Shown: positions 1 through 53,592 of the stretch, one piece after another
How the letters are laid out: the number at the start of each line of letters is the position of its first letter
Position numbering within the stretch: the stretch's first letter is position 1
Origin: a virus
Strand: one strand, 5' to 3'
Length of the DNA stretch: 53,592 bases
IMG/VR virus record: IMGVR_UViG_3300043420_001594
Span: 1 to 53,592 of that record
Position numbers and translations under genes: made by a program
The notes under the pieces: model-generated
Told to the model about the DNA's origin: nothing
Seen by the model: only the letters and a program-made list of their open reading frames with translations
The model's database searches: none

Positions 1-1
1 C

Positions 2-979
2 TTCACCAAGTTCTTCCATCTGGAGCGGATGTTCCGGTTGGATAAGTTTGACGATTACGGGCCAGAGGATGTGCTTGACCTGACGGTCGTGCAGTACATG
101 CCGTTCGGCGGCACCACTGTGGCGAATTTTCAGGGAGCCAGCTCCAGCTTCACGAATCAGGCGTACCAGCAGGCCGTCCAGAGCGAGCCCTATAGACCGG
201 GGAACCCTCCGGACAACGAGCAGTTCGTCCCGAGTGTTGGCGCCGGCTGCTACACCCGATGGAACCTCGCGCCCAACAACATCAACAACACCAATGTCAA
301 CTGGGGCTACAGTTTCAACGATTCGATCGCAGCCAACCCCACCAACTTCGACGCGTTCCTGCGGACCAACAATCCGGACATCGAGAACACGTTCTTCGGC
401 ATGCGGCTGGCCGCCAAGAAGGGCCTGCAGTTCTCTCAGGGATTCACGACCTTCCAGATCCCCGCCCCGGTGGTCCGCAGGGTCAAGAAACCGGCCCCCA
501 ACAACAACGCGCTCATCCGTCTGGAGGGCCACTTCTTCGTCAAGACGGAGGAGACGGGCAATCCGCCCGCTCCCGTCATCCCCGCCACCCCCACCACTTA
601 CGGCGGGATCTTGGGTGGCAGTTGGGTGTTCTTTCGCCCAGCTGGACAGCAGGACCCGTACGACTATGGAACCTGGCAGGCCGCCACAGCCGTGACCTTT
701 CCGATGGGTCTGCAGGCTGGCGAAACGGTGGTGTGGCAGGACGCGGCCACTCAGAGCAGGACGGGTCACGTACTGGAGGTCACGTTACCGGCGTTGGCTG
801 ACGGCACGTATGATGTGGTGCTGCGGCAGTACCGTCCCTACGTCGGGCCCACCAACCAGGCACTGCTCCATTACGATGAGGCCGTGGCGGTGGGGGCGGT
901 CGTGTTGGCCAACGGCGGAACCTTGACCGCCCTCTACGCCGTGCCAGAGTATCCGGGCCAAACCGCTCAGGACCCGTAG
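2..979 (+). CDS. Tail/baseplate-type structural protein, 5' partial
   Basis: The frame is open from base 2 to the stop at 977-979, with no stop upstream of the first ATG (base 29), so the gene probably begins outside the window. The visible 326 residues are rich in Asn, Pro, Gly and aromatic residues. They contain two beta-rich stretches, a middle one with VVRRVKKPAPNNNALIRLEG and a C-terminal one with LPALADGTYDVVLRQYRPY, as in phage tail or fibre-attachment proteins. It is followed by other probable tail genes on the same strand. No named family was recognised; the structural role is inferred from position next to the fibre gene. Confidence 0.6.
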   Translation, partial: FTKFFHLERMFRLDKFDDYGPEDVLDLTVVQYMPFGGTTVANFQGASSSFTNQAYQQAVQSEPYRPGNPPDNEQFVPSVGAGCYTRWNLAPNNINNTNVNWGYSFNDSIAANPTNFDAFLRTNNPDIENTFFGMRLAAKKGLQFSQGFTTFQIPAPVVRRVKKPAPNNNALIRLEGHFFVKTEETGNPPAPVIPATPTTYGGILGGSWVFFRPAGQQDPYDYGTWQAATAVTFPMGLQAGETVVWQDAATQSRTGHVLEVTLPALADGTYDVVLRQYRPYVGPTNQALLHYDEAVAVGAVVLANGGTLTALYAVPEYPGQTAQDP

Positions 980-1037
980 GCGTAGGTTGTGTCGAACCTG
1001 AAGGGGCCTTACACTGGTGCAACAACTGAGGTGTTGG

Positions 1038-1676
1038 ATGTCGATCGATAATCTCCCAGTACAGTACAACGTCAGGATCTCGGTGTTGCGCGACGGTGAA
1101 GTCGTGGAAAAGCGGGAGTCCCACAACGTCCTGACCAATACGGGCCGAGCCTGGTTGGCCAAGTTGGTGGGCGCGAACGCCTATCCGGTTGGCGGTGATC
1201 CAACTCCCCATACCCCCGATCGCATCAAATTCATGGGTTTGGGATGTGGTGGCTCGCTGCAGACTGGCGCCAATCTGTTGAAGTTTCAGAGCGCTACCGT
1301 CGACGTCACCAATCTGGAGGACGCGGTCCCGTTCAAGGCCGGCCCCAACAACACCAACTACTACTTGAAGCAGGTGACGCCGCAGGCCACCAACACCACC
1401 TTCTTCCCGACGGCCTACCGGACCCGGTTCATCTTGGAGATTGCGGAGAACGAGATCTCGTACGCCGGCTCCACTACCGCGGGGTCGAACCAGGCCGTCG
1501 GTACGAACGTGCCGATTTCTGAAGCGGGCCTCTACCTGAGCTCCGCTCCGAGTGGCGGGCTGGTTACTCCGGCGGCAGCCAAGACACTCGGTTCCATGGT
1601 CTGTTACGACACCTTCAGTCCCATCGTCATCACCCCTAACGTGATGGTTCGGATTGAGTGGGAACTCCGGTTCTAA
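1038..1676 (+). CDS. Probable tail/fibre-associated protein, 212 aa
   Basis: The start ATG at 1038 has GAGGTG about 5 bases upstream and gives MSIDNLPVQYNVRISVLRDG. The N-terminal region is beta-rich with a segment like those of phage tail proteins (DGEVVEKRESHNVLTNTGRAWLAKL is the central part, residues about 20-45). The C-terminus ends in VMVRIEWELRF, a typical beta-strand ending. The gene sits 58 bases after a probable tail gene and 26 bases before the large fibre gene, so a role in baseplate or fibre attachment is likely. No catalytic motif is visible. An upstream TTG-type start near 1017 is possible but has a weaker ribosome site. Confidence 0.6.
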   Translation: MSIDNLPVQYNVRISVLRDGEVVEKRESHNVLTNTGRAWLAKLVGANAYPVGGDPTPHTPDRIKFMGLGCGGSLQTGANLLKFQSATVDVTNLEDAVPFKAGPNNTNYYLKQVTPQATNTTFFPTAYRTRFILEIAENEISYAGSTTAGSNQAVGTNVPISEAGLYLSSAPSGGLVTPAAAKTLGSMVCYDTFSPIVITPNVMVRIEWELRF

Positions 1677-1678
1677 TT

Positions 1679-1691
1679 ATCACCAGCTAAT
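1679..1691 (+). repeat. Dispersed 13-mer site A
   Basis: ATCACCAGCTAAT, one of about 19 copies of AT(T/C)A-N5-TAAT in the window. It lies between the stop of the 212-aa gene and the fibre start, just upstream of the fibre gene ribosome site. Confidence 0.6.
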
Positions 1692-1702
1692 AAGAGGCGA
1701 AG

Positions 1703-4700
1703 ATGGCCTACAAGTATTTTGGACGACTGGCTGGTTCCACGCTGGCGACCGACGCGGTCACACTGACGTCCCCCGCCAACACCACCACGCCCTTCACGGC
1801 CGTGCTGCCGGCGTCCAAGTTCATCGCGTATGGGGAGAACGCCACCAGCGCGGCGTTCAATCGAGCTCTCACCGCCCTGTCCGTCAACACCGACGCGTTG
1901 GCAGGTGTGTTGGACTCTCCGGCACTCCGATATGAGGTACTGGAGCCGAGTCTTCAGGCCGGTAACCCCGGATACAGCTCTCTGGCGGGTGTGGCGGCGG
2001 GGGCTCAGAAGCTCGACTTGGGCGCAGGTGTGCACCGCCCCGTCACCTGGACGTACGTCGGACTGCACAAGGATCTGTTGCTCCGGCACATGCAGGTAGA
2101 GCGGATTGCCAGCCGATCGGATGGTCAACAACTGCTGGCTCCGTCCGACATCTACGTGAACGCCGCGGCTGCGGCGGTCTCGTCGTCCTACTTCCCCACC
2201 ACCTCCTACACCGGAACGTCCGACAACGCGTTGGCGCTCAAGATTCCGGGTGTCGTGGCGGTGGTGACGGATCTTCCTCCCTACGGTGGAGCCACCGCCC
2301 CCACAGCCGTCAGTTCGTTCGACTCGGACGGATGCCGGCTCACCAACAAGTCGTGGGAAGATCTGTACGCACGTCCCGGGTGTCTGGTGTCGATTACTGG
2401 CGCGACCAACAACCGCGGTCTCTACCGGATCGCCAGCCTGACGGGTGGGAACGGGAACGCCACCTCGAAGGCTGTGCTGACGCGCGCCTACACTGAGGTG
2501 ACGGTAGCGGACGGCACCATCTTCAACGTCGGGGACCTGGTGGGCTGGCGGCCCGAGCCGTCCGACCAGCAGAACGCGGGAACTCCCGCCGAGTACGTGA
2601 ACCGCGCCTATGTGGTGTTCAAGTTCTCGACCGGTAACAACAACCAAGCGGTCCTGTACCTAAGTGACTTGGGTGGCAGCGAGGACCTGAAGATCCAGGG
2701 AACGGCCGTCGCCCACAAGGTCAACCCCACCAGCACCGGCACCGTCTCTATCAGCCGGTATGGCTTGGTCGACCTGGAGTCCGGTGCGACCCAGAACGCG
2801 TCCTTCGTGATCGGCACGTATCTGCTGAATCTGGCCACGGTGGGGGCCAACCCCATCGCCAACCACAGCTCTACAATCAGCGCGATCCTACCGGCCAACC
2901 ACCCGGTTCGCTTCGACACCGTGGCGGCCGCCTACAACGCGACTGTGTGCGCGCCTCCCGGGTACGTCTTGAACCCGGTGATTGGGCTGAGCTCCAACTC
3001 ACTGGGCGGCGACCTCAAGGTCCACGCCCAGGTGCTCACGACGGCGGGGGAGAACTTGCGCTCAGGCGCCGGGACCGCCTCTAAGGGTTCGTTCGTACCC
3101 AGCACCCGGTTCGAGATGTCGCCGGGCTACCAGTCCCTAATGGAGGGGCTGTTCTCGTGGATCCACCGCGGAGACGATGGAGGTACGGGCGCGGGTCCGC
3201 AGGTCAGTCGATTTGCGTCGACCAGGCAGGTCTTGGGTGAGGGACTGTGGTACCTGACGTTCCAGCAGAACCTGCCCAGCATCCCGGCAGGGACGGCAAT
3301 TCAGATCGTCCCGCAACCAAATGAAACCGCCTACAACGCGACCGTGGTCCGGGTGTCTGGCACATCCTTGTGGATCAAGCACGTCTACTTGGATGGTAAG
3401 CAATACGGAAACGGCCACCCCGCCATCGCGGCGGGCGGAACGCTAACGTACGGGAACCCCGCCACCACCTACACCGTTGCGGCGGTGTGGGAGCCCCGGC
3501 TGGAAAGCACGCCGGGCCTGTACGTACCGGACGAGGGCTTGAACGCCCAGTACCACAACCACTACTCCGCCAACCCGGACATCCGCGGAAATCAGGGATC
3601 CGGTAACCGCATCAAGGCTTCGCTTAACCGTCCCCTCACGGTTGAGTTGCCGGCCAACGCAGGTCAGGCCGCATTCCAGGCAGAGAGCCCCCAGCAGGGC
3701 AACAACCAGGATTACGCGGTAATACGATCAGGCCCCGTCGGTGGACCGCCCAACACCATCGACATGGCGTTGGAGGTGGTGGACGGAACTACCTTGCGGA
3801 TCAAAGACGCGAACGCTACGGCGGGCGTAAGGTTCTCCGGGGCTGGTACCAACTTCGACGGGTCCAACAATGCGGCCCTGATGAATGGGGACTACGCCAG
3901 CAACATCCTCGGGGCGATCAATCAGGCCACCGGAAGTCTCAAGACGCATAGGCAACTGTTCACCAACGCACTCCTCCGCGGAGCGGGAGTGCAGGCGGGC
4001 GCAGGTCTGACGATTGACATTGGGGATGCGGAGTTTGTGGGCCTGGCGGGCCTGCATGTGGACGTGTCGGCGAAAACTGGATTTCCCGTGCCTGCCAACA
4101 GCACACTTCTGCTCCGGTGGACGGGTGTGTCGTATGAGGTGGTTGGTGGACTCGTCGAAGGTAGTGTTCCGATCGCTCGTATCACGACGAGTGTGGCGGC
4201 GGTAACGGAAATCCTGGATATGCGGTGGCTGGCCGGAAACATCGACCAGAAGCTGGACATCCGGGTCGGTGGATATGGTGCCCACTTCAGCACCGTCTCG
4301 GGTGCCATCGACTTCATCAACTACATCGACCAGTTCGGCCCCGATTACGTGGACAGAAAGTGGCGGATCCTGGTTTGCGGGGATGTGACGGAGCAGCGGT
4401 GGAACGTGAGATTTGAGGTGGACGGCGTCTGCATCGAGGGTCTCCCGGGCGTCACGATCACGTGGGATCCATCCCTTCAACCCGTCAACAAGAACTACGG
4501 ACTGTTTGACTTCGGGGGCCGCAGCGACCTGTCGTTCAAGAACCTGCACATCCGGTACACCCCTGGGGCGGGCGTCAACACCATCACGACGCCACCGGCC
4601 AGTCGGATGGTCTTCTTCAATAATTCTCCGACCCAGAACAACCGCCTCTTGTTCGATAACGTCAGGATTTCGAGTTCCGTGGCCAGCAAGTTGCACGGTT

Positions 4701-5464
4701 ATCTCCAACTCACTTCCGGCGTCAACGACCTGACGGTCCGCAACTGCTTGTGGGAAGGAGCGTCCGAAAGCGGTGTGTACCTGACCGGACAGGAAATTCG
4801 GCGGGTTAGGATTTCCGGAACCACCCTTAGGGGCAGCTACCCGCGGCAGTTGTCCGGAGGCTTGGGGGCCGGAATCCTCATAATCCCCTCCGCAGATGGA
4901 ACGGACATCTGGGTGACCGACTGTACGGTTGTGGAATGGTCGGACCGCGGCATCGACATCACCGCCACGTCCGCCAAGGTGGAGGGCTGCAACGTTGTGG
5001 AAATCCGGCACGGCGGCAACACCAGCCCCGTTCCTTTGGCGAAGGAAGCGCACGGTATCCGTATGACCGGCCTGGGCACTGATGTCGGGTTCCTTCGAGT
5101 CGGCGATTGCTTGGTTCAGGGGATCGGCACCGCCAACAAGGGCGGTCTGACCCGCGGTATCTCCGTTACGTCGGCAGTAGGATCGCAGGCAAACGCCCAC
5201 ATCAAGGACTGTCTCGTGGCGGACCTGCGGGCCGATGATGTGGCTGCCGAACGGTACGGGGTTTTCGCAGACGGTGTCGACGGCCTGATTATGGGCATCC
5301 GCTACTTCCCGCTTGCGGGTGGACCCACCGGAACGGAGGCGGGGGTCCGACTGCAGGCTACGGCCAACAGGTGGACGGTGGATGCTTGCCAGACCGGGGG
5401 TGCCGGTATCTCCAATGCCGGCGCCAGCACCTACATCGGCGCCATGAACCGGGACGACGCGTAA
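1703..5464 (+). CDS. Large tail fibre / receptor-binding protein with beta-helix, 1253 aa
   Basis: The ATG at 1703 follows AAGAGGCGAAG. The N-terminal 60 residues (MAYKYFGRLAGSTLATDAVT) probably form the attachment domain. The middle is beta-rich and repetitive, with many Gly, Asn, Thr and Val. From about residue 870 to 1240 the protein shows short recurring strand-turn units such as DLSFKNLHIRY, DLTVRNCLWEG, IRRVRISGTTLRG and DIWVTDCTVVEW. This pattern is typical of right-handed parallel beta-helix (pectate-lyase-like) fibres and tailspikes. Such domains bind or cleave surface polysaccharide; an active site cannot be assigned here. It is the largest protein of the left fibre cluster and is followed after 10 bases by a small beta-rich protein that may be a partner or tip. 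Confidence 0.8.
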   Translation: MAYKYFGRLAGSTLATDAVTLTSPANTTTPFTAVLPASKFIAYGENATSAAFNRALTALSVNTDALAGVLDSPALRYEVLEPSLQAGNPGYSSLAGVAAGAQKLDLGAGVHRPVTWTYVGLHKDLLLRHMQVERIASRSDGQQLLAPSDIYVNAAAAAVSSSYFPTTSYTGTSDNALALKIPGVVAVVTDLPPYGGATAPTAVSSFDSDGCRLTNKSWEDLYARPGCLVSITGATNNRGLYRIASLTGGNGNATSKAVLTRAYTEVTVADGTIFNVGDLVGWRPEPSDQQNAGTPAEYVNRAYVVFKFSTGNNNQAVLYLSDLGGSEDLKIQGTAVAHKVNPTSTGTVSISRYGLVDLESGATQNASFVIGTYLLNLATVGANPIANHSSTISAILPANHPVRFDTVAAAYNATVCAPPGYVLNPVIGLSSNSLGGDLKVHAQVLTTAGENLRSGAGTASKGSFVPSTRFEMSPGYQSLMEGLFSWIHRGDDGGTGAGPQVSRFASTRQVLGEGLWYLTFQQNLPSIPAGTAIQIVPQPNETAYNATVVRVSGTSLWIKHVYLDGKQYGNGHPAIAAGGTLTYGNPATTYTVAAVWEPRLESTPGLYVPDEGLNAQYHNHYSANPDIRGNQGSGNRIKASLNRPLTVELPANAGQAAFQAESPQQGNNQDYAVIRSGPVGGPPNTIDMALEVVDGTTLRIKDANATAGVRFSGAGTNFDGSNNAALMNGDYASNILGAINQATGSLKTHRQLFTNALLRGAGVQAGAGLTIDIGDAEFVGLAGLHVDVSAKTGFPVPANSTLLLRWTGVSYEVVGGLVEGSVPIARITTSVAAVTEILDMRWLAGNIDQKLDIRVGGYGAHFSTVSGAIDFINYIDQFGPDYVDRKWRILVCGDVTEQRWNVRFEVDGVCIEGLPGVTITWDPSLQPVNKNYGLFDFGGRSDLSFKNLHIRYTPGAGVNTITTPPASRMVFFNNSPTQNNRLLFDNVRISSSVASKLHGYLQLTSGVNDLTVRNCLWEGASESGVYLTGQEIRRVRISGTTLRGSYPRQLSGGLGAGILIIPSADGTDIWVTDCTVVEWSDRGIDITATSAKVEGCNVVEIRHGGNTSPVPLAKEAHGIRMTGLGTDVGFLRVGDCLVQGIGTANKGGLTRGISVTSAVGSQANAHIKDCLVADLRADDVAAERYGVFADGVDGLIMGIRYFPLAGGPTGTEAGVRLQATANRWTVDACQTGGAGISNAGASTYIGAMNRDDA
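3711..3723 (+). repeat. Dispersed 13-mer site B
   Basis: ATTACGCGGTAAT, a perfect 5-bp inverted repeat with a 3-base centre, inside the fibre gene. Confidence 0.55.
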
Positions 5465-5474
5465 GGAGCACAAG

Positions 5475-5891
5475 ATGACGGTATACGGATCATCCAGCGC
5501 GGGCACGCCCGTACGTGAGTCGGTCAAAACGTTCTCCAACTCAACCATCTCGGAAGGGCAGACCGGGCTCCAGCTCATGTACTTCATCACGCTGGGTGTC
5601 GGCACCAACGCCATGATTGAGGTGGAAGCGATTGGGGTCCGGACAACTGGCGGTGCCACCGCGTCTCGATATAGGGCGTACGTGTACGCCGATCATAAGA
5701 CCGGAGGAACTAACAACTCGCTAAATACCGAGACCGCCTACACCCCCACCGGCGGGGTGGGTCAGATCACCATTGGATGGGAAGATCAAGCATCCGGCGT
5801 GGCCAGCGTGTACCTCGAGTACACCAAGGACTACGCCACTACCCATACTCTGCGTGTACGTGCGGTTGGCGAGAACGTCACTCTCCAATAG
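5475..5891 (+). CDS. Small beta-rich protein after fibre gene, 138 aa
   Basis: The ATG at 5475 has AAGGAG 9 bases upstream. The protein is dominated by predicted beta strands (AMIEVEAIGVRTTGG, ASRYRAYVYADHKTGG, QITIGWEDQASGVASVYLEY), with almost no Lys and many Thr, Gly and Tyr. It follows the fibre gene by 10 bases and is the last gene of this plus-strand block. A fibre tip, adhesin or fibre-assembly partner would fit the position. No family was recognised. Confidence 0.6.
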   Translation: MTVYGSSSAGTPVRESVKTFSNSTISEGQTGLQLMYFITLGVGTNAMIEVEAIGVRTTGGATASRYRAYVYADHKTGGTNNSLNTETAYTPTGGVGQITIGWEDQASGVASVYLEYTKDYATTHTLRVRAVGENVTLQ

Positions 5892-5921
5892 CTAATGGGT
5901 AAGCAGAAGGGGCGACACCCC

Positions 5922-5939
5922 GACCGCCCGAAGGCGGTC
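5922..5939. terminator. Hairpin between convergent operons
   Basis: GACCGCC, loop CGAA, GGCGGTC forms a perfect 7-bp stem with a stable tetraloop. It lies between the end of the plus-strand fibre block (5891) and the end of the minus-strand operon (5962). There is no clear T-run, so intrinsic termination is plausible but not certain. Confidence 0.55.
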
Positions 5940-5961
5940 AGGATGCGCACCCACTGCTGCC

Positions 5962-6474
5962 TTAGGCAGCCTGCTGACGAACCTTCCGGGCGCCCTTGTT
6001 CTTGGGCGCCAGGAGCTCCTCAACCATTTCGGGCGTGATCTCGGCGTTGGTGTTGGCGGCCTCGGCGGCGGGAGCCTCGGCGACCGGAGCCTCGGCGACC
6101 GGAGCCTCGGCGACCGGAGCCTCGGCGACCGGAGCCTCGGCGACCGGCGCCTTCAGCATCTCCACCAAGCCGTCGAGCTTGGTGTCGATGTTCTTCAGAC
6201 CTTCGGACGTCCGGGCGTCCAGGCTCTTCAACTCGGCGCTGAGTCGCACGACCTCCCGGTCCAGTCCCTCCAGCTCGTTGTCGAGCTTAGTCACACCTTC
6301 CTCCAGTTCCTTGGTCTTCTGGGCGATCTCCGTCAACTGGGCGTCCAGTCCCTCGGCCTTCTTCTCCAGATCCGCCGTCTCCTGCTTCCGGTCACGGTTC
6401 GCCACGTAGGCCTTGCGACCCACGTACGCCGTCACCACCACCGCAGCCACAGCACCAGCAATCTTACCCCACAT
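5962..6474 (-). CDS. Membrane-anchored coiled-coil protein with PVAEA repeats, 170 aa
   Basis: The ATG at 6474 has AGGAG 5-6 bases upstream. Residues 4-18 form one hydrophobic segment (IAGAVAAVVVTAYVG) followed by basic residues (R20, K21, R27, R29, K30), so the C-terminal part is predicted to stay in the cytoplasm. Residues about 30-105 are a heptad-like coiled coil rich in Glu, Lys and Leu. Then come five PVAEA repeats, an acidic stretch and a basic tail (KNKGARKVRQQAA). Promoter cassette P1 lies just upstream. Its N-terminus resembles the two small membrane proteins encoded next door. An i-spanin was considered, but the charge pattern argues against a periplasmic coiled coil. Function unknown. 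Confidence 0.75.
   Translation of the reverse strand: MWGKIAGAVAAVVVTAYVGRKAYVANRDRKQETADLEKKAEGLDAQLTEIAQKTKELEEGVTKLDNELEGLDREVVRLSAELKSLDARTSEGLKNIDTKLDGLVEMLKAPVAEAPVAEAPVAEAPVAEAPVAEAPAAEAANTNAEITPEMVEELLAPKNKGARKVRQQAA
6072..6146. repeat. 15-bp tandem repeat, five units
   Basis: Five head-to-tail copies of GAGCCTCGGCGACCG encode the PVAEA repeats of the membrane-anchored coiled-coil protein on the minus strand. Copies are identical, so recent expansion or copy-number variation is likely. Confidence 0.85.
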
Positions 6475-6526
6475 GATGACTCCTGTATGGGAGGGGGATG
6501 TTGATAAATGGATATGTCCCTCCCTT

Positions 6527-6563
6527 CATCTTTCTTATCCCCAAATACGGGGCCGTTTTTGCA
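6527..6563 (-). promoter_or_regulatory. Promoter cassette P1
   Basis: Read on the minus strand, a GCAAAAACGG box is followed by GGGGATAAGAAAGATG. The box-to-ATAAG distance is the same in cassettes P2 and P3. The leader downstream contains TATC and TATCAAC elements and ends in AGGAG before the gene starting at 6474. Minus-35/minus-10 assignment is by analogy only. Confidence 0.65.
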
Positions 6564-6575
6564 TTACTAGGTAAA
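6563..6575. repeat. Variant of the dispersed 13-mer
   Basis: ATTACTAGGTAAA matches the dispersed 13-mer except for the last base. It abuts promoter cassette P1 and the terminator-like hairpin. Confidence 0.35.
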
Positions 6576-6608
6576 GAAGAGGGCGCAGGTTTTATCCCGC
6601 GGCTCTTC
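6576..6608 (-). terminator. Terminator-like hairpin after the small membrane genes
   Basis: On the minus strand a GAAGAG...CTCTTC stem continues, after a small internal loop, into CGCGGG paired with CCTGCG (one G-U pair), with loop ATAAAA. The stem is followed by TTTACC. It sits downstream of the gene ending at 6631 and upstream of promoter P1. Confidence 0.55.
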
Positions 6609-6630
6609 CGATATGTTTTATGAACCAACC

Positions 6631-6759
6631 TTAGGCCGCCTTGGCGGCCTTGCGGTCTTTCAGCCAGTTGTCGAACTTCCCAACACCGTAGGTGGCCACC
6701 ACGTAGGTGGCGGTGAAGGTGGCGGCGGCGACGGCGGTTTTGGCGAGAACTTGACCCAT
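6631..6759 (-). CDS. Small membrane protein, 42 aa
   Basis: The ATG at 6759 has GGAGG 6 bases upstream. The protein starts MGQVLAKTAVAAATFTATYV, has one hydrophobic segment (about residues 8-26) and ends in a basic tail (LKDRKAAKAA), so C-terminus-inside topology is predicted. It resembles the neighbouring 41-aa protein (MGQ start, Ala-rich membrane segment, Lys/Ala-rich tail) and more loosely the N-terminus of the 170-aa coiled-coil protein. It probably shares promoter P2 with the 41-aa gene, which ends 24 bases upstream. Function unknown; holin-like or membrane-remodelling activity is only a guess. Confidence 0.7.
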   Translation of the reverse strand: MGQVLAKTAVAAATFTATYVVATYGVGKFDNWLKDRKAAKAA

Positions 6760-6783
6760 GGCATCCTCCGGGTGGTTGTTGGA

Positions 6784-6909
6784 CTACGCAGCCTTCTTGG
6801 CAGCGGCGCGTTGCTTGACGTTAAAGTGCTGCGTCGTCTTGTCGGCCGCGTAGAAAATAGCAACGAAGAACAGAGCCTGTAGTGCGGCTTTGGCGGCGAG
6901 CTGTCCCAT
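6784..6909 (-). CDS. Small membrane protein, 41 aa
   Basis: The ATG at 6909 has GGAG 6 bases upstream. It encodes a peptide starting MGQLAAKAALQALFFVAIFY, with one membrane span (about residues 4-22) and a basic C-terminal tail (VKQRAAAKKAA). It is the first gene after promoter cassette P2 and precedes a similar 42-aa gene. The pair looks like a tandem duplication that has diverged. Function unknown; positive charge after the span predicts the tail in the cytoplasm. Confidence 0.7.
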   Translation of the reverse strand: MGQLAAKAALQALFFVAIFYAADKTTQHFNVKQRAAAKKAA

Positions 6910-6959
6910 GTGAACTCCTGTGGGAGGGGAGTAGGTTGATACAGATATGTCCCTTCCTT

Positions 6960-6996
6960 CATCTTTCTTATCCCCAAATCCGAGTCCGTTTTTGCA
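6960..6996 (-). promoter_or_regulatory. Promoter cassette P2
   Basis: The minus strand carries GCAAAAACGG and then GGGGATAAGAAAGATG with the same spacing as P1; the two cassettes match at nearly every base across this span. The leader repeats TATC and TATCAAC and ends in GGAG before the gene starting at 6909. The upstream box touches the stop codon of the nuclease gene. Confidence 0.65.
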
Positions 6997-6999
6997 GTT

Positions 7000-7452
7000 T
7001 TAGGGGATAAAAGTGCGTACCAGCTCCAGAAACCAGTCGTACGGTATTACTGCGTAATCCCCGCTGGCGGTCTTGTGGTGGGTGGGCGCGCAGACCAAAT
7101 CTCCGACCTGAAGGGTAAAGCCTGACTGACCAGTAGAGTCCTGGTGGCAGGTGAGGGGGCGGTCCAACACATCGATCGGTACGACCGCCAACTCTCCGTG
7201 CCCTTGAAACTCCACCACATAGGCTGGAGTTTTACCGATCCGGTAGGCCTGCTTCTTCAGGAAGTCGAGATCCCGGTCCTCAACACGATAACGTGGTTGA
7301 CCCGTCGTCTTGGCCTCCACCAACCACGCGTCACTTCGAACGTCCCGCCGGGCACCCCACCGGGCCCCGGAGGCAGGGGTTGTCCTGCCTCCGAGGTCCT
7401 GGGCGATGCGCCGCTCCTGTTTTACAGACAGCTGCTTGGACGTCTTCTTCAC
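7000..7452 (-). CDS. Hjc-like PD-(D/E)XK nuclease (probable Holliday junction resolvase), 150 aa
   Basis: A GTG start at 7452 overlaps the stop of the upstream gene as GTGA, giving VKKTSKQLSVKQERRIAQDL. The core follows the archaeal-Hjc and phage resolvase pattern. There is a conserved early Glu (E13), GGRTTPASGA (residues 21-30), an Asp (D37), then WLVEAKTT with E46 and K48, and an aromatic strand (AYVVEF). The expected role is cutting branched DNA during recombination or before packaging. RusA, a second resolvase type, is encoded in the same operon. The frame is open further upstream, but that extension would overlap the preceding gene. It is the last gene of the long minus-strand operon. 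Confidence 0.7.
   Translation of the reverse strand: MKKTSKQLSVKQERRIAQDLGGRTTPASGARWGARRDVRSDAWLVEAKTTGQPRYRVEDRDLDFLKKQAYRIGKTPAYVVEFQGHGELAVVPIDVLDRPLTCHQDSTGQSGFTLQVGDLVCAPTHHKTASGDYAVIPYDWFLELVRTFIP
7046..7058. repeat. Dispersed 13-mer site C
   Basis: ATTACTGCGTAAT inside the Hjc-like nuclease gene. Confidence 0.5.
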
Positions 7453-7703
7453 GGTTCCACAAACGGCAGGGCTTGCTGCCTGCTGTTCTCTGCTGCCCGC
7501 GCTTGCACGAACAGGGCCACCTTTTGGACCCACGGGGAAACGGCGTCGCACAGGGCATCCATGTTGCTGGGGCTGTCAATCCACACGTCTGCGGCGGGTC
7601 TGAGATCGACGGCCTCCTGCTTGGTCGGCGCCACTACCTGCAGCACCATCTCGACGTTGCCGTGCCGGACTGTCATGAACGGTTCCTTTGCTGGCCTACC
7701 CAT
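7449..7703 (-). CDS. Hypothetical protein, 84 aa
   Basis: The ATG at 7703 has GGAGGTGGAGA upstream and overlaps the end of the preceding gene (stop at 7696). The product begins MGRPAKEPFMTVRHGNVEMV and contains a possible beta strand, VEMVLQVVAP, and an amphipathic helix, NMDALCDAVSPWVQKVALFV. It ends LPFVEP, and its stop overlaps the nuclease start. No family was recognised. The tight overlap on both sides suggests translational coupling with the nuclease. Confidence 0.65.
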   Translation of the reverse strand: MGRPAKEPFMTVRHGNVEMVLQVVAPTKQEAVDLRPAADVWIDSPSNMDALCDAVSPWVQKVALFVQARAAENSRQQALPFVEP

Positions 7704-8679
7704 TCTCCACCTCCTTATTGATGTCGTCCCCATACATACTGGCATCCGGCAGGCTCTCCAGATTGGGGAACGTGTTGATCCCTATGTCGGCCCACGGACG
7801 GATCGTGTTGATCAGGTGCAGCACCGCCGTGGACAGGATCTGCATGTCCTGATCCAGCTTCTTGACGGTCCGCTCGACCGCATCGACCCGCGCCTTAGTG
7901 GAGTGGGTGGTGATGTCGCTGCGGATCTGCTGCACCTTACTGTCCAGCGAATTGGTCACCTGCTCCAACCGGTCACACATCTCGTTGATTCGGTTGTTCA
8001 TGTTACCGATGTTCTCGGTAATGGTGCCGGGGAGCTCGGGTGCCTGCGATGGCTTGGGAGTGCCCCGGCTCACCGGCATGAATGTCGGCTTCTTGGCGGG
8101 CGGCGGAAGCGTCACCACCCTCTTGACGGGCTTGGGTGGCTCAACCTTCACCTCCGCCACATCTACACTGACCTCCACCGGGGTCTTCACCGGTACGGCG
8201 ATGGTCTCGGTAACCTCCGGCTTGGTCGGGGCCTCGTCTTCAGCGACTTCCTCGTCGTCATCAGGCACGACCGGTTCATCCAGTTCTGAGAAATCGTGAT
8301 CCATCTGGTCCTCCTCTGTCTCCTGTGAGATCTCAATATCCCGCGGCGGCCATTCGGCCGGCGGGCCCTTGCCTTGTAGATTTGCCTGAATCTGCGCAAC
8401 GTACTGAAGGACGCCGGGTCTGAGGGCGGACTCGTTGCAGGCGGACAACTCCGCCGACGCGAACAGTTCCTGCCGCTCGATCACCCAATCGACCAACTCA
8501 TTGGCCATCAGACGGTACGCCCCATCATTTGGAGACAACCCCATCGCCTTGACCGCGATGTGGCGTACCTCAGCCTTGTCCAACACCGCCAGAGCCTTCT
8601 TGGACAGTTTCACTGGCTTGGGCGGTTTCGGAGCTTTCGGAGCTTTCGGAGCTTTCGGTTGCTTTGCTTTTGGCGGCAT
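7696..8679 (-). CDS. Lys/Pro-tailed acidic protein with coiled coil, 327 aa
   Basis: The ATG at 8679 has GAGAGG 6 bases upstream. Residues 1-25 are a basic KAPKAPKAPKPPKP tail. Residues about 30-75 are helical (AVLDKAEVRHIAVKAMGL, LMANELVDWVIERQELF). Residues about 115-160 are very acidic (DHDFSELDEPVVPDDDEEVA), then comes a Pro/Val/Lys linker. The C-terminal third has a coiled coil (NMNNRINEMCDRLEQVTNSL onward). The modular basic-acidic-coiled layout suggests a scaffold for protein or DNA interactions. No family was recognised. Its first 110 bases overlap the preceding gene in another frame, which leaves the start uncertain; MGLSPND further in is an alternative. Confidence 0.6.
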   Translation of the reverse strand: MPPKAKQPKAPKAPKAPKPPKPVKLSKKALAVLDKAEVRHIAVKAMGLSPNDGAYRLMANELVDWVIERQELFASAELSACNESALRPGVLQYVAQIQANLQGKGPPAEWPPRDIEISQETEEDQMDHDFSELDEPVVPDDDEEVAEDEAPTKPEVTETIAVPVKTPVEVSVDVAEVKVEPPKPVKRVVTLPPPAKKPTFMPVSRGTPKPSQAPELPGTITENIGNMNNRINEMCDRLEQVTNSLDSKVQQIRSDITTHSTKARVDAVERTVKKLDQDMQILSTAVLHLINTIRPWADIGINTFPNLESLPDASMYGDDINKEVENG

Positions 8680-8950
8680 CAACACCTCTCACCATGTTGT
8701 GGCAGTTCAGGACCATCGCGTCTGTGTGTTGGTAACAGTCACCGTTGCACGGCAGGGACAGCCGATCACGGTTGTCCCGTATGAACGCGATGATTCGATC
8801 CCGCTTCTTATTGACTGGGTTGGCCGGTAGGTCTTGCGGCATTACTCGGTAATGAAGCAGGTCCTCCATCTGTTGGACCGTGACCTCCGGCGCCACCCTT
8901 ATACCCAATTGTTGCCAGACAACGTGCCTCAGTTCCGCGCGAGTCAGCAC
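8570..8950 (-). CDS. Conserved-type small phage protein with Cys motif, 126 aa
   Basis: A GTG start at 8950 has GGAGG 5 bases upstream and overlaps the end of RusA. The first 60 residues form a folded helical domain (TRAELRHVVWQQLGIRV, VTVQQMEDLLHYR, RDRIIAFIRDNRDRL). Then comes a Cys motif, LPCNGDCYQHTDAMVLNCH (C68, C72, C83), of a kind seen in small phage proteins near replication genes. The C-terminal 40 residues are Ser/Glu-rich (ESSESSESSET) and are encoded by the same 9-bp repeat that encodes KAPKAPKAP in the next gene. The long overlap means either the tail is real or this gene ends earlier by a sequence error. Confidence 0.6.
   Translation of the reverse strand: MLTRAELRHVVWQQLGIRVAPEVTVQQMEDLLHYRVMPQDLPANPVNKKRDRIIAFIRDNRDRLSLPCNGDCYQHTDAMVLNCHNMVRGVDAAKSKATESSESSESSETAQASETVQEGSGGVGQG
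8841..8853. repeat. Dispersed 13-mer site D
   Basis: ATTACTCGGTAAT, flanked by C and G to extend the arms to 6 bp. It is identical to site P at 43410. Confidence 0.55.
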
Positions 8951-9381
8951 AGTTCCTCCAGTCTGATGTCGATGCCTTCCCGCGCGTGGTCGGGTCCGTG
9001 ATACTTGTTTACCAGCACCGACACGAAACAACTGTCATCAATACCCGCCGTCTTCGAAATCAGGTCTTCGACGACCTTTACCAGGTTTGACGCGTCCCTC
9101 CTGCGGTACCGGTTCGGCGTACTCTTCGGAAAACCGCTGTTGTAGAGCGCGGGAAGAAACAGATCGAGAACGAGCCGGTGCGGTCGGTTCTGGTCCGGAG
9201 TCTGAAAGCTGAGCGGCAACTGCCGCAAGAGCTCGACTGATGCCTGCGCTAAGAATACTTTCATTTCCTTGGACTGGACCAGGCCGTTCCTGGTCTTGGT
9301 GTACATCTTGTTGGCGCTCGGGGGCAGGATCGTCAGGTTTGCCTGATACACCGTCCTCGTACCGCACTGTTCGTACTTCAC
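8944..9381 (-). CDS. RusA-family Holliday junction resolvase, 145 aa
   Basis: A GTG start at 9381 has AAGGAG 8 bases upstream (an earlier GTG at 9402 lacks one). RusA hallmarks are visible: the N-terminal strand TILPPSANKMY, a basic stretch RYRRRDASNLVKVVEDLI with D96, N99 and K102, and GIDDS (D115, D116). RusA dimers bind four-way junctions and cut them symmetrically, which would resolve recombination intermediates. The second catalytic Asp of the E. coli enzyme corresponds here to a Ser (DxSN). Length fits the family. The 5' 343 bases overlap the 3' part of the preceding frame. Confidence 0.85.
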   Translation of the reverse strand: MKYEQCGTRTVYQANLTILPPSANKMYTKTRNGLVQSKEMKVFLAQASVELLRQLPLSFQTPDQNRPHRLVLDLFLPALYNSGFPKSTPNRYRRRDASNLVKVVEDLISKTAGIDDSCFVSVLVNKYHGPDHAREGIDIRLEELC

Positions 9382-9919
9382 TGCTCTTCTCCTTCTTGCC
9401 ACGAAACGGTGCCGGCATGGGTGCGCGGTTAGGGTGGTGGCCGAGCGGCTGTGGTCGCTGGTTTGCCTGCTGGTCTCGGTAGATCAGCTCCCGGTACAGG
9501 CGCTCAAGTGACTTAGAGATCTTGCGTCTCCGCTCCTCCAGTTGTGCGTGACTCTGTTTGAAAAACAGGTAGTCCCGCATGGCCGAGAGGTATCGGGGGT
9601 CCGTCTCGATCGCGGCTGATCTGGACGCCTCGTTGGTCAGGCTCTTGTCCTGCAGGACCTCCATCTTGACGGTGGCGTACTGTAGGTCTACCCGTGCCTT
9701 GATGGCGCCCTCGAACGTCAACACGTTCGTGATCTCGTCGCTCAGGTAGTTGTAGAAGGACTGGAAGTCGTCCAGCAGGTCCACCGTCTGGTCCGTCGTC
9801 AATTCCCTGAGCCTTCTCGGCATCTCAGGCTCCGCGAACGGTGGGCCGTCTGGAGACCGATATCCCGTCCTCTCCAACTCCTGCTCCAACGAGCTCCTCA
9901 GTTCCATGAACACATCCAT
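9038..9919 (-). CDS. Helical protein, possible recombination mediator, 293 aa
   Basis: The ATG at 9919 shares its A with the stop of the upstream nuclease (TGATG). Residues 1-185 are strongly helical and charged, e.g. DLQYATVKMEVLQDKSL, YLSAMRDYLFFKQSHAQLEE and KSLERLYRELIYRDQQAN. After about residue 190 the composition turns to Pro/Arg/Ser-rich, and this part overlaps RusA in another frame. The true protein may therefore end near residue 190, with the remaining open frame being a shadow or the result of an indel. Location between a Cas4-like nuclease and RusA, near RecA, fits a UvsY-like mediator or nuclease partner; this is inference. Confidence 0.6.
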   Translation of the reverse strand: MDVFMELRSSLEQELERTGYRSPDGPPFAEPEMPRRLRELTTDQTVDLLDDFQSFYNYLSDEITNVLTFEGAIKARVDLQYATVKMEVLQDKSLTNEASRSAAIETDPRYLSAMRDYLFFKQSHAQLEERRRKISKSLERLYRELIYRDQQANQRPQPLGHHPNRAPMPAPFRGKKEKSSEVRTVRYEDGVSGKPDDPAPERQQDVHQDQERPGPVQGNESILSAGISRALAAVAAQLSDSGPEPTAPARSRSVSSRALQQRFSEEYAEPVPQEGRVKPGKGRRRPDFEDGGY

Positions 9920-10704
9920 CACACCTCCGTGGCAAAGCAGTGCTCCTGGAACTTGCACTGACGGCAGATGTACGGGACGTTGATGCGTGCAGGTGGTTCC
10001 TGGCGCTCCACATGTCCCTCCACCTCCCCGAGCAACGTGACGATCGCGTCCCACGTCTCTGACGAGAAGGGGACCTGGTACATCCGCTTACTTCCGTTGT
10101 TCCGGTTCACGTACAGCAACTGCGCCCGCGGCACGTCCATCGCGAACATGTAGAGGTGAAGTTGCCACACGTGCTCGGTCTTGGGCTTGCTGAGCGACAG
10201 GAAGCTGGACTCTCCGATCGACTTGATCTCCAGAACCCAGTCCTCATTACGGAACAGCCCGTCCGTGCTGCCCGCCACATGCAGTTCCTCGATCCGGATC
10301 TTGCACTCATCCACAAATCCTTCGTGGCGACTGAGGCGCTTCTGTAGGATGTGGTGGGTGCCGTGCCCCTCGTCAAAGATCGCCTGAGTGGCCGCACCAT
10401 GCTGTGGCTTGGGCGTCACGCTGGTACGGTCGTAGTAGAGGGCCCGCTTGCAAGTCGACGGAGACACCGAGGACGGATGGTACACCCCAACTTCGCGCGC
10501 CCACTCCGACCTCATCTCTTGCTGGATCAGATCATCCAGCAGCTCCACCACACTGAAGTCCTGACTATGTTGGGGCACCTCCCCTGACAAACACCGTCTC
10601 CCCTGCTCCACCATCTCGGGTGGAGGAGGAAGTTTGGGTTTCATGGCCTTCAATGCGGCACGGTGGCGAATCGCCAGATTGGCGAACCTCTCCTTAGAGT
10701 CCAT
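9919..10704 (-). CDS. Cas4/RecB-family Fe-S exonuclease, 261 aa
   Basis: The ATG at 10704 overlaps the upstream stop (TGATG). The PD-(D/E)XK core of the RecB/Cas4 type is clear: SPSTCKRALYY with C85, H117 in GHGTHHIL, GSTDG with D148, VLEIKS with E159 and K161, and the QLHLYMF motif with Q181. The C-terminal INVPYICRQCKFQEHC supplies C247, C250 and C256, which with C85 make a likely 4Fe-4S cluster. Such nucleases resect DNA ends and, in phages, often work with a recombinase and a helicase. Here it sits two genes from the RecA-like protein. The first 50 residues, basic and Pro-rich, are extra to the core. Confidence 0.85.
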   Translation of the reverse strand: MDSKERFANLAIRHRAALKAMKPKLPPPPEMVEQGRRCLSGEVPQHSQDFSVVELLDDLIQQEMRSEWAREVGVYHPSSVSPSTCKRALYYDRTSVTPKPQHGAATQAIFDEGHGTHHILQKRLSRHEGFVDECKIRIEELHVAGSTDGLFRNEDWVLEIKSIGESSFLSLSKPKTEHVWQLHLYMFAMDVPRAQLLYVNRNNGSKRMYQVPFSSETWDAIVTLLGEVEGHVERQEPPARINVPYICRQCKFQEHCFATEV

Positions 10705-11444
10705 CACGACAACCCCCTCTTGACCAGCGACAGAAACGCCAGGTACCCGAGCACCACGTACCGGCTCTTTCCAAAAGAGACCAACAGGCAGTGCCCCCGT
10801 ACCGAACGGTCGGCAAACTTCTCGTCCAGCACCAGCCTGCCCTTCAGGGTGGCGTCCACTCTTGTGAGTCGTAGATTTAGAAAGAACCCCTTTGGGAAGT
10901 GCTCGTGCGGCACAACCGCTACCTCTTCCTTCCCGGTCAGATGGACCAGTAGGGCCGGATACCGATCCCGTGCACTCGCCTTTCCGGCGATGTCTTCCAA
11001 CATCTGTTGTGTGATCGCGACCGACGTGTCAGCCCGGACTGACTCCGAGAAGAACGGCGGCGTCACGACCGCATCGAAGTATCCCCAGTTAGGATCCGGG
11101 TCTGCCCGCCTCCTGTCTGAGTCGTTCCGCTGATTCAACACGTCCTGACCCCGTATCGATGCCAGCACCATCCGTATCAGCAGGCAATACTCTCGGTCCG
11201 CAAAGATTTCCTCCGGCATGACGGTCCAGCAGGCGTCACCCAGCATGCGCCTGACGGCGGACAAGTGCTGCTCATGCACGTGGGTCAGTACCGCCAACCC
11301 ACTCACGCGATGCGTGATGTTGTAGTGGTCGTGCGGCGCCGGGGAATCCGGCGTTTTGTGGATGACGAGCCCTGGGAGAAAGGGCGTCGCCTCCACTACA
11401 CGTGCGTCCATGGCGGGTCCCACCACGATCTCCACATTAGCCAT
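10704..11444 (-). CDS. Hypothetical protein beside recA-like gene, 246 aa
   Basis: The ATG at 11444 lies inside the 3' end of the recA-like gene and gives MANVEIVVGPAMDARVVEAT. The protein mixes beta strands and helices (LAVLTHVHEQHLSAVRRML, YCLLIRMVLASIRGQDVLNQ, HCLLVSFGKSRYVVLGYLAF). A middle Pro/Phe segment (FDAVVTPPFFSES) and HDHYNITHRVSG contain His/Asp residues, but no known metal motif could be assigned. Its stop overlaps the Cas4-like gene start, so it is coupled to the recombination genes. Function unknown. Confidence 0.6.
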   Translation of the reverse strand: MANVEIVVGPAMDARVVEATPFLPGLVIHKTPDSPAPHDHYNITHRVSGLAVLTHVHEQHLSAVRRMLGDACWTVMPEEIFADREYCLLIRMVLASIRGQDVLNQRNDSDRRRADPDPNWGYFDAVVTPPFFSESVRADTSVAITQQMLEDIAGKASARDRYPALLVHLTGKEEVAVVPHEHFPKGFFLNLRLTRVDATLKGRLVLDEKFADRSVRGHCLLVSFGKSRYVVLGYLAFLSLVKRGLS

Positions 11445-12594
11445 GGCCACCTGCCAGTTTGGCCTGCACGGCCGTCTTCAACTCCTCCAACGCCGCGGGG
11501 GTGCTGTTGAGTACCTCTCTCACACCCTCAAGGCCTCCCGGAATCTTGTCGGTGTAATCGAGCAGGTAGTAGTGCGGACCCGCACGGCGGATCAGGTTCA
11601 TCTCCTTGGCCACGTTGACGAGACCGGACAGCAGGTCGATACCCTTGCCGGGGACGAAGCGGTACGTACCCTCCGCCCCCTCGGCGATCCCGAGCTTGCC
11701 CTTGCCGATCTTCCAGTTGATGTCCTTGAACAGGATGTCTCCATCCCTGTTCTTGGTCACTTTGCCGGGCCGAATGATCAGGTCGATGGCCTTGGCGTGC
11801 TTGAGGGCGTAGCCGGACGGCTGGCTCCACGGATTGAACCTGGCGGAGTAGGCGTCGAGGTTGGCGCGGACCGGAAGAATCAGGAACAGGGTGGTCTCAT
11901 TGAGCTCATCGCCCGGGGTCCGCATGGCCGTGTAGAACTTCTGGCAGAACGTGGTCATGAGGCTGGCCCACGTGGCCAAGCGGGCGTCCTCGTTCAAGTC
12001 CTTCTTGACCGAGTCCTTGGTCTCACCGGAACCCAGTTCGTTGATGATGCCGACCTGGAACTTGTTGGAGCGCACCAACCTGAGGACCGCCGTCAACAAC
12101 ACCTCGGCCGGGTTCTCCAGTGCATCCATATTGCCGAGGTTGATGAAGAGGGTGTTGCCGACCTCCTCGCCCCATTGTTCCGGAGTCGCGGTATCGGGGT
12201 CGATACCCTCCTGAAGCAGCTCATCCCTGGTCTTCCGGATCTTCACGCCCGCCATCCGCATGAACGGGAGGTCCGGCAGGTAGCCAAACGACATCCAGAA
12301 GGCGTTGGCCTTTTGGCCATGTATCCGCTGATTCTCCGCGATGATGTGGTTGGTGATCAGGTCCTTGCCGGCGCCATCGGGACCGAACACTTGGTTGATC
12401 GTGCCGGCGGGGAAACCGCCGTTCAGCGCCCGGTCCAGGTCCATCACACCGGTTGGTCGGCGGATCAGGTACGGCGTCTTCACTTCACTGAGCGGCTTGA
12501 TGCTGGCCGCGTCACCCAGGTCCTTCTGGATCGATCCGATCAGGTCACTCAGATCGTCCCGCTGGTCCGCAGGTTCCTTCTTCGCTTTAGCCAT
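11437..12594 (-). CDS. RecA/UvsX-like recombinase, 385 aa
   Basis: The ATG at 12594 overlaps the stop of the small upstream gene. The RecA core begins with TGVMDLDRALNGGFPAG (about 48-64), typical of RecA/KaiC/UvsX proteins, then QVFGPDGAGKDLITN with the P-loop at 71-78. Other core elements are a Walker B-like strand (FQVGIINELGSGE) and TLFLILPVRAN. The P-loop ends GKD instead of GKT/S; the codon is GAC, so this is not a translation slip. RecA-like proteins coat ssDNA and drive strand exchange. The gene lies in a recombination operon with Cas4-like, RusA and UvsW-like genes. The C-terminal 100 residues are helical and may regulate filament formation. Whether the altered P-loop hydrolyses ATP is unclear. 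Confidence 0.8.
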   Translation of the reverse strand: MAKAKKEPADQRDDLSDLIGSIQKDLGDAASIKPLSEVKTPYLIRRPTGVMDLDRALNGGFPAGTINQVFGPDGAGKDLITNHIIAENQRIHGQKANAFWMSFGYLPDLPFMRMAGVKIRKTRDELLQEGIDPDTATPEQWGEEVGNTLFINLGNMDALENPAEVLLTAVLRLVRSNKFQVGIINELGSGETKDSVKKDLNEDARLATWASLMTTFCQKFYTAMRTPGDELNETTLFLILPVRANLDAYSARFNPWSQPSGYALKHAKAIDLIIRPGKVTKNRDGDILFKDINWKIGKGKLGIAEGAEGTYRFVPGKGIDLLSGLVNVAKEMNLIRRAGPHYYLLDYTDKIPGGLEGVREVLNSTPAALEELKTAVQAKLAGGHG

Positions 12595-12790
12595 TGTCCT
12601 TCTCCTTGTTGGTGGCGCGCCCCAATGCTGCGATTTGGGCGCGGCTGACGTTCAGGTCAAGGTGAGGTTCTTCGATGCGGGCGGGTCCCCTACCAGAAGC
12701 GACCTTTTCCAAGGCCTCCTCTTCGGTCGCGCACTCCCCGCTCTCCAGCAACTTCTTGACCGCCGCGTAATCGATTCCGTACTTCTCCAT
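12587..12790 (-). CDS. Small helical protein, 67 aa
   Basis: The ATG at 12790 has GAGGTG 6 bases upstream and lies 9 bases after the polymerase stop. The protein starts MEKYGIDYAAVKKLLESGEC and continues with a helix (TEEEALEKVASG). The N-terminal 40 residues look like a small three-helix domain similar in size to UBA-type or SAP-type folds. Its stop overlaps the recA-like start. A longer frame upstream (12808) would overlap the polymerase and has no ribosome site. Function unknown. Confidence 0.6.
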   Translation of the reverse strand: MEKYGIDYAAVKKLLESGECATEEEALEKVASGRGPARIEEPHLDLNVSRAQIAALGRATNKEKDNG

Positions 12791-12798
12791 ACAGCACC

Positions 12799-14736
12799 TC
12801 ACTTGCACTCGTACCAGTTGGACCCGGTCTTACCGGCCGTATCCAACGGCACCCGTAAATCGAACGAGTTGAAGGGGTGGCCCATGTGCTTCCCAATCCG
12901 CTCGTTCAGCTCCCTGTCGTTTACGACCGCATCCGGCATCTCAAACACAATCTCGTCATGCACCTGGATCAACATCCGAGTGCCTGACGCCGTGATGAGC
13001 GGGTCCTCATAGATCTTGATCATCGCCATCTTCACGATCTCGGATGCCGTGCCCTGGATGGGCGTGTTCTTGACCTTTCTCTCCGCCTCTGACTGCTCTG
13101 ACCGGAGGCTGGAGTTGAGGCCTGGAACACCGCGGCGACGCTTCAGGATGGTCTCGCAGTAACCCGCGTCCCTCGCGTTCTTGATCGCGTTGTCAAAGTA
13201 CTTGGTGACGGCGGGAAAGGTCTTGAAGTACTTCTCGATCAACTCCTGCGCCTTCTCCTTGTCCACGCCGATCGTCATGGCCAGCTTGTTGGCGCCCTGC
13301 CCGTACATGAGGCCGAAGTTGATGGTCTTGGCGATCTTTCTGTATCCGATCAGCTCCTTCTCACGCGGGCTGATCACCTCGTCGGTCTCCTGCTTGTTCT
13401 TCTTGGCTTCGCCGATCCGGTCATCCTTGGCACGAGCCTCCTGAATCGCCTCATACGACGTACCAAACATCGTGGCGGCGGTGCTGGAGTGGACGTCCAG
13501 ACCCGTCATGATGGCGTTGCAGAGCGTCGGGTCACCGGACATGTGCGCCAGGATTCGCATCTCCAGCTGCTCATAGTCACGAGCCATCAGCTTGTAGCCG
13601 GGGCTAGCGATATAGGCGGACCGGATGTACCCGGGCTGGTTCTGCAGGTTTGGATCGGATGACGACAGGCGGCCAGTACGAGCGCCCGTCTGGTTGAACG
13701 TACAGTGGATGCGCCCATCTCCATGAACCTGTCGCAGGAGGTTTACCGTGTAGGTCGAGAACTTCTTGTCCAGATCCCGATACTTCAGCAGGTTGTTGGC
13801 GAAGGCGCAGCCCTTACCGGCCCACGCCTTGAGCGCCGTCTTGTTGAGCTGTGGCGCCCCCGATTCCGTGTAGGAGATCGGTTCGTACCCCAGCTTCCTG
13901 AAGAACAGGTTCGCCATTTGGTCGTTGCTGTTGAGGTTGATGTACAGCTGCTGAAGCTGGCGACCAAACCACTTCTGGATACCCAGGATCTCTGCCTCCA
14001 ACGCCGGGCCCTGCCGCTCCAGTTCCGTGCAGTCGAGCCTGATGCCCTCCCGTTCCATCGACCACAACACCTTAGTGAACGGAACCTCCGTCTTCACGAA
14101 GTAGTCCCATAGTGTGGGGTAGTCCTTGCTGTCCGTATTAGCGCGTAATAGCTGGGTACGCAGTTCCTTGAACAGGTTGAAGGTGGCGAACGCGTCAAGA
14201 CCAGCGTAGTTCACGACCTTGTCCTCGTTGGCGGGGTCCAGCAGGACTTCCTCAAGGGATCGCTTACGCAGGTCCGAACCAAACACTTTCTGGAACGGCA
14301 CCATCTCGATACCGAGGTACCGCTTGGTCAAGTCCTTGAGACCGTGCGATGCGTCGGAGTCGATGAGCGCGTGCATCACCATGGTGTCGTAGACACGGTA
14401 GTGGTTGCGGAGCAGGTGGCGGTTCAGGTCGATGCCGACGTTTAACAGCATCCACTGGTCAAAGTTGGCGTTGTGCCCGATCAGCTTGAGTTCCGGGTTC
14501 TCCAACAGGTCCTTGAAGTAGGGCAGGGCCTCCGGAAACACGACGTAACGATCGTTGCCCGAAGACATGGACAGGATGATGGCTCGGTCTGACGTTCTGG
14601 AGAGACCGGTGGTCTCAGTGTCGAACGCCAGGATCTTCTTGGTCGAAAGGATTGCGATCGCCTTATCGGCGTCCTGCGGTGTGCGTACCCGCATGGTATC
14701 GGGCAATAGCGTGAACATCGACATAAGAAACACCAT
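12799..14736 (-). CDS. Family A DNA polymerase with 3'-5' exonuclease, 645 aa
   Basis: The exonuclease domain has motif I FDTETTG (D39, E41), motif II HNANFDQW and motif III YAGLDAFATFN. The polymerase domain has GRLSSSDPNLQNQP, motif A ARDYEQLEMRILAH, motif B KTINFGLMYGQGANK and motif C IQVHDEIVFE. Length and order match phage Pol I-like replicases without the 5'-nuclease domain. Motif B carries Phe where T7 has Tyr, which in this family predicts strong discrimination against dideoxynucleotides. The gene follows the SSB candidate, primase and helicase in the same operon, so it is probably the replicative polymerase. The start is uncertain: three closely spaced ATGs, none with a good ribosome site. 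Confidence 0.95.
   Translation of the reverse strand: MVFLMSMFTLLPDTMRVRTPQDADKAIAILSTKKILAFDTETTGLSRTSDRAIILSMSSGNDRYVVFPEALPYFKDLLENPELKLIGHNANFDQWMLLNVGIDLNRHLLRNHYRVYDTMVMHALIDSDASHGLKDLTKRYLGIEMVPFQKVFGSDLRKRSLEEVLLDPANEDKVVNYAGLDAFATFNLFKELRTQLLRANTDSKDYPTLWDYFVKTEVPFTKVLWSMEREGIRLDCTELERQGPALEAEILGIQKWFGRQLQQLYINLNSNDQMANLFFRKLGYEPISYTESGAPQLNKTALKAWAGKGCAFANNLLKYRDLDKKFSTYTVNLLRQVHGDGRIHCTFNQTGARTGRLSSSDPNLQNQPGYIRSAYIASPGYKLMARDYEQLEMRILAHMSGDPTLCNAIMTGLDVHSSTAATMFGTSYEAIQEARAKDDRIGEAKKNKQETDEVISPREKELIGYRKIAKTINFGLMYGQGANKLAMTIGVDKEKAQELIEKYFKTFPAVTKYFDNAIKNARDAGYCETILKRRRGVPGLNSSLRSEQSEAERKVKNTPIQGTASEIVKMAMIKIYEDPLITASGTRMLIQVHDEIVFEMPDAVVNDRELNERIGKHMGHPFNSFDLRVPLDTAGKTGSNWYECK
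14137..14149. repeat. Dispersed 13-mer site E
   Basis: ATTAGCGCGTAAT inside the DNA polymerase gene. Confidence 0.5.
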
Positions 14737-14753
14737 AAGGATGAGGGTCAGCA

Positions 14754-14780
14754 GCGGGGGCCCCCACGTGGGACCCCCGC
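14754..14780. terminator. Strong hairpin between SSB candidate and polymerase genes
   Basis: GCGGGGG pairs with CCCCCGC, and an inner palindrome CCCACGTGGG lies between them. It sits in the 60-base gap between the stop of the 396-aa gene and the polymerase start. No T-run follows on the minus strand, so it may be an attenuator, RNA-processing site or barrier that lowers polymerase expression rather than a full terminator. Confidence 0.6.
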
Positions 14781-14796
14781 CACCAACCAGCCGCTG

Positions 14797-15987
14797 CTAC
14801 TTCTCCCAGGGCACTGAGTCGACGTCACCTTGGTCCGGGTCCGCCACATGGGTGCCATCGCGCTCGATGAAGTACTGATCCACCATCTGCTGGACCGACT
14901 TCTCGTCACCCCACTCACGAGGAACCGGGCGGTTCATCGCCCTGGCCTGATCCTCAATGGTCATGCGGTCGAAGAAGATGAAGTTGAAGGGCTGGGTATT
15001 CTCCTTGTCCAACTGAGGATAGCTCTGCTGGGGTGTGAAGCCGGTGATGACGACGCGACTCGCCTTACCGACCGTCTCCTCCACGATCGTGAGATCGTAG
15101 TCCCACGGGCTCTCCACGGCCGCGGGGCGCACGGGCTTCCCACAGCCCTCCGAGAAGGTGGCCTCATCGCCCTCGCCATGGCGGACCACACACTCGATCA
15201 TGTGTCCAGCCCGCCCGGACTTCCCGCAGTGGTGGCACTCCACCTCCTCGTTCTGGAGGCTGTACTCGATCTCCGGGTCAATCATCCGGTCATAGTGGTT
15301 GGCCAGCTGGCCGCCACACGACTGGCAGCTGTAGCCATACACGCTGACCATGCCCTTGTTGCAGGAGACACACCGGTTAGGCAGGTCGGCCAGCTGCTGC
15401 TCGAACGCCTTTCGGGCCGACGGCCACAGTGACCAGTGCAGACGCCGGCCGAACGTCTTCTTGACACCCTGGTTGCAGAGCTCACAGACAGACTGACCGA
15501 ACCGGTTCTTGCCCGCGCAACGGACGTACTCGTAGTACGGGTTACCGGCCCTGGTCTTGCCCTTCTCGACTTCGTGGTAGTCCTCCAACACCACCACCGT
15601 GACGGCGTTGCTCTCGCCGGCCATCAACTCAGTCTTCTGATTCTCGATGGCGTAGTAGTACAGGAGGTCCGGGACCTCCCGTTGGCCGTTGTGCGAGTTA
15701 CCGATGACGTTACGACTGACCAACCTGCCGGACTTGGCGTCGTTGATCTTGATCCACTTACTGTAGTAGGTGAACCACAGTTGCTCGGGGTTCTGCGGGA
15801 TCAGGCGGATCCGGGTCGGGGTCTTGCCGGGGCTGAAATACTTCATGCGCATGGCCCAGTCGGGTGCGCGCCCCCCGCCACTGCCACCTCCCATCCCGCC
15901 GGGCTTGGGACGGCTCTTCATCAGGGCGTCGCGCTGGGCGGATGCTCGCTTGTAGAACTCTCGGAAGGACTCGTTGCTGCTTGCCAT
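14797..15987 (-). CDS. Zinc-rich single-strand DNA-binding protein candidate, 396 aa
   Basis: The ATG at 15987 has GAGG 8 bases upstream. The N-terminal 45 residues are basic and Gly-rich. An OB-like beta region (RIRLIPQNPEQLWFTYYSKW, NAVTVVVLEDYHEVEKG) is interrupted by a Cys-rich insert, residues 157-282, with CELC, CVSC, CQSC, CHHC and further single Cys, enough for two or three zinc sites. The C-terminus ends in acidic DPDQGDVDSVPWEK, like the acidic tips by which SSBs recruit partners. T4 gp32 also has a zinc site inside its OB domain. Position between primase and polymerase supports an SSB role. The family was not confirmed by search. Confidence 0.7.
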   Translation of the reverse strand: MASSNESFREFYKRASAQRDALMKSRPKPGGMGGGSGGGRAPDWAMRMKYFSPGKTPTRIRLIPQNPEQLWFTYYSKWIKINDAKSGRLVSRNVIGNSHNGQREVPDLLYYYAIENQKTELMAGESNAVTVVVLEDYHEVEKGKTRAGNPYYEYVRCAGKNRFGQSVCELCNQGVKKTFGRRLHWSLWPSARKAFEQQLADLPNRCVSCNKGMVSVYGYSCQSCGGQLANHYDRMIDPEIEYSLQNEEVECHHCGKSGRAGHMIECVVRHGEGDEATFSEGCGKPVRPAAVESPWDYDLTIVEETVGKASRVVITGFTPQQSYPQLDKENTQPFNFIFFDRMTIEDQARAMNRPVPREWGDEKSVQQMVDQYFIERDGTHVADPDQGDVDSVPWEK

Positions 15988-16955
15988 TTTTGGAACCTCA
16001 CAGTTATGGGTGATGCCGCGGTTTCAATCGCGACCTTTACTTGCCCAGGAGACAGATCGTCCGGAGACACGGGAGCACTCGTCCCGTAGTTCCCTACCCT
16101 GACGTCCACACCCCTGAGTTGTCGGGATACAACGCGTGTGGCGTCCCTGCCTGCGTCGTCATTGTCGAGGAACAGCACTAGCCGGTTCGACACCCTTGTC
16201 AGCAGGGTCTGTTGCTCGAGCGATAGGGACTTGCCCAGCAGCGCAACCACATTGGGGTAGCCCGCCTGGGCCACCCACATGGCTGCCTTGAAACCCTCGC
16301 AGATGACCACCGGCTCCACCGAATGGTGGAGACTGGCCTCATAGAACTTGTTGAGACCCCAGACGATCCTGCCCTTGTGCAGCTCATAGTGGGGGTGGAC
16401 CTCTTCAAGCTCCTGCTTGTAGATTTTGTACCGCGGAAAGTCGTCAACAACCGTCCGTCCTGACAGCCCCACCAAGTTGCCCAGGTGGTCCCGTAGCGGG
16501 AAGATGATCCGGCGTCTCGTGCGGTCAAATCCAATCTCATAGCGTTGCAGCACCTCCTCTGAGAAGCCCGCCCTCACCAAGGAGACGGGGCAAAACTCGA
16601 ACATGCCCAGGATTGCCTCTGGCAGAACCGGGACATCGAAGCAGACCCCCTGCTTCTTTTGGGCAGTCGGTCTGACCGACTCCAAATATCGCTGTACGTT
16701 GGCGACCGTGCTGTTGGGCATCCCGAGCTTGCGCAGCAGCGCCGGCAAGGCCCAGCCCTCACCACACACATGGCAGTAGCTGGTCCCGGTCTGACGAAAC
16801 CGGCCAGAGGGGCCAACATACACGTAGAAGGCGGGCGTCTTCTCCAGACCACCTTTGTGGAATGGACAGAACGCCGACAAGTTATCGGACGCGTTCATGA
16901 CGTCCGAAAACCGGATCTTCTCCTTGAGGATCAGCACCACCTCCTCACGTGTCAT
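15921..16955 (-). CDS. DnaG-type DNA primase, 344 aa
   Basis: The ATG at 16955 overlaps the helicase stop (AATGA). An N-terminal CHC2 zinc-binding domain has C30, H33, C61 and C64 (CPFH, CHVCGEG). The catalytic TOPRIM domain follows, with VVICEGFKAAM and LVLFLDNDDAGRDA. Before it is the RNA polymerase-basic domain typical of DnaG (RRRIIFPLRDHLGNLVGLSG). It makes RNA primers for lagging-strand synthesis together with the adjacent DnaB-like helicase. There is no C-terminal helicase-binding domain of full DnaG length. The last 67 bases overlap the SSB candidate in another frame; that tail (Ser/Thr/Pro-rich) is probably dispensable. Confidence 0.93.
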   Translation of the reverse strand: MTREEVVLILKEKIRFSDVMNASDNLSAFCPFHKGGLEKTPAFYVYVGPSGRFRQTGTSYCHVCGEGWALPALLRKLGMPNSTVANVQRYLESVRPTAQKKQGVCFDVPVLPEAILGMFEFCPVSLVRAGFSEEVLQRYEIGFDRTRRRIIFPLRDHLGNLVGLSGRTVVDDFPRYKIYKQELEEVHPHYELHKGRIVWGLNKFYEASLHHSVEPVVICEGFKAAMWVAQAGYPNVVALLGKSLSLEQQTLLTRVSNRLVLFLDNDDAGRDATRVVSRQLRGVDVRVGNYGTSAPVSPDDLSPGQVKVAIETAASPITVRFQKWQAATSPSESSTSEHPPSATP

Positions 16956-18388
16956 TCGTCCTCCACGTCATCGAGATCCTCCGAGACCTCATCACGAGAA
17001 GCGTTCTTCGCCTTCATGTACTTTGCGCGCCATTCGTTGACCGCGCTCTCCAGCTTGGCCGCCTCCTGGCGAGGCGGTAAGACGGGCTTGGCCGCATCCT
17101 CATCAGAGTCGTCACCGACCGCATGCAGGTGCTCGCCCACATAGTCGAAGTTGACGCACGGCACGGCGGCGATCGTGAACCCGCTGGCAGCGGTTTCGCG
17201 ACAAGCAGCATAGTGGATGGACAGCTCGTTGACCCGCTTGTTACGAACCAACCGAAGACCCAGGTCACAGTCCATGACAGCGCCACTGTTCATGGCGATG
17301 CTGGCGGTGCCCCGGCTCTTCGTGTACTTCATGGCGGCACGCTCATTTTCCTGCAGAATCGCGAGCATCGGGATCTTGGTGCTCTTGGCGATCTGTTTGA
17401 GTTGCCGGCTGACCAGCGACAGGACCTTCCAGTCCAGAGCGTTGGACTTGGCGTCCGGCATCTCCAACATGTAGCTGGAGTCCAACATCACGAAGTGGGG
17501 CTTATACAGGTCGATCTTGCGCCGGATATCGTTCGGACCGCCCGGGCTACCGTCCGGCCTGTCCGCGTCCGTGAAGTACAGCTCCCCACCAAAGTCCGGA
17601 CCCGTCGTGCGGTTAACCACCTCCTTGATGGCCTCCTCCATCTCTGGAGAGATCTGCCCCTTGCGGTACAGCCCATAGTCGACCTTGGCGATCAGGCAGT
17701 TGATGCGCGTGCGGATCGCGTCCCACCGCATCTCCTTGCTGTAGACCAAGATACGCTTGCCTGCATTGAACAGGTGAGCCGCCACGATCAACCCGAACCA
17801 CGTCTTCATGGACTTGGGCAGCGCCCACACCATGATGAAGTCGCCGGGCTGGATGCCTCCGGTGTCCACGTTCATGCGTTCCCACGGGAACGGCATGCCC
17901 GTCATGCCGGCCCCCTTGATCACTTTGTTCAGGTCATCGAGGGTCTGCTGCTTGGCGACGTCCCGGTACCGGACGTCATTGCTGCTGCGCGACCTTTCCT
18001 GTAGCTCCCCCATCTTGCCGTACAGGGTCGTGATGGCGCCCGTCACATCTTCAGTGACGGACCCCAAGAACTCCTGCAGGTATTTATCGGCCTCGCGCCT
18101 GGACCAACCGTCCAACACTTTCTGGCACAGGTCCTGGAAGTTCTCGACCGGGCTCACCATCTCCAGGGTCGGCATCGTCTCCTGGATCTCCTGCTCGCTC
18201 GGTACGTGGCCGAAGTTGTGCTGTCGCGTGTAATGCGACTCAACCTTGGCCCACAGGTTGCGCCCGTCCATCGTACCGAACACCTCGAAGCGTAGGCCGC
18301 GCTCCCGGGCCTTCTCGAACATATCGTTTGGCCGACCTTCTGTGCCCTTGATGATCGCGCTCATACACTGAAGTTCCCAACTGGCCAT
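16952..18388 (-). CDS. DnaB-like replicative helicase, 478 aa
   Basis: The ATG at 18388 has GGAGGTGTTGC upstream. An N-terminal helical domain (1-150) is followed by a RecA-type ATPase: TGGIQPGDFIMVWALPKSMKTW (P-loop region, residues 176-197), GKRILVYSKEM, the Walker B strand HFVMLDSSYMLEM and the later motif LKQIAKSTKIPMLAILQEN. The P-loop reads ALPKSMKT, lacking the usual two glycines. DnaB helicases form hexamers that unwind the fork and load primase; the primase gene follows directly. A Glu/Asp-rich tail (SEDLDDVEDE) ends the protein. Confidence 0.88.
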   Translation of the reverse strand: MASWELQCMSAIIKGTEGRPNDMFEKARERGLRFEVFGTMDGRNLWAKVESHYTRQHNFGHVPSEQEIQETMPTLEMVSPVENFQDLCQKVLDGWSRREADKYLQEFLGSVTEDVTGAITTLYGKMGELQERSRSSNDVRYRDVAKQQTLDDLNKVIKGAGMTGMPFPWERMNVDTGGIQPGDFIMVWALPKSMKTWFGLIVAAHLFNAGKRILVYSKEMRWDAIRTRINCLIAKVDYGLYRKGQISPEMEEAIKEVVNRTTGPDFGGELYFTDADRPDGSPGGPNDIRRKIDLYKPHFVMLDSSYMLEMPDAKSNALDWKVLSLVSRQLKQIAKSTKIPMLAILQENERAAMKYTKSRGTASIAMNSGAVMDCDLGLRLVRNKRVNELSIHYAACRETAASGFTIAAVPCVNFDYVGEHLHAVGDDSDEDAAKPVLPPRQEAAKLESAVNEWRAKYMKAKNASRDEVSEDLDDVEDE

Positions 18389-18405
18389 GCAACACCTCCA
18401 TAATT

Positions 18406-18418
18406 ATTAGCCACTAAT
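18406..18418. repeat. Dispersed 13-mer site F
   Basis: ATTAGCCACTAAT, in the 34-base gap just upstream of the DnaB-like helicase gene, where it could act as an operator. Confidence 0.55.
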
Positions 18419-18422
18419 ACCC

Positions 18423-18701
18423 TCAGATATCCGTGCCTCCTGAACCCAAATACTCCCGCCGGGGCGAGAGTGGCTGATCGGCCGAGCCCATCTTGCCGGC
18501 CACCACGCCCTCGATCGCTTCGATCAGGCGTTTGGCCAGATCGGCCACTTCGGGATGGTCCTCCAGCCCTGACAACTGGGCCATCCCGAAGCGCCGACCT
18601 TCCAACATGAACCCCACCTCAGCCGACACGGCACCCAGGGAGTTGACGGTGATGGCGTACGCATCAACCCCGTCGATCCTGCACAGGCTGAGCGGACGCA
18701 T
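18423..18701 (-). CDS. Hypothetical protein, 92 aa
   Basis: The ATG at 18701 has AAGGAG 6 bases upstream, overlapping the end of the preceding gene. The N-terminal half is beta-rich (SLCRIDGVDAYAITVNSLG, AVSAEVGFMLEGRRFG). A helix follows (VADLAKRLIEAIEGVVAGKM), and the end is Gly/Ser-rich. No motif was recognised. It is the last gene before the helicase and may be co-translated with the small genes upstream. Confidence 0.6.
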   Translation of the reverse strand: MRPLSLCRIDGVDAYAITVNSLGAVSAEVGFMLEGRRFGMAQLSGLEDHPEVADLAKRLIEAIEGVVAGKMGSADQPLSPRREYLGSGGTDI

Positions 18702-18703
18702 CG

Positions 18704-19135
18704 CTACTCCTTGTCAAAGTAGGCTGCGTACAGCCGGGTTCGGATGTCCTCGTCGTGGCCCAGCAGAGATTTGCCGATGCTGTCGCGGGAAGCCTCCCAC
18801 ACCAGTTCGTACGCAACCTGCTGCGCCATCTTGATGCTCTCTTCATCGGGGGTGCAGGGGAGACTCACACTGGAGTGGACCTCCACGCTGTACGGGATCT
18901 TGTCCCACGTCCCCGTCCCATAGTAGGCGGCGTCCGATACCTTGGTCGCCACGCTCATGTTGACGCGGGCAGCCTGCTCGACCGGCACCGTCAACAACGC
19001 TTCCAACACCTGCTTTCTCGATTCCATTCGGTGGACCTGTTGTGCCTCTTCACGAGACTTTGGATCGGTTGAAGACCGCGTAACCGTGACGACGAGTGAC
19101 GCGTCACCCGCCGCCACCGACACACGCCCGCTCAC
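18704..19135 (-). CDS. Hypothetical protein, 143 aa
   Basis: A GTG start at 19135 overlaps the stop of the upstream gene (GTGA). The protein starts with strands (GRVSVAAGDASLVVTVTR), then a charged helix (SREEAQQVHRMESRKQVLEA) and two beta segments ending in SVEVHSSVSLPCTPDEE. A long C-terminal helix includes AQQVAYELVWEAS. No family was recognised. The compact two-layer alpha/beta pattern and location among replication genes suggest an accessory factor. Confidence 0.6.
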   Translation of the reverse strand: MSGRVSVAAGDASLVVTVTRSSTDPKSREEAQQVHRMESRKQVLEALLTVPVEQAARVNMSVATKVSDAAYYGTGTWDKIPYSVEVHSSVSLPCTPDEESIKMAQQVAYELVWEASRDSIGKSLLGHDEDIRTRLYAAYFDKE

Positions 19136-19533
19136 AGCTTCACCGTGATCTCTTTGGGGCCGTCCACCTTGGGCCTACCCTCCACGATCGTCTTGGCGGA
19201 TGCCACCTGATCGCCCGGGATCGTGCCGTCCATCACCAACCGCTCCAGCGTCTCGGCGTCGATCTTCTTGATGACGCCGGGGATCAGTTTGACGCTATCC
19301 GGAAGTTTGCCGGCCTGGTAGTCCACCGATTGCGGAGCCCCGCTGCGGCGAAACGGACCCATCGTGAGGGGTCCGGCTGGAACCTGGCTGCGCACATGTT
19401 CCTTCGCTTCCGCCAAGCTGGCGTTGTACTGATCGGAAAGTTCGAAGAAACGGTTGAACACCAGCGGATTGTCGCTGATGTGGTCCATCAGGTCTTGACG
19501 GGCACGCTCGAAAGTAACGATCTTATCAGCCAT
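19132..19533 (-). CDS. Hypothetical protein, 133 aa
   Basis: The ATG at 19533 has GGAG 8 bases upstream and overlaps the end of the UDG-like gene. The N-terminal 50 residues are helical (TFERARQDLMDHISDN, VFNRFFELSDQYNASLAEAK). The C-terminal half has more Pro, Gly and Val (VDYQAGKLPDSVKLIPGVIK). No motif was recognised. Coupled overlaps on both sides place it in the replication-repair operon. Confidence 0.6.
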   Translation of the reverse strand: MADKIVTFERARQDLMDHISDNPLVFNRFFELSDQYNASLAEAKEHVRSQVPAGPLTMGPFRRSGAPQSVDYQAGKLPDSVKLIPGVIKKIDAETLERLVMDGTIPGDQVASAKTIVEGRPKVDGPKEITVKL

Positions 19534-20179
19534 TTTGCTTCTCCATACGGATTAGTTGGTCCGCCAACCTGACGGCAGACCAAATGTGTTGGCACGTCGA
19601 GTCCCAAGGACTGGTCGGATCGGATGGATCCGTCTTGGACAAGTCCTGTAGGGAGTTCGTCAACATGACGGGAACTGGGTAATCGACGTACATACCCTTC
19701 ATATATGCTTCTACCAATGAACCCGCCGTGTTCTGCACGTTCGGGGCCTTCGTGGGCATCAGGCTCTTGGCCGCTGCCTGTCCACACGCCACCGCCACCT
19801 TGGGCTGGATGGCGTGGATCTCTGCATGTACGCGATTGCTACACTTCACCACCTCCGGGTTTTTGGCCAACGGGACAACCTGCTCACCGTACAGTTCCCG
19901 CGGGTCGCGAGGAGGGCATCCAGTTACAGGGGTGTAGTAGAACTCCCCTGGATGCCGGCCCAAGTACATCATCAGCAGGTCAAGAACTCGGCTGTGGCCG
20001 GTGCCAGGAAACGTCCCACCACCAACCTCGCCAGGGTCTAGCCGATCCAGCACGAATACGACCGAGGCGTTCGGATTACCCGAACCCCTGATCGAGCCGC
20101 GCCGGTTCCTGTAGAGAGAGCACTCTTTACACGCCGCGTACTTGGCGTGGATGCTCCAGACGTCACCTGAGATCAACAT
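19526..20179 (-). CDS. Uracil-DNA glycosylase-fold Fe-S protein (family 4-like), 217 aa
   Basis: The ATG at 20179 overlaps the end of the helicase gene by 17 bases. The layout is that of family 4 UDG: CKEC (C17, C20), then GNPNASVVFVLDRLDPGEVG, FPGTGHSRVLDLLMMYLG, TPVTGCPPRDPREL (C88), C113 and PKVAVACGQAAAKSLM. The four Cys would hold a 4Fe-4S cluster. The usual GEAPG loop is here DRLDPGE, and the usual C-terminal HPS motif is not evident. It may therefore recognise uracil or other lesions differently, or have only a structural role. Confidence 0.75.
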   Translation of the reverse strand: MLISGDVWSIHAKYAACKECSLYRNRRGSIRGSGNPNASVVFVLDRLDPGEVGGGTFPGTGHSRVLDLLMMYLGRHPGEFYYTPVTGCPPRDPRELYGEQVVPLAKNPEVVKCSNRVHAEIHAIQPKVAVACGQAAAKSLMPTKAPNVQNTAGSLVEAYMKGMYVDYPVPVMLTNSLQDLSKTDPSDPTSPWDSTCQHIWSAVRLADQLIRMEKQNG

Positions 20180-21587
20180 ACCGCATACCGTGCTGCGCTA
20201 TCGCGCTCTTGAGGCTCCTGCACATACCCCAGCACGGACCGATACCCTTGTCCTCCAGCACCACCACTAGCGGCTCCTTCTTACCGGGATACCGCCTCTC
20301 GATCCTTCCCTTTCCTTGTTGGAAAGCCCCCCACGCTTTGAAGGGCGTGGCGAATATGACGGTATCGAGCGCCGCAACGTCGAGACCTTCCCGGGCTACC
20401 TGAAATGTCGCAAAAGATACGTTGGATTGCCGGATTATCTGGGCTCGTTCCGCACCCGGAGTCTTACCCGAGATGGCCCCAGAGGTCAAGTTTTTTGCAC
20501 CACCGACAGGGCCGAACAAATTCTTCAGTGCTTCTGGGTGCTCGGCACTGTGGGTCAGGACCAGAACCTTGCGTCCGCTCTCGGCTGCCTCCAAAGCCAT
20601 CGAGATGATTATGTTATTTCGTGCGGGCAGGGCTGCCAAGTAGGCGTAGAGCTTGCCGACCGAGAACTGCCCGGTCCGGTCCATGATCTGCCAGGCGTCG
20701 GGCGGCAACTTAAAGGGCGTGGTCTTGAAGTAGGTGGTGGCGGACAGGTCTCCCTGCAGGTCCGAGTGAAAGATCTCACCCACGTGTGCGTAGTAGGCGC
20801 CCTCAAGCCCGTCCTCCCGCTCTGCTGTCGCGGTCAGTCCGTACCTGCCCCCGAAGAACAGGGGGGCGGTCTTTAGGAACGTGGTGGCGGACAGGTGGTG
20901 GACCTCATCGAACACCACGGTCCCGAACCGTTTGCGGATCTCCATCGGTATCTGTTCGGCTCGGTTGGCCAGGGTGTGGATCATGGCCAGGACGAGCGGG
21001 CGATCCCACTGCGCCTTGGTTCCCTGAACGACCCCAATCTCCTGCTCCGTCAGATTCAGGAACTGGGTGGCCCGTTCCGCCCATTGGTCGATCAGGCCCT
21101 CATTGTTGACGATCACGATGGCGGGGAACCGCCGATCCGCGATCTTCTTGAGGGCCAGCACGGTCTTCCCCTTACCGCAAGCCAAGTTGAGGATCCCGTA
21201 CCGCGCGGGCTGGAGCTTGGACCACGCCGCCTGTTGCTCGGCGTTACGGAGGTTGATCTGATCCCCGAAGTCAACGTCGTCCCACGTAGGACTCAGGTCC
21301 ACCTCCTGCCAGCTCTGAACCTTCTCCCTCCAGTCCGCGTGAAGGTGGCGGCTCATTACCAAGTGATACCGCTCCTGCCGAGCCAACTGTATCTGCATGA
21401 CCGCACCAGTCCGGTTGTTGACGGTCTGGACGACCGCCGTGCGCAGCACAGCCTGCGGGTTCGCCACCAGCTCGAGCGGTATCCACATGTCCGCTGACAG
21501 GACGGTCTGCCCGGCGGCCCCCTCACCTCCGTCCTGCTCTGGTACGTAGATTAAGGGAACGTTACTTTTTGGCGTTACCGTCGCCAT
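20163..21587 (-). CDS. SF2 DNA helicase, UvsW-like, 474 aa
   Basis: The ATG at 21587 has GGAGG 5 bases upstream. After an N-terminal 120-residue domain the SF2 motifs appear in order: LACGKGKT (I, 135-142), DEVH (II, 227-230), LTATAER (III), the second RecA domain with KVLVLTHSAEH, FATFQVAREGLDV (V) and QQGKGRIERRYPGK (VI). T4 UvsW and related helicases branch-migrate junctions and unwind R-loops, moving replication from origin-driven to recombination-driven. This gene sits in an operon with RecA-like, RusA and Hjc-like genes, which fits. Confidence 0.88.
   Translation of the reverse strand: MATVTPKSNVPLIYVPEQDGGEGAAGQTVLSADMWIPLELVANPQAVLRTAVVQTVNNRTGAVMQIQLARQERYHLVMSRHLHADWREKVQSWQEVDLSPTWDDVDFGDQINLRNAEQQAAWSKLQPARYGILNLACGKGKTVLALKKIADRRFPAIVIVNNEGLIDQWAERATQFLNLTEQEIGVVQGTKAQWDRPLVLAMIHTLANRAEQIPMEIRKRFGTVVFDEVHHLSATTFLKTAPLFFGGRYGLTATAEREDGLEGAYYAHVGEIFHSDLQGDLSATTYFKTTPFKLPPDAWQIMDRTGQFSVGKLYAYLAALPARNNIIISMALEAAESGRKVLVLTHSAEHPEALKNLFGPVGGAKNLTSGAISGKTPGAERAQIIRQSNVSFATFQVAREGLDVAALDTVIFATPFKAWGAFQQGKGRIERRYPGKKEPLVVVLEDKGIGPCWGMCRSLKSAIAQHGMRYVDLR
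21355..21367 (-). repeat. Dispersed 13-mer site G (reverse)
   Basis: Plus strand reads ATTACCAAGTGAT, so the minus strand is ATCACTTGGTAAT. It is the only asymmetric ATCA-type copy in a minus-strand gene, and it points along that gene. Confidence 0.5.
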
Positions 21588-21966
21588 CGGGTCCTCCTAT
21601 GGTCTGGCGCATCACCGCCAACACGTCGTTTCTGGCACTCAGCTCCAGCACCTCCGTCCTGGGCCTGCCGTCCAATCTCAGCACCAACGACACCATCGCG
21701 TTAAGCAACTTGTCGTACTGGTCGGCAGGTAGGCCCTTTGAGCTGAACGTCTCCAATATCCTGACAGCCTGGGGATCCTCGTCCGGTACCTCCAGCACCC
21801 GCAACAACTTTCGAACCGCTGCCTCGGTCGGTGTGCGGGAACCAGACTCGTACTCCCCCATCATCTTGCGGGATGGGCCGCCAAGCTGTTCAATTCTCCT
21901 AGCCGAGAGGCCGCGGCTTTCCCGCAGCTCCCGGAGGAGTTGGCCCAGCGAGGAGACCCTCGTCAC
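21562..21966 (-). CDS. XRE-family helix-turn-helix regulator, 134 aa
   Basis: The GTG start at 21966 lies just after a 20-codon leader ORF. Residues 7-60 form the five-helix XRE/Cro-type domain: LGQLLRELRESRGLSARRIE, then the recognition part GGPSRKMMGEYESGSRTP, then AAVRKLLRVLEV. The C-terminal half is helical and may dimerise. XRE proteins bind palindromic operators. As the first gene of the long minus-strand operon it may autoregulate and control the divergent late region; the dispersed 13-mers are candidate operators (inference). The start could be earlier, but the upstream frame has no good ribosome site. Confidence 0.8.
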   Translation of the reverse strand: MTRVSSLGQLLRELRESRGLSARRIEQLGGPSRKMMGEYESGSRTPTEAAVRKLLRVLEVPDEDPQAVRILETFSSKGLPADQYDKLLNAMVSLVLRLDGRPRTEVLELSARNDVLAVMRQTIGGPDGDGNAKK

Positions 21967-21969
21967 GGC

Positions 21970-22032
21970 CTACACCACAATGAAACCGGTCGGCCCTTCC
22001 AACTGGGGCGCGACAGGCCTAACATTCTCCAT
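21970..22032 (-). CDS. Leader peptide ORF, 20 aa
   Basis: The ATG at 22032 has AAGGAG 8 bases upstream, one of the better ribosome sites nearby. It encodes MENVRPVAPQLEGPTGFIVV, and the stop is 3 bases before the GTG of the XRE gene. Ribosomes ending here could re-initiate on the XRE gene, which itself has no strong site. It could be a regulatory leader or merely a tiny gene. Confidence 0.5.
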   Translation of the reverse strand: MENVRPVAPQLEGPTGFIVV

Positions 22033-22118
22033 GTTGTCTTCTCCTTTCCCATAACGTGGATAGTGAGGATCCTGCCAGCTTATACCAGAAATACCACAGC
22101 AACTGTGAGGGGTTACAG
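22033..22118. promoter_or_regulatory. Divergent intergenic region with candidate promoter
   Basis: This 86-base gap separates the minus-strand replication operon from the plus-strand late region. On the minus strand TGGTATAAG (about 22081-22089) looks like an extended minus-10 and resembles the GGGTATAAG of cassette P3, but the upstream GCAA-CGG box is absent. No plus-strand promoter was convincing. Confidence 0.4.
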
Positions 22119-23096
22119 ATGAGCAAGCTACCGAGTGTCCTGGACCAATACGACGATAACGGACTGCTGTTGCGCCGGACCTTCGATGGTAAGGACATTC
22201 CGGCAATCATCAAGACGGCCGCCGATCTTTCTAATCCGCGGGTGCGCCATGATGACGACTACGCGCTGGTGTATCAGGGCGAGTACGGCAAGGAGTATAG
22301 GCTTCCCGTCGCGGACGCGGGCAACGCCTTGGCTTCGGCGCTCTACTTTGCCGAGTACGGGGACGCGCTGCCGGCGGAGCACCAGAAGGTAGCGGCCGCT
22401 AACCTTAAGACTGCGTTGGAGTCTTTCGGTTTTGAGGTCCCGGAGCGCCTGACCAAGACCGCCGCCATCGAGTTGGGCCGTACCGGAGAGGCCGACAACA
22501 TGACGTTGGAGGCGCTGTTCGGTCTGCCCGACAACACCATCGAAGAGGTGAAGGGGGCGTTCGACGGCTGCAGTCCGCGTGGCAAGCGCCGCATGATGCT
22601 GCAGGTCAAGGAAGCGTCGGCCCAACTGCCCAGCTACATGCAGGACTACGGCCGCAATGAGATCGGCACGGATCTCGAGGCGTCGTTGGATCTCCGCAAG
22701 CTGGTGGTGCTGGAGAAGGAGGCGACGGCCAAGTTGAAGGAGCTGCTGGAGAAGTCGGCCAGCATGGATCCGGACCTCTTGGCCAGCGAGATCGAGGTCT
22801 TCGACATCGAGCACAACCTCACGCACCTGTACGGCAGGGTTCTGCCCGATCCATACGCTTCGGTGTTCGGCACCGGTTTCGGGCAAGCCGTGAAGACCGC
22901 GTCCGCGGGACCGCTTGAGATTGACGGACGCCACTACTCGTCCGACACTATCGAGGCGTTCGCCAGCAAGAGCGCCGACCGCATCAAGGATGCGTTTGGT
23001 GACGACTTCGCTGACGAGTTCTCACGCAGTCCGGTGTCAGTGCTGGCCAGCCTGCCCGTGACACACCAACAGGCCATCGCCCGGATGATCGGATGA
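22119..23096 (+). CDS. Late protein with KTA(S/A) tags, 325 aa
   Basis: The ATG at 22119 has GTGAGGGG upstream. The protein is acidic and helical, with no known fold recognised. It has several tags shared with other late proteins: IIKTAAD (K32), LTKTAAIELG (about 115) and AVKTASAGPLE (about 270), plus EKSASMDP. It is the first gene of the right-hand late block and overlaps the next gene by 4 bases; the portal gene comes after that. A virion or assembly role is likely from position and tags. Confidence 0.65.
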   Translation: MSKLPSVLDQYDDNGLLLRRTFDGKDIPAIIKTAADLSNPRVRHDDDYALVYQGEYGKEYRLPVADAGNALASALYFAEYGDALPAEHQKVAAANLKTALESFGFEVPERLTKTAAIELGRTGEADNMTLEALFGLPDNTIEEVKGAFDGCSPRGKRRMMLQVKEASAQLPSYMQDYGRNEIGTDLEASLDLRKLVVLEKEATAKLKELLEKSASMDPDLLASEIEVFDIEHNLTHLYGRVLPDPYASVFGTGFGQAVKTASAGPLEIDGRHYSSDTIEAFASKSADRIKDAFGDDFADEFSRSPVSVLASLPVTHQQAIARMIG

Positions 23097-23758
23097 TCAA
23101 GTTGTCGGAAGAGGCGGTATCGGCCAACCCGCTCACCAAGCGGGCTGCCTTTACGAACCCGGCCACCCACTCGCTCGTGCTCGGGCTCATTCTCCTCAAG
23201 GAGTTTGGGCCCGAGTACCTGGCGTGGGAGCCGGAGACCGTGTGGACCGAGGTCGAGAAGACCTGGGGCACTACCGTGTCGGAGATCAACAAAAACAAGA
23301 TCCAGGCGGTGCGACTCTGCTACGTACAGGACACGCCCTACCGAGCATGGGAAGTGTTCGAAGACATGGCGGCTGCGCTGAACGGCGTGATCCCGCGGTT
23401 TGACGCCTTACAGCGGCCGACTGCCGCCCATGCCGCCGCCGCGCTCGATATGATGCAGCAGATCCGAGAAACCCAGCTCATCAGTGATCAGATCTACCGG
23501 TACTGTGCGGCCGTTTTGATGGACACGGGTGTGGTGTGGGGTCCGGGTCCGTTATCACCGTGTAATAAATATCTGACCCCCATGGTGGGGGAGGCGCTTC
23601 AGAACCGGGTGGAATCCGCAGTTTCTCGCGGTAAGGTTCCGACCTTCGACGGAACCAACGAGGATGACACCCAGATCATGAAGTCCACGACCATCAAGGA
23701 CTACTGCGACTTCATGTCCCAGCAGCTCCTCCACCAGATGCGGCAACTGATGCCCTAA
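23093..23758 (+). CDS. Late protein upstream of portal, 221 aa
   Basis: The ATG at 23093 overlaps the previous stop (ATGATCGGATGA context). The N-terminus MIKLSEEAVSANPLTKRAAF has the short amphipathic plus basic pattern seen on several late proteins here. The rest is helical (HSLVLGLILLKEFGPEYL, AWEVFEDMAAALNGVIPRF, QQIRETQLISDQIYRYCAAV). A homologous-sounding role cannot be assigned. It ends 12 bases before the portal gene, so an assembly or portal-associated role is plausible. Confidence 0.6.
   Translation: MIKLSEEAVSANPLTKRAAFTNPATHSLVLGLILLKEFGPEYLAWEPETVWTEVEKTWGTTVSEINKNKIQAVRLCYVQDTPYRAWEVFEDMAAALNGVIPRFDALQRPTAAHAAAALDMMQQIRETQLISDQIYRYCAAVLMDTGVVWGPGPLSPCNKYLTPMVGEALQNRVESAVSRGKVPTFDGTNEDDTQIMKSTTIKDYCDFMSQQLLHQMRQLMP
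23554..23566 (+). repeat. Dispersed 13-mer site H
   Basis: ATCACCGTGTAAT inside the gene upstream of the portal gene. Confidence 0.5.
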
Positions 23759-23770
23759 CGGGAGACCCTC

Positions 23771-25648
23771 ATGGCGGATGGAGTCAATCTAGGGGATCGG
23801 CGCCCACGCGCCCGATCTATCGGACGTCCAGAAACGTTCTACCCGAGCCCGTTTTTCGATATCGCGCAGAACTACATCCCACGGTCCGTTAAGGACACGT
23901 TCGATTGGTGTCAGTTCTACCAGTTGACCAACCCGCTGATCAGCAACGTCACCAACAAGATGTCGACGTACGCGATCACGGACCTGGTGTATGACGACGA
24001 AAATGAGGGTGTGGTTGACGAATACAGGGCGTTGTTCGAGAAGCAGTTTCGTCTCAGGACCTTTCTGGTAGAGACGAATTTGGATCGCTTTACCTACGGT
24101 AACTCGTTCGTGTCGGTCTCGTTTCCGTTCATCAAGATGCTGCAGTGCCGGCATTGTGGCGTCTCCAAGGAGGCCAGCAAGCTGAAGTATCAGTTTCGCG
24201 GTTTCAAGTTCGTGATCGACTGCAAGGACTGTGGGCAGTCCGGTGACGCCCTCGCCAAGGACGAGCCGGTCAAGAATCGGATGAAGATTCAGCTGATCCG
24301 CTGGAACCCCAAGAGCATCTCACTCAAGCACAATGAGTTGACGGGCGAAACCAAGTACTACTACTCGATGCCCCGCCAGATCAAGAACGAGATCATGCTG
24401 GGCAAACGGGACGTCCTGCAACAGACCCCGCAGGCCTTCATCGACGCGCTAGCTGCCGGAAAGGCGATCAGTCTGGACTCCAACAAGATCTTCCATGCCA
24501 GACGTCCGTCGGTCTCGCGGGATCCGTACGACAATGGCTGGGGCGCCCCCATGCTGCTGCCGGTCCTGAAGGACGTGTTCTTCCTGCAGGTGTTGAGGAA
24601 GGCGCAGGAAGCGGTGGCGATGGAGCACATCGTGCCGATGCGCACGATGTTCCCGCAGATTACGGCCGACGGTAACAATCCGTACGCCCACATCAATCTG
24701 AAGGACTGGCAGAAAGAGGTCGAGGGCCAGATCAAGAGGTGGCGTCAGGACAACAACCACATCCCCGTCATGCCGGTTCCGATCGGAACGCAGACGATTG
24801 GTGGTCAGGGTAGGGCCATGCTCCTGTTCCAGGAGTTGCGTGCGATCTCTGACGTCATCATCGCGGGCATGGGGGTGCCGACCGGTTTCGTGTACGGCGA
24901 GGCCATGTACTCGGGCGCCAGCGTGAACATGCGGGCCCTGGAGAACGAGTTCTTGGGCAACCGGCAGGACATGTTGCGGCTGGTTGAGTTCGTCCGTGAC
25001 CGTGTCGCCACGTTCTTGGACTTGCCGGCAATCCGCCTGCGTTTCAAGCCCTTCAAGATGGCAGACGACATGCAACGCACCCAGATGCTGATGCAGATGA
25101 GCCAGTCTGGATACGTATCGCGCCGCACCATGCTGCAGTCGATGGATTTCGACTACGCGACTGAGATGGAGATCATCCAGAGCGAGATGTTGGACGCGCA
25201 GAAGAACCAGCGCAAGCAGGCCATCGCGCAGGCGGAGACCCAGGGCGAGGCCATGCTCGCCAGCACCAGGTACCAGATTGAGGCCCAGCAGGCACAGCAG
25301 CAGGCCGCGGCAGAATCGCAACCCCCCATTCCTCCGGGAGGCGCCGCCCCACCAGAACAGGTGCCGCCCGAGCAGGCGCCCCCACCACCCGAAGAGGCGG
25401 CACCACCTCCAGCGGCCGGAAACCAAGTGGTCGATCTGTTCGCGGAAGCCAAAAAGATCAGTAGCCAGCTAAAAAAGATGGATGAGGTTGAGCGGTACCA
25501 GGCTCTGGCCCGCATCAAAGCCCAGAATCCAGACCTATACATGCTGATCAACCAGGCCGTGGCTGGAGGGAACGGCAATAACCGTCCCCTCCAGCCGTTG
25601 CCCGAGAAGCTACCCCCCAGGGCTGGACCCGGTAGGGCGCAGATTTAG
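23771..25648 (+). CDS. Portal protein with zinc-ribbon insert, 625 aa
   Basis: The ATG at 23771 has GGGAG 7 bases upstream. Portal features are a long N-terminal helical/beta part, TPQAFIDALAAGKAISLDSN and KIFHARRPSVSRDPYDNGWG (a typical portal loop), VLKDVFFLQVLRKAQEAVA, MLLFQELRAISDVIIAGMGV and the long C-terminal helix with MQMSQSGYVSRRTM. The portal dodecamer forms the DNA entry channel and docks terminase. An insert with C126, C129, C151 and C154 (CRHC, CKDC) looks like a zinc ribbon, unusual for portals. The C-terminal 120 residues are Gln/Pro/Ala-rich and probably disordered. Confidence 0.85.
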   Translation: MADGVNLGDRRPRARSIGRPETFYPSPFFDIAQNYIPRSVKDTFDWCQFYQLTNPLISNVTNKMSTYAITDLVYDDENEGVVDEYRALFEKQFRLRTFLVETNLDRFTYGNSFVSVSFPFIKMLQCRHCGVSKEASKLKYQFRGFKFVIDCKDCGQSGDALAKDEPVKNRMKIQLIRWNPKSISLKHNELTGETKYYYSMPRQIKNEIMLGKRDVLQQTPQAFIDALAAGKAISLDSNKIFHARRPSVSRDPYDNGWGAPMLLPVLKDVFFLQVLRKAQEAVAMEHIVPMRTMFPQITADGNNPYAHINLKDWQKEVEGQIKRWRQDNNHIPVMPVPIGTQTIGGQGRAMLLFQELRAISDVIIAGMGVPTGFVYGEAMYSGASVNMRALENEFLGNRQDMLRLVEFVRDRVATFLDLPAIRLRFKPFKMADDMQRTQMLMQMSQSGYVSRRTMLQSMDFDYATEMEIIQSEMLDAQKNQRKQAIAQAETQGEAMLASTRYQIEAQQAQQQAAAESQPPIPPGGAAPPEQVPPEQAPPPPEEAAPPPAAGNQVVDLFAEAKKISSQLKKMDEVERYQALARIKAQNPDLYMLINQAVAGGNGNNRPLQPLPEKLPPRAGPGRAQI

Positions 25649-25840
25649 ACCCATCAGCATGATGGACCTGTCACCACACCGATCGCACTTCCCCATCTGG
25701 TAGTGCGTCGATGGAATGTCATAATGGCGGACGCATTTTGGGCACACCCAGAGGGCTGTCCACGACTCGAAGTGGCGGCAGTCCCGGCAGTCCTTGGGAT
25801 CCGCGCACCACCCGTCCTTCAGACTACATCGGGTCCTCAT
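25610..25840 (-). CDS. Small zinc-ribbon protein on opposite strand, 76 aa
   Basis: The ATG at 25840 shares bases with the stop of the 35-aa gene (TAATG). Eight Cys appear in pairs: CSLKDGWCADPKDCRDC near the N-terminus, then VCPKC and KCDRCGD, the last two typical of a zinc ribbon. The end overlaps the portal 3' end by 39 bases, tail to tail. It lies in a two-gene minus-strand unit driven by promoter cassette P3, embedded between portal and RNA polymerase genes. A regulator of transcription or an RNA polymerase-binding factor is an attractive guess, not shown. Confidence 0.7.
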   Translation of the reverse strand: MRTRCSLKDGWCADPKDCRDCRHFESWTALWVCPKCVRHYDIPSTHYQMGKCDRCGDRSIMLMGLNLRPTGSSPGG

Positions 25841-25947
25841 TACTTTTCCGGGTCGAGCGCGTCCTCGACGGCGTCATCAAATTCGCCCAGGCTTGACATG
25901 CCGCAGCCGGGGCTCCACTCGACTATCGCCTCAACCCTGTTCTTCAT
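25840..25947 (-). CDS. Small acidic protein, 35 aa
   Basis: The ATG at 25947 has AGGAGGAG 6-7 bases upstream, a very strong site. It encodes MKNRVEAIVEWSPGCGMSSL followed by an acidic tail (GEFDDAVEDALDPEK), and its stop overlaps the zinc-ribbon start. First gene behind promoter cassette P3. Too short for family assignment. Confidence 0.6.
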   Translation of the reverse strand: MKNRVEAIVEWSPGCGMSSLGEFDDAVEDALDPEK

Positions 25948-25996
25948 GGTAGACTCCTCCTGGAGAGCGGATAAAGTTGGATAGACGTGTGCTCTC

Positions 25997-26033
25997 CATC
26001 ATTCTTATACCCATGCAGAGACCCGAACTTGCC
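25997..26033 (-). promoter_or_regulatory. Promoter cassette P3
   Basis: Minus strand: GGCAAGTTCGG, then GGGTATAAGAATGATGG with the same spacing as P1 and P2. The leader again has TATCCAAC and TTTATCC elements and ends in AGGAGGAG. It drives the 35-aa and zinc-ribbon genes, away from the RNA polymerase gene, whose own ribosome site overlaps the upstream end. Confidence 0.6.
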
Positions 26034-26044
26034 AGGAGGCCAGG

Positions 26045-29000
26045 ATGTCAGTTCTAGACCCCGAGAGAGTCATGCGGACTCTCGAAGACCGGGTGGCGGA
26101 CAGGATCAAGTCGTTCTTTCCACTGAAGGGTAAGAAGCAGACGTTGGTTGTTCGCGACGTCTATGCCGGCAAGGATGTGGACGTCGATGATATCCACGAA
26201 CAGAAGAAGGCTCGCCTACGGGGGAAGACCTGGTCGACCGGCGTGTACGGAAACATCGATCTGGTCGACAACGCTACCGGAAAGGTCGTGGACAGCGCCG
26301 ACAGCATCAAACTGCTCAGCCTGCCCAAGATCACGCGTCGGTACAGCTACATCATCGAAGGCAGTGAGTATCAGGCCGACAACCAGTGGCGGTTGAAGTC
26401 TGGCGTGTACGCCCGCGAGAAAGCCAACGGGGAACTGGAGACCCAGTTCAATCTGGCGAAGGGGCGTGGATTCCGCATGGGGTTCGACCCGCAGAAGCGG
26501 CGATTCCAGCTGTCGTACGGCACCGCCAATATCCCGCTCCTCCCAGTCCTCCAGGCCATGGGTGTGCCGGACGAGCAGATCCGTAAGTCGTGGGGCGATC
26601 AAGTCTACGCGGCCGCGGTGGCTCAGAAGTCCAAGGGCCAGCTTGTGAAGTTGGCCAGGGCGTTGGAGCCCTACAAGTCCGTGGACACTGACGCGGACGC
26701 CATTCCGATTATTCGGGATTCGTACGGTGCCACTGTCCTGAACCCCGACACCACCGCAATCACGCTCGGTAAGCCGCACGACAAAGTGACGGGCGACGCC
26801 CTCTTATCATCGGCTAATAAGTTGCTGGGGATCAGCCGGGGTGAGCAGGAGGTCGATAACCGAGACTCCCTGCGCTTCAAAGAACTGTGGTCGATTGAGG
26901 ATCACCTGCCCGAGCGCATCCAAAACTCCGCTAAGCGGATCCGTCTCAAGATGATGAACAACCTGGACCGAAAGAGTCAGGTCCGTCAGATCGTCACCAA
27001 CGACGTGTTCAACGTTCCGGTCAAGGCGTTCTTCACCAGCACGTCGCTGTCCCAGCAGACCAGCCAGGTCAACCCGATCGATATGATCGGCGGATTCCTC
27101 CGCACCACCATCATGGGCCCTGGTGGTATTTCGAACGAGAATGCGGTCGGCATGGACGCCAAGATGATCGACCCCAGCTTCCTGGGATTCGTGGATCCGG
27201 TCCACACCCCTGAGGGCGAGAAGTCGGGTGTGACGGGGCACCTGTCGCTGGGTGTCTCTAAGCGTGGTGTGGAACCGACGATTCGCGTGTGGGATACGGC
27301 GGCGAAGCAGTACACCGACAAGACTCCGACCGAATTGGCGCTCAAGAACGTGGCGTTCGCGGACCAGTACCTGTTTGCGAAGGGCAAGGAACCTCAGATC
27401 CGCGGTAAGGTCGCGACCGTCATTCCTCCGGGTGGTTCGGATCCCGTGGTGGTGGACCCTAAGGAAGTGGGCTACATCCTGCAGTCACCTAAGACCGTCT
27501 TCTCCATGACCGCCAATCTGGTGCCTTTCTTGGCGTCCGACCAGGCCAACCGCGCCGGTATGGCGACCCGTCACATGGAGCAGGCCATCTCCCTAAAGAA
27601 CCGGGAGGAACCTCTCGTCCAGACAGTCAGCGGCAACCCAAACGAGCGCTACGGTACGTGGGAGAAGATCATGGGGTCGTTGAACTCCCATGCCGCCCCC
27701 GTATCTGGGAAGGTCGAGTCCATCACGTCTGACTCCATCACGTTGGTGGACGCGGACAAGAAGAAGCACGTCGTGCAGCTGTACGACAACTTTCCGCTCA
27801 ACGACGCCAAGGCCTTCATCTCCAGTACCCCCACCATCAAGGTGGGGGACACGGTGGAGAAGGGGCAGTTGGTGGCCGACACCAACTTCACCAAGGGTGG
27901 GGCGCTCTCGATGGGCATGAATCTCCGTATCGGATTCCTACCCTACAAGGGGTTGGTGTTCGAGGACGGCATCGTGATCAGCGAGACCGGGTCCAGGAAA
28001 CTGACCAGCGAGCACCTCCATAAGTCCAGAGCCTATCTGGACAAGGAGATGTACCTGGGTCTCAAGAAGTTCCGCGCCAACTATCCGGGCGTCGTGACGG
28101 ACGAGAACGCCAAGAAATTGGACGAGGACGGCGTCATCAAGAAGGGGGAGATCGTCAACCCCGGCGACACCATCATGACGATCCTGCAGAAGTCGGATCC
28201 TTCGAGTGAGCAGCTCATGCTCAGGGGCATCCACAAGGCCTTGGTACGCCCGTGGAAGAACAAATCCGTCACATGGGACAAGCCCTACTCAGGCGTCGTG
28301 ACGGACGTGGTGCGTAACGGCAAGGAAGTGCAGGCCTTCATCAAGACTGAGGAGCCCGCCGATATTGGCGATAAACTTTCTGGCCGCCACGGCAACAAAG
28401 GTGTCATCACGGCCGTGATCCCGGACGAGGAGATGCCGAAGGACAAGGACGGCAACCCTCTCGAGATCATCGTGAACCCTTCGGGCGTTCCGGGCCGCAT
28501 CAACTTGGGGCAGGTGTTGGAGACCAGCCTCGCCAAAGTGGCGGACAAGAGGGGCGAGCCCTACGCGGTCGACAACTTTCAGCCCGTCGACGGCAAGAAG
28601 ATCATTCAGGTCAAAGGCCACTGGCGCACCATCAAGAAGGAGACGGGCGAAGTGACGCGCACGTGGGTTGACCCGCATGAGCGTGAGGTCGGTTACCACG
28701 AGCTCGTCAAACAGGAACTCCAGGCCAACAAGGTCAGCGAAACGGAAGAACTGTTTGACGGCGTGACCGGCAAGAGCCTTGGGCAGGTTCTGGTCGGCAA
28801 ACAGTACATCATCAAGCTGATGCACCAGATCGACAAGAAGTTGTCGGCCCGGTCACACGGCTACGGCAACGAGTACGACCAGAATCTCCAGCCCAAGGGC
28901 GGTGGCAAGGCGGGCGCACAGCGATTTGGTGAGCTCGGCTACTACGCCATGCTGGCGCACGGGTCCGTCCACAACCTCCGCGAAGCCGCCACTTACAAGG

Positions 29001-32000
29001 GCGACAAGCAGCAGGATGAGGTGTGGACGGCCCTACAGGCTGGTGAGCCCCTGCCCACCCCGAAACCATCGTTTGCGTACCAGAAGTTCCTAGCCTACCT
29101 GAATGCGGTGGGCGTGAACGTCGACAAAGAGGGCAACGAGCTAATCGTCAAGCCCTTCACAGATGCCCTGATCCTCGCCCAGTCCAACGGAGAACTCACC
29201 GATGCCTCCAAGGTGGTGCGTGGTAAGGACCTGAAGCCCGAGAAGGGTGGTCTGTTCGACGAGCAGGTAACGGGCGGTCCCGGTGGAAAGAACTGGTCCC
29301 ACATCGTGCTGGCGGACCGGATCCCCAATCCTCTATTCGAGAAGGCGATCGTGTCACTGCTTGGCCTGCGGGAAGCGGATTATGACGCGGTAATATCTGG
29401 AGAGAAGGGGTACACCAAGGACGGGAAGCTGGTTCCGGCCGAAGAGGCCGACAAGACCGGTCCCTCCGCCATCGTGGAGCGGCTCAAGAAGGTGAAGGTC
29501 GACGAAGAGTTGGCCTCGGCGCTGGAGGCCGTGAAGACGGCGCGACGCACAGACCTCGACCGCGCCAACAAGAAGGTCAAGTACCTGCGGGCCCTCAAGA
29601 ACACAGAGCTGTCGGCTGACTTGGCCTACACGCTCGGAAACCTGCCGGTCCTCCCCCCGGTGTTTCGCCCCGTCAGCACGATGGAGGGCGGTGACCTCAA
29701 CATCGACGGCCTCAACATGCTGTACCGGGACGTCGCCCTGCTGAACGGTAAGCTCAAGGAAGCGGAAGGTGTGTTGCCCGACGAGGCGGTCGCCTCTCTG
29801 CGCAAGGACCTGTACGACGCAGTGGACGCGCTGATGGGCACGCGCCCCGACAGCGAAGGGGGCAAGACCGAGGACGGGCAACCTAAACCGCCCGGTATCC
29901 TAACGATCCTGTCGGGACGCTCCAGCCCCAAGACCAGCTACTTTCACGACAAGCTGATGGACCGGCCGCAAGACCTGTCCATGCGCTCTGTCATCGTTCC
30001 GGACATGACGCTGGGTCTCGACGAGGTAGGCATCCCACGCAAGGGCGCGATGAAGGTGTACCGCCCCTTCGTGGTTCGTGAGCTGGTACGGATGGGATAC
30101 ACGCCGCTCCAGGCTCGGGAGGAGATGGAGAAGAAGACCGCGCTGGCCAACAGGGCGTTGGATGTGGTGGTGTCGCAACGACCCGTTCTGTTCAAGCGGG
30201 ACCCCGTCCTCCACAAGTTCGGGATCATGGCGTTTCGCCCACGTCTGCATGATGAGCTGGCCATCCACATCCACCCGCTGGTGACCGGTGGCTTTAACGC
30301 CGACTTTGACGGCGACGCCATGGCGATCTTCGTGCCGGTATCCAATGAGGCGGTGCAGGAAGCCTACAAGATGCTTCCGTCCAACAACCTCTACAACGCC
30401 GCGACCGGCAAGGTGATGTACCAGCCCTCCATGGAGAGCCAGCTCGGTCTCTACCTGATAACGCAGTTCGGTAAGGAGACGGGCAAGAAGTATGGGTCGG
30501 ACAAGCAGCTGATGGACGATGTGAGGGCCGGCAAGACCCTCATGACGGACGTGGTGACGGTCGGTGGCAAGAAGACGACGGCCGGCCGGCTCTCTTTCTA
30601 CAACACGCTGCCCGAGTCTGTCCGCGACGACTCCTACCTCACGGATCCCACGCAGGTGATGGGCGACAAAAACCTTCAGAAGGTAATGCGCAAGATCGCG
30701 ACCAAGCAGCCGGGAGAGTTCGCCAACGTGATCGACAAGATCAAGGACCTGGGCTTCAATCACTCCTACGACATCGGCTTCTCTTTCGACCTCAACGATT
30801 TCGACACCCTGCGCAACATCCGTCAGGACGCCCTCAAGAAGGCGGAGGCGGAGGTACTGAAGATCAGGGCATCCAAGATGACGCCTGCTCAGCAGGAGGC
30901 CAAGATCGTGGATGCGTACACCCAGGCCACCAAGGACATGAGCGTGGAGGCCAAGAAGGTGCTGGGTAGTAAAGGCAACAAGCTGTTCGCGATGAACCAG
31001 GCGGGCGTCAAGCCGAGTTGGGCGCAGCTCCAGCAGATGGTGCTGGCGCCCATGCTGCTCCAGAACGCCAAGGGCCGGACCATCCCGGTCCCCGTCACCA
31101 AGTCGTACGCCGAAGGGCTCGATACCTCCGGCTACTGGGTCGCCAGCTCCGGCGCCCGCAAGGGGTTGGTCGAGAAGGTGCTGCAGGTCCAGGAACCGGG
31201 CGCACTGTCCAAGCAGATCGTCAACACGGTGGTGCCGTACGTCGTCACCAATCCTGACTGCGGCACCAAGAGCGGTATCGCGTTGGGCGTGGACGACTCG
31301 GACCTGGTGGACCGGTACGTCGCCAAGGACACGGCTCTGGAGAAAGGCGGGGTCATTCCGGCCGGAACCCTCATCACCCCGTCGGTGGTGGCGAACCTGA
31401 AGGCCAACAAGATCACCAGAGTCGTGGCCCGCTCGCCCATGAAGTGCGAGTCACCGAAGGGGTTGTGTTCAAAATGCTACGGTCTGTCGGACGGTGGCCA
31501 GCCGTTGGCGGTCGGCACCAACATCGGCGTGCTGGCTGGCCAGGCCATCGGTGAGCGCGGCACTCAGCTGTCGATGAAGTCATTCCACACCGGTGGTTTG
31601 GCTGGGTCGGGGAGCAGCGTGGTGGGTGGTTTGGAACGGATCTCCGAGCTCTTGAAAATGCCGAAGATCCTGCCCAACGCCGCCACCATCTCGCACGCCA
31701 ACGGAGACGTCACCAAGATCGAGAAGAGTCCGGTAGGTGGTTGGGACGTATCAGTCGGTAATGAGACTCACTACGTTCCTGCCAGTCGCTCACTCCTGGT
31801 TCGGAAGGGCGAGAAGGTCAAGAAGGGTCAGCAACTCTCCAGCGGATCGATCGATCCGCGCGAACTGCTCGAACAAACCAACATGGAGACGGTGCAGCGC
31901 TACATCTCCGACGAGATCCACAAGGTCTACGCGGCCGAAGGTATCAAGCGTCGTAACGTCGAGGTGGTGACCAAGGCGCTGACCAATTTGGGGCGCGTAG

Positions 32001-32311
32001 AAGACCCGGGCGATAACGACCAGTTTATCCGCGGCGACTTCATCTCGCTGAACCACGCCCAGTCGCTGAACCGGGAGAAGCAGCACGCCAACCCGATTCA
32101 AGTCTCGCCGGTCCTGCGAGGAACCGAGACCTTGGCGCTCGACCAGTCTGATGACTGGATGGCCCGCATGCAGTATCGTAAGCTCAAGGAGACGCTGACC
32201 CGCGCCGCCAACGAGAATTGGAAATCCAACATTCACGGCGTCCACCCCACCCCGGCCATCGCGTACGGGGCGGAATTCGGCCGCAACACGACGGGCGAGG
32301 GTCCGTACTGA
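26045..32311 (+). CDS. Single-chain fused beta/beta-prime RNA polymerase, 2088 aa
   Basis: The ATG at 26045 has AGGAGG 6 bases upstream. Residues 1-1020 match the RpoB order: the rifampicin-region analogue LSQQTSQVNPIDMIGG at about 335-350, VDPVHTPEGEKSGV, the catalytic lysines in GDKLSGRHGNKG (K777, K785) and the C-terminal GGKAGAQRFGELGYYAMLAHG. From about 1040 the chain matches RpoC: LPVLPPVFRP, NADFDGDAM (D1420, D1422, D1424, the Mg-binding triad), the bridge helix region SSGARKGL, four Cys of the C-terminal zinc site (C1739, C1801, C1808, C1811) and the trigger loop SMKSFHTGG (M1844-H1848). No stop separates the halves. The beta-prime N-terminal zinc domain is missing: GLFDEQVTGGPGGKNWSHI runs directly on. 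No alpha, omega or sigma gene is in the window. Probably transcribes phage genes independently of, or alongside, host polymerase. Confidence 0.95.
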   Translation: MSVLDPERVMRTLEDRVADRIKSFFPLKGKKQTLVVRDVYAGKDVDVDDIHEQKKARLRGKTWSTGVYGNIDLVDNATGKVVDSADSIKLLSLPKITRRYSYIIEGSEYQADNQWRLKSGVYAREKANGELETQFNLAKGRGFRMGFDPQKRRFQLSYGTANIPLLPVLQAMGVPDEQIRKSWGDQVYAAAVAQKSKGQLVKLARALEPYKSVDTDADAIPIIRDSYGATVLNPDTTAITLGKPHDKVTGDALLSSANKLLGISRGEQEVDNRDSLRFKELWSIEDHLPERIQNSAKRIRLKMMNNLDRKSQVRQIVTNDVFNVPVKAFFTSTSLSQQTSQVNPIDMIGGFLRTTIMGPGGISNENAVGMDAKMIDPSFLGFVDPVHTPEGEKSGVTGHLSLGVSKRGVEPTIRVWDTAAKQYTDKTPTELALKNVAFADQYLFAKGKEPQIRGKVATVIPPGGSDPVVVDPKEVGYILQSPKTVFSMTANLVPFLASDQANRAGMATRHMEQAISLKNREEPLVQTVSGNPNERYGTWEKIMGSLNSHAAPVSGKVESITSDSITLVDADKKKHVVQLYDNFPLNDAKAFISSTPTIKVGDTVEKGQLVADTNFTKGGALSMGMNLRIGFLPYKGLVFEDGIVISETGSRKLTSEHLHKSRAYLDKEMYLGLKKFRANYPGVVTDENAKKLDEDGVIKKGEIVNPGDTIMTILQKSDPSSEQLMLRGIHKALVRPWKNKSVTWDKPYSGVVTDVVRNGKEVQAFIKTEEPADIGDKLSGRHGNKGVITAVIPDEEMPKDKDGNPLEIIVNPSGVPGRINLGQVLETSLAKVADKRGEPYAVDNFQPVDGKKIIQVKGHWRTIKKETGEVTRTWVDPHEREVGYHELVKQELQANKVSETEELFDGVTGKSLGQVLVGKQYIIKLMHQIDKKLSARSHGYGNEYDQNLQPKGGGKAGAQRFGELGYYAMLAHGSVHNLREAATYKGDKQQDEVWTALQAGEPLPTPKPSFAYQKFLAYLNAVGVNVDKEGNELIVKPFTDALILAQSNGELTDASKVVRGKDLKPEKGGLFDEQVTGGPGGKNWSHIVLADRIPNPLFEKAIVSLLGLREADYDAVISGEKGYTKDGKLVPAEEADKTGPSAIVERLKKVKVDEELASALEAVKTARRTDLDRANKKVKYLRALKNTELSADLAYTLGNLPVLPPVFRPVSTMEGGDLNIDGLNMLYRDVALLNGKLKEAEGVLPDEAVASLRKDLYDAVDALMGTRPDSEGGKTEDGQPKPPGILTILSGRSSPKTSYFHDKLMDRPQDLSMRSVIVPDMTLGLDEVGIPRKGAMKVYRPFVVRELVRMGYTPLQAREEMEKKTALANRALDVVVSQRPVLFKRDPVLHKFGIMAFRPRLHDELAIHIHPLVTGGFNADFDGDAMAIFVPVSNEAVQEAYKMLPSNNLYNAATGKVMYQPSMESQLGLYLITQFGKETGKKYGSDKQLMDDVRAGKTLMTDVVTVGGKKTTAGRLSFYNTLPESVRDDSYLTDPTQVMGDKNLQKVMRKIATKQPGEFANVIDKIKDLGFNHSYDIGFSFDLNDFDTLRNIRQDALKKAEAEVLKIRASKMTPAQQEAKIVDAYTQATKDMSVEAKKVLGSKGNKLFAMNQAGVKPSWAQLQQMVLAPMLLQNAKGRTIPVPVTKSYAEGLDTSGYWVASSGARKGLVEKVLQVQEPGALSKQIVNTVVPYVVTNPDCGTKSGIALGVDDSDLVDRYVAKDTALEKGGVIPAGTLITPSVVANLKANKITRVVARSPMKCESPKGLCSKCYGLSDGGQPLAVGTNIGVLAGQAIGERGTQLSMKSFHTGGLAGSGSSVVGGLERISELLKMPKILPNAATISHANGDVTKIEKSPVGGWDVSVGNETHYVPASRSLLVRKGEKVKKGQQLSSGSIDPRELLEQTNMETVQRYISDEIHKVYAAEGIKRRNVEVVTKALTNLGRVEDPGDNDQFIRGDFISLNHAQSLNREKQHANPIQVSPVLRGTETLALDQSDDWMARMQYRKLKETLTRAANENWKSNIHGVHPTPAIAYGAEFGRNTTGEGPY
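26806..26818 (+). repeat. Dispersed 13-mer site I
   Basis: ATCATCGGCTAAT inside the RNA polymerase gene. Confidence 0.5.
29382..29394 (+). repeat. Dispersed 13-mer site J (ATGA variant)
   Basis: ATGACGCGGTAAT inside the RNA polymerase gene; differs from the consensus at the third base. Confidence 0.35.
31750..31762 (+). repeat. Dispersed 13-mer site K
   Basis: ATCAGTCGGTAAT inside the RNA polymerase gene. A one-mismatch relative (TTCAGAAGGTAAT) lies at 30675-30687. Confidence 0.5.
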
Positions 32312-32321
32312 TCGGGAGTTC

Positions 32322-33440
32322 ATGCGGATCGAGCTTGCTACAGTTCAGGCCGTGAACGTGCGGGACTACACGGTCGACGTGTTGACCGAGCAGAATAGCC
32401 ATCCGTTGATCGGAGTCCCCCTCCTGACCCCGCTCAACCATCCGGACCACATGGGAGGGATCAACTTCCTCCCAGAAGTCGGGTCCAGCTGCTACATCTG
32501 TTTCCCGGACGACGGAACCTACTTTGTTCTGGGGTTCTTCATCAAGGCCGGTGTGGTGGATCCGCTGGTCAGCCCTGGCCCCAATTTCACGGCAAAACGC
32601 GAACCTCTGGAGCCGGGCGACATCTGCATGGCCACGGTGGACGGGAATCAGGTTGTGCTGCGGAGAGGTGGGCTGGTTCAGATCGGCTCCAACGGGCTCT
32701 GTCAACGGCTCTACATCCCGGGCCGCAACATCATCCGCGACTACTTCCAGCGATACCACGCCATCAGTCCGATCGGAGAGATCGACTGGGGTCACGCGCA
32801 ACTCGTCAAAGAAGAGAACCTGGCGGACGGCAACACGTCCGTGGCGGTCCGCTACAATATCCGCCGGATCCTCCAGGAGGACGTGTCGACCAAACCCTAC
32901 ACGCTGGAGATTCGTTTCGGGGTGCTGACAGAGAAGAATCTGGACAGTGATACGGACGAGAAGAACCACCTGTTCGCTAACCCCGGATTCAAGGCGCAGG
33001 AAGGTACCGGAGTATCGAATAGTGCGGAAGGAACTCTCAGCTTCACGATCTTCGACCACAACGACAACGCCAACAAAGTGGTGTACGCGTTCCAGTTGAG
33101 TCGGCAAGGCGACATGTTTCTGATGTCGGACGGACACGTCCACATGGAGGTAGCGCAGACGCTGTACGTGTACGCAGGGGATCACATCACGATCGAAACT
33201 GCGAATAACAAGAATATCGTCCTTAAGGTAGGGGGAGGTGGAAAACTCTACCTGGGTAGTGGGTCTGCCTCCGAAGACGCGATATTAGGGAACCAACTAC
33301 GCACCCAGTTAAACGCGCTTATCGATACGTTCAATAGCCACACCCACGGAACTGGCGTTGGGCCCAGCGGTGTTCCCGCCCCGCAGGCTTCCAGCATCAC
33401 TACCGCCGTCCTATCCACGCACGTCAAGGTAGCGGGGTAG
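32322..33440 (+). CDS. Baseplate spike protein, gpV/gp5-like, 372 aa
   Basis: The ATG at 32322 has GGGAG 5 bases upstream, 10 bases after the RNA polymerase stop. The N-terminal OB-like region (VQAVNVRDYTVDVLTEQNSH, GSSCYICFPDDGTYFVLGFF) and the C-terminal part (NALIDTFNSHTHGTGVGPSG, then LSTHVKVAG) fit phage baseplate assembly/spike proteins, where trimers form the membrane-piercing tip. The middle (about 120-250) is extra and beta-rich. The segment VHMEVAQTLYVYAGDHITIE looks like a spike beta-helix. This implies a contractile-type tail. Confidence 0.8.
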   Translation: MRIELATVQAVNVRDYTVDVLTEQNSHPLIGVPLLTPLNHPDHMGGINFLPEVGSSCYICFPDDGTYFVLGFFIKAGVVDPLVSPGPNFTAKREPLEPGDICMATVDGNQVVLRRGGLVQIGSNGLCQRLYIPGRNIIRDYFQRYHAISPIGEIDWGHAQLVKEENLADGNTSVAVRYNIRRILQEDVSTKPYTLEIRFGVLTEKNLDSDTDEKNHLFANPGFKAQEGTGVSNSAEGTLSFTIFDHNDNANKVVYAFQLSRQGDMFLMSDGHVHMEVAQTLYVYAGDHITIETANNKNIVLKVGGGGKLYLGSGSASEDAILGNQLRTQLNALIDTFNSHTHGTGVGPSGVPAPQASSITTAVLSTHVKVAG

Positions 33441-33444
33441 CTGA

Positions 33445-33906
33445 ATGCCGTTGTCACAGCCTAAACTCAAAGACTCCCTACGGATCATCCTAGATAAGGA
33501 CTACCTGGGATTTTCTGGATTCCCGACCACTTCTGCGGAAGTTGGATTGGCGTGGGGAGAAGCGTTGAACAAATACTTTGAGGACATCGCGGTCCCCGCC
33601 GGTATAACGGGCGAGCGTCTAGCCGCCGCTAAATCGGCTTTCGCCGTCATATTCGTTCCCACGTTCGCTGCACCGACCGCGCTCGCACTATTCTCGACCG
33701 CCATGACCGCCTACGCGGCCACACTAGTTGCCGTCCCGGCACCAATTCCTGGGGCTCTGCCCCCTCCTGCCCCGCTGACGTTGAACCCCCTACCCAATAC
33801 AACTAGCGCAGAGGTGGCGGCCAACACAATCGCAACCGCGGTAGACGTCTGGGCTAGGACAGGAACACTTACCTTACCCCCGGCAGCCCCGGTACCTTGG
33901 TCATGA
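33445..33906 (+). CDS. Tail-type Ala/Pro-rich protein, 153 aa
   Basis: The ATG at 33445 follows the spike gene by 4 bases. The N-terminus LSQPKLKDSLRIILDKDYLG and the helix AEVGLAWGEALNKYFEDIA resemble small phage proteins encoded next to spike genes. The middle has long Ala/Val/Phe stretches and a Pro-rich linker (VAVPAPIPGALPPPAPLTL). The C-terminal helix contains AANTIATAVDVWARTGT. No catalytic motif. Probable baseplate or tail-completion protein by position. Confidence 0.6.
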   Translation: MPLSQPKLKDSLRIILDKDYLGFSGFPTTSAEVGLAWGEALNKYFEDIAVPAGITGERLAAAKSAFAVIFVPTFAAPTALALFSTAMTAYAATLVAVPAPIPGALPPPAPLTLNPLPNTTSAEVAANTIATAVDVWARTGTLTLPPAAPVPWS

Positions 33907-33987
33907 GGTCCTGCTTCTCCGTACCAGGCCTAGCTGTTAGCATGTGCTAAGTTGACCGCGTGCTCGCGAACATTACGAGGTAATACG
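33907..33987. promoter_or_regulatory. Late intergenic region with inverted repeat
   Basis: This 81-base gap contains TTAGCATGTGCTAA (33937-33950), an inverted repeat with 6-base arms. A TTGACC follows, then dispersed 13-mer site L overlapping the next ribosome site. A promoter is possible, but no good minus-10 was seen. Confidence 0.45.
33972..33984 (+). repeat. Dispersed 13-mer site L
   Basis: ATTACGAGGTAAT, a perfect 5-bp inverted repeat. Its GAGG is the ribosome-binding site of the gene starting at 33988, so a protein bound here, or an RNA fold, could block translation. Confidence 0.6.
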
Positions 33988-35955
33988 ATGCAGCTCACCC
34001 GCAAGATTGAAGGCCCCAAATTTGAGAAGGTGGCGGCCAAGTTCCTATTGAGCGAAAACCCAACGACTTACGCGAGTGAGCTGCTGGCCCACCTGTACAA
34101 GCAGCACCCCTACTTGGGCCAACACCAGGTCAACCTCTCGATTGAGGGCCAGGACGACAGTCTCGGCTACATGTACGGCATCTTCACCGTCAAGGCGGCG
34201 GATGAGGCGGCCGCCGCTGCACCCGTGATGGGTATGACCTCCGGCATGGCGCCACAGTCAGCCAAGCCCACCCTGAGGATCCCGGTGGTGGTGGACAACA
34301 AGAAGGTTCATTCCTTCGACGTCTTCATCACGCCGGAGGGCGCGTTCATGCCGCTCAGCGAGACCCGCGTGGCGGCCGCGTTGTTCGAAGCCAGCCCGTA
34401 CGGAAAGGCCCCGTTCTCCGAGCAAAAGTTGGTCGCCGATGACCAGAAGCAGGACTACCGTACTGACGCGGGTCCTGGTACTGAGATGGGCCGCGCCTTC
34501 TACATGAGCAAGATGTCGTCGGTTCTTCCGAGCGTGCTGAAAAAGCTGGCCTCCCACATCGACCGAGACGCTGCTCAGGCCTACCTGGACAAGTTGTCTC
34601 AGGACCACGCCCTCGTGTCGGCCATCAAGCTGAACCCGCAGTTTGCGGACGCGATCCTCGAACTAGACCAAGCCTCCATGCAGAAGACCGCTTCAGCGGA
34701 AGACCTGGATGTCGATGTGGACGTCGCCGTCTACAGCAAGGCCCCGGGCGGTTACGACGTCCTGTGTGGATCGTTTGATGGCAGCACCCACCACGTCAAG
34801 CTCAGCAACGCACAGGCTGAGCAGCTACCGGTGGACTTTCGTCAGGCTGTCGTTGAGCACGGCGTCGCCATGGTGGTGAGCCGGCAGCACGCCCCGCTGG
34901 AACCGGTCGAGAAGACCGCCTCTTTGCGTGACGTCGAGGAGACCGGCATCTACTCGGTCATGAACAAGGCTGGGTCGGCTCAGCGTGCCGTTGTGATCCG
35001 CGAGGTCATGCGTCTCAACGGAGATGACGCCACCAGCCTGTTGGTCATCGGACCTGCCGGGACTTCCTTGCAGGAGAAGGTGGCGGGCGTGCGGTGCGGT
35101 GACCTGGACGTATCGGCAATCAAGGGATCGGAACCGTACGGTGAGGGCGTGTTCGTGACCCCCAAGGGAGTGATTGAACCCGTCAAAATCGCCAGCACCA
35201 TTACGCAACGTGGTGAGGTGACGTACCTGTACGAGCATCCTTTTTACGGAAAGGGTCAGCTGAAGCTGGCAAACGTCAAGCGTCCCGTCCACATCAGCGG
35301 ATCGGACTTCCTGTTCCCCAAGGACGCCAAGTTCGTTCCCACTAACCCGGGTCTGGGTTACGCGCACGACACCACCACGGTCGACAAGGTGGCGAGCCGT
35401 CGCGACCTCATCAACAAGGTTCAGCTCCTATCGGACGGCTCAGAATTCACGTTCCGGGGCAGCCCGCTGGGCGACCACAAGATCGAGAACGTCAAAGAGG
35501 CGCAGGCGCTCCTGACTCTGGGCTTGCTCGGGGACTCCCCGGTGTCGGCGCTCGACAAGATCGCCAAGGCCAAGAAGAGCGGGGAAGTGACGTTTGTGGC
35601 GAGCCGCCAGTACGGCAAGGCCGACAAAGTCAAGAAGGCGGCGGCGCAACCAATTGACGTGAGCAACATTCGCGTAGATCTTACCAAGGAAGCGGCAGCC
35701 TTGTCGGGTTCCGACACGGTGGATTCGGTCCTGTCGCTCAACTTCATTAACCCGGAGAACATCCAGGGTTACATCGACTGCCTGCCCGATTACGAGACTG
35801 CGGTGCGCAAGCTAGCTGAGTTGCTGATCGGTGTCCGGCTTGGTCTGTCGGACGTTCCGGAGTCAGCCGTGTCGTCGGCCCTTCAGGGCATGGAACGCGC
35901 GATCATCGGCCTGAAGAAACTGCAGATCAGGGTGGGGCTGGAGAGCCGTGCGTGA
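33988..35955 (+). CDS. Large late structural protein with KTAS tags, 655 aa
   Basis: The ATG at 33988 has GAGG 8 bases upstream. An Ala-rich region and many beta strands follow a helical N-terminus (FEKVAAKFLLSE, YASELLAHLYKQH). Tags MQKTASAEDLD (K233) and VEKTASLRDVE (about 308) appear, as in other late proteins, along with TKEAAALSG near the end. It is followed by several small late genes. No homologous fold was recognised. Size and position suggest a major virion or tail/baseplate component, possibly proteolytically processed. Confidence 0.65.
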   Translation: MQLTRKIEGPKFEKVAAKFLLSENPTTYASELLAHLYKQHPYLGQHQVNLSIEGQDDSLGYMYGIFTVKAADEAAAAAPVMGMTSGMAPQSAKPTLRIPVVVDNKKVHSFDVFITPEGAFMPLSETRVAAALFEASPYGKAPFSEQKLVADDQKQDYRTDAGPGTEMGRAFYMSKMSSVLPSVLKKLASHIDRDAAQAYLDKLSQDHALVSAIKLNPQFADAILELDQASMQKTASAEDLDVDVDVAVYSKAPGGYDVLCGSFDGSTHHVKLSNAQAEQLPVDFRQAVVEHGVAMVVSRQHAPLEPVEKTASLRDVEETGIYSVMNKAGSAQRAVVIREVMRLNGDDATSLLVIGPAGTSLQEKVAGVRCGDLDVSAIKGSEPYGEGVFVTPKGVIEPVKIASTITQRGEVTYLYEHPFYGKGQLKLANVKRPVHISGSDFLFPKDAKFVPTNPGLGYAHDTTTVDKVASRRDLINKVQLLSDGSEFTFRGSPLGDHKIENVKEAQALLTLGLLGDSPVSALDKIAKAKKSGEVTFVASRQYGKADKVKKAAAQPIDVSNIRVDLTKEAAALSGSDTVDSVLSLNFINPENIQGYIDCLPDYETAVRKLAELLIGVRLGLSDVPESAVSSALQGMERAIIGLKKLQIRVGLESRA

Positions 35956-36749
35956 ACCACCAGCCGCATGAATACTGGCTCAAGTACATGCTCCTATTCT
36001 CCGGAGCCACGCTTGACCAGATCGTACAGGCGGCTCGTCTTTATCAGATGGTTCCCCCTACCCTCGAGTATCTGAGGGCTCTGAGGGGCCAGCTCAACGG
36101 GACGAAGCCGTCTCCATTCCGCATGAACAGCGGCGCTACCCGTGCGTGGGTGCGCCGTCAGCGCATCATGTCGATGGCGAACAATGATCCTGCGGCCACG
36201 GAGGCGAGGGAGCTATTATCGGATAATAAGCTACGCCCAATCCTAGAGACCCTCTTGATGACGGACATCGACCTCAACAAGGTGGTGGCGCACGTCCACA
36301 CCATGACGGGGCGTGCGGTGTCCAAAGAAGTGGTAGACCGGTTCAGACACTATTTCTGGAACCGCGACATCATGTCGTTGGCGGACTGGATGGCGTACCT
36401 GGAGGACCATCCAAATGGCCGCGACCTACTGTCCTGCAGAAAGCAGGGCGAAGAGTTTGCGCTGTGGAAACTGGGTCACAGGGTTGAGTTGTCCAAGCAA
36501 GAGATCCTGCAGACCATCATGCACGAGTCCGCCATGCGGTTCGTAGAGCTGAACAGCTACAGCAACGGCATGAAGACCGCGATGGCGGCTAAGTTCTGGG
36601 CGGACAACGTGTTCAAGTCAGTGCAGGCCTTGGACCAGACGGGCGACTCCGTCAAACAGGTGGTCGACAACCTCCGAGAGGTCGCCATTAAGCTGGGTCG
36701 TCGAGAAATATCCAGCGTCGAAAAGGTCAGGAAACTTCCAAAGGAGTAG
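35952..36749 (+). CDS. Helical late protein, 265 aa
   Basis: A GTG start at 35952 overlaps the previous stop (GTGA). It is almost all helical with many Trp, Met and His (EYWLKYMLLFSG, WVRRQRIMSMANN, YFWNRDIMSLADWMAYLED, KFWADNVFKSVQALDQ). Dispersed 13-mer site M lies inside. No motif was recognised. It is followed after 2 bases by the next gene; all genes to 41.5 kb run on the same strand. Confidence 0.6.
   Translation: MNHQPHEYWLKYMLLFSGATLDQIVQAARLYQMVPPTLEYLRALRGQLNGTKPSPFRMNSGATRAWVRRQRIMSMANNDPAATEARELLSDNKLRPILETLLMTDIDLNKVVAHVHTMTGRAVSKEVVDRFRHYFWNRDIMSLADWMAYLEDHPNGRDLLSCRKQGEEFALWKLGHRVELSKQEILQTIMHESAMRFVELNSYSNGMKTAMAAKFWADNVFKSVQALDQTGDSVKQVVDNLREVAIKLGRREISSVEKVRKLPKE
36215..36227 (+). 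repeat. Dispersed 13-mer site M
   Basis: ATTATCGGATAAT, extended to 6-base arms (TATTAT/ATAATA) around CGG, inside the 265-aa gene. Confidence 0.55.
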
Positions 36750-36751
36750 CC

Positions 36752-37117
36752 GTGGACGAGGCCTTGATGCAGATGTTCGAGGGCGTGGTGCAGGACTTCC
36801 GTTCAGGCGGAATTGTGGTCCAGCCTCCCGCGCAGTTTGTGGAGTCGGCCAACAAGATCCCGGGCGTGCGGGCTGAGTACCACGTCGGACCCGTGAAGGT
36901 GCAGTTTCATTTCTGGGGAGACCCAGACTTTCCGGTGAACCTGGAGGCTGGGATCAGGTCAGCCCTACGAGCCTTCCCGTCAGATTCTGTGGTGGTTGAG
37001 TACGTCCCAGAGGTCGAGAGCTGGTACACTCACGTGAACGAGCCGCCGCTCGGCACGAGCCCCGAGTTGGCCGAGCAGCTGATCAAGAAGATCTCGGGAG
37101 CCCTCCAGGATGGCTGA
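36752..37117 (+). CDS. Hypothetical protein, 121 aa
   Basis: A GTG start at 36752 has AAGGAG 5 bases upstream. The N-terminal helix (DEALMQMFEGVVQDFRSG) is followed by alternating strands (VRAEYHVGPVKVQFHFWG, SVVVEYVPEVESWYTHV) and a C-terminal helix (ELAEQLIKKISGALQDG). The small alpha/beta fold is of unknown function. Ends inside the start of the next gene. Confidence 0.6.
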   Translation: MDEALMQMFEGVVQDFRSGGIVVQPPAQFVESANKIPGVRAEYHVGPVKVQFHFWGDPDFPVNLEAGIRSALRAFPSDSVVVEYVPEVESWYTHVNEPPLGTSPELAEQLIKKISGALQDG

Positions 37118-37916
37118 GAAGAAGACCCCGTATTGGAAGCAGGTGTTGGTGGCGGCACCAGCGTTCGGGGCCAAGACCCTTGTGTCAGACCTTCCAAAGG
37201 GTACGATCGAACACGTTGTGGAGTCCAGGGTCAGCGGATCCAAGCTCCCGCTCAGCACCCTGATCCGTCAGGGCGGTATTGGGCGTGGAGGTGGGCGCGC
37301 CCTAGGTGGTGCCCTCGGGATCCTGACGGCGCCCCTCTACCTAAAGGGCCTGCAGATGGCGGGCTCTAAGGACCGCAAGGAACGACTCAAAGGCTTGGGT
37401 CTCATCGCCGGAAGTGGTGGCGTAGCCGTCGGACAAAAAGGCCTCGTAGAAGGGTTTCGGGCAGGCAGAGCCGCCGGGATGGCCGTACCCGCTGCCTTGG
37501 CGCAGGGTGGTAAGATTGGTCTGTTCCGCGCGGGATACAAAACACCCCTCTCCCTCCTGATGGCCTCCAGTCTGGTCAAAAAGAAGAAAGATCAGTCTGC
37601 CGCCAGCAAGTACCTCAAGCCCGCACTCATGGGTGGCGCGCTGGGTGGTTTGGGCAGAGGGGCTGAGAGTCTGTTGACTCAGACGGGAGCCCGCACCCTC
37701 AAATCCGCGATTCCGGCTGCCGCTGGCGGCGCTGCGTCTGGTTTGCTGGGAGGTCTGGTGCTGGGCGGTGCGGTGGATCTGGCCACCCGCATGACGTCCA
37801 AGGGCAAGGAGAAGAAATCCTCCCATCCACTGGCCTCGGTCTTGGCGCACGTCCCAGAAGACATCAGGTCCGACGTAGAGCAGTGGGCGACCGACAAGCT
37901 CTCTGAGATGGAGTAG
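37110..37916 (+). CDS. Glycine-zipper membrane-active late protein, 268 aa
   Basis: The ATG at 37110 overlaps the previous gene's end. The chain has repeated Gly/Ala-rich hydrophobic stretches (GRGGGRALGGALGILTAP, GLIAGSGGVAVGQKG, GGALGGLGRGAESLL, AAAGGAASGLLGGLVLGG) separated by basic linkers. Such glycine-zipper segments can insert in membranes. Virion proteins of this kind are often injected to form a channel or protect DNA. The C-terminal 40 residues are hydrophilic and helical. The next gene is an SNF2-type ATPase. Confidence 0.65.
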   Translation: MAEKKTPYWKQVLVAAPAFGAKTLVSDLPKGTIEHVVESRVSGSKLPLSTLIRQGGIGRGGGRALGGALGILTAPLYLKGLQMAGSKDRKERLKGLGLIAGSGGVAVGQKGLVEGFRAGRAAGMAVPAALAQGGKIGLFRAGYKTPLSLLMASSLVKKKKDQSAASKYLKPALMGGALGGLGRGAESLLTQTGARTLKSAIPAAAGGAASGLLGGLVLGGAVDLATRMTSKGKEKKSSHPLASVLAHVPEDIRSDVEQWATDKLSEME

Positions 37917-37921
37917 AGCGG

Positions 37922-39721
37922 ATGAGTCTGCTGCGCTACATCATGAAGCATGCACAGGTGACGCCTTCGGCCGCCAAGCCGGAGGACAAGCCAGCTGTCG
38001 AGCGCGGCAATAACGTCCCCACCATGAAGCCCGACTTCAAGCCGATGGCCCATCAGGAGGCCGCGGTACAAAAATTATTCGATAATAAGGGGCGGCTGAT
38101 CCTAGCCCATCAGATGGGATCCGGTAAGACGCTGACCTCGATCTACGGGTTCGAGAAGATGCGCCAGTTCGGCAAGGCCAATAAGGCGATCGTCGTGGTG
38201 CCGGCGGGTCTCCGGGAAAACTTCGCAAGAAGCGGTGTGGAAAAGGCGACCAACTCTTCGTTTCAGGTTATCGGATCGTCCGAAGAAAAGAACCGGATGA
38301 GCAACTATGTTCGTCCGGACGAGGTCGACCCCAACAAAACCTACACGATCGTCTCGTACGACCAGATGAGACGCGACCCCGTAGGTCTGATGCAGCGAAC
38401 TGGTGCCGACACCATCATTGCGGACGAGTTCCACAAGACCCGCAACGACCGGTCTCAGGTGTACCGGTCGATGATGCAGGCCCGACAATACGCCACCAAC
38501 TTCATCGGAGTCACCGCATCCCTGATCAATAACCGCCCGGATGAAGTTGCCAAGCTCCTGAACTTATCAGAGGGAGGACCTCCAGTGTCTCCCCGAGACT
38601 TCATGAACCGGTACACCCGGACGGTCGGCACCGCGGAGGGGTTCGGGGGCAGCAAGAAGCGGGTCATCGGGATCAACAATCCTGAAGAATTCGCCATGAA
38701 GGTGGTGCCACGGGTCGACTACTTCGAAACCGGAGACATTCCTGGCGCTGCAATGCCCAGAAAGGACGTCAAGAATGTGTACGTCCCGATGTCTAAGGAG
38801 CAGTACCACCTGTACAGGCTGGCGCTCAATAAGCTGGGGCCCGTGCAAGAGTACATCACCCGGCGCGATCCCAACATCACGCTGAAGGACGCGGACAAAC
38901 TGTTTACCCAGTTGACGCAAGCACGGCAGATCAGCAACTCCATCGCCATGGGTCGCAAGGACGTGTCGGTAGACCAGGCGGCTGAAAGGACTCCGAAGGT
39001 CCGCAAGGTGCTGCAGGATACGGCCCAACACCTGCAGGACCGCCCCGACAACTCCGTGGTCCTGTACAGCAACCTGATCCGCGGTGGCGTGGACGTGCTC
39101 TCGGCTGGACTCAAGAAGGCCGGTATCCCGCATGCGCTCTTTATTGGCGCGGGTACTGAGTTGGGGGACGGAAAGGTCACCAACGTCAGTCGCTCGCAGG
39201 GAGTCGAAGACTTCAAAGCCGGTAAGGTCAAGGTGATCGTGTTGTCGGGCGCCGGCGCAGAGGGGCTGGATCTCAAAAACGCCACTGCCTTCTATTCGCT
39301 TGACGGTCACTTCAATCCTGAAAGGATCATGCAGGCAGAGGCACGGGCTCGGCGTCTGGGCGGGCAGGCCCACCGTCCTCCAGAACAGCGGGTTGTTGAC
39401 GTTCGCCGATATCAGTCGGTGGTCCCGGCGTCAGAGCAACCCGGTGTATTCGGAAAGATGCTGGGTAAGAAGACCCCACAAACCACTGACGAGTGGGCCT
39501 ACAACGTTGCTGGACGAAAGTTTCAGACAGCTCGCCAGTTCTATGACGTGATGCACAAGCCCACCAAGTACATTCGCAAAGAGTACTACACCAGGCGGGA
39601 CGGGACCCGAGCGATCCGCTACACCTACGCCCAGCAAGTTAGTCAGCCGAGAGGCCTATTTAGGAAGTTGTTCGGTCCAAAGGACACAGCCACCGCACCC
39701 GTTAAGCCGCTTGTTGGGTAA
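37922..39721 (+). CDS. SNF2-type SF2 ATPase in the late operon, 599 aa
   Basis: The ATG at 37922 lies 5 bases after the preceding gene. SF2 motifs are clear: HQMGSGKT (63-70), the DEFH box (168-171), GVTASL, then the second RecA domain with NSVVLYSNLIRGGVDVL and LSGAGAEGLDLKNAT, and the closing motif MQAEARARRLG. The DEFH replaces the usual DEAH. The N-terminus MSLLRYIMKHAQVTPS has the short amphipathic motif shared by several late proteins here. SNF2 enzymes translocate on duplex DNA without unwinding. Location among structural genes suggests virion packaging or a DNA-ejection or packaging role; this is inference. Confidence 0.85.
   Translation: MSLLRYIMKHAQVTPSAAKPEDKPAVERGNNVPTMKPDFKPMAHQEAAVQKLFDNKGRLILAHQMGSGKTLTSIYGFEKMRQFGKANKAIVVVPAGLRENFARSGVEKATNSSFQVIGSSEEKNRMSNYVRPDEVDPNKTYTIVSYDQMRRDPVGLMQRTGADTIIADEFHKTRNDRSQVYRSMMQARQYATNFIGVTASLINNRPDEVAKLLNLSEGGPPVSPRDFMNRYTRTVGTAEGFGGSKKRVIGINNPEEFAMKVVPRVDYFETGDIPGAAMPRKDVKNVYVPMSKEQYHLYRLALNKLGPVQEYITRRDPNITLKDADKLFTQLTQARQISNSIAMGRKDVSVDQAAERTPKVRKVLQDTAQHLQDRPDNSVVLYSNLIRGGVDVLSAGLKKAGIPHALFIGAGTELGDGKVTNVSRSQGVEDFKAGKVKVIVLSGAGAEGLDLKNATAFYSLDGHFNPERIMQAEARARRLGGQAHRPPEQRVVDVRRYQSVVPASEQPGVFGKMLGKKTPQTTDEWAYNVAGRKFQTARQFYDVMHKPTKYIRKEYYTRRDGTRAIRYTYAQQVSQPRGLFRKLFGPKDTATAPVKPLVG
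38074..38086 (+). repeat. Dispersed 13-mer site N
   Basis: ATTATTCGATAAT inside the SNF2-type ATPase gene. Confidence 0.5.
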
Positions 39722-39729
39722 GAGGCCAC

Positions 39730-39960
39730 ATGAACGCGTACCGTAGACAGAGAATCCTAAGCAAAGTGGCTTCCCGTCGCTCAAGACACGCGTACGAGAA
39801 ATCTGCCGGATTGGCCTCTATCGCCAAATTGAGCAACCAGGAGCTGGCCGCGTTGCTGCGAAAAGCCCTCAAAAACAAGCCAGCGATCGAGAATGCCCTG
39901 GGGCAAGCCCTGAACCGGTGGCCCAAGTACCATAACATGATCATTCAAGCTCTTTCCTGA
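39730..39960 (+). CDS. Basic small late protein, 76 aa
   Basis: The ATG at 39730 has AGAGG 6 bases upstream. It is strongly basic, with Arg/Lys clusters in the first 30 residues (MNAYRRQRILSKVASRRSRH) and a helical C-terminal part (NQELAALLRKALKNKP). The N-terminus ILSKVAS fits the short hydrophobic-K-x-A motif of other late proteins. A nucleic-acid or capsid-associated peptide is plausible. No family was recognised. Confidence 0.6.
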   Translation: MNAYRRQRILSKVASRRSRHAYEKSAGLASIAKLSNQELAALLRKALKNKPAIENALGQALNRWPKYHNMIIQALS

Positions 39961-39968
39961 GGTCGGTC

Positions 39969-40451
39969 GTGCCGTTCACTAGTGAGAAGCAACGCCGCTT
40001 TATGTTTGCCGAGCACCCCCGTATCGCCAAGCGCTGGGCCCACGAGAACCCAGAAGGCGACGAGGGCCTCCCCACCTACGCGCATGGGAAGACCACATCC
40101 CCTGACCTCAAGAAGCGCTGGGAAAGGTTGAAGGCTCGTCGTAGTATCGGTAAGCCTCAGGAGGGTGAAGAAATGAAGTACAGTGACAAGGGGGTGGCCG
40201 CCCCATCCAAGGGCCAGAAGTACGCGAAGAAGAAGATGGCTGGCCTGTCGGACCTGATCAAGAAGGCGCAGCCTTCTGGCCCCGTCAATGTCCGCGAAGC
40301 CAGCAATCCCAAGATGAGCTGCATGACCTGCAAGTACTTCACTCCCCTGTCGGGCAACCGCGCGGGCCCAGGTATGTGTGGTGTGGGGTCGAGGCCCGTC
40401 CCCGTCAAAGGCACGGATGTCAGCGATTCGTATGAGTCGAAGGTGGTGTGA
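39969..40451 (+). CDS. Late protein: basic N-domain plus Cys module, 160 aa
   Basis: A GTG start at 39969 has GAGG upstream. The N-terminal domain MPFTSEKQRRFMFAEHPRIA resembles a family of short phage/bacterial proteins that begin this way, followed by KRWAHENPEG. Near residue 69 there is an internal ATG with a strong ribosome site. Then comes GLSDLIKKAQ and a C-terminal Cys module: CMTCKYF, GMCG and the final DVSDSYES. The same Cys module, with its last Cys kept, is the core of the 71-aa protein encoded at 41322. Two products from one frame are possible. Confidence 0.6.
   Translation: MPFTSEKQRRFMFAEHPRIAKRWAHENPEGDEGLPTYAHGKTTSPDLKKRWERLKARRSIGKPQEGEEMKYSDKGVAAPSKGQKYAKKKMAGLSDLIKKAQPSGPVNVREASNPKMSCMTCKYFTPLSGNRAGPGMCGVGSRPVPVKGTDVSDSYESKVV
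40159..40175 (+). promoter_or_regulatory. Strong internal ribosome site and ATG
   Basis: AGGAGGG at 40159-40165 sits 7 bases before an in-frame ATG at 40173 inside the 160-aa gene. It would give a separate 92-aa product holding the LSDLIKKAQ motif and the Cys module. It is stronger than the start of the full-length frame. Confidence 0.55.
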
Positions 40452-40452
40452 C

Positions 40453-41049
40453 ATGATGGGAAACAAGGAAAAGGCCAAGCTCTTGGCCCGTTTCGCCAAG
40501 GTTAAGGAGGCCGACGGTATGATGCCCGAGGCCGAAGATGAGGGCGAGATGGAGAACGGCAGCGTTGGCGGAGACCCCGCCGGGATGCTGTGCCAGGTTC
40601 TCGGTATGCTGTTGGCGATGCGGCAGAACTATCACTCCAGCCACTGGCAAGTCAGCGGTCCCAACTTCTATGGCGACCACCTGATGTTCAGCAAACTGTA
40701 CGAGTCTGTTAGTGACGACATCGATACTCTCGGAGAGAGGCTGGTGGCCAAGTATGGAGCCGACAAGGTTGACGGCGCCAAATTGAGCCAGACGCAGGCC
40801 CAGATTCTCATGGATCTGGCCCAACAGGCGGACCCGGTTCAGCGCGGTATCTCTTCAGAGAAGGCGTACCAGGCTCTGGTCAAGAGCGTGTACGAGGCCC
40901 TGAAGGAGATGGGTGCGCTCTCGCTCGGCTTGGACGACTTCCTGATGGCGTCAGCCAACACGCACGAGACCAATGAGTACCTACTTGGTCAACGTGCCGG
41001 CGGTACTGGCGGCGGTGTCTCGATCACAATGCTGCGAAAGGCCATGTAG
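40453..41049 (+). CDS. Dps/ferritin-like protein, 198 aa
   Basis: The ATG at 40453 (or the adjacent 40456) follows GAAGGTGG. After a 45-residue charged N-terminus (MMGNKEKAKLLARFAKVKEA), residues 50-170 match the Dps four-helix core: LLAMRQNYHSSHWQVSGPNF, then GDHLMFSKLYESVSDDIDTL and GERLVAKYG. The conserved His, Trp, Asp and Glu positions of the ferroxidase-type helix pair are recognisable. Dps proteins store iron and bind DNA, protecting it from oxidation. A phage copy between virion genes may be packaged with the genome; the N-terminus shows the amphipathic tag shared by other late proteins. Confidence 0.75.
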   Translation: MMGNKEKAKLLARFAKVKEADGMMPEAEDEGEMENGSVGGDPAGMLCQVLGMLLAMRQNYHSSHWQVSGPNFYGDHLMFSKLYESVSDDIDTLGERLVAKYGADKVDGAKLSQTQAQILMDLAQQADPVQRGISSEKAYQALVKSVYEALKEMGALSLGLDDFLMASANTHETNEYLLGQRAGGTGGGVSITMLRKAM

Positions 41050-41067
41050 CCTGAATACGGGGTATCC

Positions 41068-41313
41068 GTGGTAGACCTGAGCGAGCAGATCAAGAAGGCG
41101 GCGGCGGAGCTCCGGGTCAAGTCCCTCAAGGACATCCAAGTGGAGACCGCCAAGACGTGGGCGGGGCGTGCCTGCGTGGCGGCCGGTATGGGGCGAGAGC
41201 AGGACGCGATCGAGTACGCCCATGAGGCCATAGAGCACGCAGCACTGTCTGGCAAGGAAGGACTCCTGACAGACATTCGCGCGTCCCTGCGGGCCTGCGG
41301 GGTCGATGTCTAG
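41068..41313 (+). CDS. Small helical late protein, 81 aa
   Basis: A GTG start at 41068 follows ACGGGG. It is nearly all helical (SEQIKKAAAELRVKSLKD, AVEYAHEAIEHAALS-like segments). The N-terminus LSEQIKKAA repeats the amphipathic hydrophobic-K-x-A motif. No family was recognised. It lies between the Dps-like gene and a Cys-module gene, in a string of small late genes. Confidence 0.6.
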   Translation: MVDLSEQIKKAAAELRVKSLKDIQVETAKTWAGRACVAAGMGREQDAIEYAHEAIEHAALSGKEGLLTDIRASLRACGVDV

Positions 41314-41321
41314 GAGGCTGG

Positions 41322-41537
41322 ATGAACCAGTACGTCCGGAAAGAGCTGAACCCTCCCGGACTGCGATTATCTAGGCCCGGTGAGCCGTCATGTGCTGATT
41401 GTCAGCACGCCGTGTCCGGTATGGCGGATGCGCACTCCGGGGCTATGACGTGTCGAGCTGGTCATCGAGATGTCCCAGTCCGCCAAGACTTTCTGTGCAA
41501 CCTGTATGAGCCCGCGGATGGTGAGGATCAGGACTGA
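41322..41537 (+). CDS. Cys-module small protein, 71 aa
   Basis: The ATG at 41322 has AGGAGG 6 bases upstream. It has CADCQH, then MTCRAGHRDVPV and FLCNLYEPAD, giving four Cys plus His positions like those of small iron-sulfur or zinc modules. It is a paralogue of the C-terminal module of the 160-aa protein at 39969 (matching CMTCKYF, GMCGVGSRPVPV, DSYES). Metal binding is likely; role unknown. Confidence 0.65.
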   Translation: MNQYVRKELNPPGLRLSRPGEPSCADCQHAVSGMADAHSGAMTCRAGHRDVPVRQDFLCNLYEPADGEDQD

Positions 41538-41710
41538 ACCGTCACGGTCCACTTCTGCACCTGCACCCGGGCACCCGGGATCATGTGTCGGACCAGCTGT
41601 TTGACCGACTCCTTTTCCGCGTGGGCGAGCGGCCACCTGATGTGTAGGATCAGGGTATCGCCTTGCTCCTCGTAACGATCCAGTGTATTGCCGAGGGCGC
41701 GGGACAGCAT
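41528..41710 (-). CDS. Lone antisense small protein, 60 aa
   Basis: This minus-strand frame (ATG at 41710) fills the 195-base gap between the Cys-module gene and terminase, where the plus strand has no gene. The product MLSRALGNTLDRYEEQGDTL continues ILHIRWPLAHAEKES and ends QVQKWTVTVQS, a sensible beta-alpha-beta pattern. GGGG lies about 11 bases upstream; a TTG start at 41740 with GGGGGTGAA is an alternative. No promoter cassette of the P1-P3 type was found for it. Could be a shadow, but packing and composition favour a gene. Confidence 0.5.
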   Translation of the reverse strand: MLSRALGNTLDRYEEQGDTLILHIRWPLAHAEKESVKQLVRHMIPGARVQVQKWTVTVQS

Positions 41711-41732
41711 CGCCACGACCCCGGAGAAACGC

Positions 41733-43406
41733 GTGTTCAAAGTTCACCCCCGGCAAACCCAACAAGTATCCGCCGCATCCCTGGAACTCTTTCCGTCCGA
41801 GTTCACGAGCCACATCATGCGGATGCCGCATGAAGGGGCGCTGGCCCCATTCTCATTCACCGGTCGAGAGTACCTGATACCTGTCTACGATACACCGCAC
41901 CCGCGGGTGCTGCTGATGTTTGCGCGTCAGTCCGAGAAGTCAACAACCCTCGGCAACAAGATCTTGGCGCTGTCGTGCCTGCGTCACCACTTCAAGTCCC
42001 TATTCGTGAGTCCCTCACAACAGCAGACCGAGGTGTTTAGTCGTGACAAACTGTCGTCCCCGCTCAACCTGTCGGAAGACCTGCGCACGTTCTTGGACAA
42101 GAGCGCCAACAACGTGCTGTTCAAGCGGTTCATCACCGACTCCAGCGTGACGTTGAGGTACGCGTTTCTTCACGCCGACCGTACGCGCGGTATTCCGGCA
42201 GACGCGCTGTTCTTGGACGAGATCCAAGACATCTTGACGGACGTGATCCCGATCATCGAGGAGTGTATGTCGCACTCCCCCTACCAGCTCATGACGTATT
42301 CGGGCACCCCAAAATCACTCGATAATACGATCGCCTACTACTGGAACACCTTCTCGACCCAGAACGAGTGGATGATCCCGTGCGACCGGTGCGGTGGTGG
42401 TGACTACCGGCACTGGGACGTGATCGGTTACGACAACATCGGTCCTGAGGGACTGATCTGCAGTAGATGCAAGAAGGGTATCGACCCTCGGCATTCAGAT
42501 GCCCGGTGGGTATCGCAGAGGTCTGCGCGGTGGTTGCAAGCACCAGATGGAATTCCATTTGAGGGGTACCGGATCCCCCAGATCCTGACCAACTGGGTCA
42601 ACTGGCCCAAGGTCCTGGACAAGAAGAATCGATACGGCAAGGCACAGTTCTACAACGAGGTGCTGGCGCTACCGTACGACTCCGGCGACAAGCCCATCAA
42701 ACGGGAGACCCTGCTGGAACAGTGCAGCGGCATCTCGTTTGCGGATTCCGTCAACTTCTCGGGCAGATCAACCCTGTACATGGGAATCGACTGGGGCGGC
42801 ACCACCAACGCGGGGGGTGGTGAGGAGGGCGGCGTTAGGAAGTCCGCCCCCGCCAGCAGCTACACCGTGGTATCAATCGGCGGATATCTGGGCGGCAAGT
42901 TCCAGTACATCTACTTCCGGCGGTTCGAGGGTGAGGAGGCGGTCATGGACAACATGCTGCCCGTCATCATCCAGCTGGTAGATCGATACAAGATCTCGAT
43001 CATCGGTACCGACTACGGCGGTGGCCTCCACCCGAACGACCGTCTGATCCGACAGTTCGGTATCCGCCGTGTGGCTCGCTATCAGTACGTCAATACCCGC
43101 AAGATCTACTTCAACAAGGACCTGCACCACTGGATGGTCAACCGGACAGAAGCCCTCATGGCCCTCATCAACGCCATCAACCGTAAGGACGAGATCCGAT
43201 TCCCCACATTTAGTGACTGGGAATTCCCTTTTGCGCAGGACCTGCTGTCAGTCTTCACCGAGTACAACAGCTCCAACACCCAAATGATCATCACGAAGGC
43301 GCCGGGCTCCTCTGACGACACCATGCACTCCATGATGTACTGCTGGCTGGCCAGCATGATCGAGCACCCACGGCCCGACATTCTGGCTGCGGACCGAACT
43401 CACTAG
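41733..43406 (+). CDS. terL: Terminase large subunit, 557 aa
   Basis: A GTG start at 41733 has GGAG 7 bases upstream (an upstream TTG at 41688 lacks one). The ATPase has the P-loop ARQSEKST (64-71) and Walker B ALFLDEIQD (D162, E163). A zinc-ribbon insert CDRCGGG...CSRCKKG follows at about 215-245. The C-terminal RNase H-like nuclease has YMGIDWGGT (D353), IIGTDYGGG (D427) and a later Asp in SSDDTMHSMMY. TerL cuts concatemers and drives DNA into the prohead through the portal. The P-loop has Glu in place of the middle Gly, a known variation in terminases. No clear small terminase gene was recognised. Confidence 0.92.
   Translation: MFKVHPRQTQQVSAASLELFPSEFTSHIMRMPHEGALAPFSFTGREYLIPVYDTPHPRVLLMFARQSEKSTTLGNKILALSCLRHHFKSLFVSPSQQQTEVFSRDKLSSPLNLSEDLRTFLDKSANNVLFKRFITDSSVTLRYAFLHADRTRGIPADALFLDEIQDILTDVIPIIEECMSHSPYQLMTYSGTPKSLDNTIAYYWNTFSTQNEWMIPCDRCGGGDYRHWDVIGYDNIGPEGLICSRCKKGIDPRHSDARWVSQRSARWLQAPDGIPFEGYRIPQILTNWVNWPKVLDKKNRYGKAQFYNEVLALPYDSGDKPIKRETLLEQCSGISFADSVNFSGRSTLYMGIDWGGTTNAGGGEEGGVRKSAPASSYTVVSIGGYLGGKFQYIYFRRFEGEEAVMDNMLPVIIQLVDRYKISIIGTDYGGGLHPNDRLIRQFGIRRVARYQYVNTRKIYFNKDLHHWMVNRTEALMALINAINRKDEIRFPTFSDWEFPFAQDLLSVFTEYNSSNTQMIITKAPGSSDDTMHSMMYCWLASMIEHPRPDILAADRTH
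42314..42326 (+). repeat. Dispersed 13-mer site O
   Basis: ATCACTCGATAAT inside the terminase gene. Confidence 0.5.
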
Positions 43407-43409
43407 CCC

Positions 43410-43422
43410 ATTACTCGGTAAT
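43410..43422 (+). repeat. Dispersed 13-mer site P
   Basis: ATTACTCGGTAAT (identical to site D), in the 82-base gap after terminase. In the same gap TTCAAC and TACCAT lie 17 bases apart, a possible weak sigma70-like promoter for the next gene. Confidence 0.55.
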
Positions 43423-43488
43423 GTCTGGACGAGCTTTCAACTTCGGACGGGCCGGTGCTACCATGCTGTAGGTTGCGAGAGGTTTACC

Positions 43489-44487
43489 GTGGACCTAGAA
43501 CAGTACCTGCTTTCAAAATCTGCTTGTGGCGCTGACTGCGGTTGCGGGTGCGGCGGGAAAGTCGATCCCGACACCTTGAAGATGTACGGCCAAAAGGCCG
43601 CCACGCAATTTGTGGGGGAGCAGGTCCCCATGAACGACTCCATCGTGCAGATGGCCAAAGAGGCCAATCTGAACCACGAGCAAGTTAAGCGCGTGGTCGA
43701 GCACGCCAACAACCTGGCCTTCTCCCAGATGTTCAAAGCCGGGTTCTCTCAGAACATCACGTTCCCGATGGCCGACACCTCAGTGGTCATGCAGAATCTG
43801 GAGGCGCCCATGCAGGTCAAGCAGGCCAGTGTCGATATCGTGAAGGGCAGCAGGTATGTCCCGGGTCAGGAGCGTGTGTCGCTGGAGGCAGCGTTCGGCT
43901 ACAACTCCGTCACCCGCGCGATCGAGAAGACCGCCGCCCCTGTCATTGACCGTCATGACCTTACGCGCCAGTACCTCGACAAGGTCGGGGCAGTCCAGAA
44001 GATGCAGTCGGACATGGAGATCTTGGCCGATTCATTTGAGCTGAAGATGGTGGCGTTGGACCGGATGGTCAAGCAGGCTCAGACCGAAGGTTACTCATCC
44101 GAGGTAATTGGTTCTTGCGTGGACGCCGCCAATCCTTCCAGCATCATCCTGAACTACTTGGGCGACCGCTACGGTTCCGCCATCTCGGTCGGATCGATCC
44201 ACAAGCTGGCCCAGATGGGCATGGAGATGGTGAGCAACCCGATCACCGACTCTGTGGTGACCCTACAGAACATGCAGGAGCAACTATTTCAGTTGAGCTC
44301 CAGCATCGAGCGGGCCCAGCAACAGGTTGGTTTGATGCTGCAGACCATGCAGGCGCCCCAGCAACAGAACTCGGCATCGCGGTTGTTCTCGTCGAACAAT
44401 AGCCCCGGCCCCTCTCGGCCTACTCCTGAGGCTCCCCAGGCCACTGTACCGCAACCGCAGGACCAAGCTCCCTTGGAGTCCTACTAG
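43489..44487 (+). CDS. Late protein with Cys-rich N-terminus and KTA tag, 332 aa
   Basis: A GTG start at 43489 has GAGAGG 7 bases upstream. The N-terminus is unusual: MDLEQYLLSKSACGADCGCG with five Cys in the first 25 residues. The rest is helical, with long helices (QKMQSDMEILADSFELKMVA, LQNMQEQLFQLSSSIERAQQ) and a disordered Ser/Pro/Gln tail. An IEKTAAPVID tag lies near residue 145, and VKQASVD is similar. Position between terminase and capsid genes suggests a capsid-assembly or scaffold-associated role. Confidence 0.6.
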   Translation: MDLEQYLLSKSACGADCGCGCGGKVDPDTLKMYGQKAATQFVGEQVPMNDSIVQMAKEANLNHEQVKRVVEHANNLAFSQMFKAGFSQNITFPMADTSVVMQNLEAPMQVKQASVDIVKGSRYVPGQERVSLEAAFGYNSVTRAIEKTAAPVIDRHDLTRQYLDKVGAVQKMQSDMEILADSFELKMVALDRMVKQAQTEGYSSEVIGSCVDAANPSSIILNYLGDRYGSAISVGSIHKLAQMGMEMVSNPITDSVVTLQNMQEQLFQLSSSIERAQQQVGLMLQTMQAPQQQNSASRLFSSNNSPGPSRPTPEAPQATVPQPQDQAPLESY

Positions 44488-44495
44488 GGTGGTGG

Positions 44496-45098
44496 ATGAG
44501 CAGTCTCGTCAAAATCGCAGATAACACACGCGCAGCATCCGATCTCAAGAACTTGGTGGCGTCCTGTCGGGCGGAGTACCGAGGACTAGATCAGGAGAAA
44601 ACGGCGGCCGTTCTGGAGAGAATCCTGGCGGCCCCTGTGCGCGCTGTCGGCAGGAGGGCCCTTAACGTGCTGTTGGGTCCAGTGGCCAAGTCGGGTCCGT
44701 TCAAGGGATCCCGTATGGTCAGACTGCCCGGCAAGGCAGGTTGGCGGTCGATCAGCCAAGGCGAGTTCCAAGCCATCCAGGCTGGACGTTCTCCGGGCAG
44801 GGCAGTACGGATTGATGCGAAGGGCGGACCCGGTTTCTTCAAGGAAGTGCATGGCCGCGGCGGGCTTGTCGGTGCCGCGCGGCGCAATCCCGGAAAGGCC
44901 GCGTTGGGTGTCGGCGGCGCGTACTTGTTGGCCACGAGCCCGGCGGCGCGCGAGATGGCGAAGGGCTTCCTCCCTAGTAAGCGGGAGAACCCGGTGGCAC
45001 CAGAGGTTGAACAGATGTTCGCCGGTCCCGCCACCCCACCGATCAACCCCATCGCCCGCACCGATTGGAAACCCACCTCTTTCACCATGACCAGGTAG
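44496..45098 (+). CDS. Late protein with basic region and membrane-like segment, 200 aa
   Basis: The ATG at 44496 follows GGTGG. It opens with MSSLVKIADNTRAASDLKNL and carries QEKTAAVLE near residue 37. A basic, Gly-rich middle (RRALNVLLGPVAKSG, GRGGLVGAARRNPGKAALG) leads to a hydrophobic segment (LGVGGAYLLATSPAA), then a Pro-rich tail. Similar in design to the next gene. Probable virion protein; no family was recognised. Confidence 0.55.
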   Translation: MSSLVKIADNTRAASDLKNLVASCRAEYRGLDQEKTAAVLERILAAPVRAVGRRALNVLLGPVAKSGPFKGSRMVRLPGKAGWRSISQGEFQAIQAGRSPGRAVRIDAKGGPGFFKEVHGRGGLVGAARRNPGKAALGVGGAYLLATSPAAREMAKGFLPSKRENPVAPEVEQMFAGPATPPINPIARTDWKPTSFTMTR

Positions 45099-45107
45099 GA
45101 GCACCAG

Positions 45108-45746
45108 ATGAGTCGTTTTAGCGAGATCGTGAAAGAAGCGTCGAAGCGTCCTGGTGGCGTACCTAGGACTCCGAAGGGACAGGGCGGAATGTCTGGTCTC
45201 GCCGACGTCCTCAACAAGAAGTGGGGCGGGCCTTTCCCACACTCATCGGGGAAGCCCTTTGACGCCGTCACCGAAACACTGATCAACCAGAACCCGCGCG
45301 GGTTCGCCAGATTGAAGTCTGTCTTCACCAGTCCTGCCGCTCGCCGGTTCGGGATGTATGGTGCGGGAGCCCTCGGTGTCGTTGGAACGGTAGCGGCGGT
45401 TGACGCGATCCGAGATTCGCTCGACAAGAAGATTGGCAGGGAAAAGGCGTTCAAGAACATGATCAAGGAGAACCCGACCCTCGCCTCCGGGAGTCCGGCT
45501 CACGTCAAGAAAGTGTTCAACACCCTCTACACCTTCAACAAGGACATGGCGAAGGATCCGTTGGTAGCGGGTTCGTTTACCCGCCGGTCTCTACAGTTCA
45601 GGGAAGAGGGCCTCCAACCGATGGACATCAAGACGTTGACCGAGATCCGGAAGCACATGAGCGATAGTAGGGGCGGCGGCTCGGCTGCTCGTGGAGTGGT
45701 TGGCGACCTCGGGACGATCAGCGGACTCGCCAGGTTCGCGGGTTAG
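45108..45746 (+). CDS. Late protein with membrane segment, 212 aa
   Basis: The ATG at 45108 has AGGAG 7 bases upstream. The N-terminus MSRFSEIVKEASKRPGG is one of the clearest copies of the shared amphipathic tag. Residues about 75-100 are hydrophobic (FGMYGAGALGVVGTVAAVDA). The C-terminal half is helical and basic (LKKVFNTLYTFNKDMAK-like, REEGLQPMDIKTLTEIRKHM). Probable virion protein; the tag may direct it into the prohead. Confidence 0.55.
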   Translation: MSRFSEIVKEASKRPGGVPRTPKGQGGMSGLADVLNKKWGGPFPHSSGKPFDAVTETLINQNPRGFARLKSVFTSPAARRFGMYGAGALGVVGTVAAVDAIRDSLDKKIGREKAFKNMIKENPTLASGSPAHVKKVFNTLYTFNKDMAKDPLVAGSFTRRSLQFREEGLQPMDIKTLTEIRKHMSDSRGGGSAARGVVGDLGTISGLARFAG

Positions 45747-45756
45747 TGAGGATCTG

Positions 45757-46002
45757 ATGCTGAGCGATCGGAAAGATCGGATCCTGCAGAAGTTGGCGCA
45801 GATGGGTCCGCCGCAGGCCAGTATGATGTCGGCGGGGGCTCCTCAGCTCGTGGCTCCTCCACAGAACCTTGGGGTCACCAACCCGCCAGCACCCGTTCCG
45901 TATGGAGGGGCTCGCCCGCCCATGCAATCTCCGCTCAACATGATCAGCCCCAACACCCTAAAGACACCGGCCGTAAGGGCTCTGACGGGCAAGTATCGTT
46001 AA
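45757..46002 (+). CDS. Small Pro-rich late protein, 81 aa
   Basis: The ATG at 45757 has GAGG 5 bases upstream. The N-terminal helix MLSDRKDRILQKLAQMG carries the shared tag pattern. The rest is Pro/Ala-rich and probably disordered (APPQNLGVTNPPAPVPYGGA), ending in basic RALTGKYR. It directly precedes the protease gene. Function unknown. Confidence 0.55.
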   Translation: MLSDRKDRILQKLAQMGPPQASMMSAGAPQLVAPPQNLGVTNPPAPVPYGGARPPMQSPLNMISPNTLKTPAVRALTGKYR

Positions 46003-46015
46003 TGGAGGCCCGCGC

Positions 46016-47608
46016 ATGCTGAAACTGATCACACTGCCGGGCGTCAGCGATACCGGGGACATCTTGATTCAGGCGATCTTTCCGGGAGCTCCGCTTGTCA
46101 AAACGGCTTCCGCGGCCCTCCATCCGGAGATTCAAAAGTACCTGGGCGACCTGAAGTCGAAACCTGAGAAACTGTACGTGCTGGTCAACGCGCTGGGCGC
46201 GGGGGAGTGGTACGGCAGCAACATCAACGGCGACTACTTCGAGGAACGGGAACTCAACACACCGCAGGGTTCTGAGTTCGGGTTTCGCACGTTCTTGGAC
46301 TCAGGCGTCTACCGACACCACGTCAACAAGGACATTAAGAAATCGTTCGGCAAGGTGATGGTGTCGGTCTACAACCCCATCATGCACCGAGTCGAGCTGG
46401 TCATTGAGATTGACCGGGCTAAGGCTGCGCAAGAGGGCCACGGGGATCTGGTTGACCAACTGGACGCCGGCAAGAACCCGGCTGTCTCGATGGGCTGCCG
46501 GGTGGCGTTCGACGTCTGCAGTATCTGCGGAAACAAGAGCAAGACCCGCAACGATTACTGTCTGCATGCCAAGACAATGATGAATCAGGTCCTACCCGAC
46601 GGTAGAAAAGTGTATGTTCTGAACCCCAACCCCAAGTTCTTCGACATCTCCTTCGTGCTGATCGGGGCGGACCGCACCAGCTACGCAATGGCAAAGGTGG
46701 CGTCGGTGTACGGCGTATCACCGGGTAATATGTTGTCGGCGGACTTGGCGGAAGAGTACGGTTTGCGGGATCGCTCATCCGTCACCATGCTGGCGGAAAA
46801 GCTGGCCAACAAGCAGAAACTCTCCAATATGGTCAAGAACCTGCCCGCCATTTCGGCCAAGGTGATGCCCGGCATCACCGGACAGGAACCCAACCTACCT
46901 GCTGAACTGTTGGATCGGCTGGCCCAAAAGCCTCTCCCCTCCGTCACCACTACGCTGTCAGCCTCAGGGATCGTCTTGAAGCCTGCCGAATACCAGCGTA
47001 TCGTTCTGATGAAGATGGGGCAGGCCGACAAGGCCGCTCGTCTCGCGAAACTTGGGTCGGTGTTCCGCCCCAACGGGCATGCCGATCACTCGATCCGGTA
47101 CCTAGACGCTCGGCACTACGACGTGGACGTTCGGGATATGGCGATCCCCTACTTGGAGAAGAGGTCCGCCTTCGATCCCGTTCTCAGTCGTAGACTTCAG
47201 AAGGCCTCGGCATCCTCGCGCACGCATGAGCAGTTTGCAGATGACGAGTTGCTCGATAAGATCGCATCTGGGTACAACGGTTACCGGGAGCAGATGTTGG
47301 AGAACATCAGTACCCTGGTGGCCACAACAACGGGCAGGGATCCAACCCTGCTCACGGCGCTGTCTGGCGCAGACCTCGAAGGGATGTTCTTGGGCAACGG
47401 TCTGGCAAAATCAGCGGAGGTGAGCCCCCCGCAGGCCCTGCTAGGCGCGGTACCATGGGCATACCTTTACGGAGCCTTCGGTGGAGGTTCTGGGGAGGGT
47501 ACTGACAAGGCAGAGTCGTTCGTCGCTAAGCACCCGCTGTTGGCGGCGTCCATTTTGGCTGGCCTCGGGAAACTGAGTGCTGGCCTGGTGAAGGCAAAGT
47601 TGGTTTAG
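46016..47608 (+). CDS. Capsid/prohead maturation protease, 530 aa
   Basis: The ATG at 46016 has GGAGG 8 bases upstream. The N-terminal 190 residues look like a phage prohead serine protease: VLVNALGAGEWYGSNINGDY, then GVYRHHVNKD with candidate catalytic H101/H102, HRVELVIEIDRAKA, and NPAVSMGCRV with candidate S158. A Cys cluster CSICGNKSKTRNDYCLH (C168, C171, C182, H184) follows and may bind zinc. LVKTASAALHP at residue 28 is a probable self-cleavage tag. The C-terminal 300 residues are helical and may form a core or scaffold. It sits next to tagged scaffold-like proteins and the capsid gene. Confidence 0.75.
   Translation: MLKLITLPGVSDTGDILIQAIFPGAPLVKTASAALHPEIQKYLGDLKSKPEKLYVLVNALGAGEWYGSNINGDYFEERELNTPQGSEFGFRTFLDSGVYRHHVNKDIKKSFGKVMVSVYNPIMHRVELVIEIDRAKAAQEGHGDLVDQLDAGKNPAVSMGCRVAFDVCSICGNKSKTRNDYCLHAKTMMNQVLPDGRKVYVLNPNPKFFDISFVLIGADRTSYAMAKVASVYGVSPGNMLSADLAEEYGLRDRSSVTMLAEKLANKQKLSNMVKNLPAISAKVMPGITGQEPNLPAELLDRLAQKPLPSVTTTLSASGIVLKPAEYQRIVLMKMGQADKAARLAKLGSVFRPNGHADHSIRYLDARHYDVDVRDMAIPYLEKRSAFDPVLSRRLQKASASSRTHEQFADDELLDKIASGYNGYREQMLENISTLVATTTGRDPTLLTALSGADLEGMFLGNGLAKSAEVSPPQALLGAVPWAYLYGAFGGGSGEGTDKAESFVAKHPLLAASILAGLGKLSAGLVKAKLV
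46717..46729 (+). repeat. Dispersed 13-mer site Q
   Basis: ATCACCGGGTAAT inside the protease gene. Confidence 0.5.
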
Positions 47609-47626
47609 GCTCTAAGGTAGGGCCTG

Positions 47627-47655
47627 TTGCCAACGACCGGTACTGCGCCTAGGCT
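47627..47655 (+). promoter_or_regulatory. Candidate sigma70-like promoter
   Basis: TTGCCA and TAGGCT are 17 bases apart in the 107-base gap before the acidic scaffold-like gene. Minus-35 matches 5 of 6 bases, minus-10 only the outer three. It could be a host-type late promoter for the capsid genes. Confidence 0.35.
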
Positions 47656-47715
47656 GTTTCGGCGGTCCAAGATGGTCAGCACCAACAACGCTGTGTGTTA
47701 CACGAGGAGTTACAG

Positions 47716-48285
47716 ATGAACGAGATTCTTGCTCAAGCGTACGGTACCCGTGAGAAGTTGGCCTCGGCCGTCGAGAAGACCGCCGAGGCGGCGCTCCTGG
47801 ACGAGCTGGTCAAGGTTGCGGAGGCTGAGGGCGTGGACCTGAACCAGCTCGACGACAATGACATCGCCGAGATCCTGGCCAGCGCCATGCAGGAGGCTGC
47901 CGCCGAGAAGACGGCGTCGGCTGAGGACGAGGGCCTGTCGGATGTCGACAGCGCCAAGCTCCAGGAGGCTGACTTCCTGGGTCGCGTGATGGCTCACGCC
48001 ATGTTCGACGAGATGGCTAGCATTCAGGACGGCGATGTCGAGAAGACGGCGTCGGCTGAGGAGCAGGAGTTCCTGCAGGCCTTCGAGTCGATGGCCGTCT
48101 ACAAGGCCAACGAGATCCTGGCCGCCGTTGGCGTCGAGGAAGCGGGCGAGCACGTCAAGACCGCGGCTCCGTACGAGGTCGAGGACGACCAGCTCGCGAC
48201 CGCCATCATCGAGCGCGCCGGCGAGCTGCTGGACGAGGCTGGTTGGGATGTCGATGCCATCGCGAGGGCGCTGGAAGGCATGTAA
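47716..48285 (+). CDS. Acidic scaffold-like protein with repeated KTAS tags, 189 aa
   Basis: The ATG at 47716 has GAGGAG 7 bases upstream. It is highly acidic and helical (LLDELVKVAEAEGVDLNQLD, DDNDIAEILASAMQEAA, DVDSAKLQEADFLGRVMAHA). Four tags are spaced along it: VEKTAEA, AEKTASAEDEG, VEKTASAEEQE and VKTAAPYEVE. The tag DNA itself is repeated almost exactly. Between the protease and the major capsid protein, acidic helical proteins with repeated cleavage tags are expected to be scaffold or core proteins. Confidence 0.7.
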   Translation: MNEILAQAYGTREKLASAVEKTAEAALLDELVKVAEAEGVDLNQLDDNDIAEILASAMQEAAAEKTASAEDEGLSDVDSAKLQEADFLGRVMAHAMFDEMASIQDGDVEKTASAEEQEFLQAFESMAVYKANEILAAVGVEEAGEHVKTAAPYEVEDDQLATAIIERAGELLDEAGWDVDAIARALEGM

Positions 48286-48302
48286 GGGTCTTTGCTCAAC
48301 CC

Positions 48303-48315
48303 ATCACCTGGTAAT
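48303..48315 (+). repeat. Dispersed 13-mer site R
   Basis: ATCACCTGGTAAT in the gap between the two scaffold-like genes, just before a strong hairpin. Confidence 0.55.
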
Positions 48316-48349
48316 AAACTGGTGCGGTGGGTTGGGCGGACGATAGCCT

Positions 48350-48400
48350 CGGTCGCGGCCCACCAGGTAGTCGCTGAGACTGGGTGGTGGGCCGCGACCG
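48350..48400 (+). terminator. Long perfect hairpin in the capsid operon
   Basis: A 16-base arm (48350-48365, CGGTCGCGGCCCACCA) pairs perfectly with 48385-48400 across a 19-base loop. It sits between the two scaffold-like genes, and GAGAGG plus ATG follow directly. With no T-run it may be an RNA-processing site, attenuator or stability element that sets relative protein levels. Confidence 0.75.
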
Positions 48401-48419
48401 GACGGCAGGAGAGGTCGGG

Positions 48420-49100
48420 ATGTCATCGAGTAAACTGATCCAAAGCCTGATGGGCGCCAAGCCGGTCACCAAGACCGCGTCGGCTGAGCCCGGTCTGACG
48501 GACCCGGTCTACGTTGAGAAGTTGGCTTCCGCCGTCGACTTCATCCACGACCACTACGAGACCTTGGACATGGCCAAGGTGGCGGCGGCCAAGAGCGTCC
48601 CTGCTGCGGAAAAGATGCCGGCTAAGGAGATGGAGGTCACAAAGGCCATCACGGCTCCACCGGTTGACGACAAGATGGCCGACAAGGTCCGCGCATCTCT
48701 GGCGGAGAGCCTGAAGAATCGGCTCAAGAAGAAGGAGGCTGAGGCCTCCGTACAAGACGACGCAGTTGTCCAGTCAGTGCTGGGCAAGCTGTTGCGGATG
48801 CGTGCTGAGGTAGAGGCTCCGGCCGAAGAAAAGGCCGAGAAAGCCCCCGAGCAGCAGTCGCAAACTGAACCTGACTCCCCTGTGGAGGAGGAGACTGAGG
48901 TCAAGGCCGCCAGTTTGGCAGACTTGTCCTTGGCGGACGTACTGGAAGGTGCGCTCCGGGCCAACGAACTTGAGGAGGGCGTCTCCAGGGAACGCTCGAA
49001 GACTGCAAGTGTTCGTGGCGAAAAAGGGCCAACGGCCCGCAAAGCGGCTGTCCAGACCCTGAAGCAGGGCTTGATGGCCAAGTTCGGTAAGGAGGCGTAA
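48420..49100 (+). CDS. Second scaffold-like tagged protein, 226 aa
   Basis: The ATG at 48420 has GAGAGG 6 bases upstream, right after the hairpin. It is helical and highly charged, Lys/Glu-rich (KVAAAKSVPAAEKMPAKEME, SLAESLKNRLKKKEAEASVQ, EEKAEKAPEQQSQTEPDS). Tags VTKTASAEPGL, VKAASLADL and SKTASVRGE occur at start, middle and near the end. Likely the scaffold or core protein of the prohead, cleaved by the protease upstream. Weak composition only; no fold assigned. Confidence 0.65.
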   Translation: MSSSKLIQSLMGAKPVTKTASAEPGLTDPVYVEKLASAVDFIHDHYETLDMAKVAAAKSVPAAEKMPAKEMEVTKAITAPPVDDKMADKVRASLAESLKNRLKKKEAEASVQDDAVVQSVLGKLLRMRAEVEAPAEEKAEKAPEQQSQTEPDSPVEEETEVKAASLADLSLADVLEGALRANELEEGVSRERSKTASVRGEKGPTARKAAVQTLKQGLMAKFGKEA

Positions 49101-49104
49101 ACAC

Positions 49105-49452
49105 ATGGAACGGTTGGATGAAAACTCCGTCCGTCAAGTCCTCTCCCAGGTGGGTCCGGTTCTCCGGGCACTCGTGGAAGAGAACGTGAAGCTAGCGAGT
49201 GCTTTGAAGGAAGCGCAGCGCGCCGAACAGGCGGAAGAGATCGTGACCATGATGGATGCTCGTGGTCTCAGCGATAGGTCGGTTCCTTTTAAGCAGAAGG
49301 TGGCAGCTTTGCTATCTTCTAAGAAGGACCTCGGCGTCGTCAAAGAGGCTCTGGCAATCGTCACCCCCGACATGTCCTTTGCTTCGTTGTCGGATGTTCC
49401 GGACAACGATGCCACCGACACGCTCGAGGGCTACCTGCTCTCGGGGCAGTAA
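49105..49452 (+). CDS. Small late protein before decoration gene, 115 aa
   Basis: The ATG at 49105 has AAGGAGG 9 bases upstream, 4 bases after the previous gene. It is nearly all helical (VRQVLSQVGPVLRALVEENV, KLASALKEAQRAEQAEEIV, KKDLGVVKEALAIVTPD) and acidic near the end. No family was recognised. Position suggests a capsid-assembly factor. Confidence 0.6.
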   Translation: MERLDENSVRQVLSQVGPVLRALVEENVKLASALKEAQRAEQAEEIVTMMDARGLSDRSVPFKQKVAALLSSKKDLGVVKEALAIVTPDMSFASLSDVPDNDATDTLEGYLLSGQ

Positions 49453-49474
49453 TCAGTAACTTCGGAGGTTCAAA

Positions 49475-50074
49475 ATGGCAGCTAAGACGATTAGTGCGAC
49501 TCGTCGCCGCAACGTCACGCCCACCTCGTCGATCCTTCGGATCGTGACGCGGGATGTGGACTGCAGCGCGTTTCCTGTAGCACCTGAGGATGGTCAGTTT
49601 GTAATCACCGCGGGCGACACCGCGGGCACCGGGTTCAGCGACTGGGCTAATGGTACGCCCTACGTGTTTTCGGATGCGACTGCGAACAACGTGACCGCTG
49701 AAGACGCGATTGGCTCAAGCATCAAGATGGTGTGGTCGTCTGCTCTGCAGACCGACCGCCAGGCTCTCGGCAACACCAAGGTGCCGGTGCTCTTCTTGGG
49801 CGGCGTGGAAGTGGAGTGCCAACTCCTCAATGCTGACGACAGCCTCGCGCTCAACCACGCCAACTACTACCCGGCCGGCACGTTGGTGACGGTCAAGAAG
49901 GCGTCGTCGTCTGTGCAGGGGACTGCTAACCGTCTGGTCATCAACCCGCTGGCGTCTGGCCACTATGGTTGGGCCGTTGGCTACGTGACCAAGACCACCA
50001 GCGACACGGCGGCGGACGGTAAGTCCGTCACCATCATGCTGTACGATCAGCCCCGCAAGGTCGGCAACTTCTAA
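49475..50074 (+). CDS. Probable capsid decoration protein, 199 aa
   Basis: The ATG at 49475 has GGAGG 7 bases upstream. It is beta-rich with many Thr, Ala, Val and Asn (SSILRIVTRDVDCSAFPVAP, GYVTKTTSDTAADGKSVTIM) and few charged residues. It lies 18 bases before the major capsid gene. Small beta-rich proteins in this position commonly coat the capsid surface. No catalytic motif. Inferred from size, composition and position. Confidence 0.6.
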   Translation: MAAKTISATRRRNVTPTSSILRIVTRDVDCSAFPVAPEDGQFVITAGDTAGTGFSDWANGTPYVFSDATANNVTAEDAIGSSIKMVWSSALQTDRQALGNTKVPVLFLGGVEVECQLLNADDSLALNHANYYPAGTLVTVKKASSSVQGTANRLVINPLASGHYGWAVGYVTKTTSDTAADGKSVTIMLYDQPRKVGNF

Positions 50075-50092
50075 TCCTAAGGAGGACACACA

Positions 50093-51301
50093 ATGAACCA
50101 GAATGTACCAGGAGAGGTCCTCAACGAGCTATTCTTGACGAAGCTCGACACTGAGGCCGGCAAAGAGAAGATCGCTCAGCTGGGCTCGGACTACATCCGT
50201 GACCGTCTCCGTGAGGAGTCGTTCTCGGCCAAGGTCCTGGCCAAGCGTCAGGTCTCGCGTTCGGAGCTGCAGGTCAGCGTCAACCACGACTACTTGGTCA
50301 AGATCGTTGAGATCGAGCCCCAGAGCCGTGCGATGTCGATGAGCTTCCGCGGTCAGCCGAGCGTCAAGTACTACACTGGCGATCGCTTTGAGTGCGCGTT
50401 CCACACCGTTGGTTCGCTGCGCTACGAGCAGACGGAACAGGAGCTGATGGCGTACTCGATGCCCATCACGCAGATCATCCGTCAAAACATCGTCAACGAC
50501 ATCGCTGAGGTTGAGGACCGCGTGTTCCTCGGCCACATCGAGTCGGCGTGCCAGGCGCTGCAGAAGGATGCCAACAGCATCGCTCTGACCGCGGCGTTCG
50601 CGGATGCCACGGCCTTCACGGCCCGCAACGTCGCCAAGACCTCTGGTGGCGTCAAGGAAGTGGGCAAGGCCAAGGGCATCGACGCCATCGCCAACACCGC
50701 TGCCGCCAGCGATGCTGCGGGTCTGTCGGAGAACCTGATCTTCCCCGTCCAGAAGGACGACATGATCAAGTTGTTCCAGCTCTTTACGGGCACGGGCAAC
50801 CGTGGTTCGCGTCTGCGCTGCGATCAGTTCCTCATCACCGACACCGACTTCGAGGACATCAACTCGTGGGCGCTGGCGGACATGGGCGACAAGATCGTGG
50901 GCGAGACCAGCGTCGACGGTTACAAGTACTCGACGGTGATCGGCCGCAAGTTCATCCGTACCCTGAAGACGGACATCCTCCGTCCCGGCAACATCTACGC
51001 CTTCGCGGCGCCGGAGTTCCTGGGCGGCTTCATGGTGCTGAACAAGCTGCAGTTCTACGCTGACAAGGAGCGCAACCGCGTTTCGTTCGAGGCGTGGGAG
51101 GACATCGGCATGTACATCGGCAATATCGCTGGTTGCCGCAAGCTGGAGCTGTACGCGGGTGCGGTTGAGGTGGCGGCCACCAATACCGCGACCGAGTCGG
51201 CTTACCGCGCCAAGTACCTGCCGGTGGCTGAGGATCAGCTGGGCAAGAAGAACAACCTCGTCGCCGAGGGTGGCACCTTCCCGAATATCCAGCAGTTCTA
51301 A
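50093..51301 (+). CDS. Major capsid protein, 402 aa
   Basis: The ATG at 50093 has AAGGAGG 9 bases upstream, a very strong site. The protein is balanced in composition and has an N-terminal helical stretch (LNELFLTKLDTEAGKEKIAQ), a long charged region, then a beta-rich body (KIVEIEPQSRAMSMSFRGQP, DTDFEDINSWALADMGDKIV, GNIYAFAAPEFLGGFMVLNK). Length and design fit an HK97-fold capsid protein; position after scaffold and decoration genes supports it. No KTAS tag was seen in the chain. The fold itself could not be confirmed by eye. Confidence 0.75.
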   Translation: MNQNVPGEVLNELFLTKLDTEAGKEKIAQLGSDYIRDRLREESFSAKVLAKRQVSRSELQVSVNHDYLVKIVEIEPQSRAMSMSFRGQPSVKYYTGDRFECAFHTVGSLRYEQTEQELMAYSMPITQIIRQNIVNDIAEVEDRVFLGHIESACQALQKDANSIALTAAFADATAFTARNVAKTSGGVKEVGKAKGIDAIANTAAASDAAGLSENLIFPVQKDDMIKLFQLFTGTGNRGSRLRCDQFLITDTDFEDINSWALADMGDKIVGETSVDGYKYSTVIGRKFIRTLKTDILRPGNIYAFAAPEFLGGFMVLNKLQFYADKERNRVSFEAWEDIGMYIGNIAGCRKLELYAGAVEVAATNTATESAYRAKYLPVAEDQLGKKNNLVAEGGTFPNIQQF

Positions 51302-51319
51302 GCTGGGGGTCCTGATGGG

Positions 51320-51354
51320 TGCGCCCCGTACATCCTGGTGGTGTGCGGGGCGTA
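51320..51354 (+). terminator. Hairpin after the major capsid gene
   Basis: A 13-base stem (51320-51332 with 51342-51354, two G-U pairs) with a 9-base loop lies in the 156-base gap after the capsid gene. CCTGTTTCC follows. Probable terminator or 3'-end stabiliser of the abundant capsid mRNA. The rest of the gap shows TTGACG and TATTATCC but no convincing promoter. Confidence 0.6.
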
Positions 51355-51457
51355 CCTGTTTCCGGGGATGGTTGGGTTGACGACCAAGTCACTGATAGAC
51401 TGGGTGCGGATATTATCCTAAAGTGGCGTGGCCATTCACGGCACATAGGAGTCGAAC

Positions 51458-51907
51458 GTGATTTACGTCATCACCAACCTGATCCACACCTCTGGCGACC
51501 AGCATCGTCGTGGGCATCGTCTTCGCGAGTTCCGCAAGGGGCGCGTTCAGATTGGTCCTCGTAGCATCGATGAGGGCAGGTCCGCCTCCTTCTCGGAAGA
51601 GATGTACAACCAGTACAAGGAGCGGATCGACCACTACCAGCAGATCGGTATGATCAAGGTGGTGTCGTTCGGCGGCCCGGACCCCGTCATCCCCGCCGAG
51701 GATCCGGTCATCCTCCAAGAGACCGTCAGCGTGGTCGAGGCGGCGTCGGCGTCGGTGGAGCCGGCGCAAGAGGCAGCGGCACCCGAAAGTGTGTCGGAGC
51801 CGGCCGAGATCCCGGCCCCAGAGAAGTCGGATTCCGTTGACCCAGAGGAAGAGGTGCCGGCCGCGCCGGCAGCCAAGCGCAGGGGCCGTCCTCCCAAGGA
51901 GAAGTAA
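51458..51907 (+). CDS. Small protein with AT-hook-like tail, 149 aa
   Basis: A GTG start at 51458 has AGGAG 6 bases upstream. The first 70 residues form a small domain with many His and Arg (HTSGDQHRRGHRLREFRKGR, MYNQYKERIDHYQQIGMIKV). The middle is a Glu/Pro/Ala-rich acidic linker. The C-terminus AAKRRGRPPKEK is an AT-hook motif, which binds AT-rich minor grooves. A DNA-binding capsid or packaging protein is possible. The AT-rich 13-mers of this window could be targets; that is speculation. Confidence 0.6.
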   Translation: MIYVITNLIHTSGDQHRRGHRLREFRKGRVQIGPRSIDEGRSASFSEEMYNQYKERIDHYQQIGMIKVVSFGGPDPVIPAEDPVILQETVSVVEAASASVEPAQEAAAPESVSEPAEIPAPEKSDSVDPEEEVPAAPAAKRRGRPPKEK

Positions 51908-52450
51908 ATGGCGGACAATACCGACAAGGCTGAGCTTGGTATCCAACCGACGGTTGCGGCGGGTCTTCCGCCCAGACTGTTGCACGTCATCGCGATGGTG
52001 CGGGCCAAACTCCGGGACTACCCAGAGCTAAACCGACTGGTGGCGGGGCAGGAGACTAGTGATCGTCAGATCGCCTTAGCCATCATGGAGGCGATCGATG
52101 ACTACAACACCACGCCCCCGCTCATCGATCCCGTCACCCTGGACACTCACCCATCCATCTCGCTGCTGGTGAACGGCACCATCATCTATGTGCTGGAGTC
52201 GGTGGGTTTGCTGCAGACCCGCAACCAGATGAACTACGCAGACGGGCAGGGCGTGCAGGTCGGGGTCAACGACAAGTCCCCCATGCTGATGCAGTGGATC
52301 GGTCTGTTCCGCGGACAATATGAGCAGAAGAAGATGCGGCTCAAGCAGGCCGTTAACCTGAAGGGCGCGCTCAATCAGGGAGGCGTTCCATCCGAGTACG
52401 CCTTCGTGAACGGATTCTTCGACAACCTCTCAGACGGTAACCCGAGGTAA
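51908..52450 (+). CDS. Probable head completion / connector protein, 180 aa
   Basis: The ATG at 51908 directly follows the previous stop. Helical (PRLLHVIAMVRAKLRDYPEL, AIMEAIDDYNTTPPLI, ISLLVNGTIIYVLESVGLL), with a basic C-terminal part (MRLKQAVNLKGALNQGG) ending in EYAFVNGFFDNLS. Small helical proteins just after the capsid gene commonly complete the head or connect portal and tail. No named family was confirmed. Confidence 0.55.
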   Translation: MADNTDKAELGIQPTVAAGLPPRLLHVIAMVRAKLRDYPELNRLVAGQETSDRQIALAIMEAIDDYNTTPPLIDPVTLDTHPSISLLVNGTIIYVLESVGLLQTRNQMNYADGQGVQVGVNDKSPMLMQWIGLFRGQYEQKKMRLKQAVNLKGALNQGGVPSEYAFVNGFFDNLSDGNPR

Positions 52451-52452
52451 CG

Positions 52453-52857
52453 ATGCCGCAGATTCCTTACAAGGACACCCAGACTCTGGTCGTCCCTTTG
52501 GCCAACCCCAACGTGATTGTGTCGCTACCGATCCCGGACAGCCAACACTACCTCGGCTTCGCTATTCAGATCATCGACGCCAAGTGTGACGTCGGCAATC
52601 CTGCGGTCGATGGCGGATTTCGGGTTGAGGCGAACCTGGGCGGAGTAGACAGCAACGGAGATCCCGCGTGGGCTGTCGTCTACTCGGCGGACTTCTACGC
52701 TCCCCAAGATCCCCACTTTCATCAGGGTGAGGTCATCACCTTTAGCCTTCGCGCCCCTGCTAAGAATGGGATCAGAGTCGTCTCGAAGAGCGCCGTCACA
52801 GCAGGCGGCAAGGTCATGGTCTCCATGTACGAGCGTGCTTACCCGCCGCAGGTTTAA
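52453..52857 (+). CDS. Beta-rich late protein, 134 aa
   Basis: The ATG at 52453 has GAGG 6 bases upstream. It is beta-rich with strands such as TLVVPLANPNVIVSLPIP, YLGFAIQIIDAKCD and GGFRVEANLGGVDSNGDP. Few charged residues. Follows the connector candidate by 2 bases, so it may be a head-tail joining or minor capsid protein. No family was recognised. Confidence 0.55.
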   Translation: MPQIPYKDTQTLVVPLANPNVIVSLPIPDSQHYLGFAIQIIDAKCDVGNPAVDGGFRVEANLGGVDSNGDPAWAVVYSADFYAPQDPHFHQGEVITFSLRAPAKNGIRVVSKSAVTAGGKVMVSMYERAYPPQV

Positions 52858-52858
52858 T

Positions 52859-52871
52859 ATTATCAAGTAAT
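52859..52871 (+). repeat. Dispersed 13-mer site S
   Basis: ATTATCAAGTAAT fills most of the 24-base gap before the gene starting at 52882, just upstream of its ribosome site. Confidence 0.55.
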
Positions 52872-52881
52872 GGGGCAGCGG

Positions 52882-53112
52882 ATGTCTGATCAAATTGCAC
52901 GCACATCCCCAGACGACCGTCGACTAACGGCGGCTGCGGAGTTCTTTCGGTCCTTGAAGAAGGAGGCCGGAGTTCCTGCAGCCGGCGGAATCCGCGCAGC
53001 TGCCCGTCGGGCAGTTCGTGGGCTCGTCCATACCAACCCGCTCCCGACACGGGGCGAGTCGGCGTTAAAACAATCCCTCGAGGCGAGGCTAACCAAGGCC
53101 CTGCGGGCCTAA
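52882..53112 (+). CDS. Small basic late protein, 76 aa
   Basis: The ATG at 52882 follows GGGGCAGCGG. It is Arg/Ala-rich (RTSPDDRRLTAAAEFFRSLK, IRAAARRAVRGLVHTNP) and helical. The segment FFRSLKKEAG fits the shared amphipathic K-x-A tag. Possibly a DNA-associated or internal virion peptide. No family was recognised. Confidence 0.55.
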   Translation: MSDQIARTSPDDRRLTAAAEFFRSLKKEAGVPAAGGIRAAARRAVRGLVHTNPLPTRGESALKQSLEARLTKALRA

Positions 53113-53127
53113 CGTAAGGAGACCGTG

Positions 53128-53592
53128 ATGAACGCGATTGGAAAGTTTCAGTTGAAGCAGGCGCTGACCGAAGAGCTGACCAAGGAAGCAAAGAAGAAGG
53201 GCCTTGGTACCGCGGCTGAGGGCGCGACCTTGGGTGCCTTGTTGGCCGGACCCCTAGGTGCTGCTATTGGTGCGGGGATTGGTCGCAAGATGGGCAGTGG
53301 CAAGGGTGAGCGGTACAAGGGCTCACCCGCCGCTCGTGCTGCTGGCGGGGCACTCCTCGGCGGCCTCCCTCTCGCAGTACTGGGTGTCCGGCTTGGCGCT
53401 AAGGGCCATCTCAGGTCCGCCATCGCCTCGCACATCGCGGGCACTGCAGGTAGCGTGATCGGTGCCCGCCGAGCTGCGGCGAGCGCGTACGCCGGAAAGA
53501 ATAAGCACGCCTCGCCCGCCTCTGGTGCGGCGGTCGGTGGCGCGCTGCTGGGTCCAGTGGGCGCGATGATCGGTGCCGCAGCAGGAAAGAAG
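53128..53592 (+). CDS. Glycine-zipper late protein, 3' partial (155 codons seen)
   Basis: The ATG at 53128 has AAGGAG 6 bases upstream; the frame runs to the end of the window without a stop. The N-terminus MNAIGKFQLKQALTEELTKE carries the shared amphipathic tag and continues AKKKG. Then repeated Gly/Ala-rich hydrophobic segments follow (GATLGALLAGPLGAAIGAGI, GGALLGGLPLAVLGVRLG, SGAAVGGALLGPVGAMIGAA) separated by basic linkers. This glycine-zipper pattern suggests membrane insertion, like the 268-aa protein at 37110. Possibly an injected, channel-forming virion protein. Confidence 0.65.
   Translation, partial: MNAIGKFQLKQALTEELTKEAKKKGLGTAAEGATLGALLAGPLGAAIGAGIGRKMGSGKGERYKGSPAARAAGGALLGGLPLAVLGVRLGAKGHLRSAIASHIAGTAGSVIGARRAAASAYAGKNKHASPASGAAVGGALLGPVGAMIGAAAGKK

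What the first reader, a model, noticed from the sequence alone, without database searches (positions are those of the whole stretch)
26045..32311. Phage-encoded RNA polymerase with beta and beta-prime fused in one 2088-residue chain
The sequence shows one uninterrupted frame carrying RpoB landmarks (catalytic Lys 777 and 785) followed by RpoC landmarks (NADFDGD at 1418-1424, bridge helix, trigger loop SMKSFHTGG, four-Cys zinc site). Known phage multisubunit-type polymerases, such as those of phiKZ-like phages, are split into several genes and diverged; crAss-like single-chain enzymes keep little beyond DxDGD. Here the similarity to cellular enzymes is high along the whole length. Natural rpoB-rpoC fusions are known in Helicobacter and Wolbachia, but this lies between portal and baseplate genes.
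Basis: partly seen in the sequence, partly recalled or inferred. Interest (0 to 1): 0.9.

Follow-up and report, generated by a model that had tools for sequence, protein, structure and literature searches.

The report
One-piece phage RNA polymerase
A large group of uncultured tailed phages carries a complete bacterial-type RNA-making enzyme whose two big halves, separate proteins in almost every cell, are joined into one chain by a tight conserved turn; it sits among the virus-particle genes and is probably injected into the host with the DNA.

Summary
Confirmed. Window 26045-32311 is one intact 2088-codon frame that is homologous to bacterial RpoB and then RpoC from end to end (about 25-27% and 29-31% identity), with every catalytic residue present. 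It is not an assembly accident. I found 74 distinct full-length one-chain homologues in viral contigs, at 41-93% identity. Selection is purifying across the joint. In all 98 distinct sequences that cover the joint it has exactly the same length: a predicted beta-hairpin linking the last beta strand to the first beta' strand. AlphaFold models of both halves match bacterial beta and beta'. The clade branches outside all sampled bacteria and holds one RNAP per genome. No alpha or omega gene was detected. A dedicated sigma factor is present in 13 of 15 large relatives. The gene lies between portal and baseplate-like genes. The nearest cultured relatives, Salmonella phage Arash and Vibrio phage D69, carry the same fusion with the beta' C-half split off; in Arash the fused protein gave the most spectra in the virion proteome. 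Best reading: a single-chain, sigma-directed virion RNAP. Chemistry is near certain; virion packaging and early-gene use are inferred. It is a new variant of phage two-barrel RNAP.

The parts
26045..32311 (+). Single-chain beta-beta' RNA polymerase gene, 2088 aa
   Evidence: one frame in 74 distinct full-length homologues
26045..29131 (+). beta (RpoB-like) module, aa 1-1029
   Evidence: AlphaFold pLDDT 84.7 / pTM 0.76; best PDB matches are bacterial beta, TM about 0.7
28373..28399 (+). catalytic lysines K777 and K785 (KLSGRHGNK) of the beta double-psi barrel
   Evidence: invariant in 30/30 phage and 24/24 other rows
29111..29164 (+). beta-beta' junction hairpin, aa 1023-1040 (GVNVDKEGNELIVKPFTD)
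   Evidence: exactly 18 residues in 98/98 distinct sequences; strands 1024-1029 and 1032-1037 in both models; dN 0.098, dS 1.1 around it
29138..32308 (+). beta' (RpoC-like) module, aa 1032-2088; lacks the N-terminal zinc ribbon and the SI3 insert
   Evidence: AlphaFold of aa 906-2088 pLDDT 85.1 / pTM 0.82; bacterial beta' matches TM about 0.8, rmsd about 4 A; deletions seen
29714..29830 (+). clamp coiled coil, aa 1224-1262 (NMLYRDV...AVDALMG region), sigma docking site in bacteria
   Evidence: aligned with Salmonella RpoC and conserved
30296..30316 (+). NADFDGD metal-binding motif, aa 1418-1424
   Evidence: ADxDGD in 30/30 phage rows
31259..31477 (+). four-Cys zinc site C1739, C1801, C1808, C1811
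   Evidence: 30/30 phage rows
31550..31597 (+). trigger loop region GERGTQLSMKSFHTGG, aa 1836-1851
   Evidence: H1848 30/30 phage rows
23771..25648 (+). portal protein, directly upstream of the RNAP in the synteny block
   Evidence: PHROG portal E 3e-4; homologous to annotated Arash portal gp204 (277 bits) and found upstream of the RNAP in nearly all loci
32322..33440 (+). baseplate-like protein, directly downstream
   Evidence: weak PHROG baseplate hit, E 0.0055; position conserved in most loci
37922..39721 (+). SNF2-type helicase; relative of Arash virion helicase gp217; possible RNAP-recycling partner
   Evidence: Pfam SNF2 4e-19; Arash homologue 145 bits; gp217 has 1148 spectra in virions
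41688..43406 (+). GpA-type terminase large subunit, a marker of this lineage
   Evidence: PF05876 E 8.5e-13; shared across the clade

Best explanation
The gene encodes a complete bacterial-type two-barrel RNA polymerase core in one polypeptide. The C-terminal strand of beta and the N-terminal strand of beta' are joined by a short, length-invariant hairpin turn, so the two halves fold as one crab claw. Covalent joining would take the place of the alpha-dimer assembly platform, since no alpha or omega gene was detected. A phage-encoded sigma factor of the Arash gp10 family is proposed to dock on the conserved beta' coiled coil and direct it to phage promoters. The enzyme is probably packaged in the virion with the sigma and an SNF2 helicase and injected with the DNA, to transcribe phage genes independently of host RNAP. 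Shown: the fusion, the catalytic residues, the predicted fold, conservation, the sigma gene in relatives, the missing alpha/omega hits and the structural-gene position. Inferred: virion packaging in this phage, sigma dependence, alpha independence and timing.
For: Single frame and domain order. 74 distinct one-chain homologues. Junction of exactly 18 residues in 98/98 sequences. dN/dS about 0.05-0.1 along the gene and across the joint. All catalytic, zinc and trigger-loop His residues invariant in 30 phage rows. Both halves fold like bacterial beta and beta'. One RNAP per genome. No alpha hit over cut-off in 17 records and no omega in 14. Dedicated sigma in 13/15 relatives of 142 kb or more, plus Arash and D69. 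Portal-RNAP-baseplate-like synteny across the clade, with the portal upstream even in Arash and D69. In Arash virions, gp206 (beta + N-half of beta') gave the most spectra (3516), gp216 1210, sigma gp10 467, helicase gp217 1148 (PMC10585845).
Against: No experiment on this phage. The Arash virion proteome also contains enzymes unlikely to be structural (ribonucleotide reductase, RNA ligases), and its authors allow carry-over. The window is a fragment and holds no sigma itself. Sigma was not found in the basal relative G021 or in the 143 kb fragment G001. Absence of alpha rests on profile searches of records whose completeness is unknown, apart from the two cultured genomes. The whole chain exceeds the folding limit, so it was modelled as two overlapping fragments.
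Confidence: 0.7

Rival explanations
1. Same single-chain enzyme, but a non-virion polymerase made after infection for middle/late genes and placed among structural genes only because it is co-transcribed with them; the Arash virion signal is carry-over.
For: The gene lies inside an apparent late structural cluster. Arash virion samples also held many non-structural enzymes, and the authors themselves offer carry-over as an alternative.
Against: [quoted passage not shown] No second RNAP exists in these genomes to serve as a virion enzyme.
Confidence: 0.22
2. The fused chain recruits host alpha and omega and host sigma, acting as a phage version of host core enzyme.
For: Full-length bacterial-like fold; no phage alpha or omega detected.
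Against: About 25-31% identity to any bacterial enzyme. A phage sigma accompanies it in most large genomes. Phage RNAPs without alpha are known in jumbo phages (PMC7598289).
Confidence: 0.1
3. Recent capture of a naturally fused rpoBC from a bacterium such as Helicobacter or Wolbachia.
For: Same beta-then-beta' order. One bacterial MAG contig (L164) also shows an in-frame rpoBC fusion.
Against: The phage clade lies outside all sampled bacteria with 98-100 support, including under a mixture model, and its internal depth rivals that among bacterial phyla. The genome scan found no cellular relative above 31%.
Confidence: 0.03
4. Assembly or annotation artefact joining rpoB and rpoC.
For: None.
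Against: Dozens of independent contigs with an identical joint length and purifying selection.
Confidence: 0.005

Closest known systems
Salmonella phage Arash gp206+gp216 and Vibrio phage D69/D181/D148 RNAPs
   Same: Beta fused to beta' through the same 18-residue joint; portal directly upstream; sister group in the tree; sigma of the same family; GpA-type terminase
   Different: Their beta' C-terminal half is a separate gene, the Arash trigger loop is degenerate, and identity is only about 30-32%
mReC phages (Weinheimer and Aylward 2020, PMC7481178)
   Same: Phage RNAP close enough to cellular beta/beta' to align, branching outside bacteria
   Different: Described as two subunits, with T4-type Gp23 capsid and PF03237 terminase. 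The two-gene phages found here, including a contig from the same metagenome, have beta' before beta and form separate branches
phiKZ/AR9-type jumbo phage vRNAP and nvRNAP
   Same: Cellular-type catalytic core without alpha (PMC7598289)
   Different: Split into four or more chains, two RNAPs per phage, no sigma
crAss-like gp66, YonO, P23-45 gp64/gp96
   Same: Two barrels in one polypeptide; P23-45 gp96 is virion-borne (PMC10770324)
   Different: Highly divergent, with extremely low sequence similarity to multisubunit enzymes; here every major beta and beta' domain is recognisable
Helicobacter and Wolbachia rpoBC fusions, and artificial E. coli fusions (from memory)
   Same: beta-beta' covalent fusion in the same order
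   Different: Cellular, work with alpha and omega; the phage clade lies outside the sampled bacteria

Membership tests
Bacterial-type two-barrel (beta/beta') RNA polymerase | NADFDGD barrel, second barrel with two lysines, trigger loop and bridge helix, C-terminal zinc site | tested here: met
Bacterial-type two-barrel (beta/beta') RNA polymerase | overall beta and beta' folds | tested here: met
Bacterial-type two-barrel (beta/beta') RNA polymerase | alpha and omega subunits encoded alongside | tested here: not met
   no hit over cut-off in 17 (alpha) and 14 (omega) records; the window itself is a fragment
Bacterial-type two-barrel (beta/beta') RNA polymerase | beta' N-terminal zinc ribbon | tested here: not met
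   deleted, GLFDEQVTGGPGGKNWSHI
Arash/D69 fused-RNAP lineage | common clade, same joint, same upstream portal | tested here: met
Arash/D69 fused-RNAP lineage | beta' C-half as a separate gene | tested here: not met
   one chain here
mReC Caudovirales | beta and beta' as two genes | tested here: not met
mReC Caudovirales | Gp23-type major capsid protein (PF07068) | tested here: not met
   0 of 14 records of this lineage against 2 of 6 two-gene records; incomplete records weaken this
mReC Caudovirales | PF03237 terminase | tested here: inconclusive
   PF05876 found instead in 13 records of the lineage; PF03237 not searched separately
phiKZ/AR9-type jumbo phage RNAP | RNAP in four or more pieces, two sets per genome | tested here: not met
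   one chain, one set
crAss/YonO-type single-chain RNAP | similarity limited to the barrels | tested here: not met
   all major beta and beta' domains present
Virion RNAP | protein present in particles and injected | not testable with these tools
   only by analogy with the Arash proteome

The most novel reading that the evidence does not exclude
An ancient viral lineage of RNA polymerase, branching outside known bacteria, that works as a one-polypeptide core without alpha or omega, is injected with its own sigma and an SNF2 recycling helicase, and has kept a bacterial-grade catalytic centre; the fusion is ancestral to the clade and was secondarily broken in Arash-like phages.
Probability: 0.45. 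Interest if true: 0.85.

Novelty: new variant of a known kind. Interest (0 to 1): 0.68.

Why it matters
How jumbo phage beta/beta' pieces stay together without alpha is an open question (PMC7598289). A natural single-chain core that still looks fully bacterial gives a direct way to test whether a covalent hairpin can replace the alpha platform. It would also be a compact recombinant bacterial-type RNAP made from one gene, a phylogenetic marker for a large unnamed phage lineage, and a likely case of sigma-directed virion transcription. It shows that Arash gp206/gp216, annotated as beta and beta', are in fact a beta-beta'N fusion plus a beta'C fragment.

Tried and rejected
Assembly artefact: rejected. 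Recent bacterial capture: rejected by trees. Identity with mReC: not supported. A second RNAP in the genome: none found. A 93-aa ORF between portal and RNAP as an omega-like partner: rejected; the + frame is not conserved, the opposite strand reads as a small zinc-ribbon protein, and it is unrelated to Arash gp205. Plasmid relatives: only ordinary bacterial rpoBC-like matches. Near-identity DNA search in the phage collection: no match. Literature for a described phage rpoBC fusion in the open-access library: none found; subscription papers and preprints were not searchable. Whether one-chain and two-gene phage RNAPs share a viral ancestor is unresolved (weak support). Archaea, Campylobacterota and Rickettsiales were not in the trees.

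Full report
OBSERVATION. The frame at 26045-32311 (+) is open for 2088 codons. Pfam places Rpb2 domains 2, 3, 6, 7 and then Rpb1 domains 1-5 in order. Against Salmonella RpoB/RpoC and other bacteria the alignment runs end to end at about 25-27% (beta) and 29-31% (beta') identity. K777, K785, ADxDGD, the four zinc cysteines and the trigger-loop histidine are invariant in 30 phage sequences. Missing relative to E. coli-type enzymes are the lineage-specific beta inserts, the beta' N-terminal zinc ribbon and the SI3 insert.

NOT AN ARTEFACT. Scans of viral contigs returned 21, then 35, then 80 loci. Apart from fragments cut by contig ends and one contig with an in-frame TGA (L096), they carry one frame. 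After removing near-duplicates there are 74 distinct full-length one-chain homologues at 41-93% identity. Window against L013 gives dN about 0.02-0.10 and dS about 0.5-1.1 in every segment, including the joint.

THE JOINT. In 98 of 98 distinct sequences the stretch from Gly1023 to Asp1040 has exactly 18 residues (GVNVxKxGNxLxLxPxTD), although sequence identity there is low. Both AlphaFold fragments give strand 1024-1029, turn, strand 1032-1037, then a helix. So the last beta strand and the first beta' strand are closed into a hairpin, rather than joined by a flexible linker. Bacterial beta' residues upstream of the conserved ...S.GE... motif are largely replaced by this turn.

FOLD. aa 1-1100: pLDDT 84.7, pTM 0.76; the PDB matches are bacterial beta, TM about 0.7 with high rmsd, which I take to be domain motions. 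aa 906-2088: pLDDT 85.1, pTM 0.82; the matches are bacterial beta', TM about 0.8 and rmsd about 4 A.

EVOLUTION. A concatenated beta+beta' tree puts the one-chain phages plus Arash/D69 in one clade (support 98-100) outside 22 bacteria from several phyla, which are themselves one side of a branch (100). The mixture model agrees. The basal member L258 (160 kb contig, 27% identity) is also one chain, so fusion before the Arash-type break is the simpler history, though the root is not inferred. Arash, D69 and relatives L249 and L280 end the fused chain just after the beta' catalytic barrel, the same place where cyanobacterial and jumbo-phage beta' is split (PMC7598289). A different set of phages has two genes in the order beta' then beta; these have Gp23-type capsids in 2 of 6 records and form other branches. 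One comes from the metagenome that gave published mReC representatives. Whether the two phage groups share a viral ancestor is unresolved. A scan of genome contigs found only cellular rpoBC at 31% identity or less.

PARTNERS AND PLACE. One RNAP per genome. No alpha hit over cut-off and no omega. A sigma family typified by Arash gp10 occurs in 13 of 15 large one-chain records, in one smaller contig, and in Arash and D69; it is not in the window, which is a fragment. The gene order helicase(-) / two genes / portal / RNAP / baseplate-like / ... / terminase is conserved in most loci, and the portal precedes the RNAP even in Arash, D69 and L258. In Arash virions gp206 gave the most spectra (3516); gp216, sigma gp10 and SNF2-like helicase gp217 gave 1210, 467 and 1148; the authors note possible carry-over (PMC10585845). 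The window's SNF2 helicase (37922-39721) is a relative of gp217.

MECHANISM. Most likely this is an alpha-free single-chain core, directed by its own sigma, delivered from the virion and working independently of the host enzyme. My estimates: chemistry about 0.97; single chain in vivo about 0.9; phage sigma use about 0.75; virion delivery about 0.65. The rifampicin pocket residues have changed (position 531 Thr in 30/30 phage rows, 526 never His, 572 mostly Thr/Ser), so drug-insensitive phage transcription is predicted.

NOVELTY. Phage single-chain two-barrel enzymes (crAss, YonO, P23-45) and phage two-subunit enzymes (mReC) are known, and cellular beta-beta' fusions are known from memory. I found no description of a phage beta-beta' fusion of bacterial grade in the open-access library. 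Subscription papers and preprints could not be checked. Verdict: new variant of a known kind.

Noticed in passing
L020, L015, L061, L125, L145, L278, L286: Intein-like in-frame insertions of about 340-510 aa in the RNAP of relatives at six or so conserved sites: after HTPE (390), in GDK (about 778), after HGNKG (about 788), near 985, after NADFDGD (1425) and within the trigger loop FH|TGG (1848). LAGLIDADG/homing domains were found in L015 and L020; L020 carries three insertions. The window copy has none.
   Followed up: partly
L003 14902-19476 and 24250-26070; L002: Arash gp206 and gp216 are annotated as beta and beta' but are really a beta+beta'N fusion and a beta'C piece; the Arash trigger loop lacks FHTGG.
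   Followed up: yes
L250, L253, L285, L301, L313, L234, L238: A second phage RNAP class with adjacent genes in the reverse order, beta' then beta; in Cobetia phage Carin-5 a sigma gene lies directly upstream.
   Followed up: partly
L096 12080-12082; L259 1028-1030; L257 809-811: Single in-frame TGA codons interrupt otherwise continuous RNAP chains: sequencing error, readthrough or recoding.
   Followed up: no
L164 3-4895: A bacterial MAG contig with rpoB and rpoC in one open frame and only a short joint, apparently an independent cellular fusion.
   Followed up: no
window 25649-26044, minus strand: The gap between portal and RNAP reads on the minus strand as a small zinc-ribbon-like protein (MRTRCSLKDGWCADPKDCRDCRHFESW...CPKC...CDRCGD) preceded by a 35-aa frame.
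   Followed up: no
L005: In Vibrio phage D181 the RNAP gene is broken further, with a homing endonuclease gene between the pieces.
   Followed up: no
plasmid records NZ_CP033217.1, NZ_CP149721.1 and others: About a dozen Clostridioides difficile plasmid records of roughly 100-150 kb carry rpoB- and rpoC-like genes.
   Followed up: no
phages collection, OR84xxxx records and AFYI01000006: Several records filed as phages hold ordinary bacterial rpoBC and look like host contamination.
   Followed up: no
window 9919-21587, minus strand: Replication block: Cas4-like nuclease, RecA-like, family A DNA polymerase, primase, DnaB-like helicase, uracil-DNA glycosylase-like and a second helicase.
   Followed up: no

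Follow-up and report, generated by a model that had tools for sequence, protein, structure and literature searches.

The window, i.e., the whole 53,592-nucleotide stretch of viral DNA analyzed here, encodes a SWI2/SNF2-type ATPase that is a core gene of the late block in a clade of related phages, and a Dps-like protein whose gene is accessory. Its conservation in the virion block and the recurrence of a targeting-like N terminus make packaging and injection of the ATPase plausible; we consider it reasonably probable that SNF2 is a DNA translocase that is packaged and ejected. Because Dps occurs in just two of the phages, we regard the motor as a probable component of a kit injected to start infection, with Dps as an optional extra.

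A conserved SNF2-type ATPase in the late gene block

The features considered below are as follows.

26045..32311, + strand: single-chain beta-beta' RNA polymerase, 2088 aa, with an NADFDGD motif (PF00562, PF00623, NCBIfam)
37110..37916, + strand: Gly-rich (GxxxG) protein (GxxxG count; homolog fused to SNF2 in L003)
37922..39721, + strand: SNF2-type ATPase, 599 aa, ATG start (Pfam, PHROG, predicted structure)
37922..37954, + strand: putative capsid-targeting N terminus of SNF2, MSLLRYIMKHA (K9 conservation, K-x-A count, model)
38102..38131, + strand: SNF2 motif I (Walker A), LAHQMGSGKT (G66, G68, K69, and T70 invariant)
38423..38434, + strand: SNF2 motif II, DEFH (D168, E169, and H171 invariant)
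39332..39355, + strand: SNF2 motif VI, QAEARARR (Q471, R475, and R478 invariant)
39730..39960, + strand: 76-aa protein between SNF2 and Dps, starting MNAYRRQRILSKVAS (N-terminal K-x-A-S; no family match in Pfam or PHROG)
39969..40451, + strand: 160-aa protein (N terminus matching phrog_1375, unknown function; homolog in L002/L009)
40453..41049, + strand: Dps-like protein, 198 aa (PF00210, phrog_3636, PDB Dps, alignment)
41688..43406, + strand: terminase large subunit, TerL (phrog_675, 3e-60; PF05876, 8.5e-13)
46016..47608, + strand: head maturation protease candidate (phrog_18299, 9e-9; its own KTAS at residues 29-32)
47716..48285, + strand: scaffold-like acidic protein (repeated KTAS/KLAS; conserved in relatives)
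48420..49100, + strand: scaffold-like protein (N-terminal K-x-A in 14/15 relatives)
50093..51301, + strand: major capsid protein candidate (phrog_2522, 0.0017)

The product of 37922-39721 is a SWI2/SNF2 protein, with two RecA-like lobes carrying motifs I, II (DExH), and VI. Pfam returns SNF2-rel_dom (PF00176) at 4.4e-19, with 69 bits against a cut-off of 24.9, and Helicase_C (PF00271) at 1.5e-9, and the protein matches PHROG 62 at 1.7e-49. The Walker A GxGKT, the DExH box, and the QxxxRxxR of motif VI show no variation across an alignment of 21 SNF2 sequences. The AlphaFold model (mean pLDDT, 84) has a remodeller-like fold, and its top Foldseek matches are ISW1, CHD1, Mot1, and CSB. An earlier, sequence-only reading had assigned an SNF2 ATPase to this gene, which the Pfam domains, invariant motifs, and predicted fold bear out; judged from sequence, its description as a duplex translocase also appears right. 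A search of genome_contigs for SNF2 relatives gave a single weak, partial match, and PADLOC matches were left unused as generic helicase similarity.

The SNF2 and Dps genes are both found within the late block, with portal-like genes on one side and capsid genes on the other. Their location among virion genes, as first proposed, is confirmed by matches to portal-like, TerL, head maturation protease, and, weakly, major capsid proteins. The capsid candidate is ~70% identical in relatives and 34% identical to the annotated capsid protein of Salmonella phage Arash. SNF2 is flanked by the Gly-rich gene and TerL in ~26 contigs, and in L003, the Gly-rich protein and SNF2 are joined in a single 835-aa frame. 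The proposal that glycine-zipper neighbors form a channel found little support: GxxxG is enriched in the 37110-37916 protein (16 versus 6.7 expected), but the window copy has no hydrophobic segment of transmembrane strength, and GxxxG is close to chance in the other two Gly-rich neighbors in the window. The channel was accordingly set aside. Rfam and tRNA searches of the window returned no matches.

A recurrent K-x-A motif at the N terminus

K9 is almost invariant among the 21 aligned SNF2 sequences, and the N-terminal K-x-A (MSLxxYxxKxA) is present in 24 of 29 sequences versus 6.6 expected, a set that includes close relatives and whose counts are therefore non-independent. The model predicts that residues 3-11 are helical and are followed by a disordered linker and then the motor. 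Counts of the related motif K-[TLVIE]-A-[SA] are 28 in the structural-block proteins of the window, compared to 3.4 expected, and 0 in its remaining proteins. A similar N terminus is found on unrelated block proteins, such as those of the adjacent MNALEKYAAK genes in G014, and the proteins that occupy the variable slot in relatives have the same type. Pfam gave no match to these slot proteins and PHROG none of significance, and first impressions of them as kinase-like or NlpC/P60-like were dropped. Arash proteins annotated as structural are likewise rich in K-[TLVIE]-A-[SA], and the Arash SNF2 lacks the N-terminal tag. The RNA polymerase of the window is without the N-terminal signal, and the motif is absent from TerL and from the product of the gene at 35952.

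Unrelated virion-block proteins hence share a short N-terminal tag, as is characteristic of T4/P1-type capsid-targeting sequences. By analogy, the K-x-A N terminus resembles the capsid-targeting/prohead-protease signal of T4 and of P1 DarB, with packaging and cleavage both putative. Like the T4 internal proteins (IPI-III and Alt), unrelated cargo here would carry a short helix-like tag, and a prohead protease gene lies in the same block; the motif here ends in K-x-A-(S/A/E/Q), unlike the T4 site, and would be cleaved only putatively. In P1 DarB, the initial 30 residues are enough for packaging (PMC9024508). DarB is similar in kind: it is a tailed-phage SNF2-type motor whose gene lies close to head genes and to that of a prohead protease, with a short N-terminal capsid-targeting sequence that is demonstrated for DarB and predicted here.

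The Dps-like protein is encoded by an accessory gene

The identification of a Dps/ferritin-like protein at 40453-41049 was upheld by Pfam Ferritin (PF00210) at 1.3e-6, which exceeds the gathering score with the longer open reading frame as the query, by phrog_3636 at 3.3e-13, and by Dps chains in the PDB (best, 1.2e-8). We preferred the start at 40453 over a longer GTG frame from 40378 because the gene of the relative begins at the equivalent of 40453. The protein shares with Dps miniferritins the HW...H...D...E ferroxidase-type pattern, and alignment recovers four of the five presumed ferroxidase ligand positions (H, H, D/E, D, and E) in the window copy and all five in L009. We take H64, H76, D91, and E95 to be ferroxidase-type residues; position 80, Glu in the relative, is Ser in the window copy. 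A further difference from miniferritins is at the N terminus, where the protein is extended by ~40 residues that begin in a targeting-like manner and include an acidic stretch; most phage Dps-like proteins compared lack this extension. For the dodecameric four-helix-bundle shell typical of Dps, an AlphaFold prediction built from two sequences reached a pLDDT of 41.

The Dps gene sits in a variable slot and is present in only 2 of ~26 syntenic contigs, namely, the window and one relative. It is absent in 20 of 21 records searched whole, and the single match is in a 485-kb phage without a matching SNF2 or RNA polymerase. No further relatives appeared in viral_contigs except for the contig of L002. 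SNF2 and Dps thus do not form a conserved toolkit, and we rejected a conserved SNF2-Dps partnership, which weakens the joint toolkit that the sequence-only reading had envisaged. Its suggestion that Dps condenses DNA is also doubtful, since the basic stretch falls within the putative signal and an acidic part follows. In our reading, the Dps-like protein would be a cargo in its own right, and an optional one, with iron or peroxide handling likelier than DNA condensation.

Packaging of the Dps-like protein has, in our estimate, about an even chance. The K-x-A-D at residues 18-21 is known from two sequences, so the targeting N terminus first claimed for both proteins holds for SNF2 and is tentative for Dps. 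A non-virion role comes just short of an even chance: the protein would be an ordinary cytoplasmic miniferritin that guards replicated DNA late in infection, in keeping with the Dps-like genes of phages 7-11 and A24, which lie within nucleotide-metabolism blocks. The ~40-residue extension speaks against this role, as does the same kind of N terminus on other occupants of the slot. Dps would be unusual as capsid cargo, and we found no precedent for Dps in phage virions among the titles and abstracts listed by literature searches.

A single-chain RNA polymerase as a candidate partner of SNF2

The sequence-only reading overlooked the fused beta-beta' RNA polymerase, a more specific candidate partner for the SNF2 ATPase. 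The polymerase matches PF00562 at 1e-52, PF00623 at 3e-27, and an NCBIfam beta/beta' fusion model at 3e-174, and is 64-66% identical in eight relatives. Its gene is in the late block, with portal-like and baseplate-like genes on either side, a placement shared with the virion RNA polymerases of the crAss-like, P23-45, and N4 types; promoter-like motifs in the window precede mainly nonstructural genes, and TGCAAAA-N15-GG[GT]ATAAG is a candidate promoter motif for the polymerase. SNF2 is present in 12 of the 14 records bearing the polymerase and was undetected in G015 and G018. In Arash, where SNF2 is gp217 and the RNA polymerase gp206 and gp216, SNF2 adjoins an RNA polymerase gene, and PA-SR01 has its SNF2 gene among head genes without such a polymerase.

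RapA assists bacterial RNA polymerase in clearance or recycling. Viral parallels include NPH-I, which is packaged together with the poxvirus vRNAP (PMC12618233), and an RNA polymerase-correlated SNF2 helicase of jumbo phages, proposed as RapA-like (PMC7824862). Like SNF2 here, NPH-I is an SNF2-family ATPase of ~600 aa and belongs to a virus that has a multisubunit-type RNA polymerase of its own, but that virus is eukaryotic and its polymerase complex is physical, whereas the link here is gene co-occurrence. The profile match to NPH-I is weak (8e-9), and these likenesses imply no orthology to RapA or NPH-I. RapA/HepA and the phiKZ-type helicase share the association of an SNF2 ATPase with RNA polymerase; however, the window represents another phage group, with a single-chain polymerase, and its 599-aa SNF2 lacks the RapA N-terminal domains. 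No RapA/HepA model is among its NCBIfam matches at 0.01, and RapA is not named in the best 60 of 66 PDB matches at 1e-3, leading us to reject membership in the RapA/HepA family.

If SNF2 is packaged, the N-terminal helix ending in K-x-A would steer it into the prohead, where the prohead protease may trim the N terminus. Once ejected, it would track along incoming phage DNA and displace bound proteins, most likely aiding the single-chain RNA polymerase in clearance or recycling, as with NPH-I and RapA. Packaging and ejection combined with this partnership form a tentative proposal to which we give clearly less than an even chance. More speculative, and on balance unlikely in its entirety, is a modular injected payload shared by this little-described clade, its items tagged for the capsid by the short K-x-A peptide: the SNF2 motor, as the fixed item, would serve the codelivered single-chain beta-beta' polymerase, the two forming a phage counterpart to the vRNAP/NPH-I unit of poxviruses, and swappable extras would include a miniferritin shielding incoming DNA from iron/peroxide damage. 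Should these proposals hold, a simple N-terminal tag would indicate which proteins are packed and injected across an entire clade of uncultured phages, and the packing of an SNF2 ATPase alongside a viral RNA polymerase would have arisen convergently in phages and poxviruses. Arash is a distant relative in culture in which parts of the proposal are testable.

Alternative roles for the SNF2 ATPase

An unlikely alternative is that SNF2 is a packaged anti-defense factor that moves along incoming DNA and, independently of RNA polymerase, obstructs or displaces complexes of restriction or other defense systems. DarB, an SNF2-containing protein of the P1 head, guards P1 DNA in cis (PMC5512222, PMC9024508). 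The SNF2 of PA-SR01, found without the polymerase, is also consistent with such a role. To our knowledge, however, DarB-type proteins nearly always have a methyltransferase domain; DarB itself is ~250 kDa with a DNA methyltransferase, and Pfam detects helicase domains but no DNA methyltransferase domain in the bare 599-aa motor here, which we therefore do not class as a DarB-type polyvalent protein. There is no indication here of the anti-restriction role of DarB, and strict conservation at a fixed slot, as for SNF2, is unusual for anti-defense genes.

It is improbable that SNF2 is not injected but acts in the cell that makes the virions, contributing to the assembly of heads or the packaging of DNA alongside TerL. 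This role fits its place immediately upstream of TerL in ~26 contigs and its expression with late genes, as judged by position, but would have no need for a targeting-like N terminus and a disordered linker; the lack of the motif in TerL and the 35952 product also argues against a packaging-side role. Very improbable is a UvsW-like recombination/replication helicase merely located in the late block: in phage DSL-LC01, a related SNF2 gene has DNA polymerase and RecA-like genes as its neighbors, related genes in many Gordonia phages are labeled "DNA helicase," and a jumbo-phage review offers such a role for some SNF2 helicases (PMC7824862), but this leaves the fixed late-block position and the N-terminal motif unexplained and is less likely because another SF2 helicase gene (20163-21587) lies within the replication operon of the window.

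SNF2 as a conserved core gene

The 53.6-kb IMG/VR virus record carries a late block on the plus strand (about 22 to 53 kb) and, on the minus strand (9 to 22 kb), replication genes for a DNA polymerase, a primase, a DnaB-like helicase, a UvsX/RecA-like protein and a second SF2 helicase.

Plus-strand landmarks of the window
23771-25648, +, portal-like
26045-32311, +, RNA polymerase
32322-33440, +, baseplate-like (weak match)
41688-43406, +, terminase large subunit (TerL)
46016-47608, +, head maturation protease
50093-51301, +, major-capsid candidate

Both genes singled out by the sequence-only reading are real. The SNF2-type ATPase (37922-39721, 599 aa) is recognized by Pfam at 4.4e-19, with Helicase_C at 1.5e-9, and the Dps-like protein (40453-41049, 198 aa) at 1.3e-6, above the gathering score, with PDB Dps matches down to 1.2e-8. 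Profile scans for SNF2 and TerL among viral contigs yielded relatives of up to 181 kb. SNF2 is a core gene of these phages: by our own tally it occurs together with TerL in about 26 contigs, many of them partial, and the conserved order (genes without a name given by window start) is RNA polymerase, baseplate-like, 33988, 35952, 36752, Gly-rich, SNF2, TerL, 43489, protease, scaffold and capsid. Motifs I, II and VI do not vary across 21 SNF2 sequences, and the structural matches of the AlphaFold model (pLDDT 84) include nucleosome remodellers, Mot1 and CSB, which is associated with RNA polymerase II. The Gly-rich GxxxG protein (37110-37916) and SNF2 form one 835-aa frame in L003, a single 6.3-kb metagenomic contig, a hint that the two may cooperate. 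The closest relative carries a 1801-aa frame (L002 364-5769) that separates the baseplate-like gene from the 33988 homologue; in the window a gene of just 153 aa takes that place.

A putative N-terminal tag on SNF2 and other late proteins

SNF2 homologues start with MSLGDYLIKKAAE, MSLYNYVIKYAAE and similar sequences, followed by a variable linker. An N-terminal K-x-A is present in 24 of 29, against 6.6 expected from shuffling, and is also enriched in families 33988 (21/22), 44496 (13/15) and 45108 (15/25) and in scaffold family 48420 (14/15). TerL shows no such enrichment (1/29), and K-x-A is absent from the N-termini of family 35952 (0/23) and the first residues of the capsid protein (0/14). 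The tag is concentrated in the structural block relative to the remaining genome in two 180-kb relatives (Fisher p 3e-4 and 1e-5) and in the window (p 0.017), values that are indicative only because block limits were chosen after part of the data had been seen, gene calls came from a simple script and the sequences are related to one another. Anywhere in a protein, K[TLVIE]A[SA] occurs 28 times in the window block, against 3.4 expected, and 0 times in the rest of the window. The motif also recurs in proteins labelled structural by the depositors of the distant Salmonella phage Arash. Five or six neighbouring genes of differing sizes in one relative (G014 98061-101318, loci L071-L072) all begin MN[AVE]LEKYAA, as if one tag had been placed on different cargo.

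The pattern is consistent with a capsid-targeting peptide that would end at a prohead-protease site, a predicted arrangement like that of T4, and P1 DarB is a precedent for packaging by such a peptide (PMC9024508). The most fitting reading of SNF2 is a DNA translocase targeted to the head and probably injected. It would be of the DarB kind, here as a bare motor, and the phage clade that carries it encodes an RNA polymerase of its own. For SNF2, the proposed first-minutes infection toolkit is a fair hypothesis.

Dps as an optional neighbour

The membership of Dps in that toolkit is unproven. Dps is an accessory, optional neighbour of SNF2, found among these phages only in the window and the contig of the closest relative (70% identity). 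Of 21 further records searched in full, some of them fragments, 20 lack it; the sole positive is a 485-kb phage without a matching SNF2 or RNA polymerase. The Dps-like gene of phages 7-11 and A24 lies among nucleotide-metabolism genes. Ferroxidase-type residues H64, H76, D91 and E95 are present; at position 80 the window has Ser and the closest relative (L009) has Glu. The suggestion that Dps condenses DNA fared less well: simple condensation by its tail is disfavoured because the basic residues 1-20 overlap the putative signal and the next residues are acidic.

The SNF2-TerL interval varies between relatives, and in some little is present. Several carry there an unrelated 420-492-aa protein whose N-terminus includes LEK[TV]AATAALK.

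Mutually related proteins (420-492 aa) of the SNF2-TerL slot, occupied by Dps in the window
L016 11915-13177
L018 11922-13229
L039 7901-9379
L015 2041-3423

L009 has an extra 376-aa protein (13611-14741), which begins MNDATRSRLIEKLAK / MNDATRSRLIEKLAKVDK and is inserted after the Dps group and before TerL. These slot proteins gave no Pfam match and no significant PHROG match.

RNA polymerase as a possible partner

The window encodes an RNA polymerase of 2088 aa, a beta-beta' fusion of bacterial type, and SNF2 is present in 12 of 14 records bearing it; in Arash, SNF2 adjoins an RNA polymerase gene. For jumbo phages, a survey proposed that an SNF2 helicase correlated with RNA polymerase acts like RapA (PMC7824862), and poxviruses package NPH-I together with vRNAP (PMC12618233). 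The polymerase is a possible partner of SNF2. Counting against partnership, no N-terminal signal was found on the polymerase, two relatives (G015 and G018) have it with no SNF2 found, and PA-SR01 has SNF2 amid head genes without this polymerase. In another relative (G016 82024-90741), the polymerase is embedded in an open frame of 2922 aa and its match is split into several parts, suggestive of inserted domains or inteins.

A candidate promoter, TGCAAAA-N15-GG[GT]ATAAG-N5-TG, occurs 13, 10 and 3 times where Markov shuffles give 0.3, 0.6 and 0; the counts cover the window and, genome-wide, two relatives (G004 and G014). It lies mainly ahead of non-structural, mostly minus-strand genes, which suggests their dedicated transcription, putatively by the phage RNA polymerase. 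With the polymerase gene itself in the late block, this is most easily explained by an enzyme that the virion brings in; such sites could also be read by a sigma factor of the host or the phage. The 26011 copy and the ribosome-binding/start region are kept in three relatives. Downstream of it, between portal and RNA polymerase, lie two overlapping small frames.

Minus-strand motif copies and small frames in the window
6541, 6974, 26011 and possibly 22086, -, promoter-like motif
within 25610-25947, -, small frame 1, 35 aa, MKNRVEAIVEW...
within 25610-25947, -, small frame 2, 76 aa, CxxC pairs, zinc-ribbon-like
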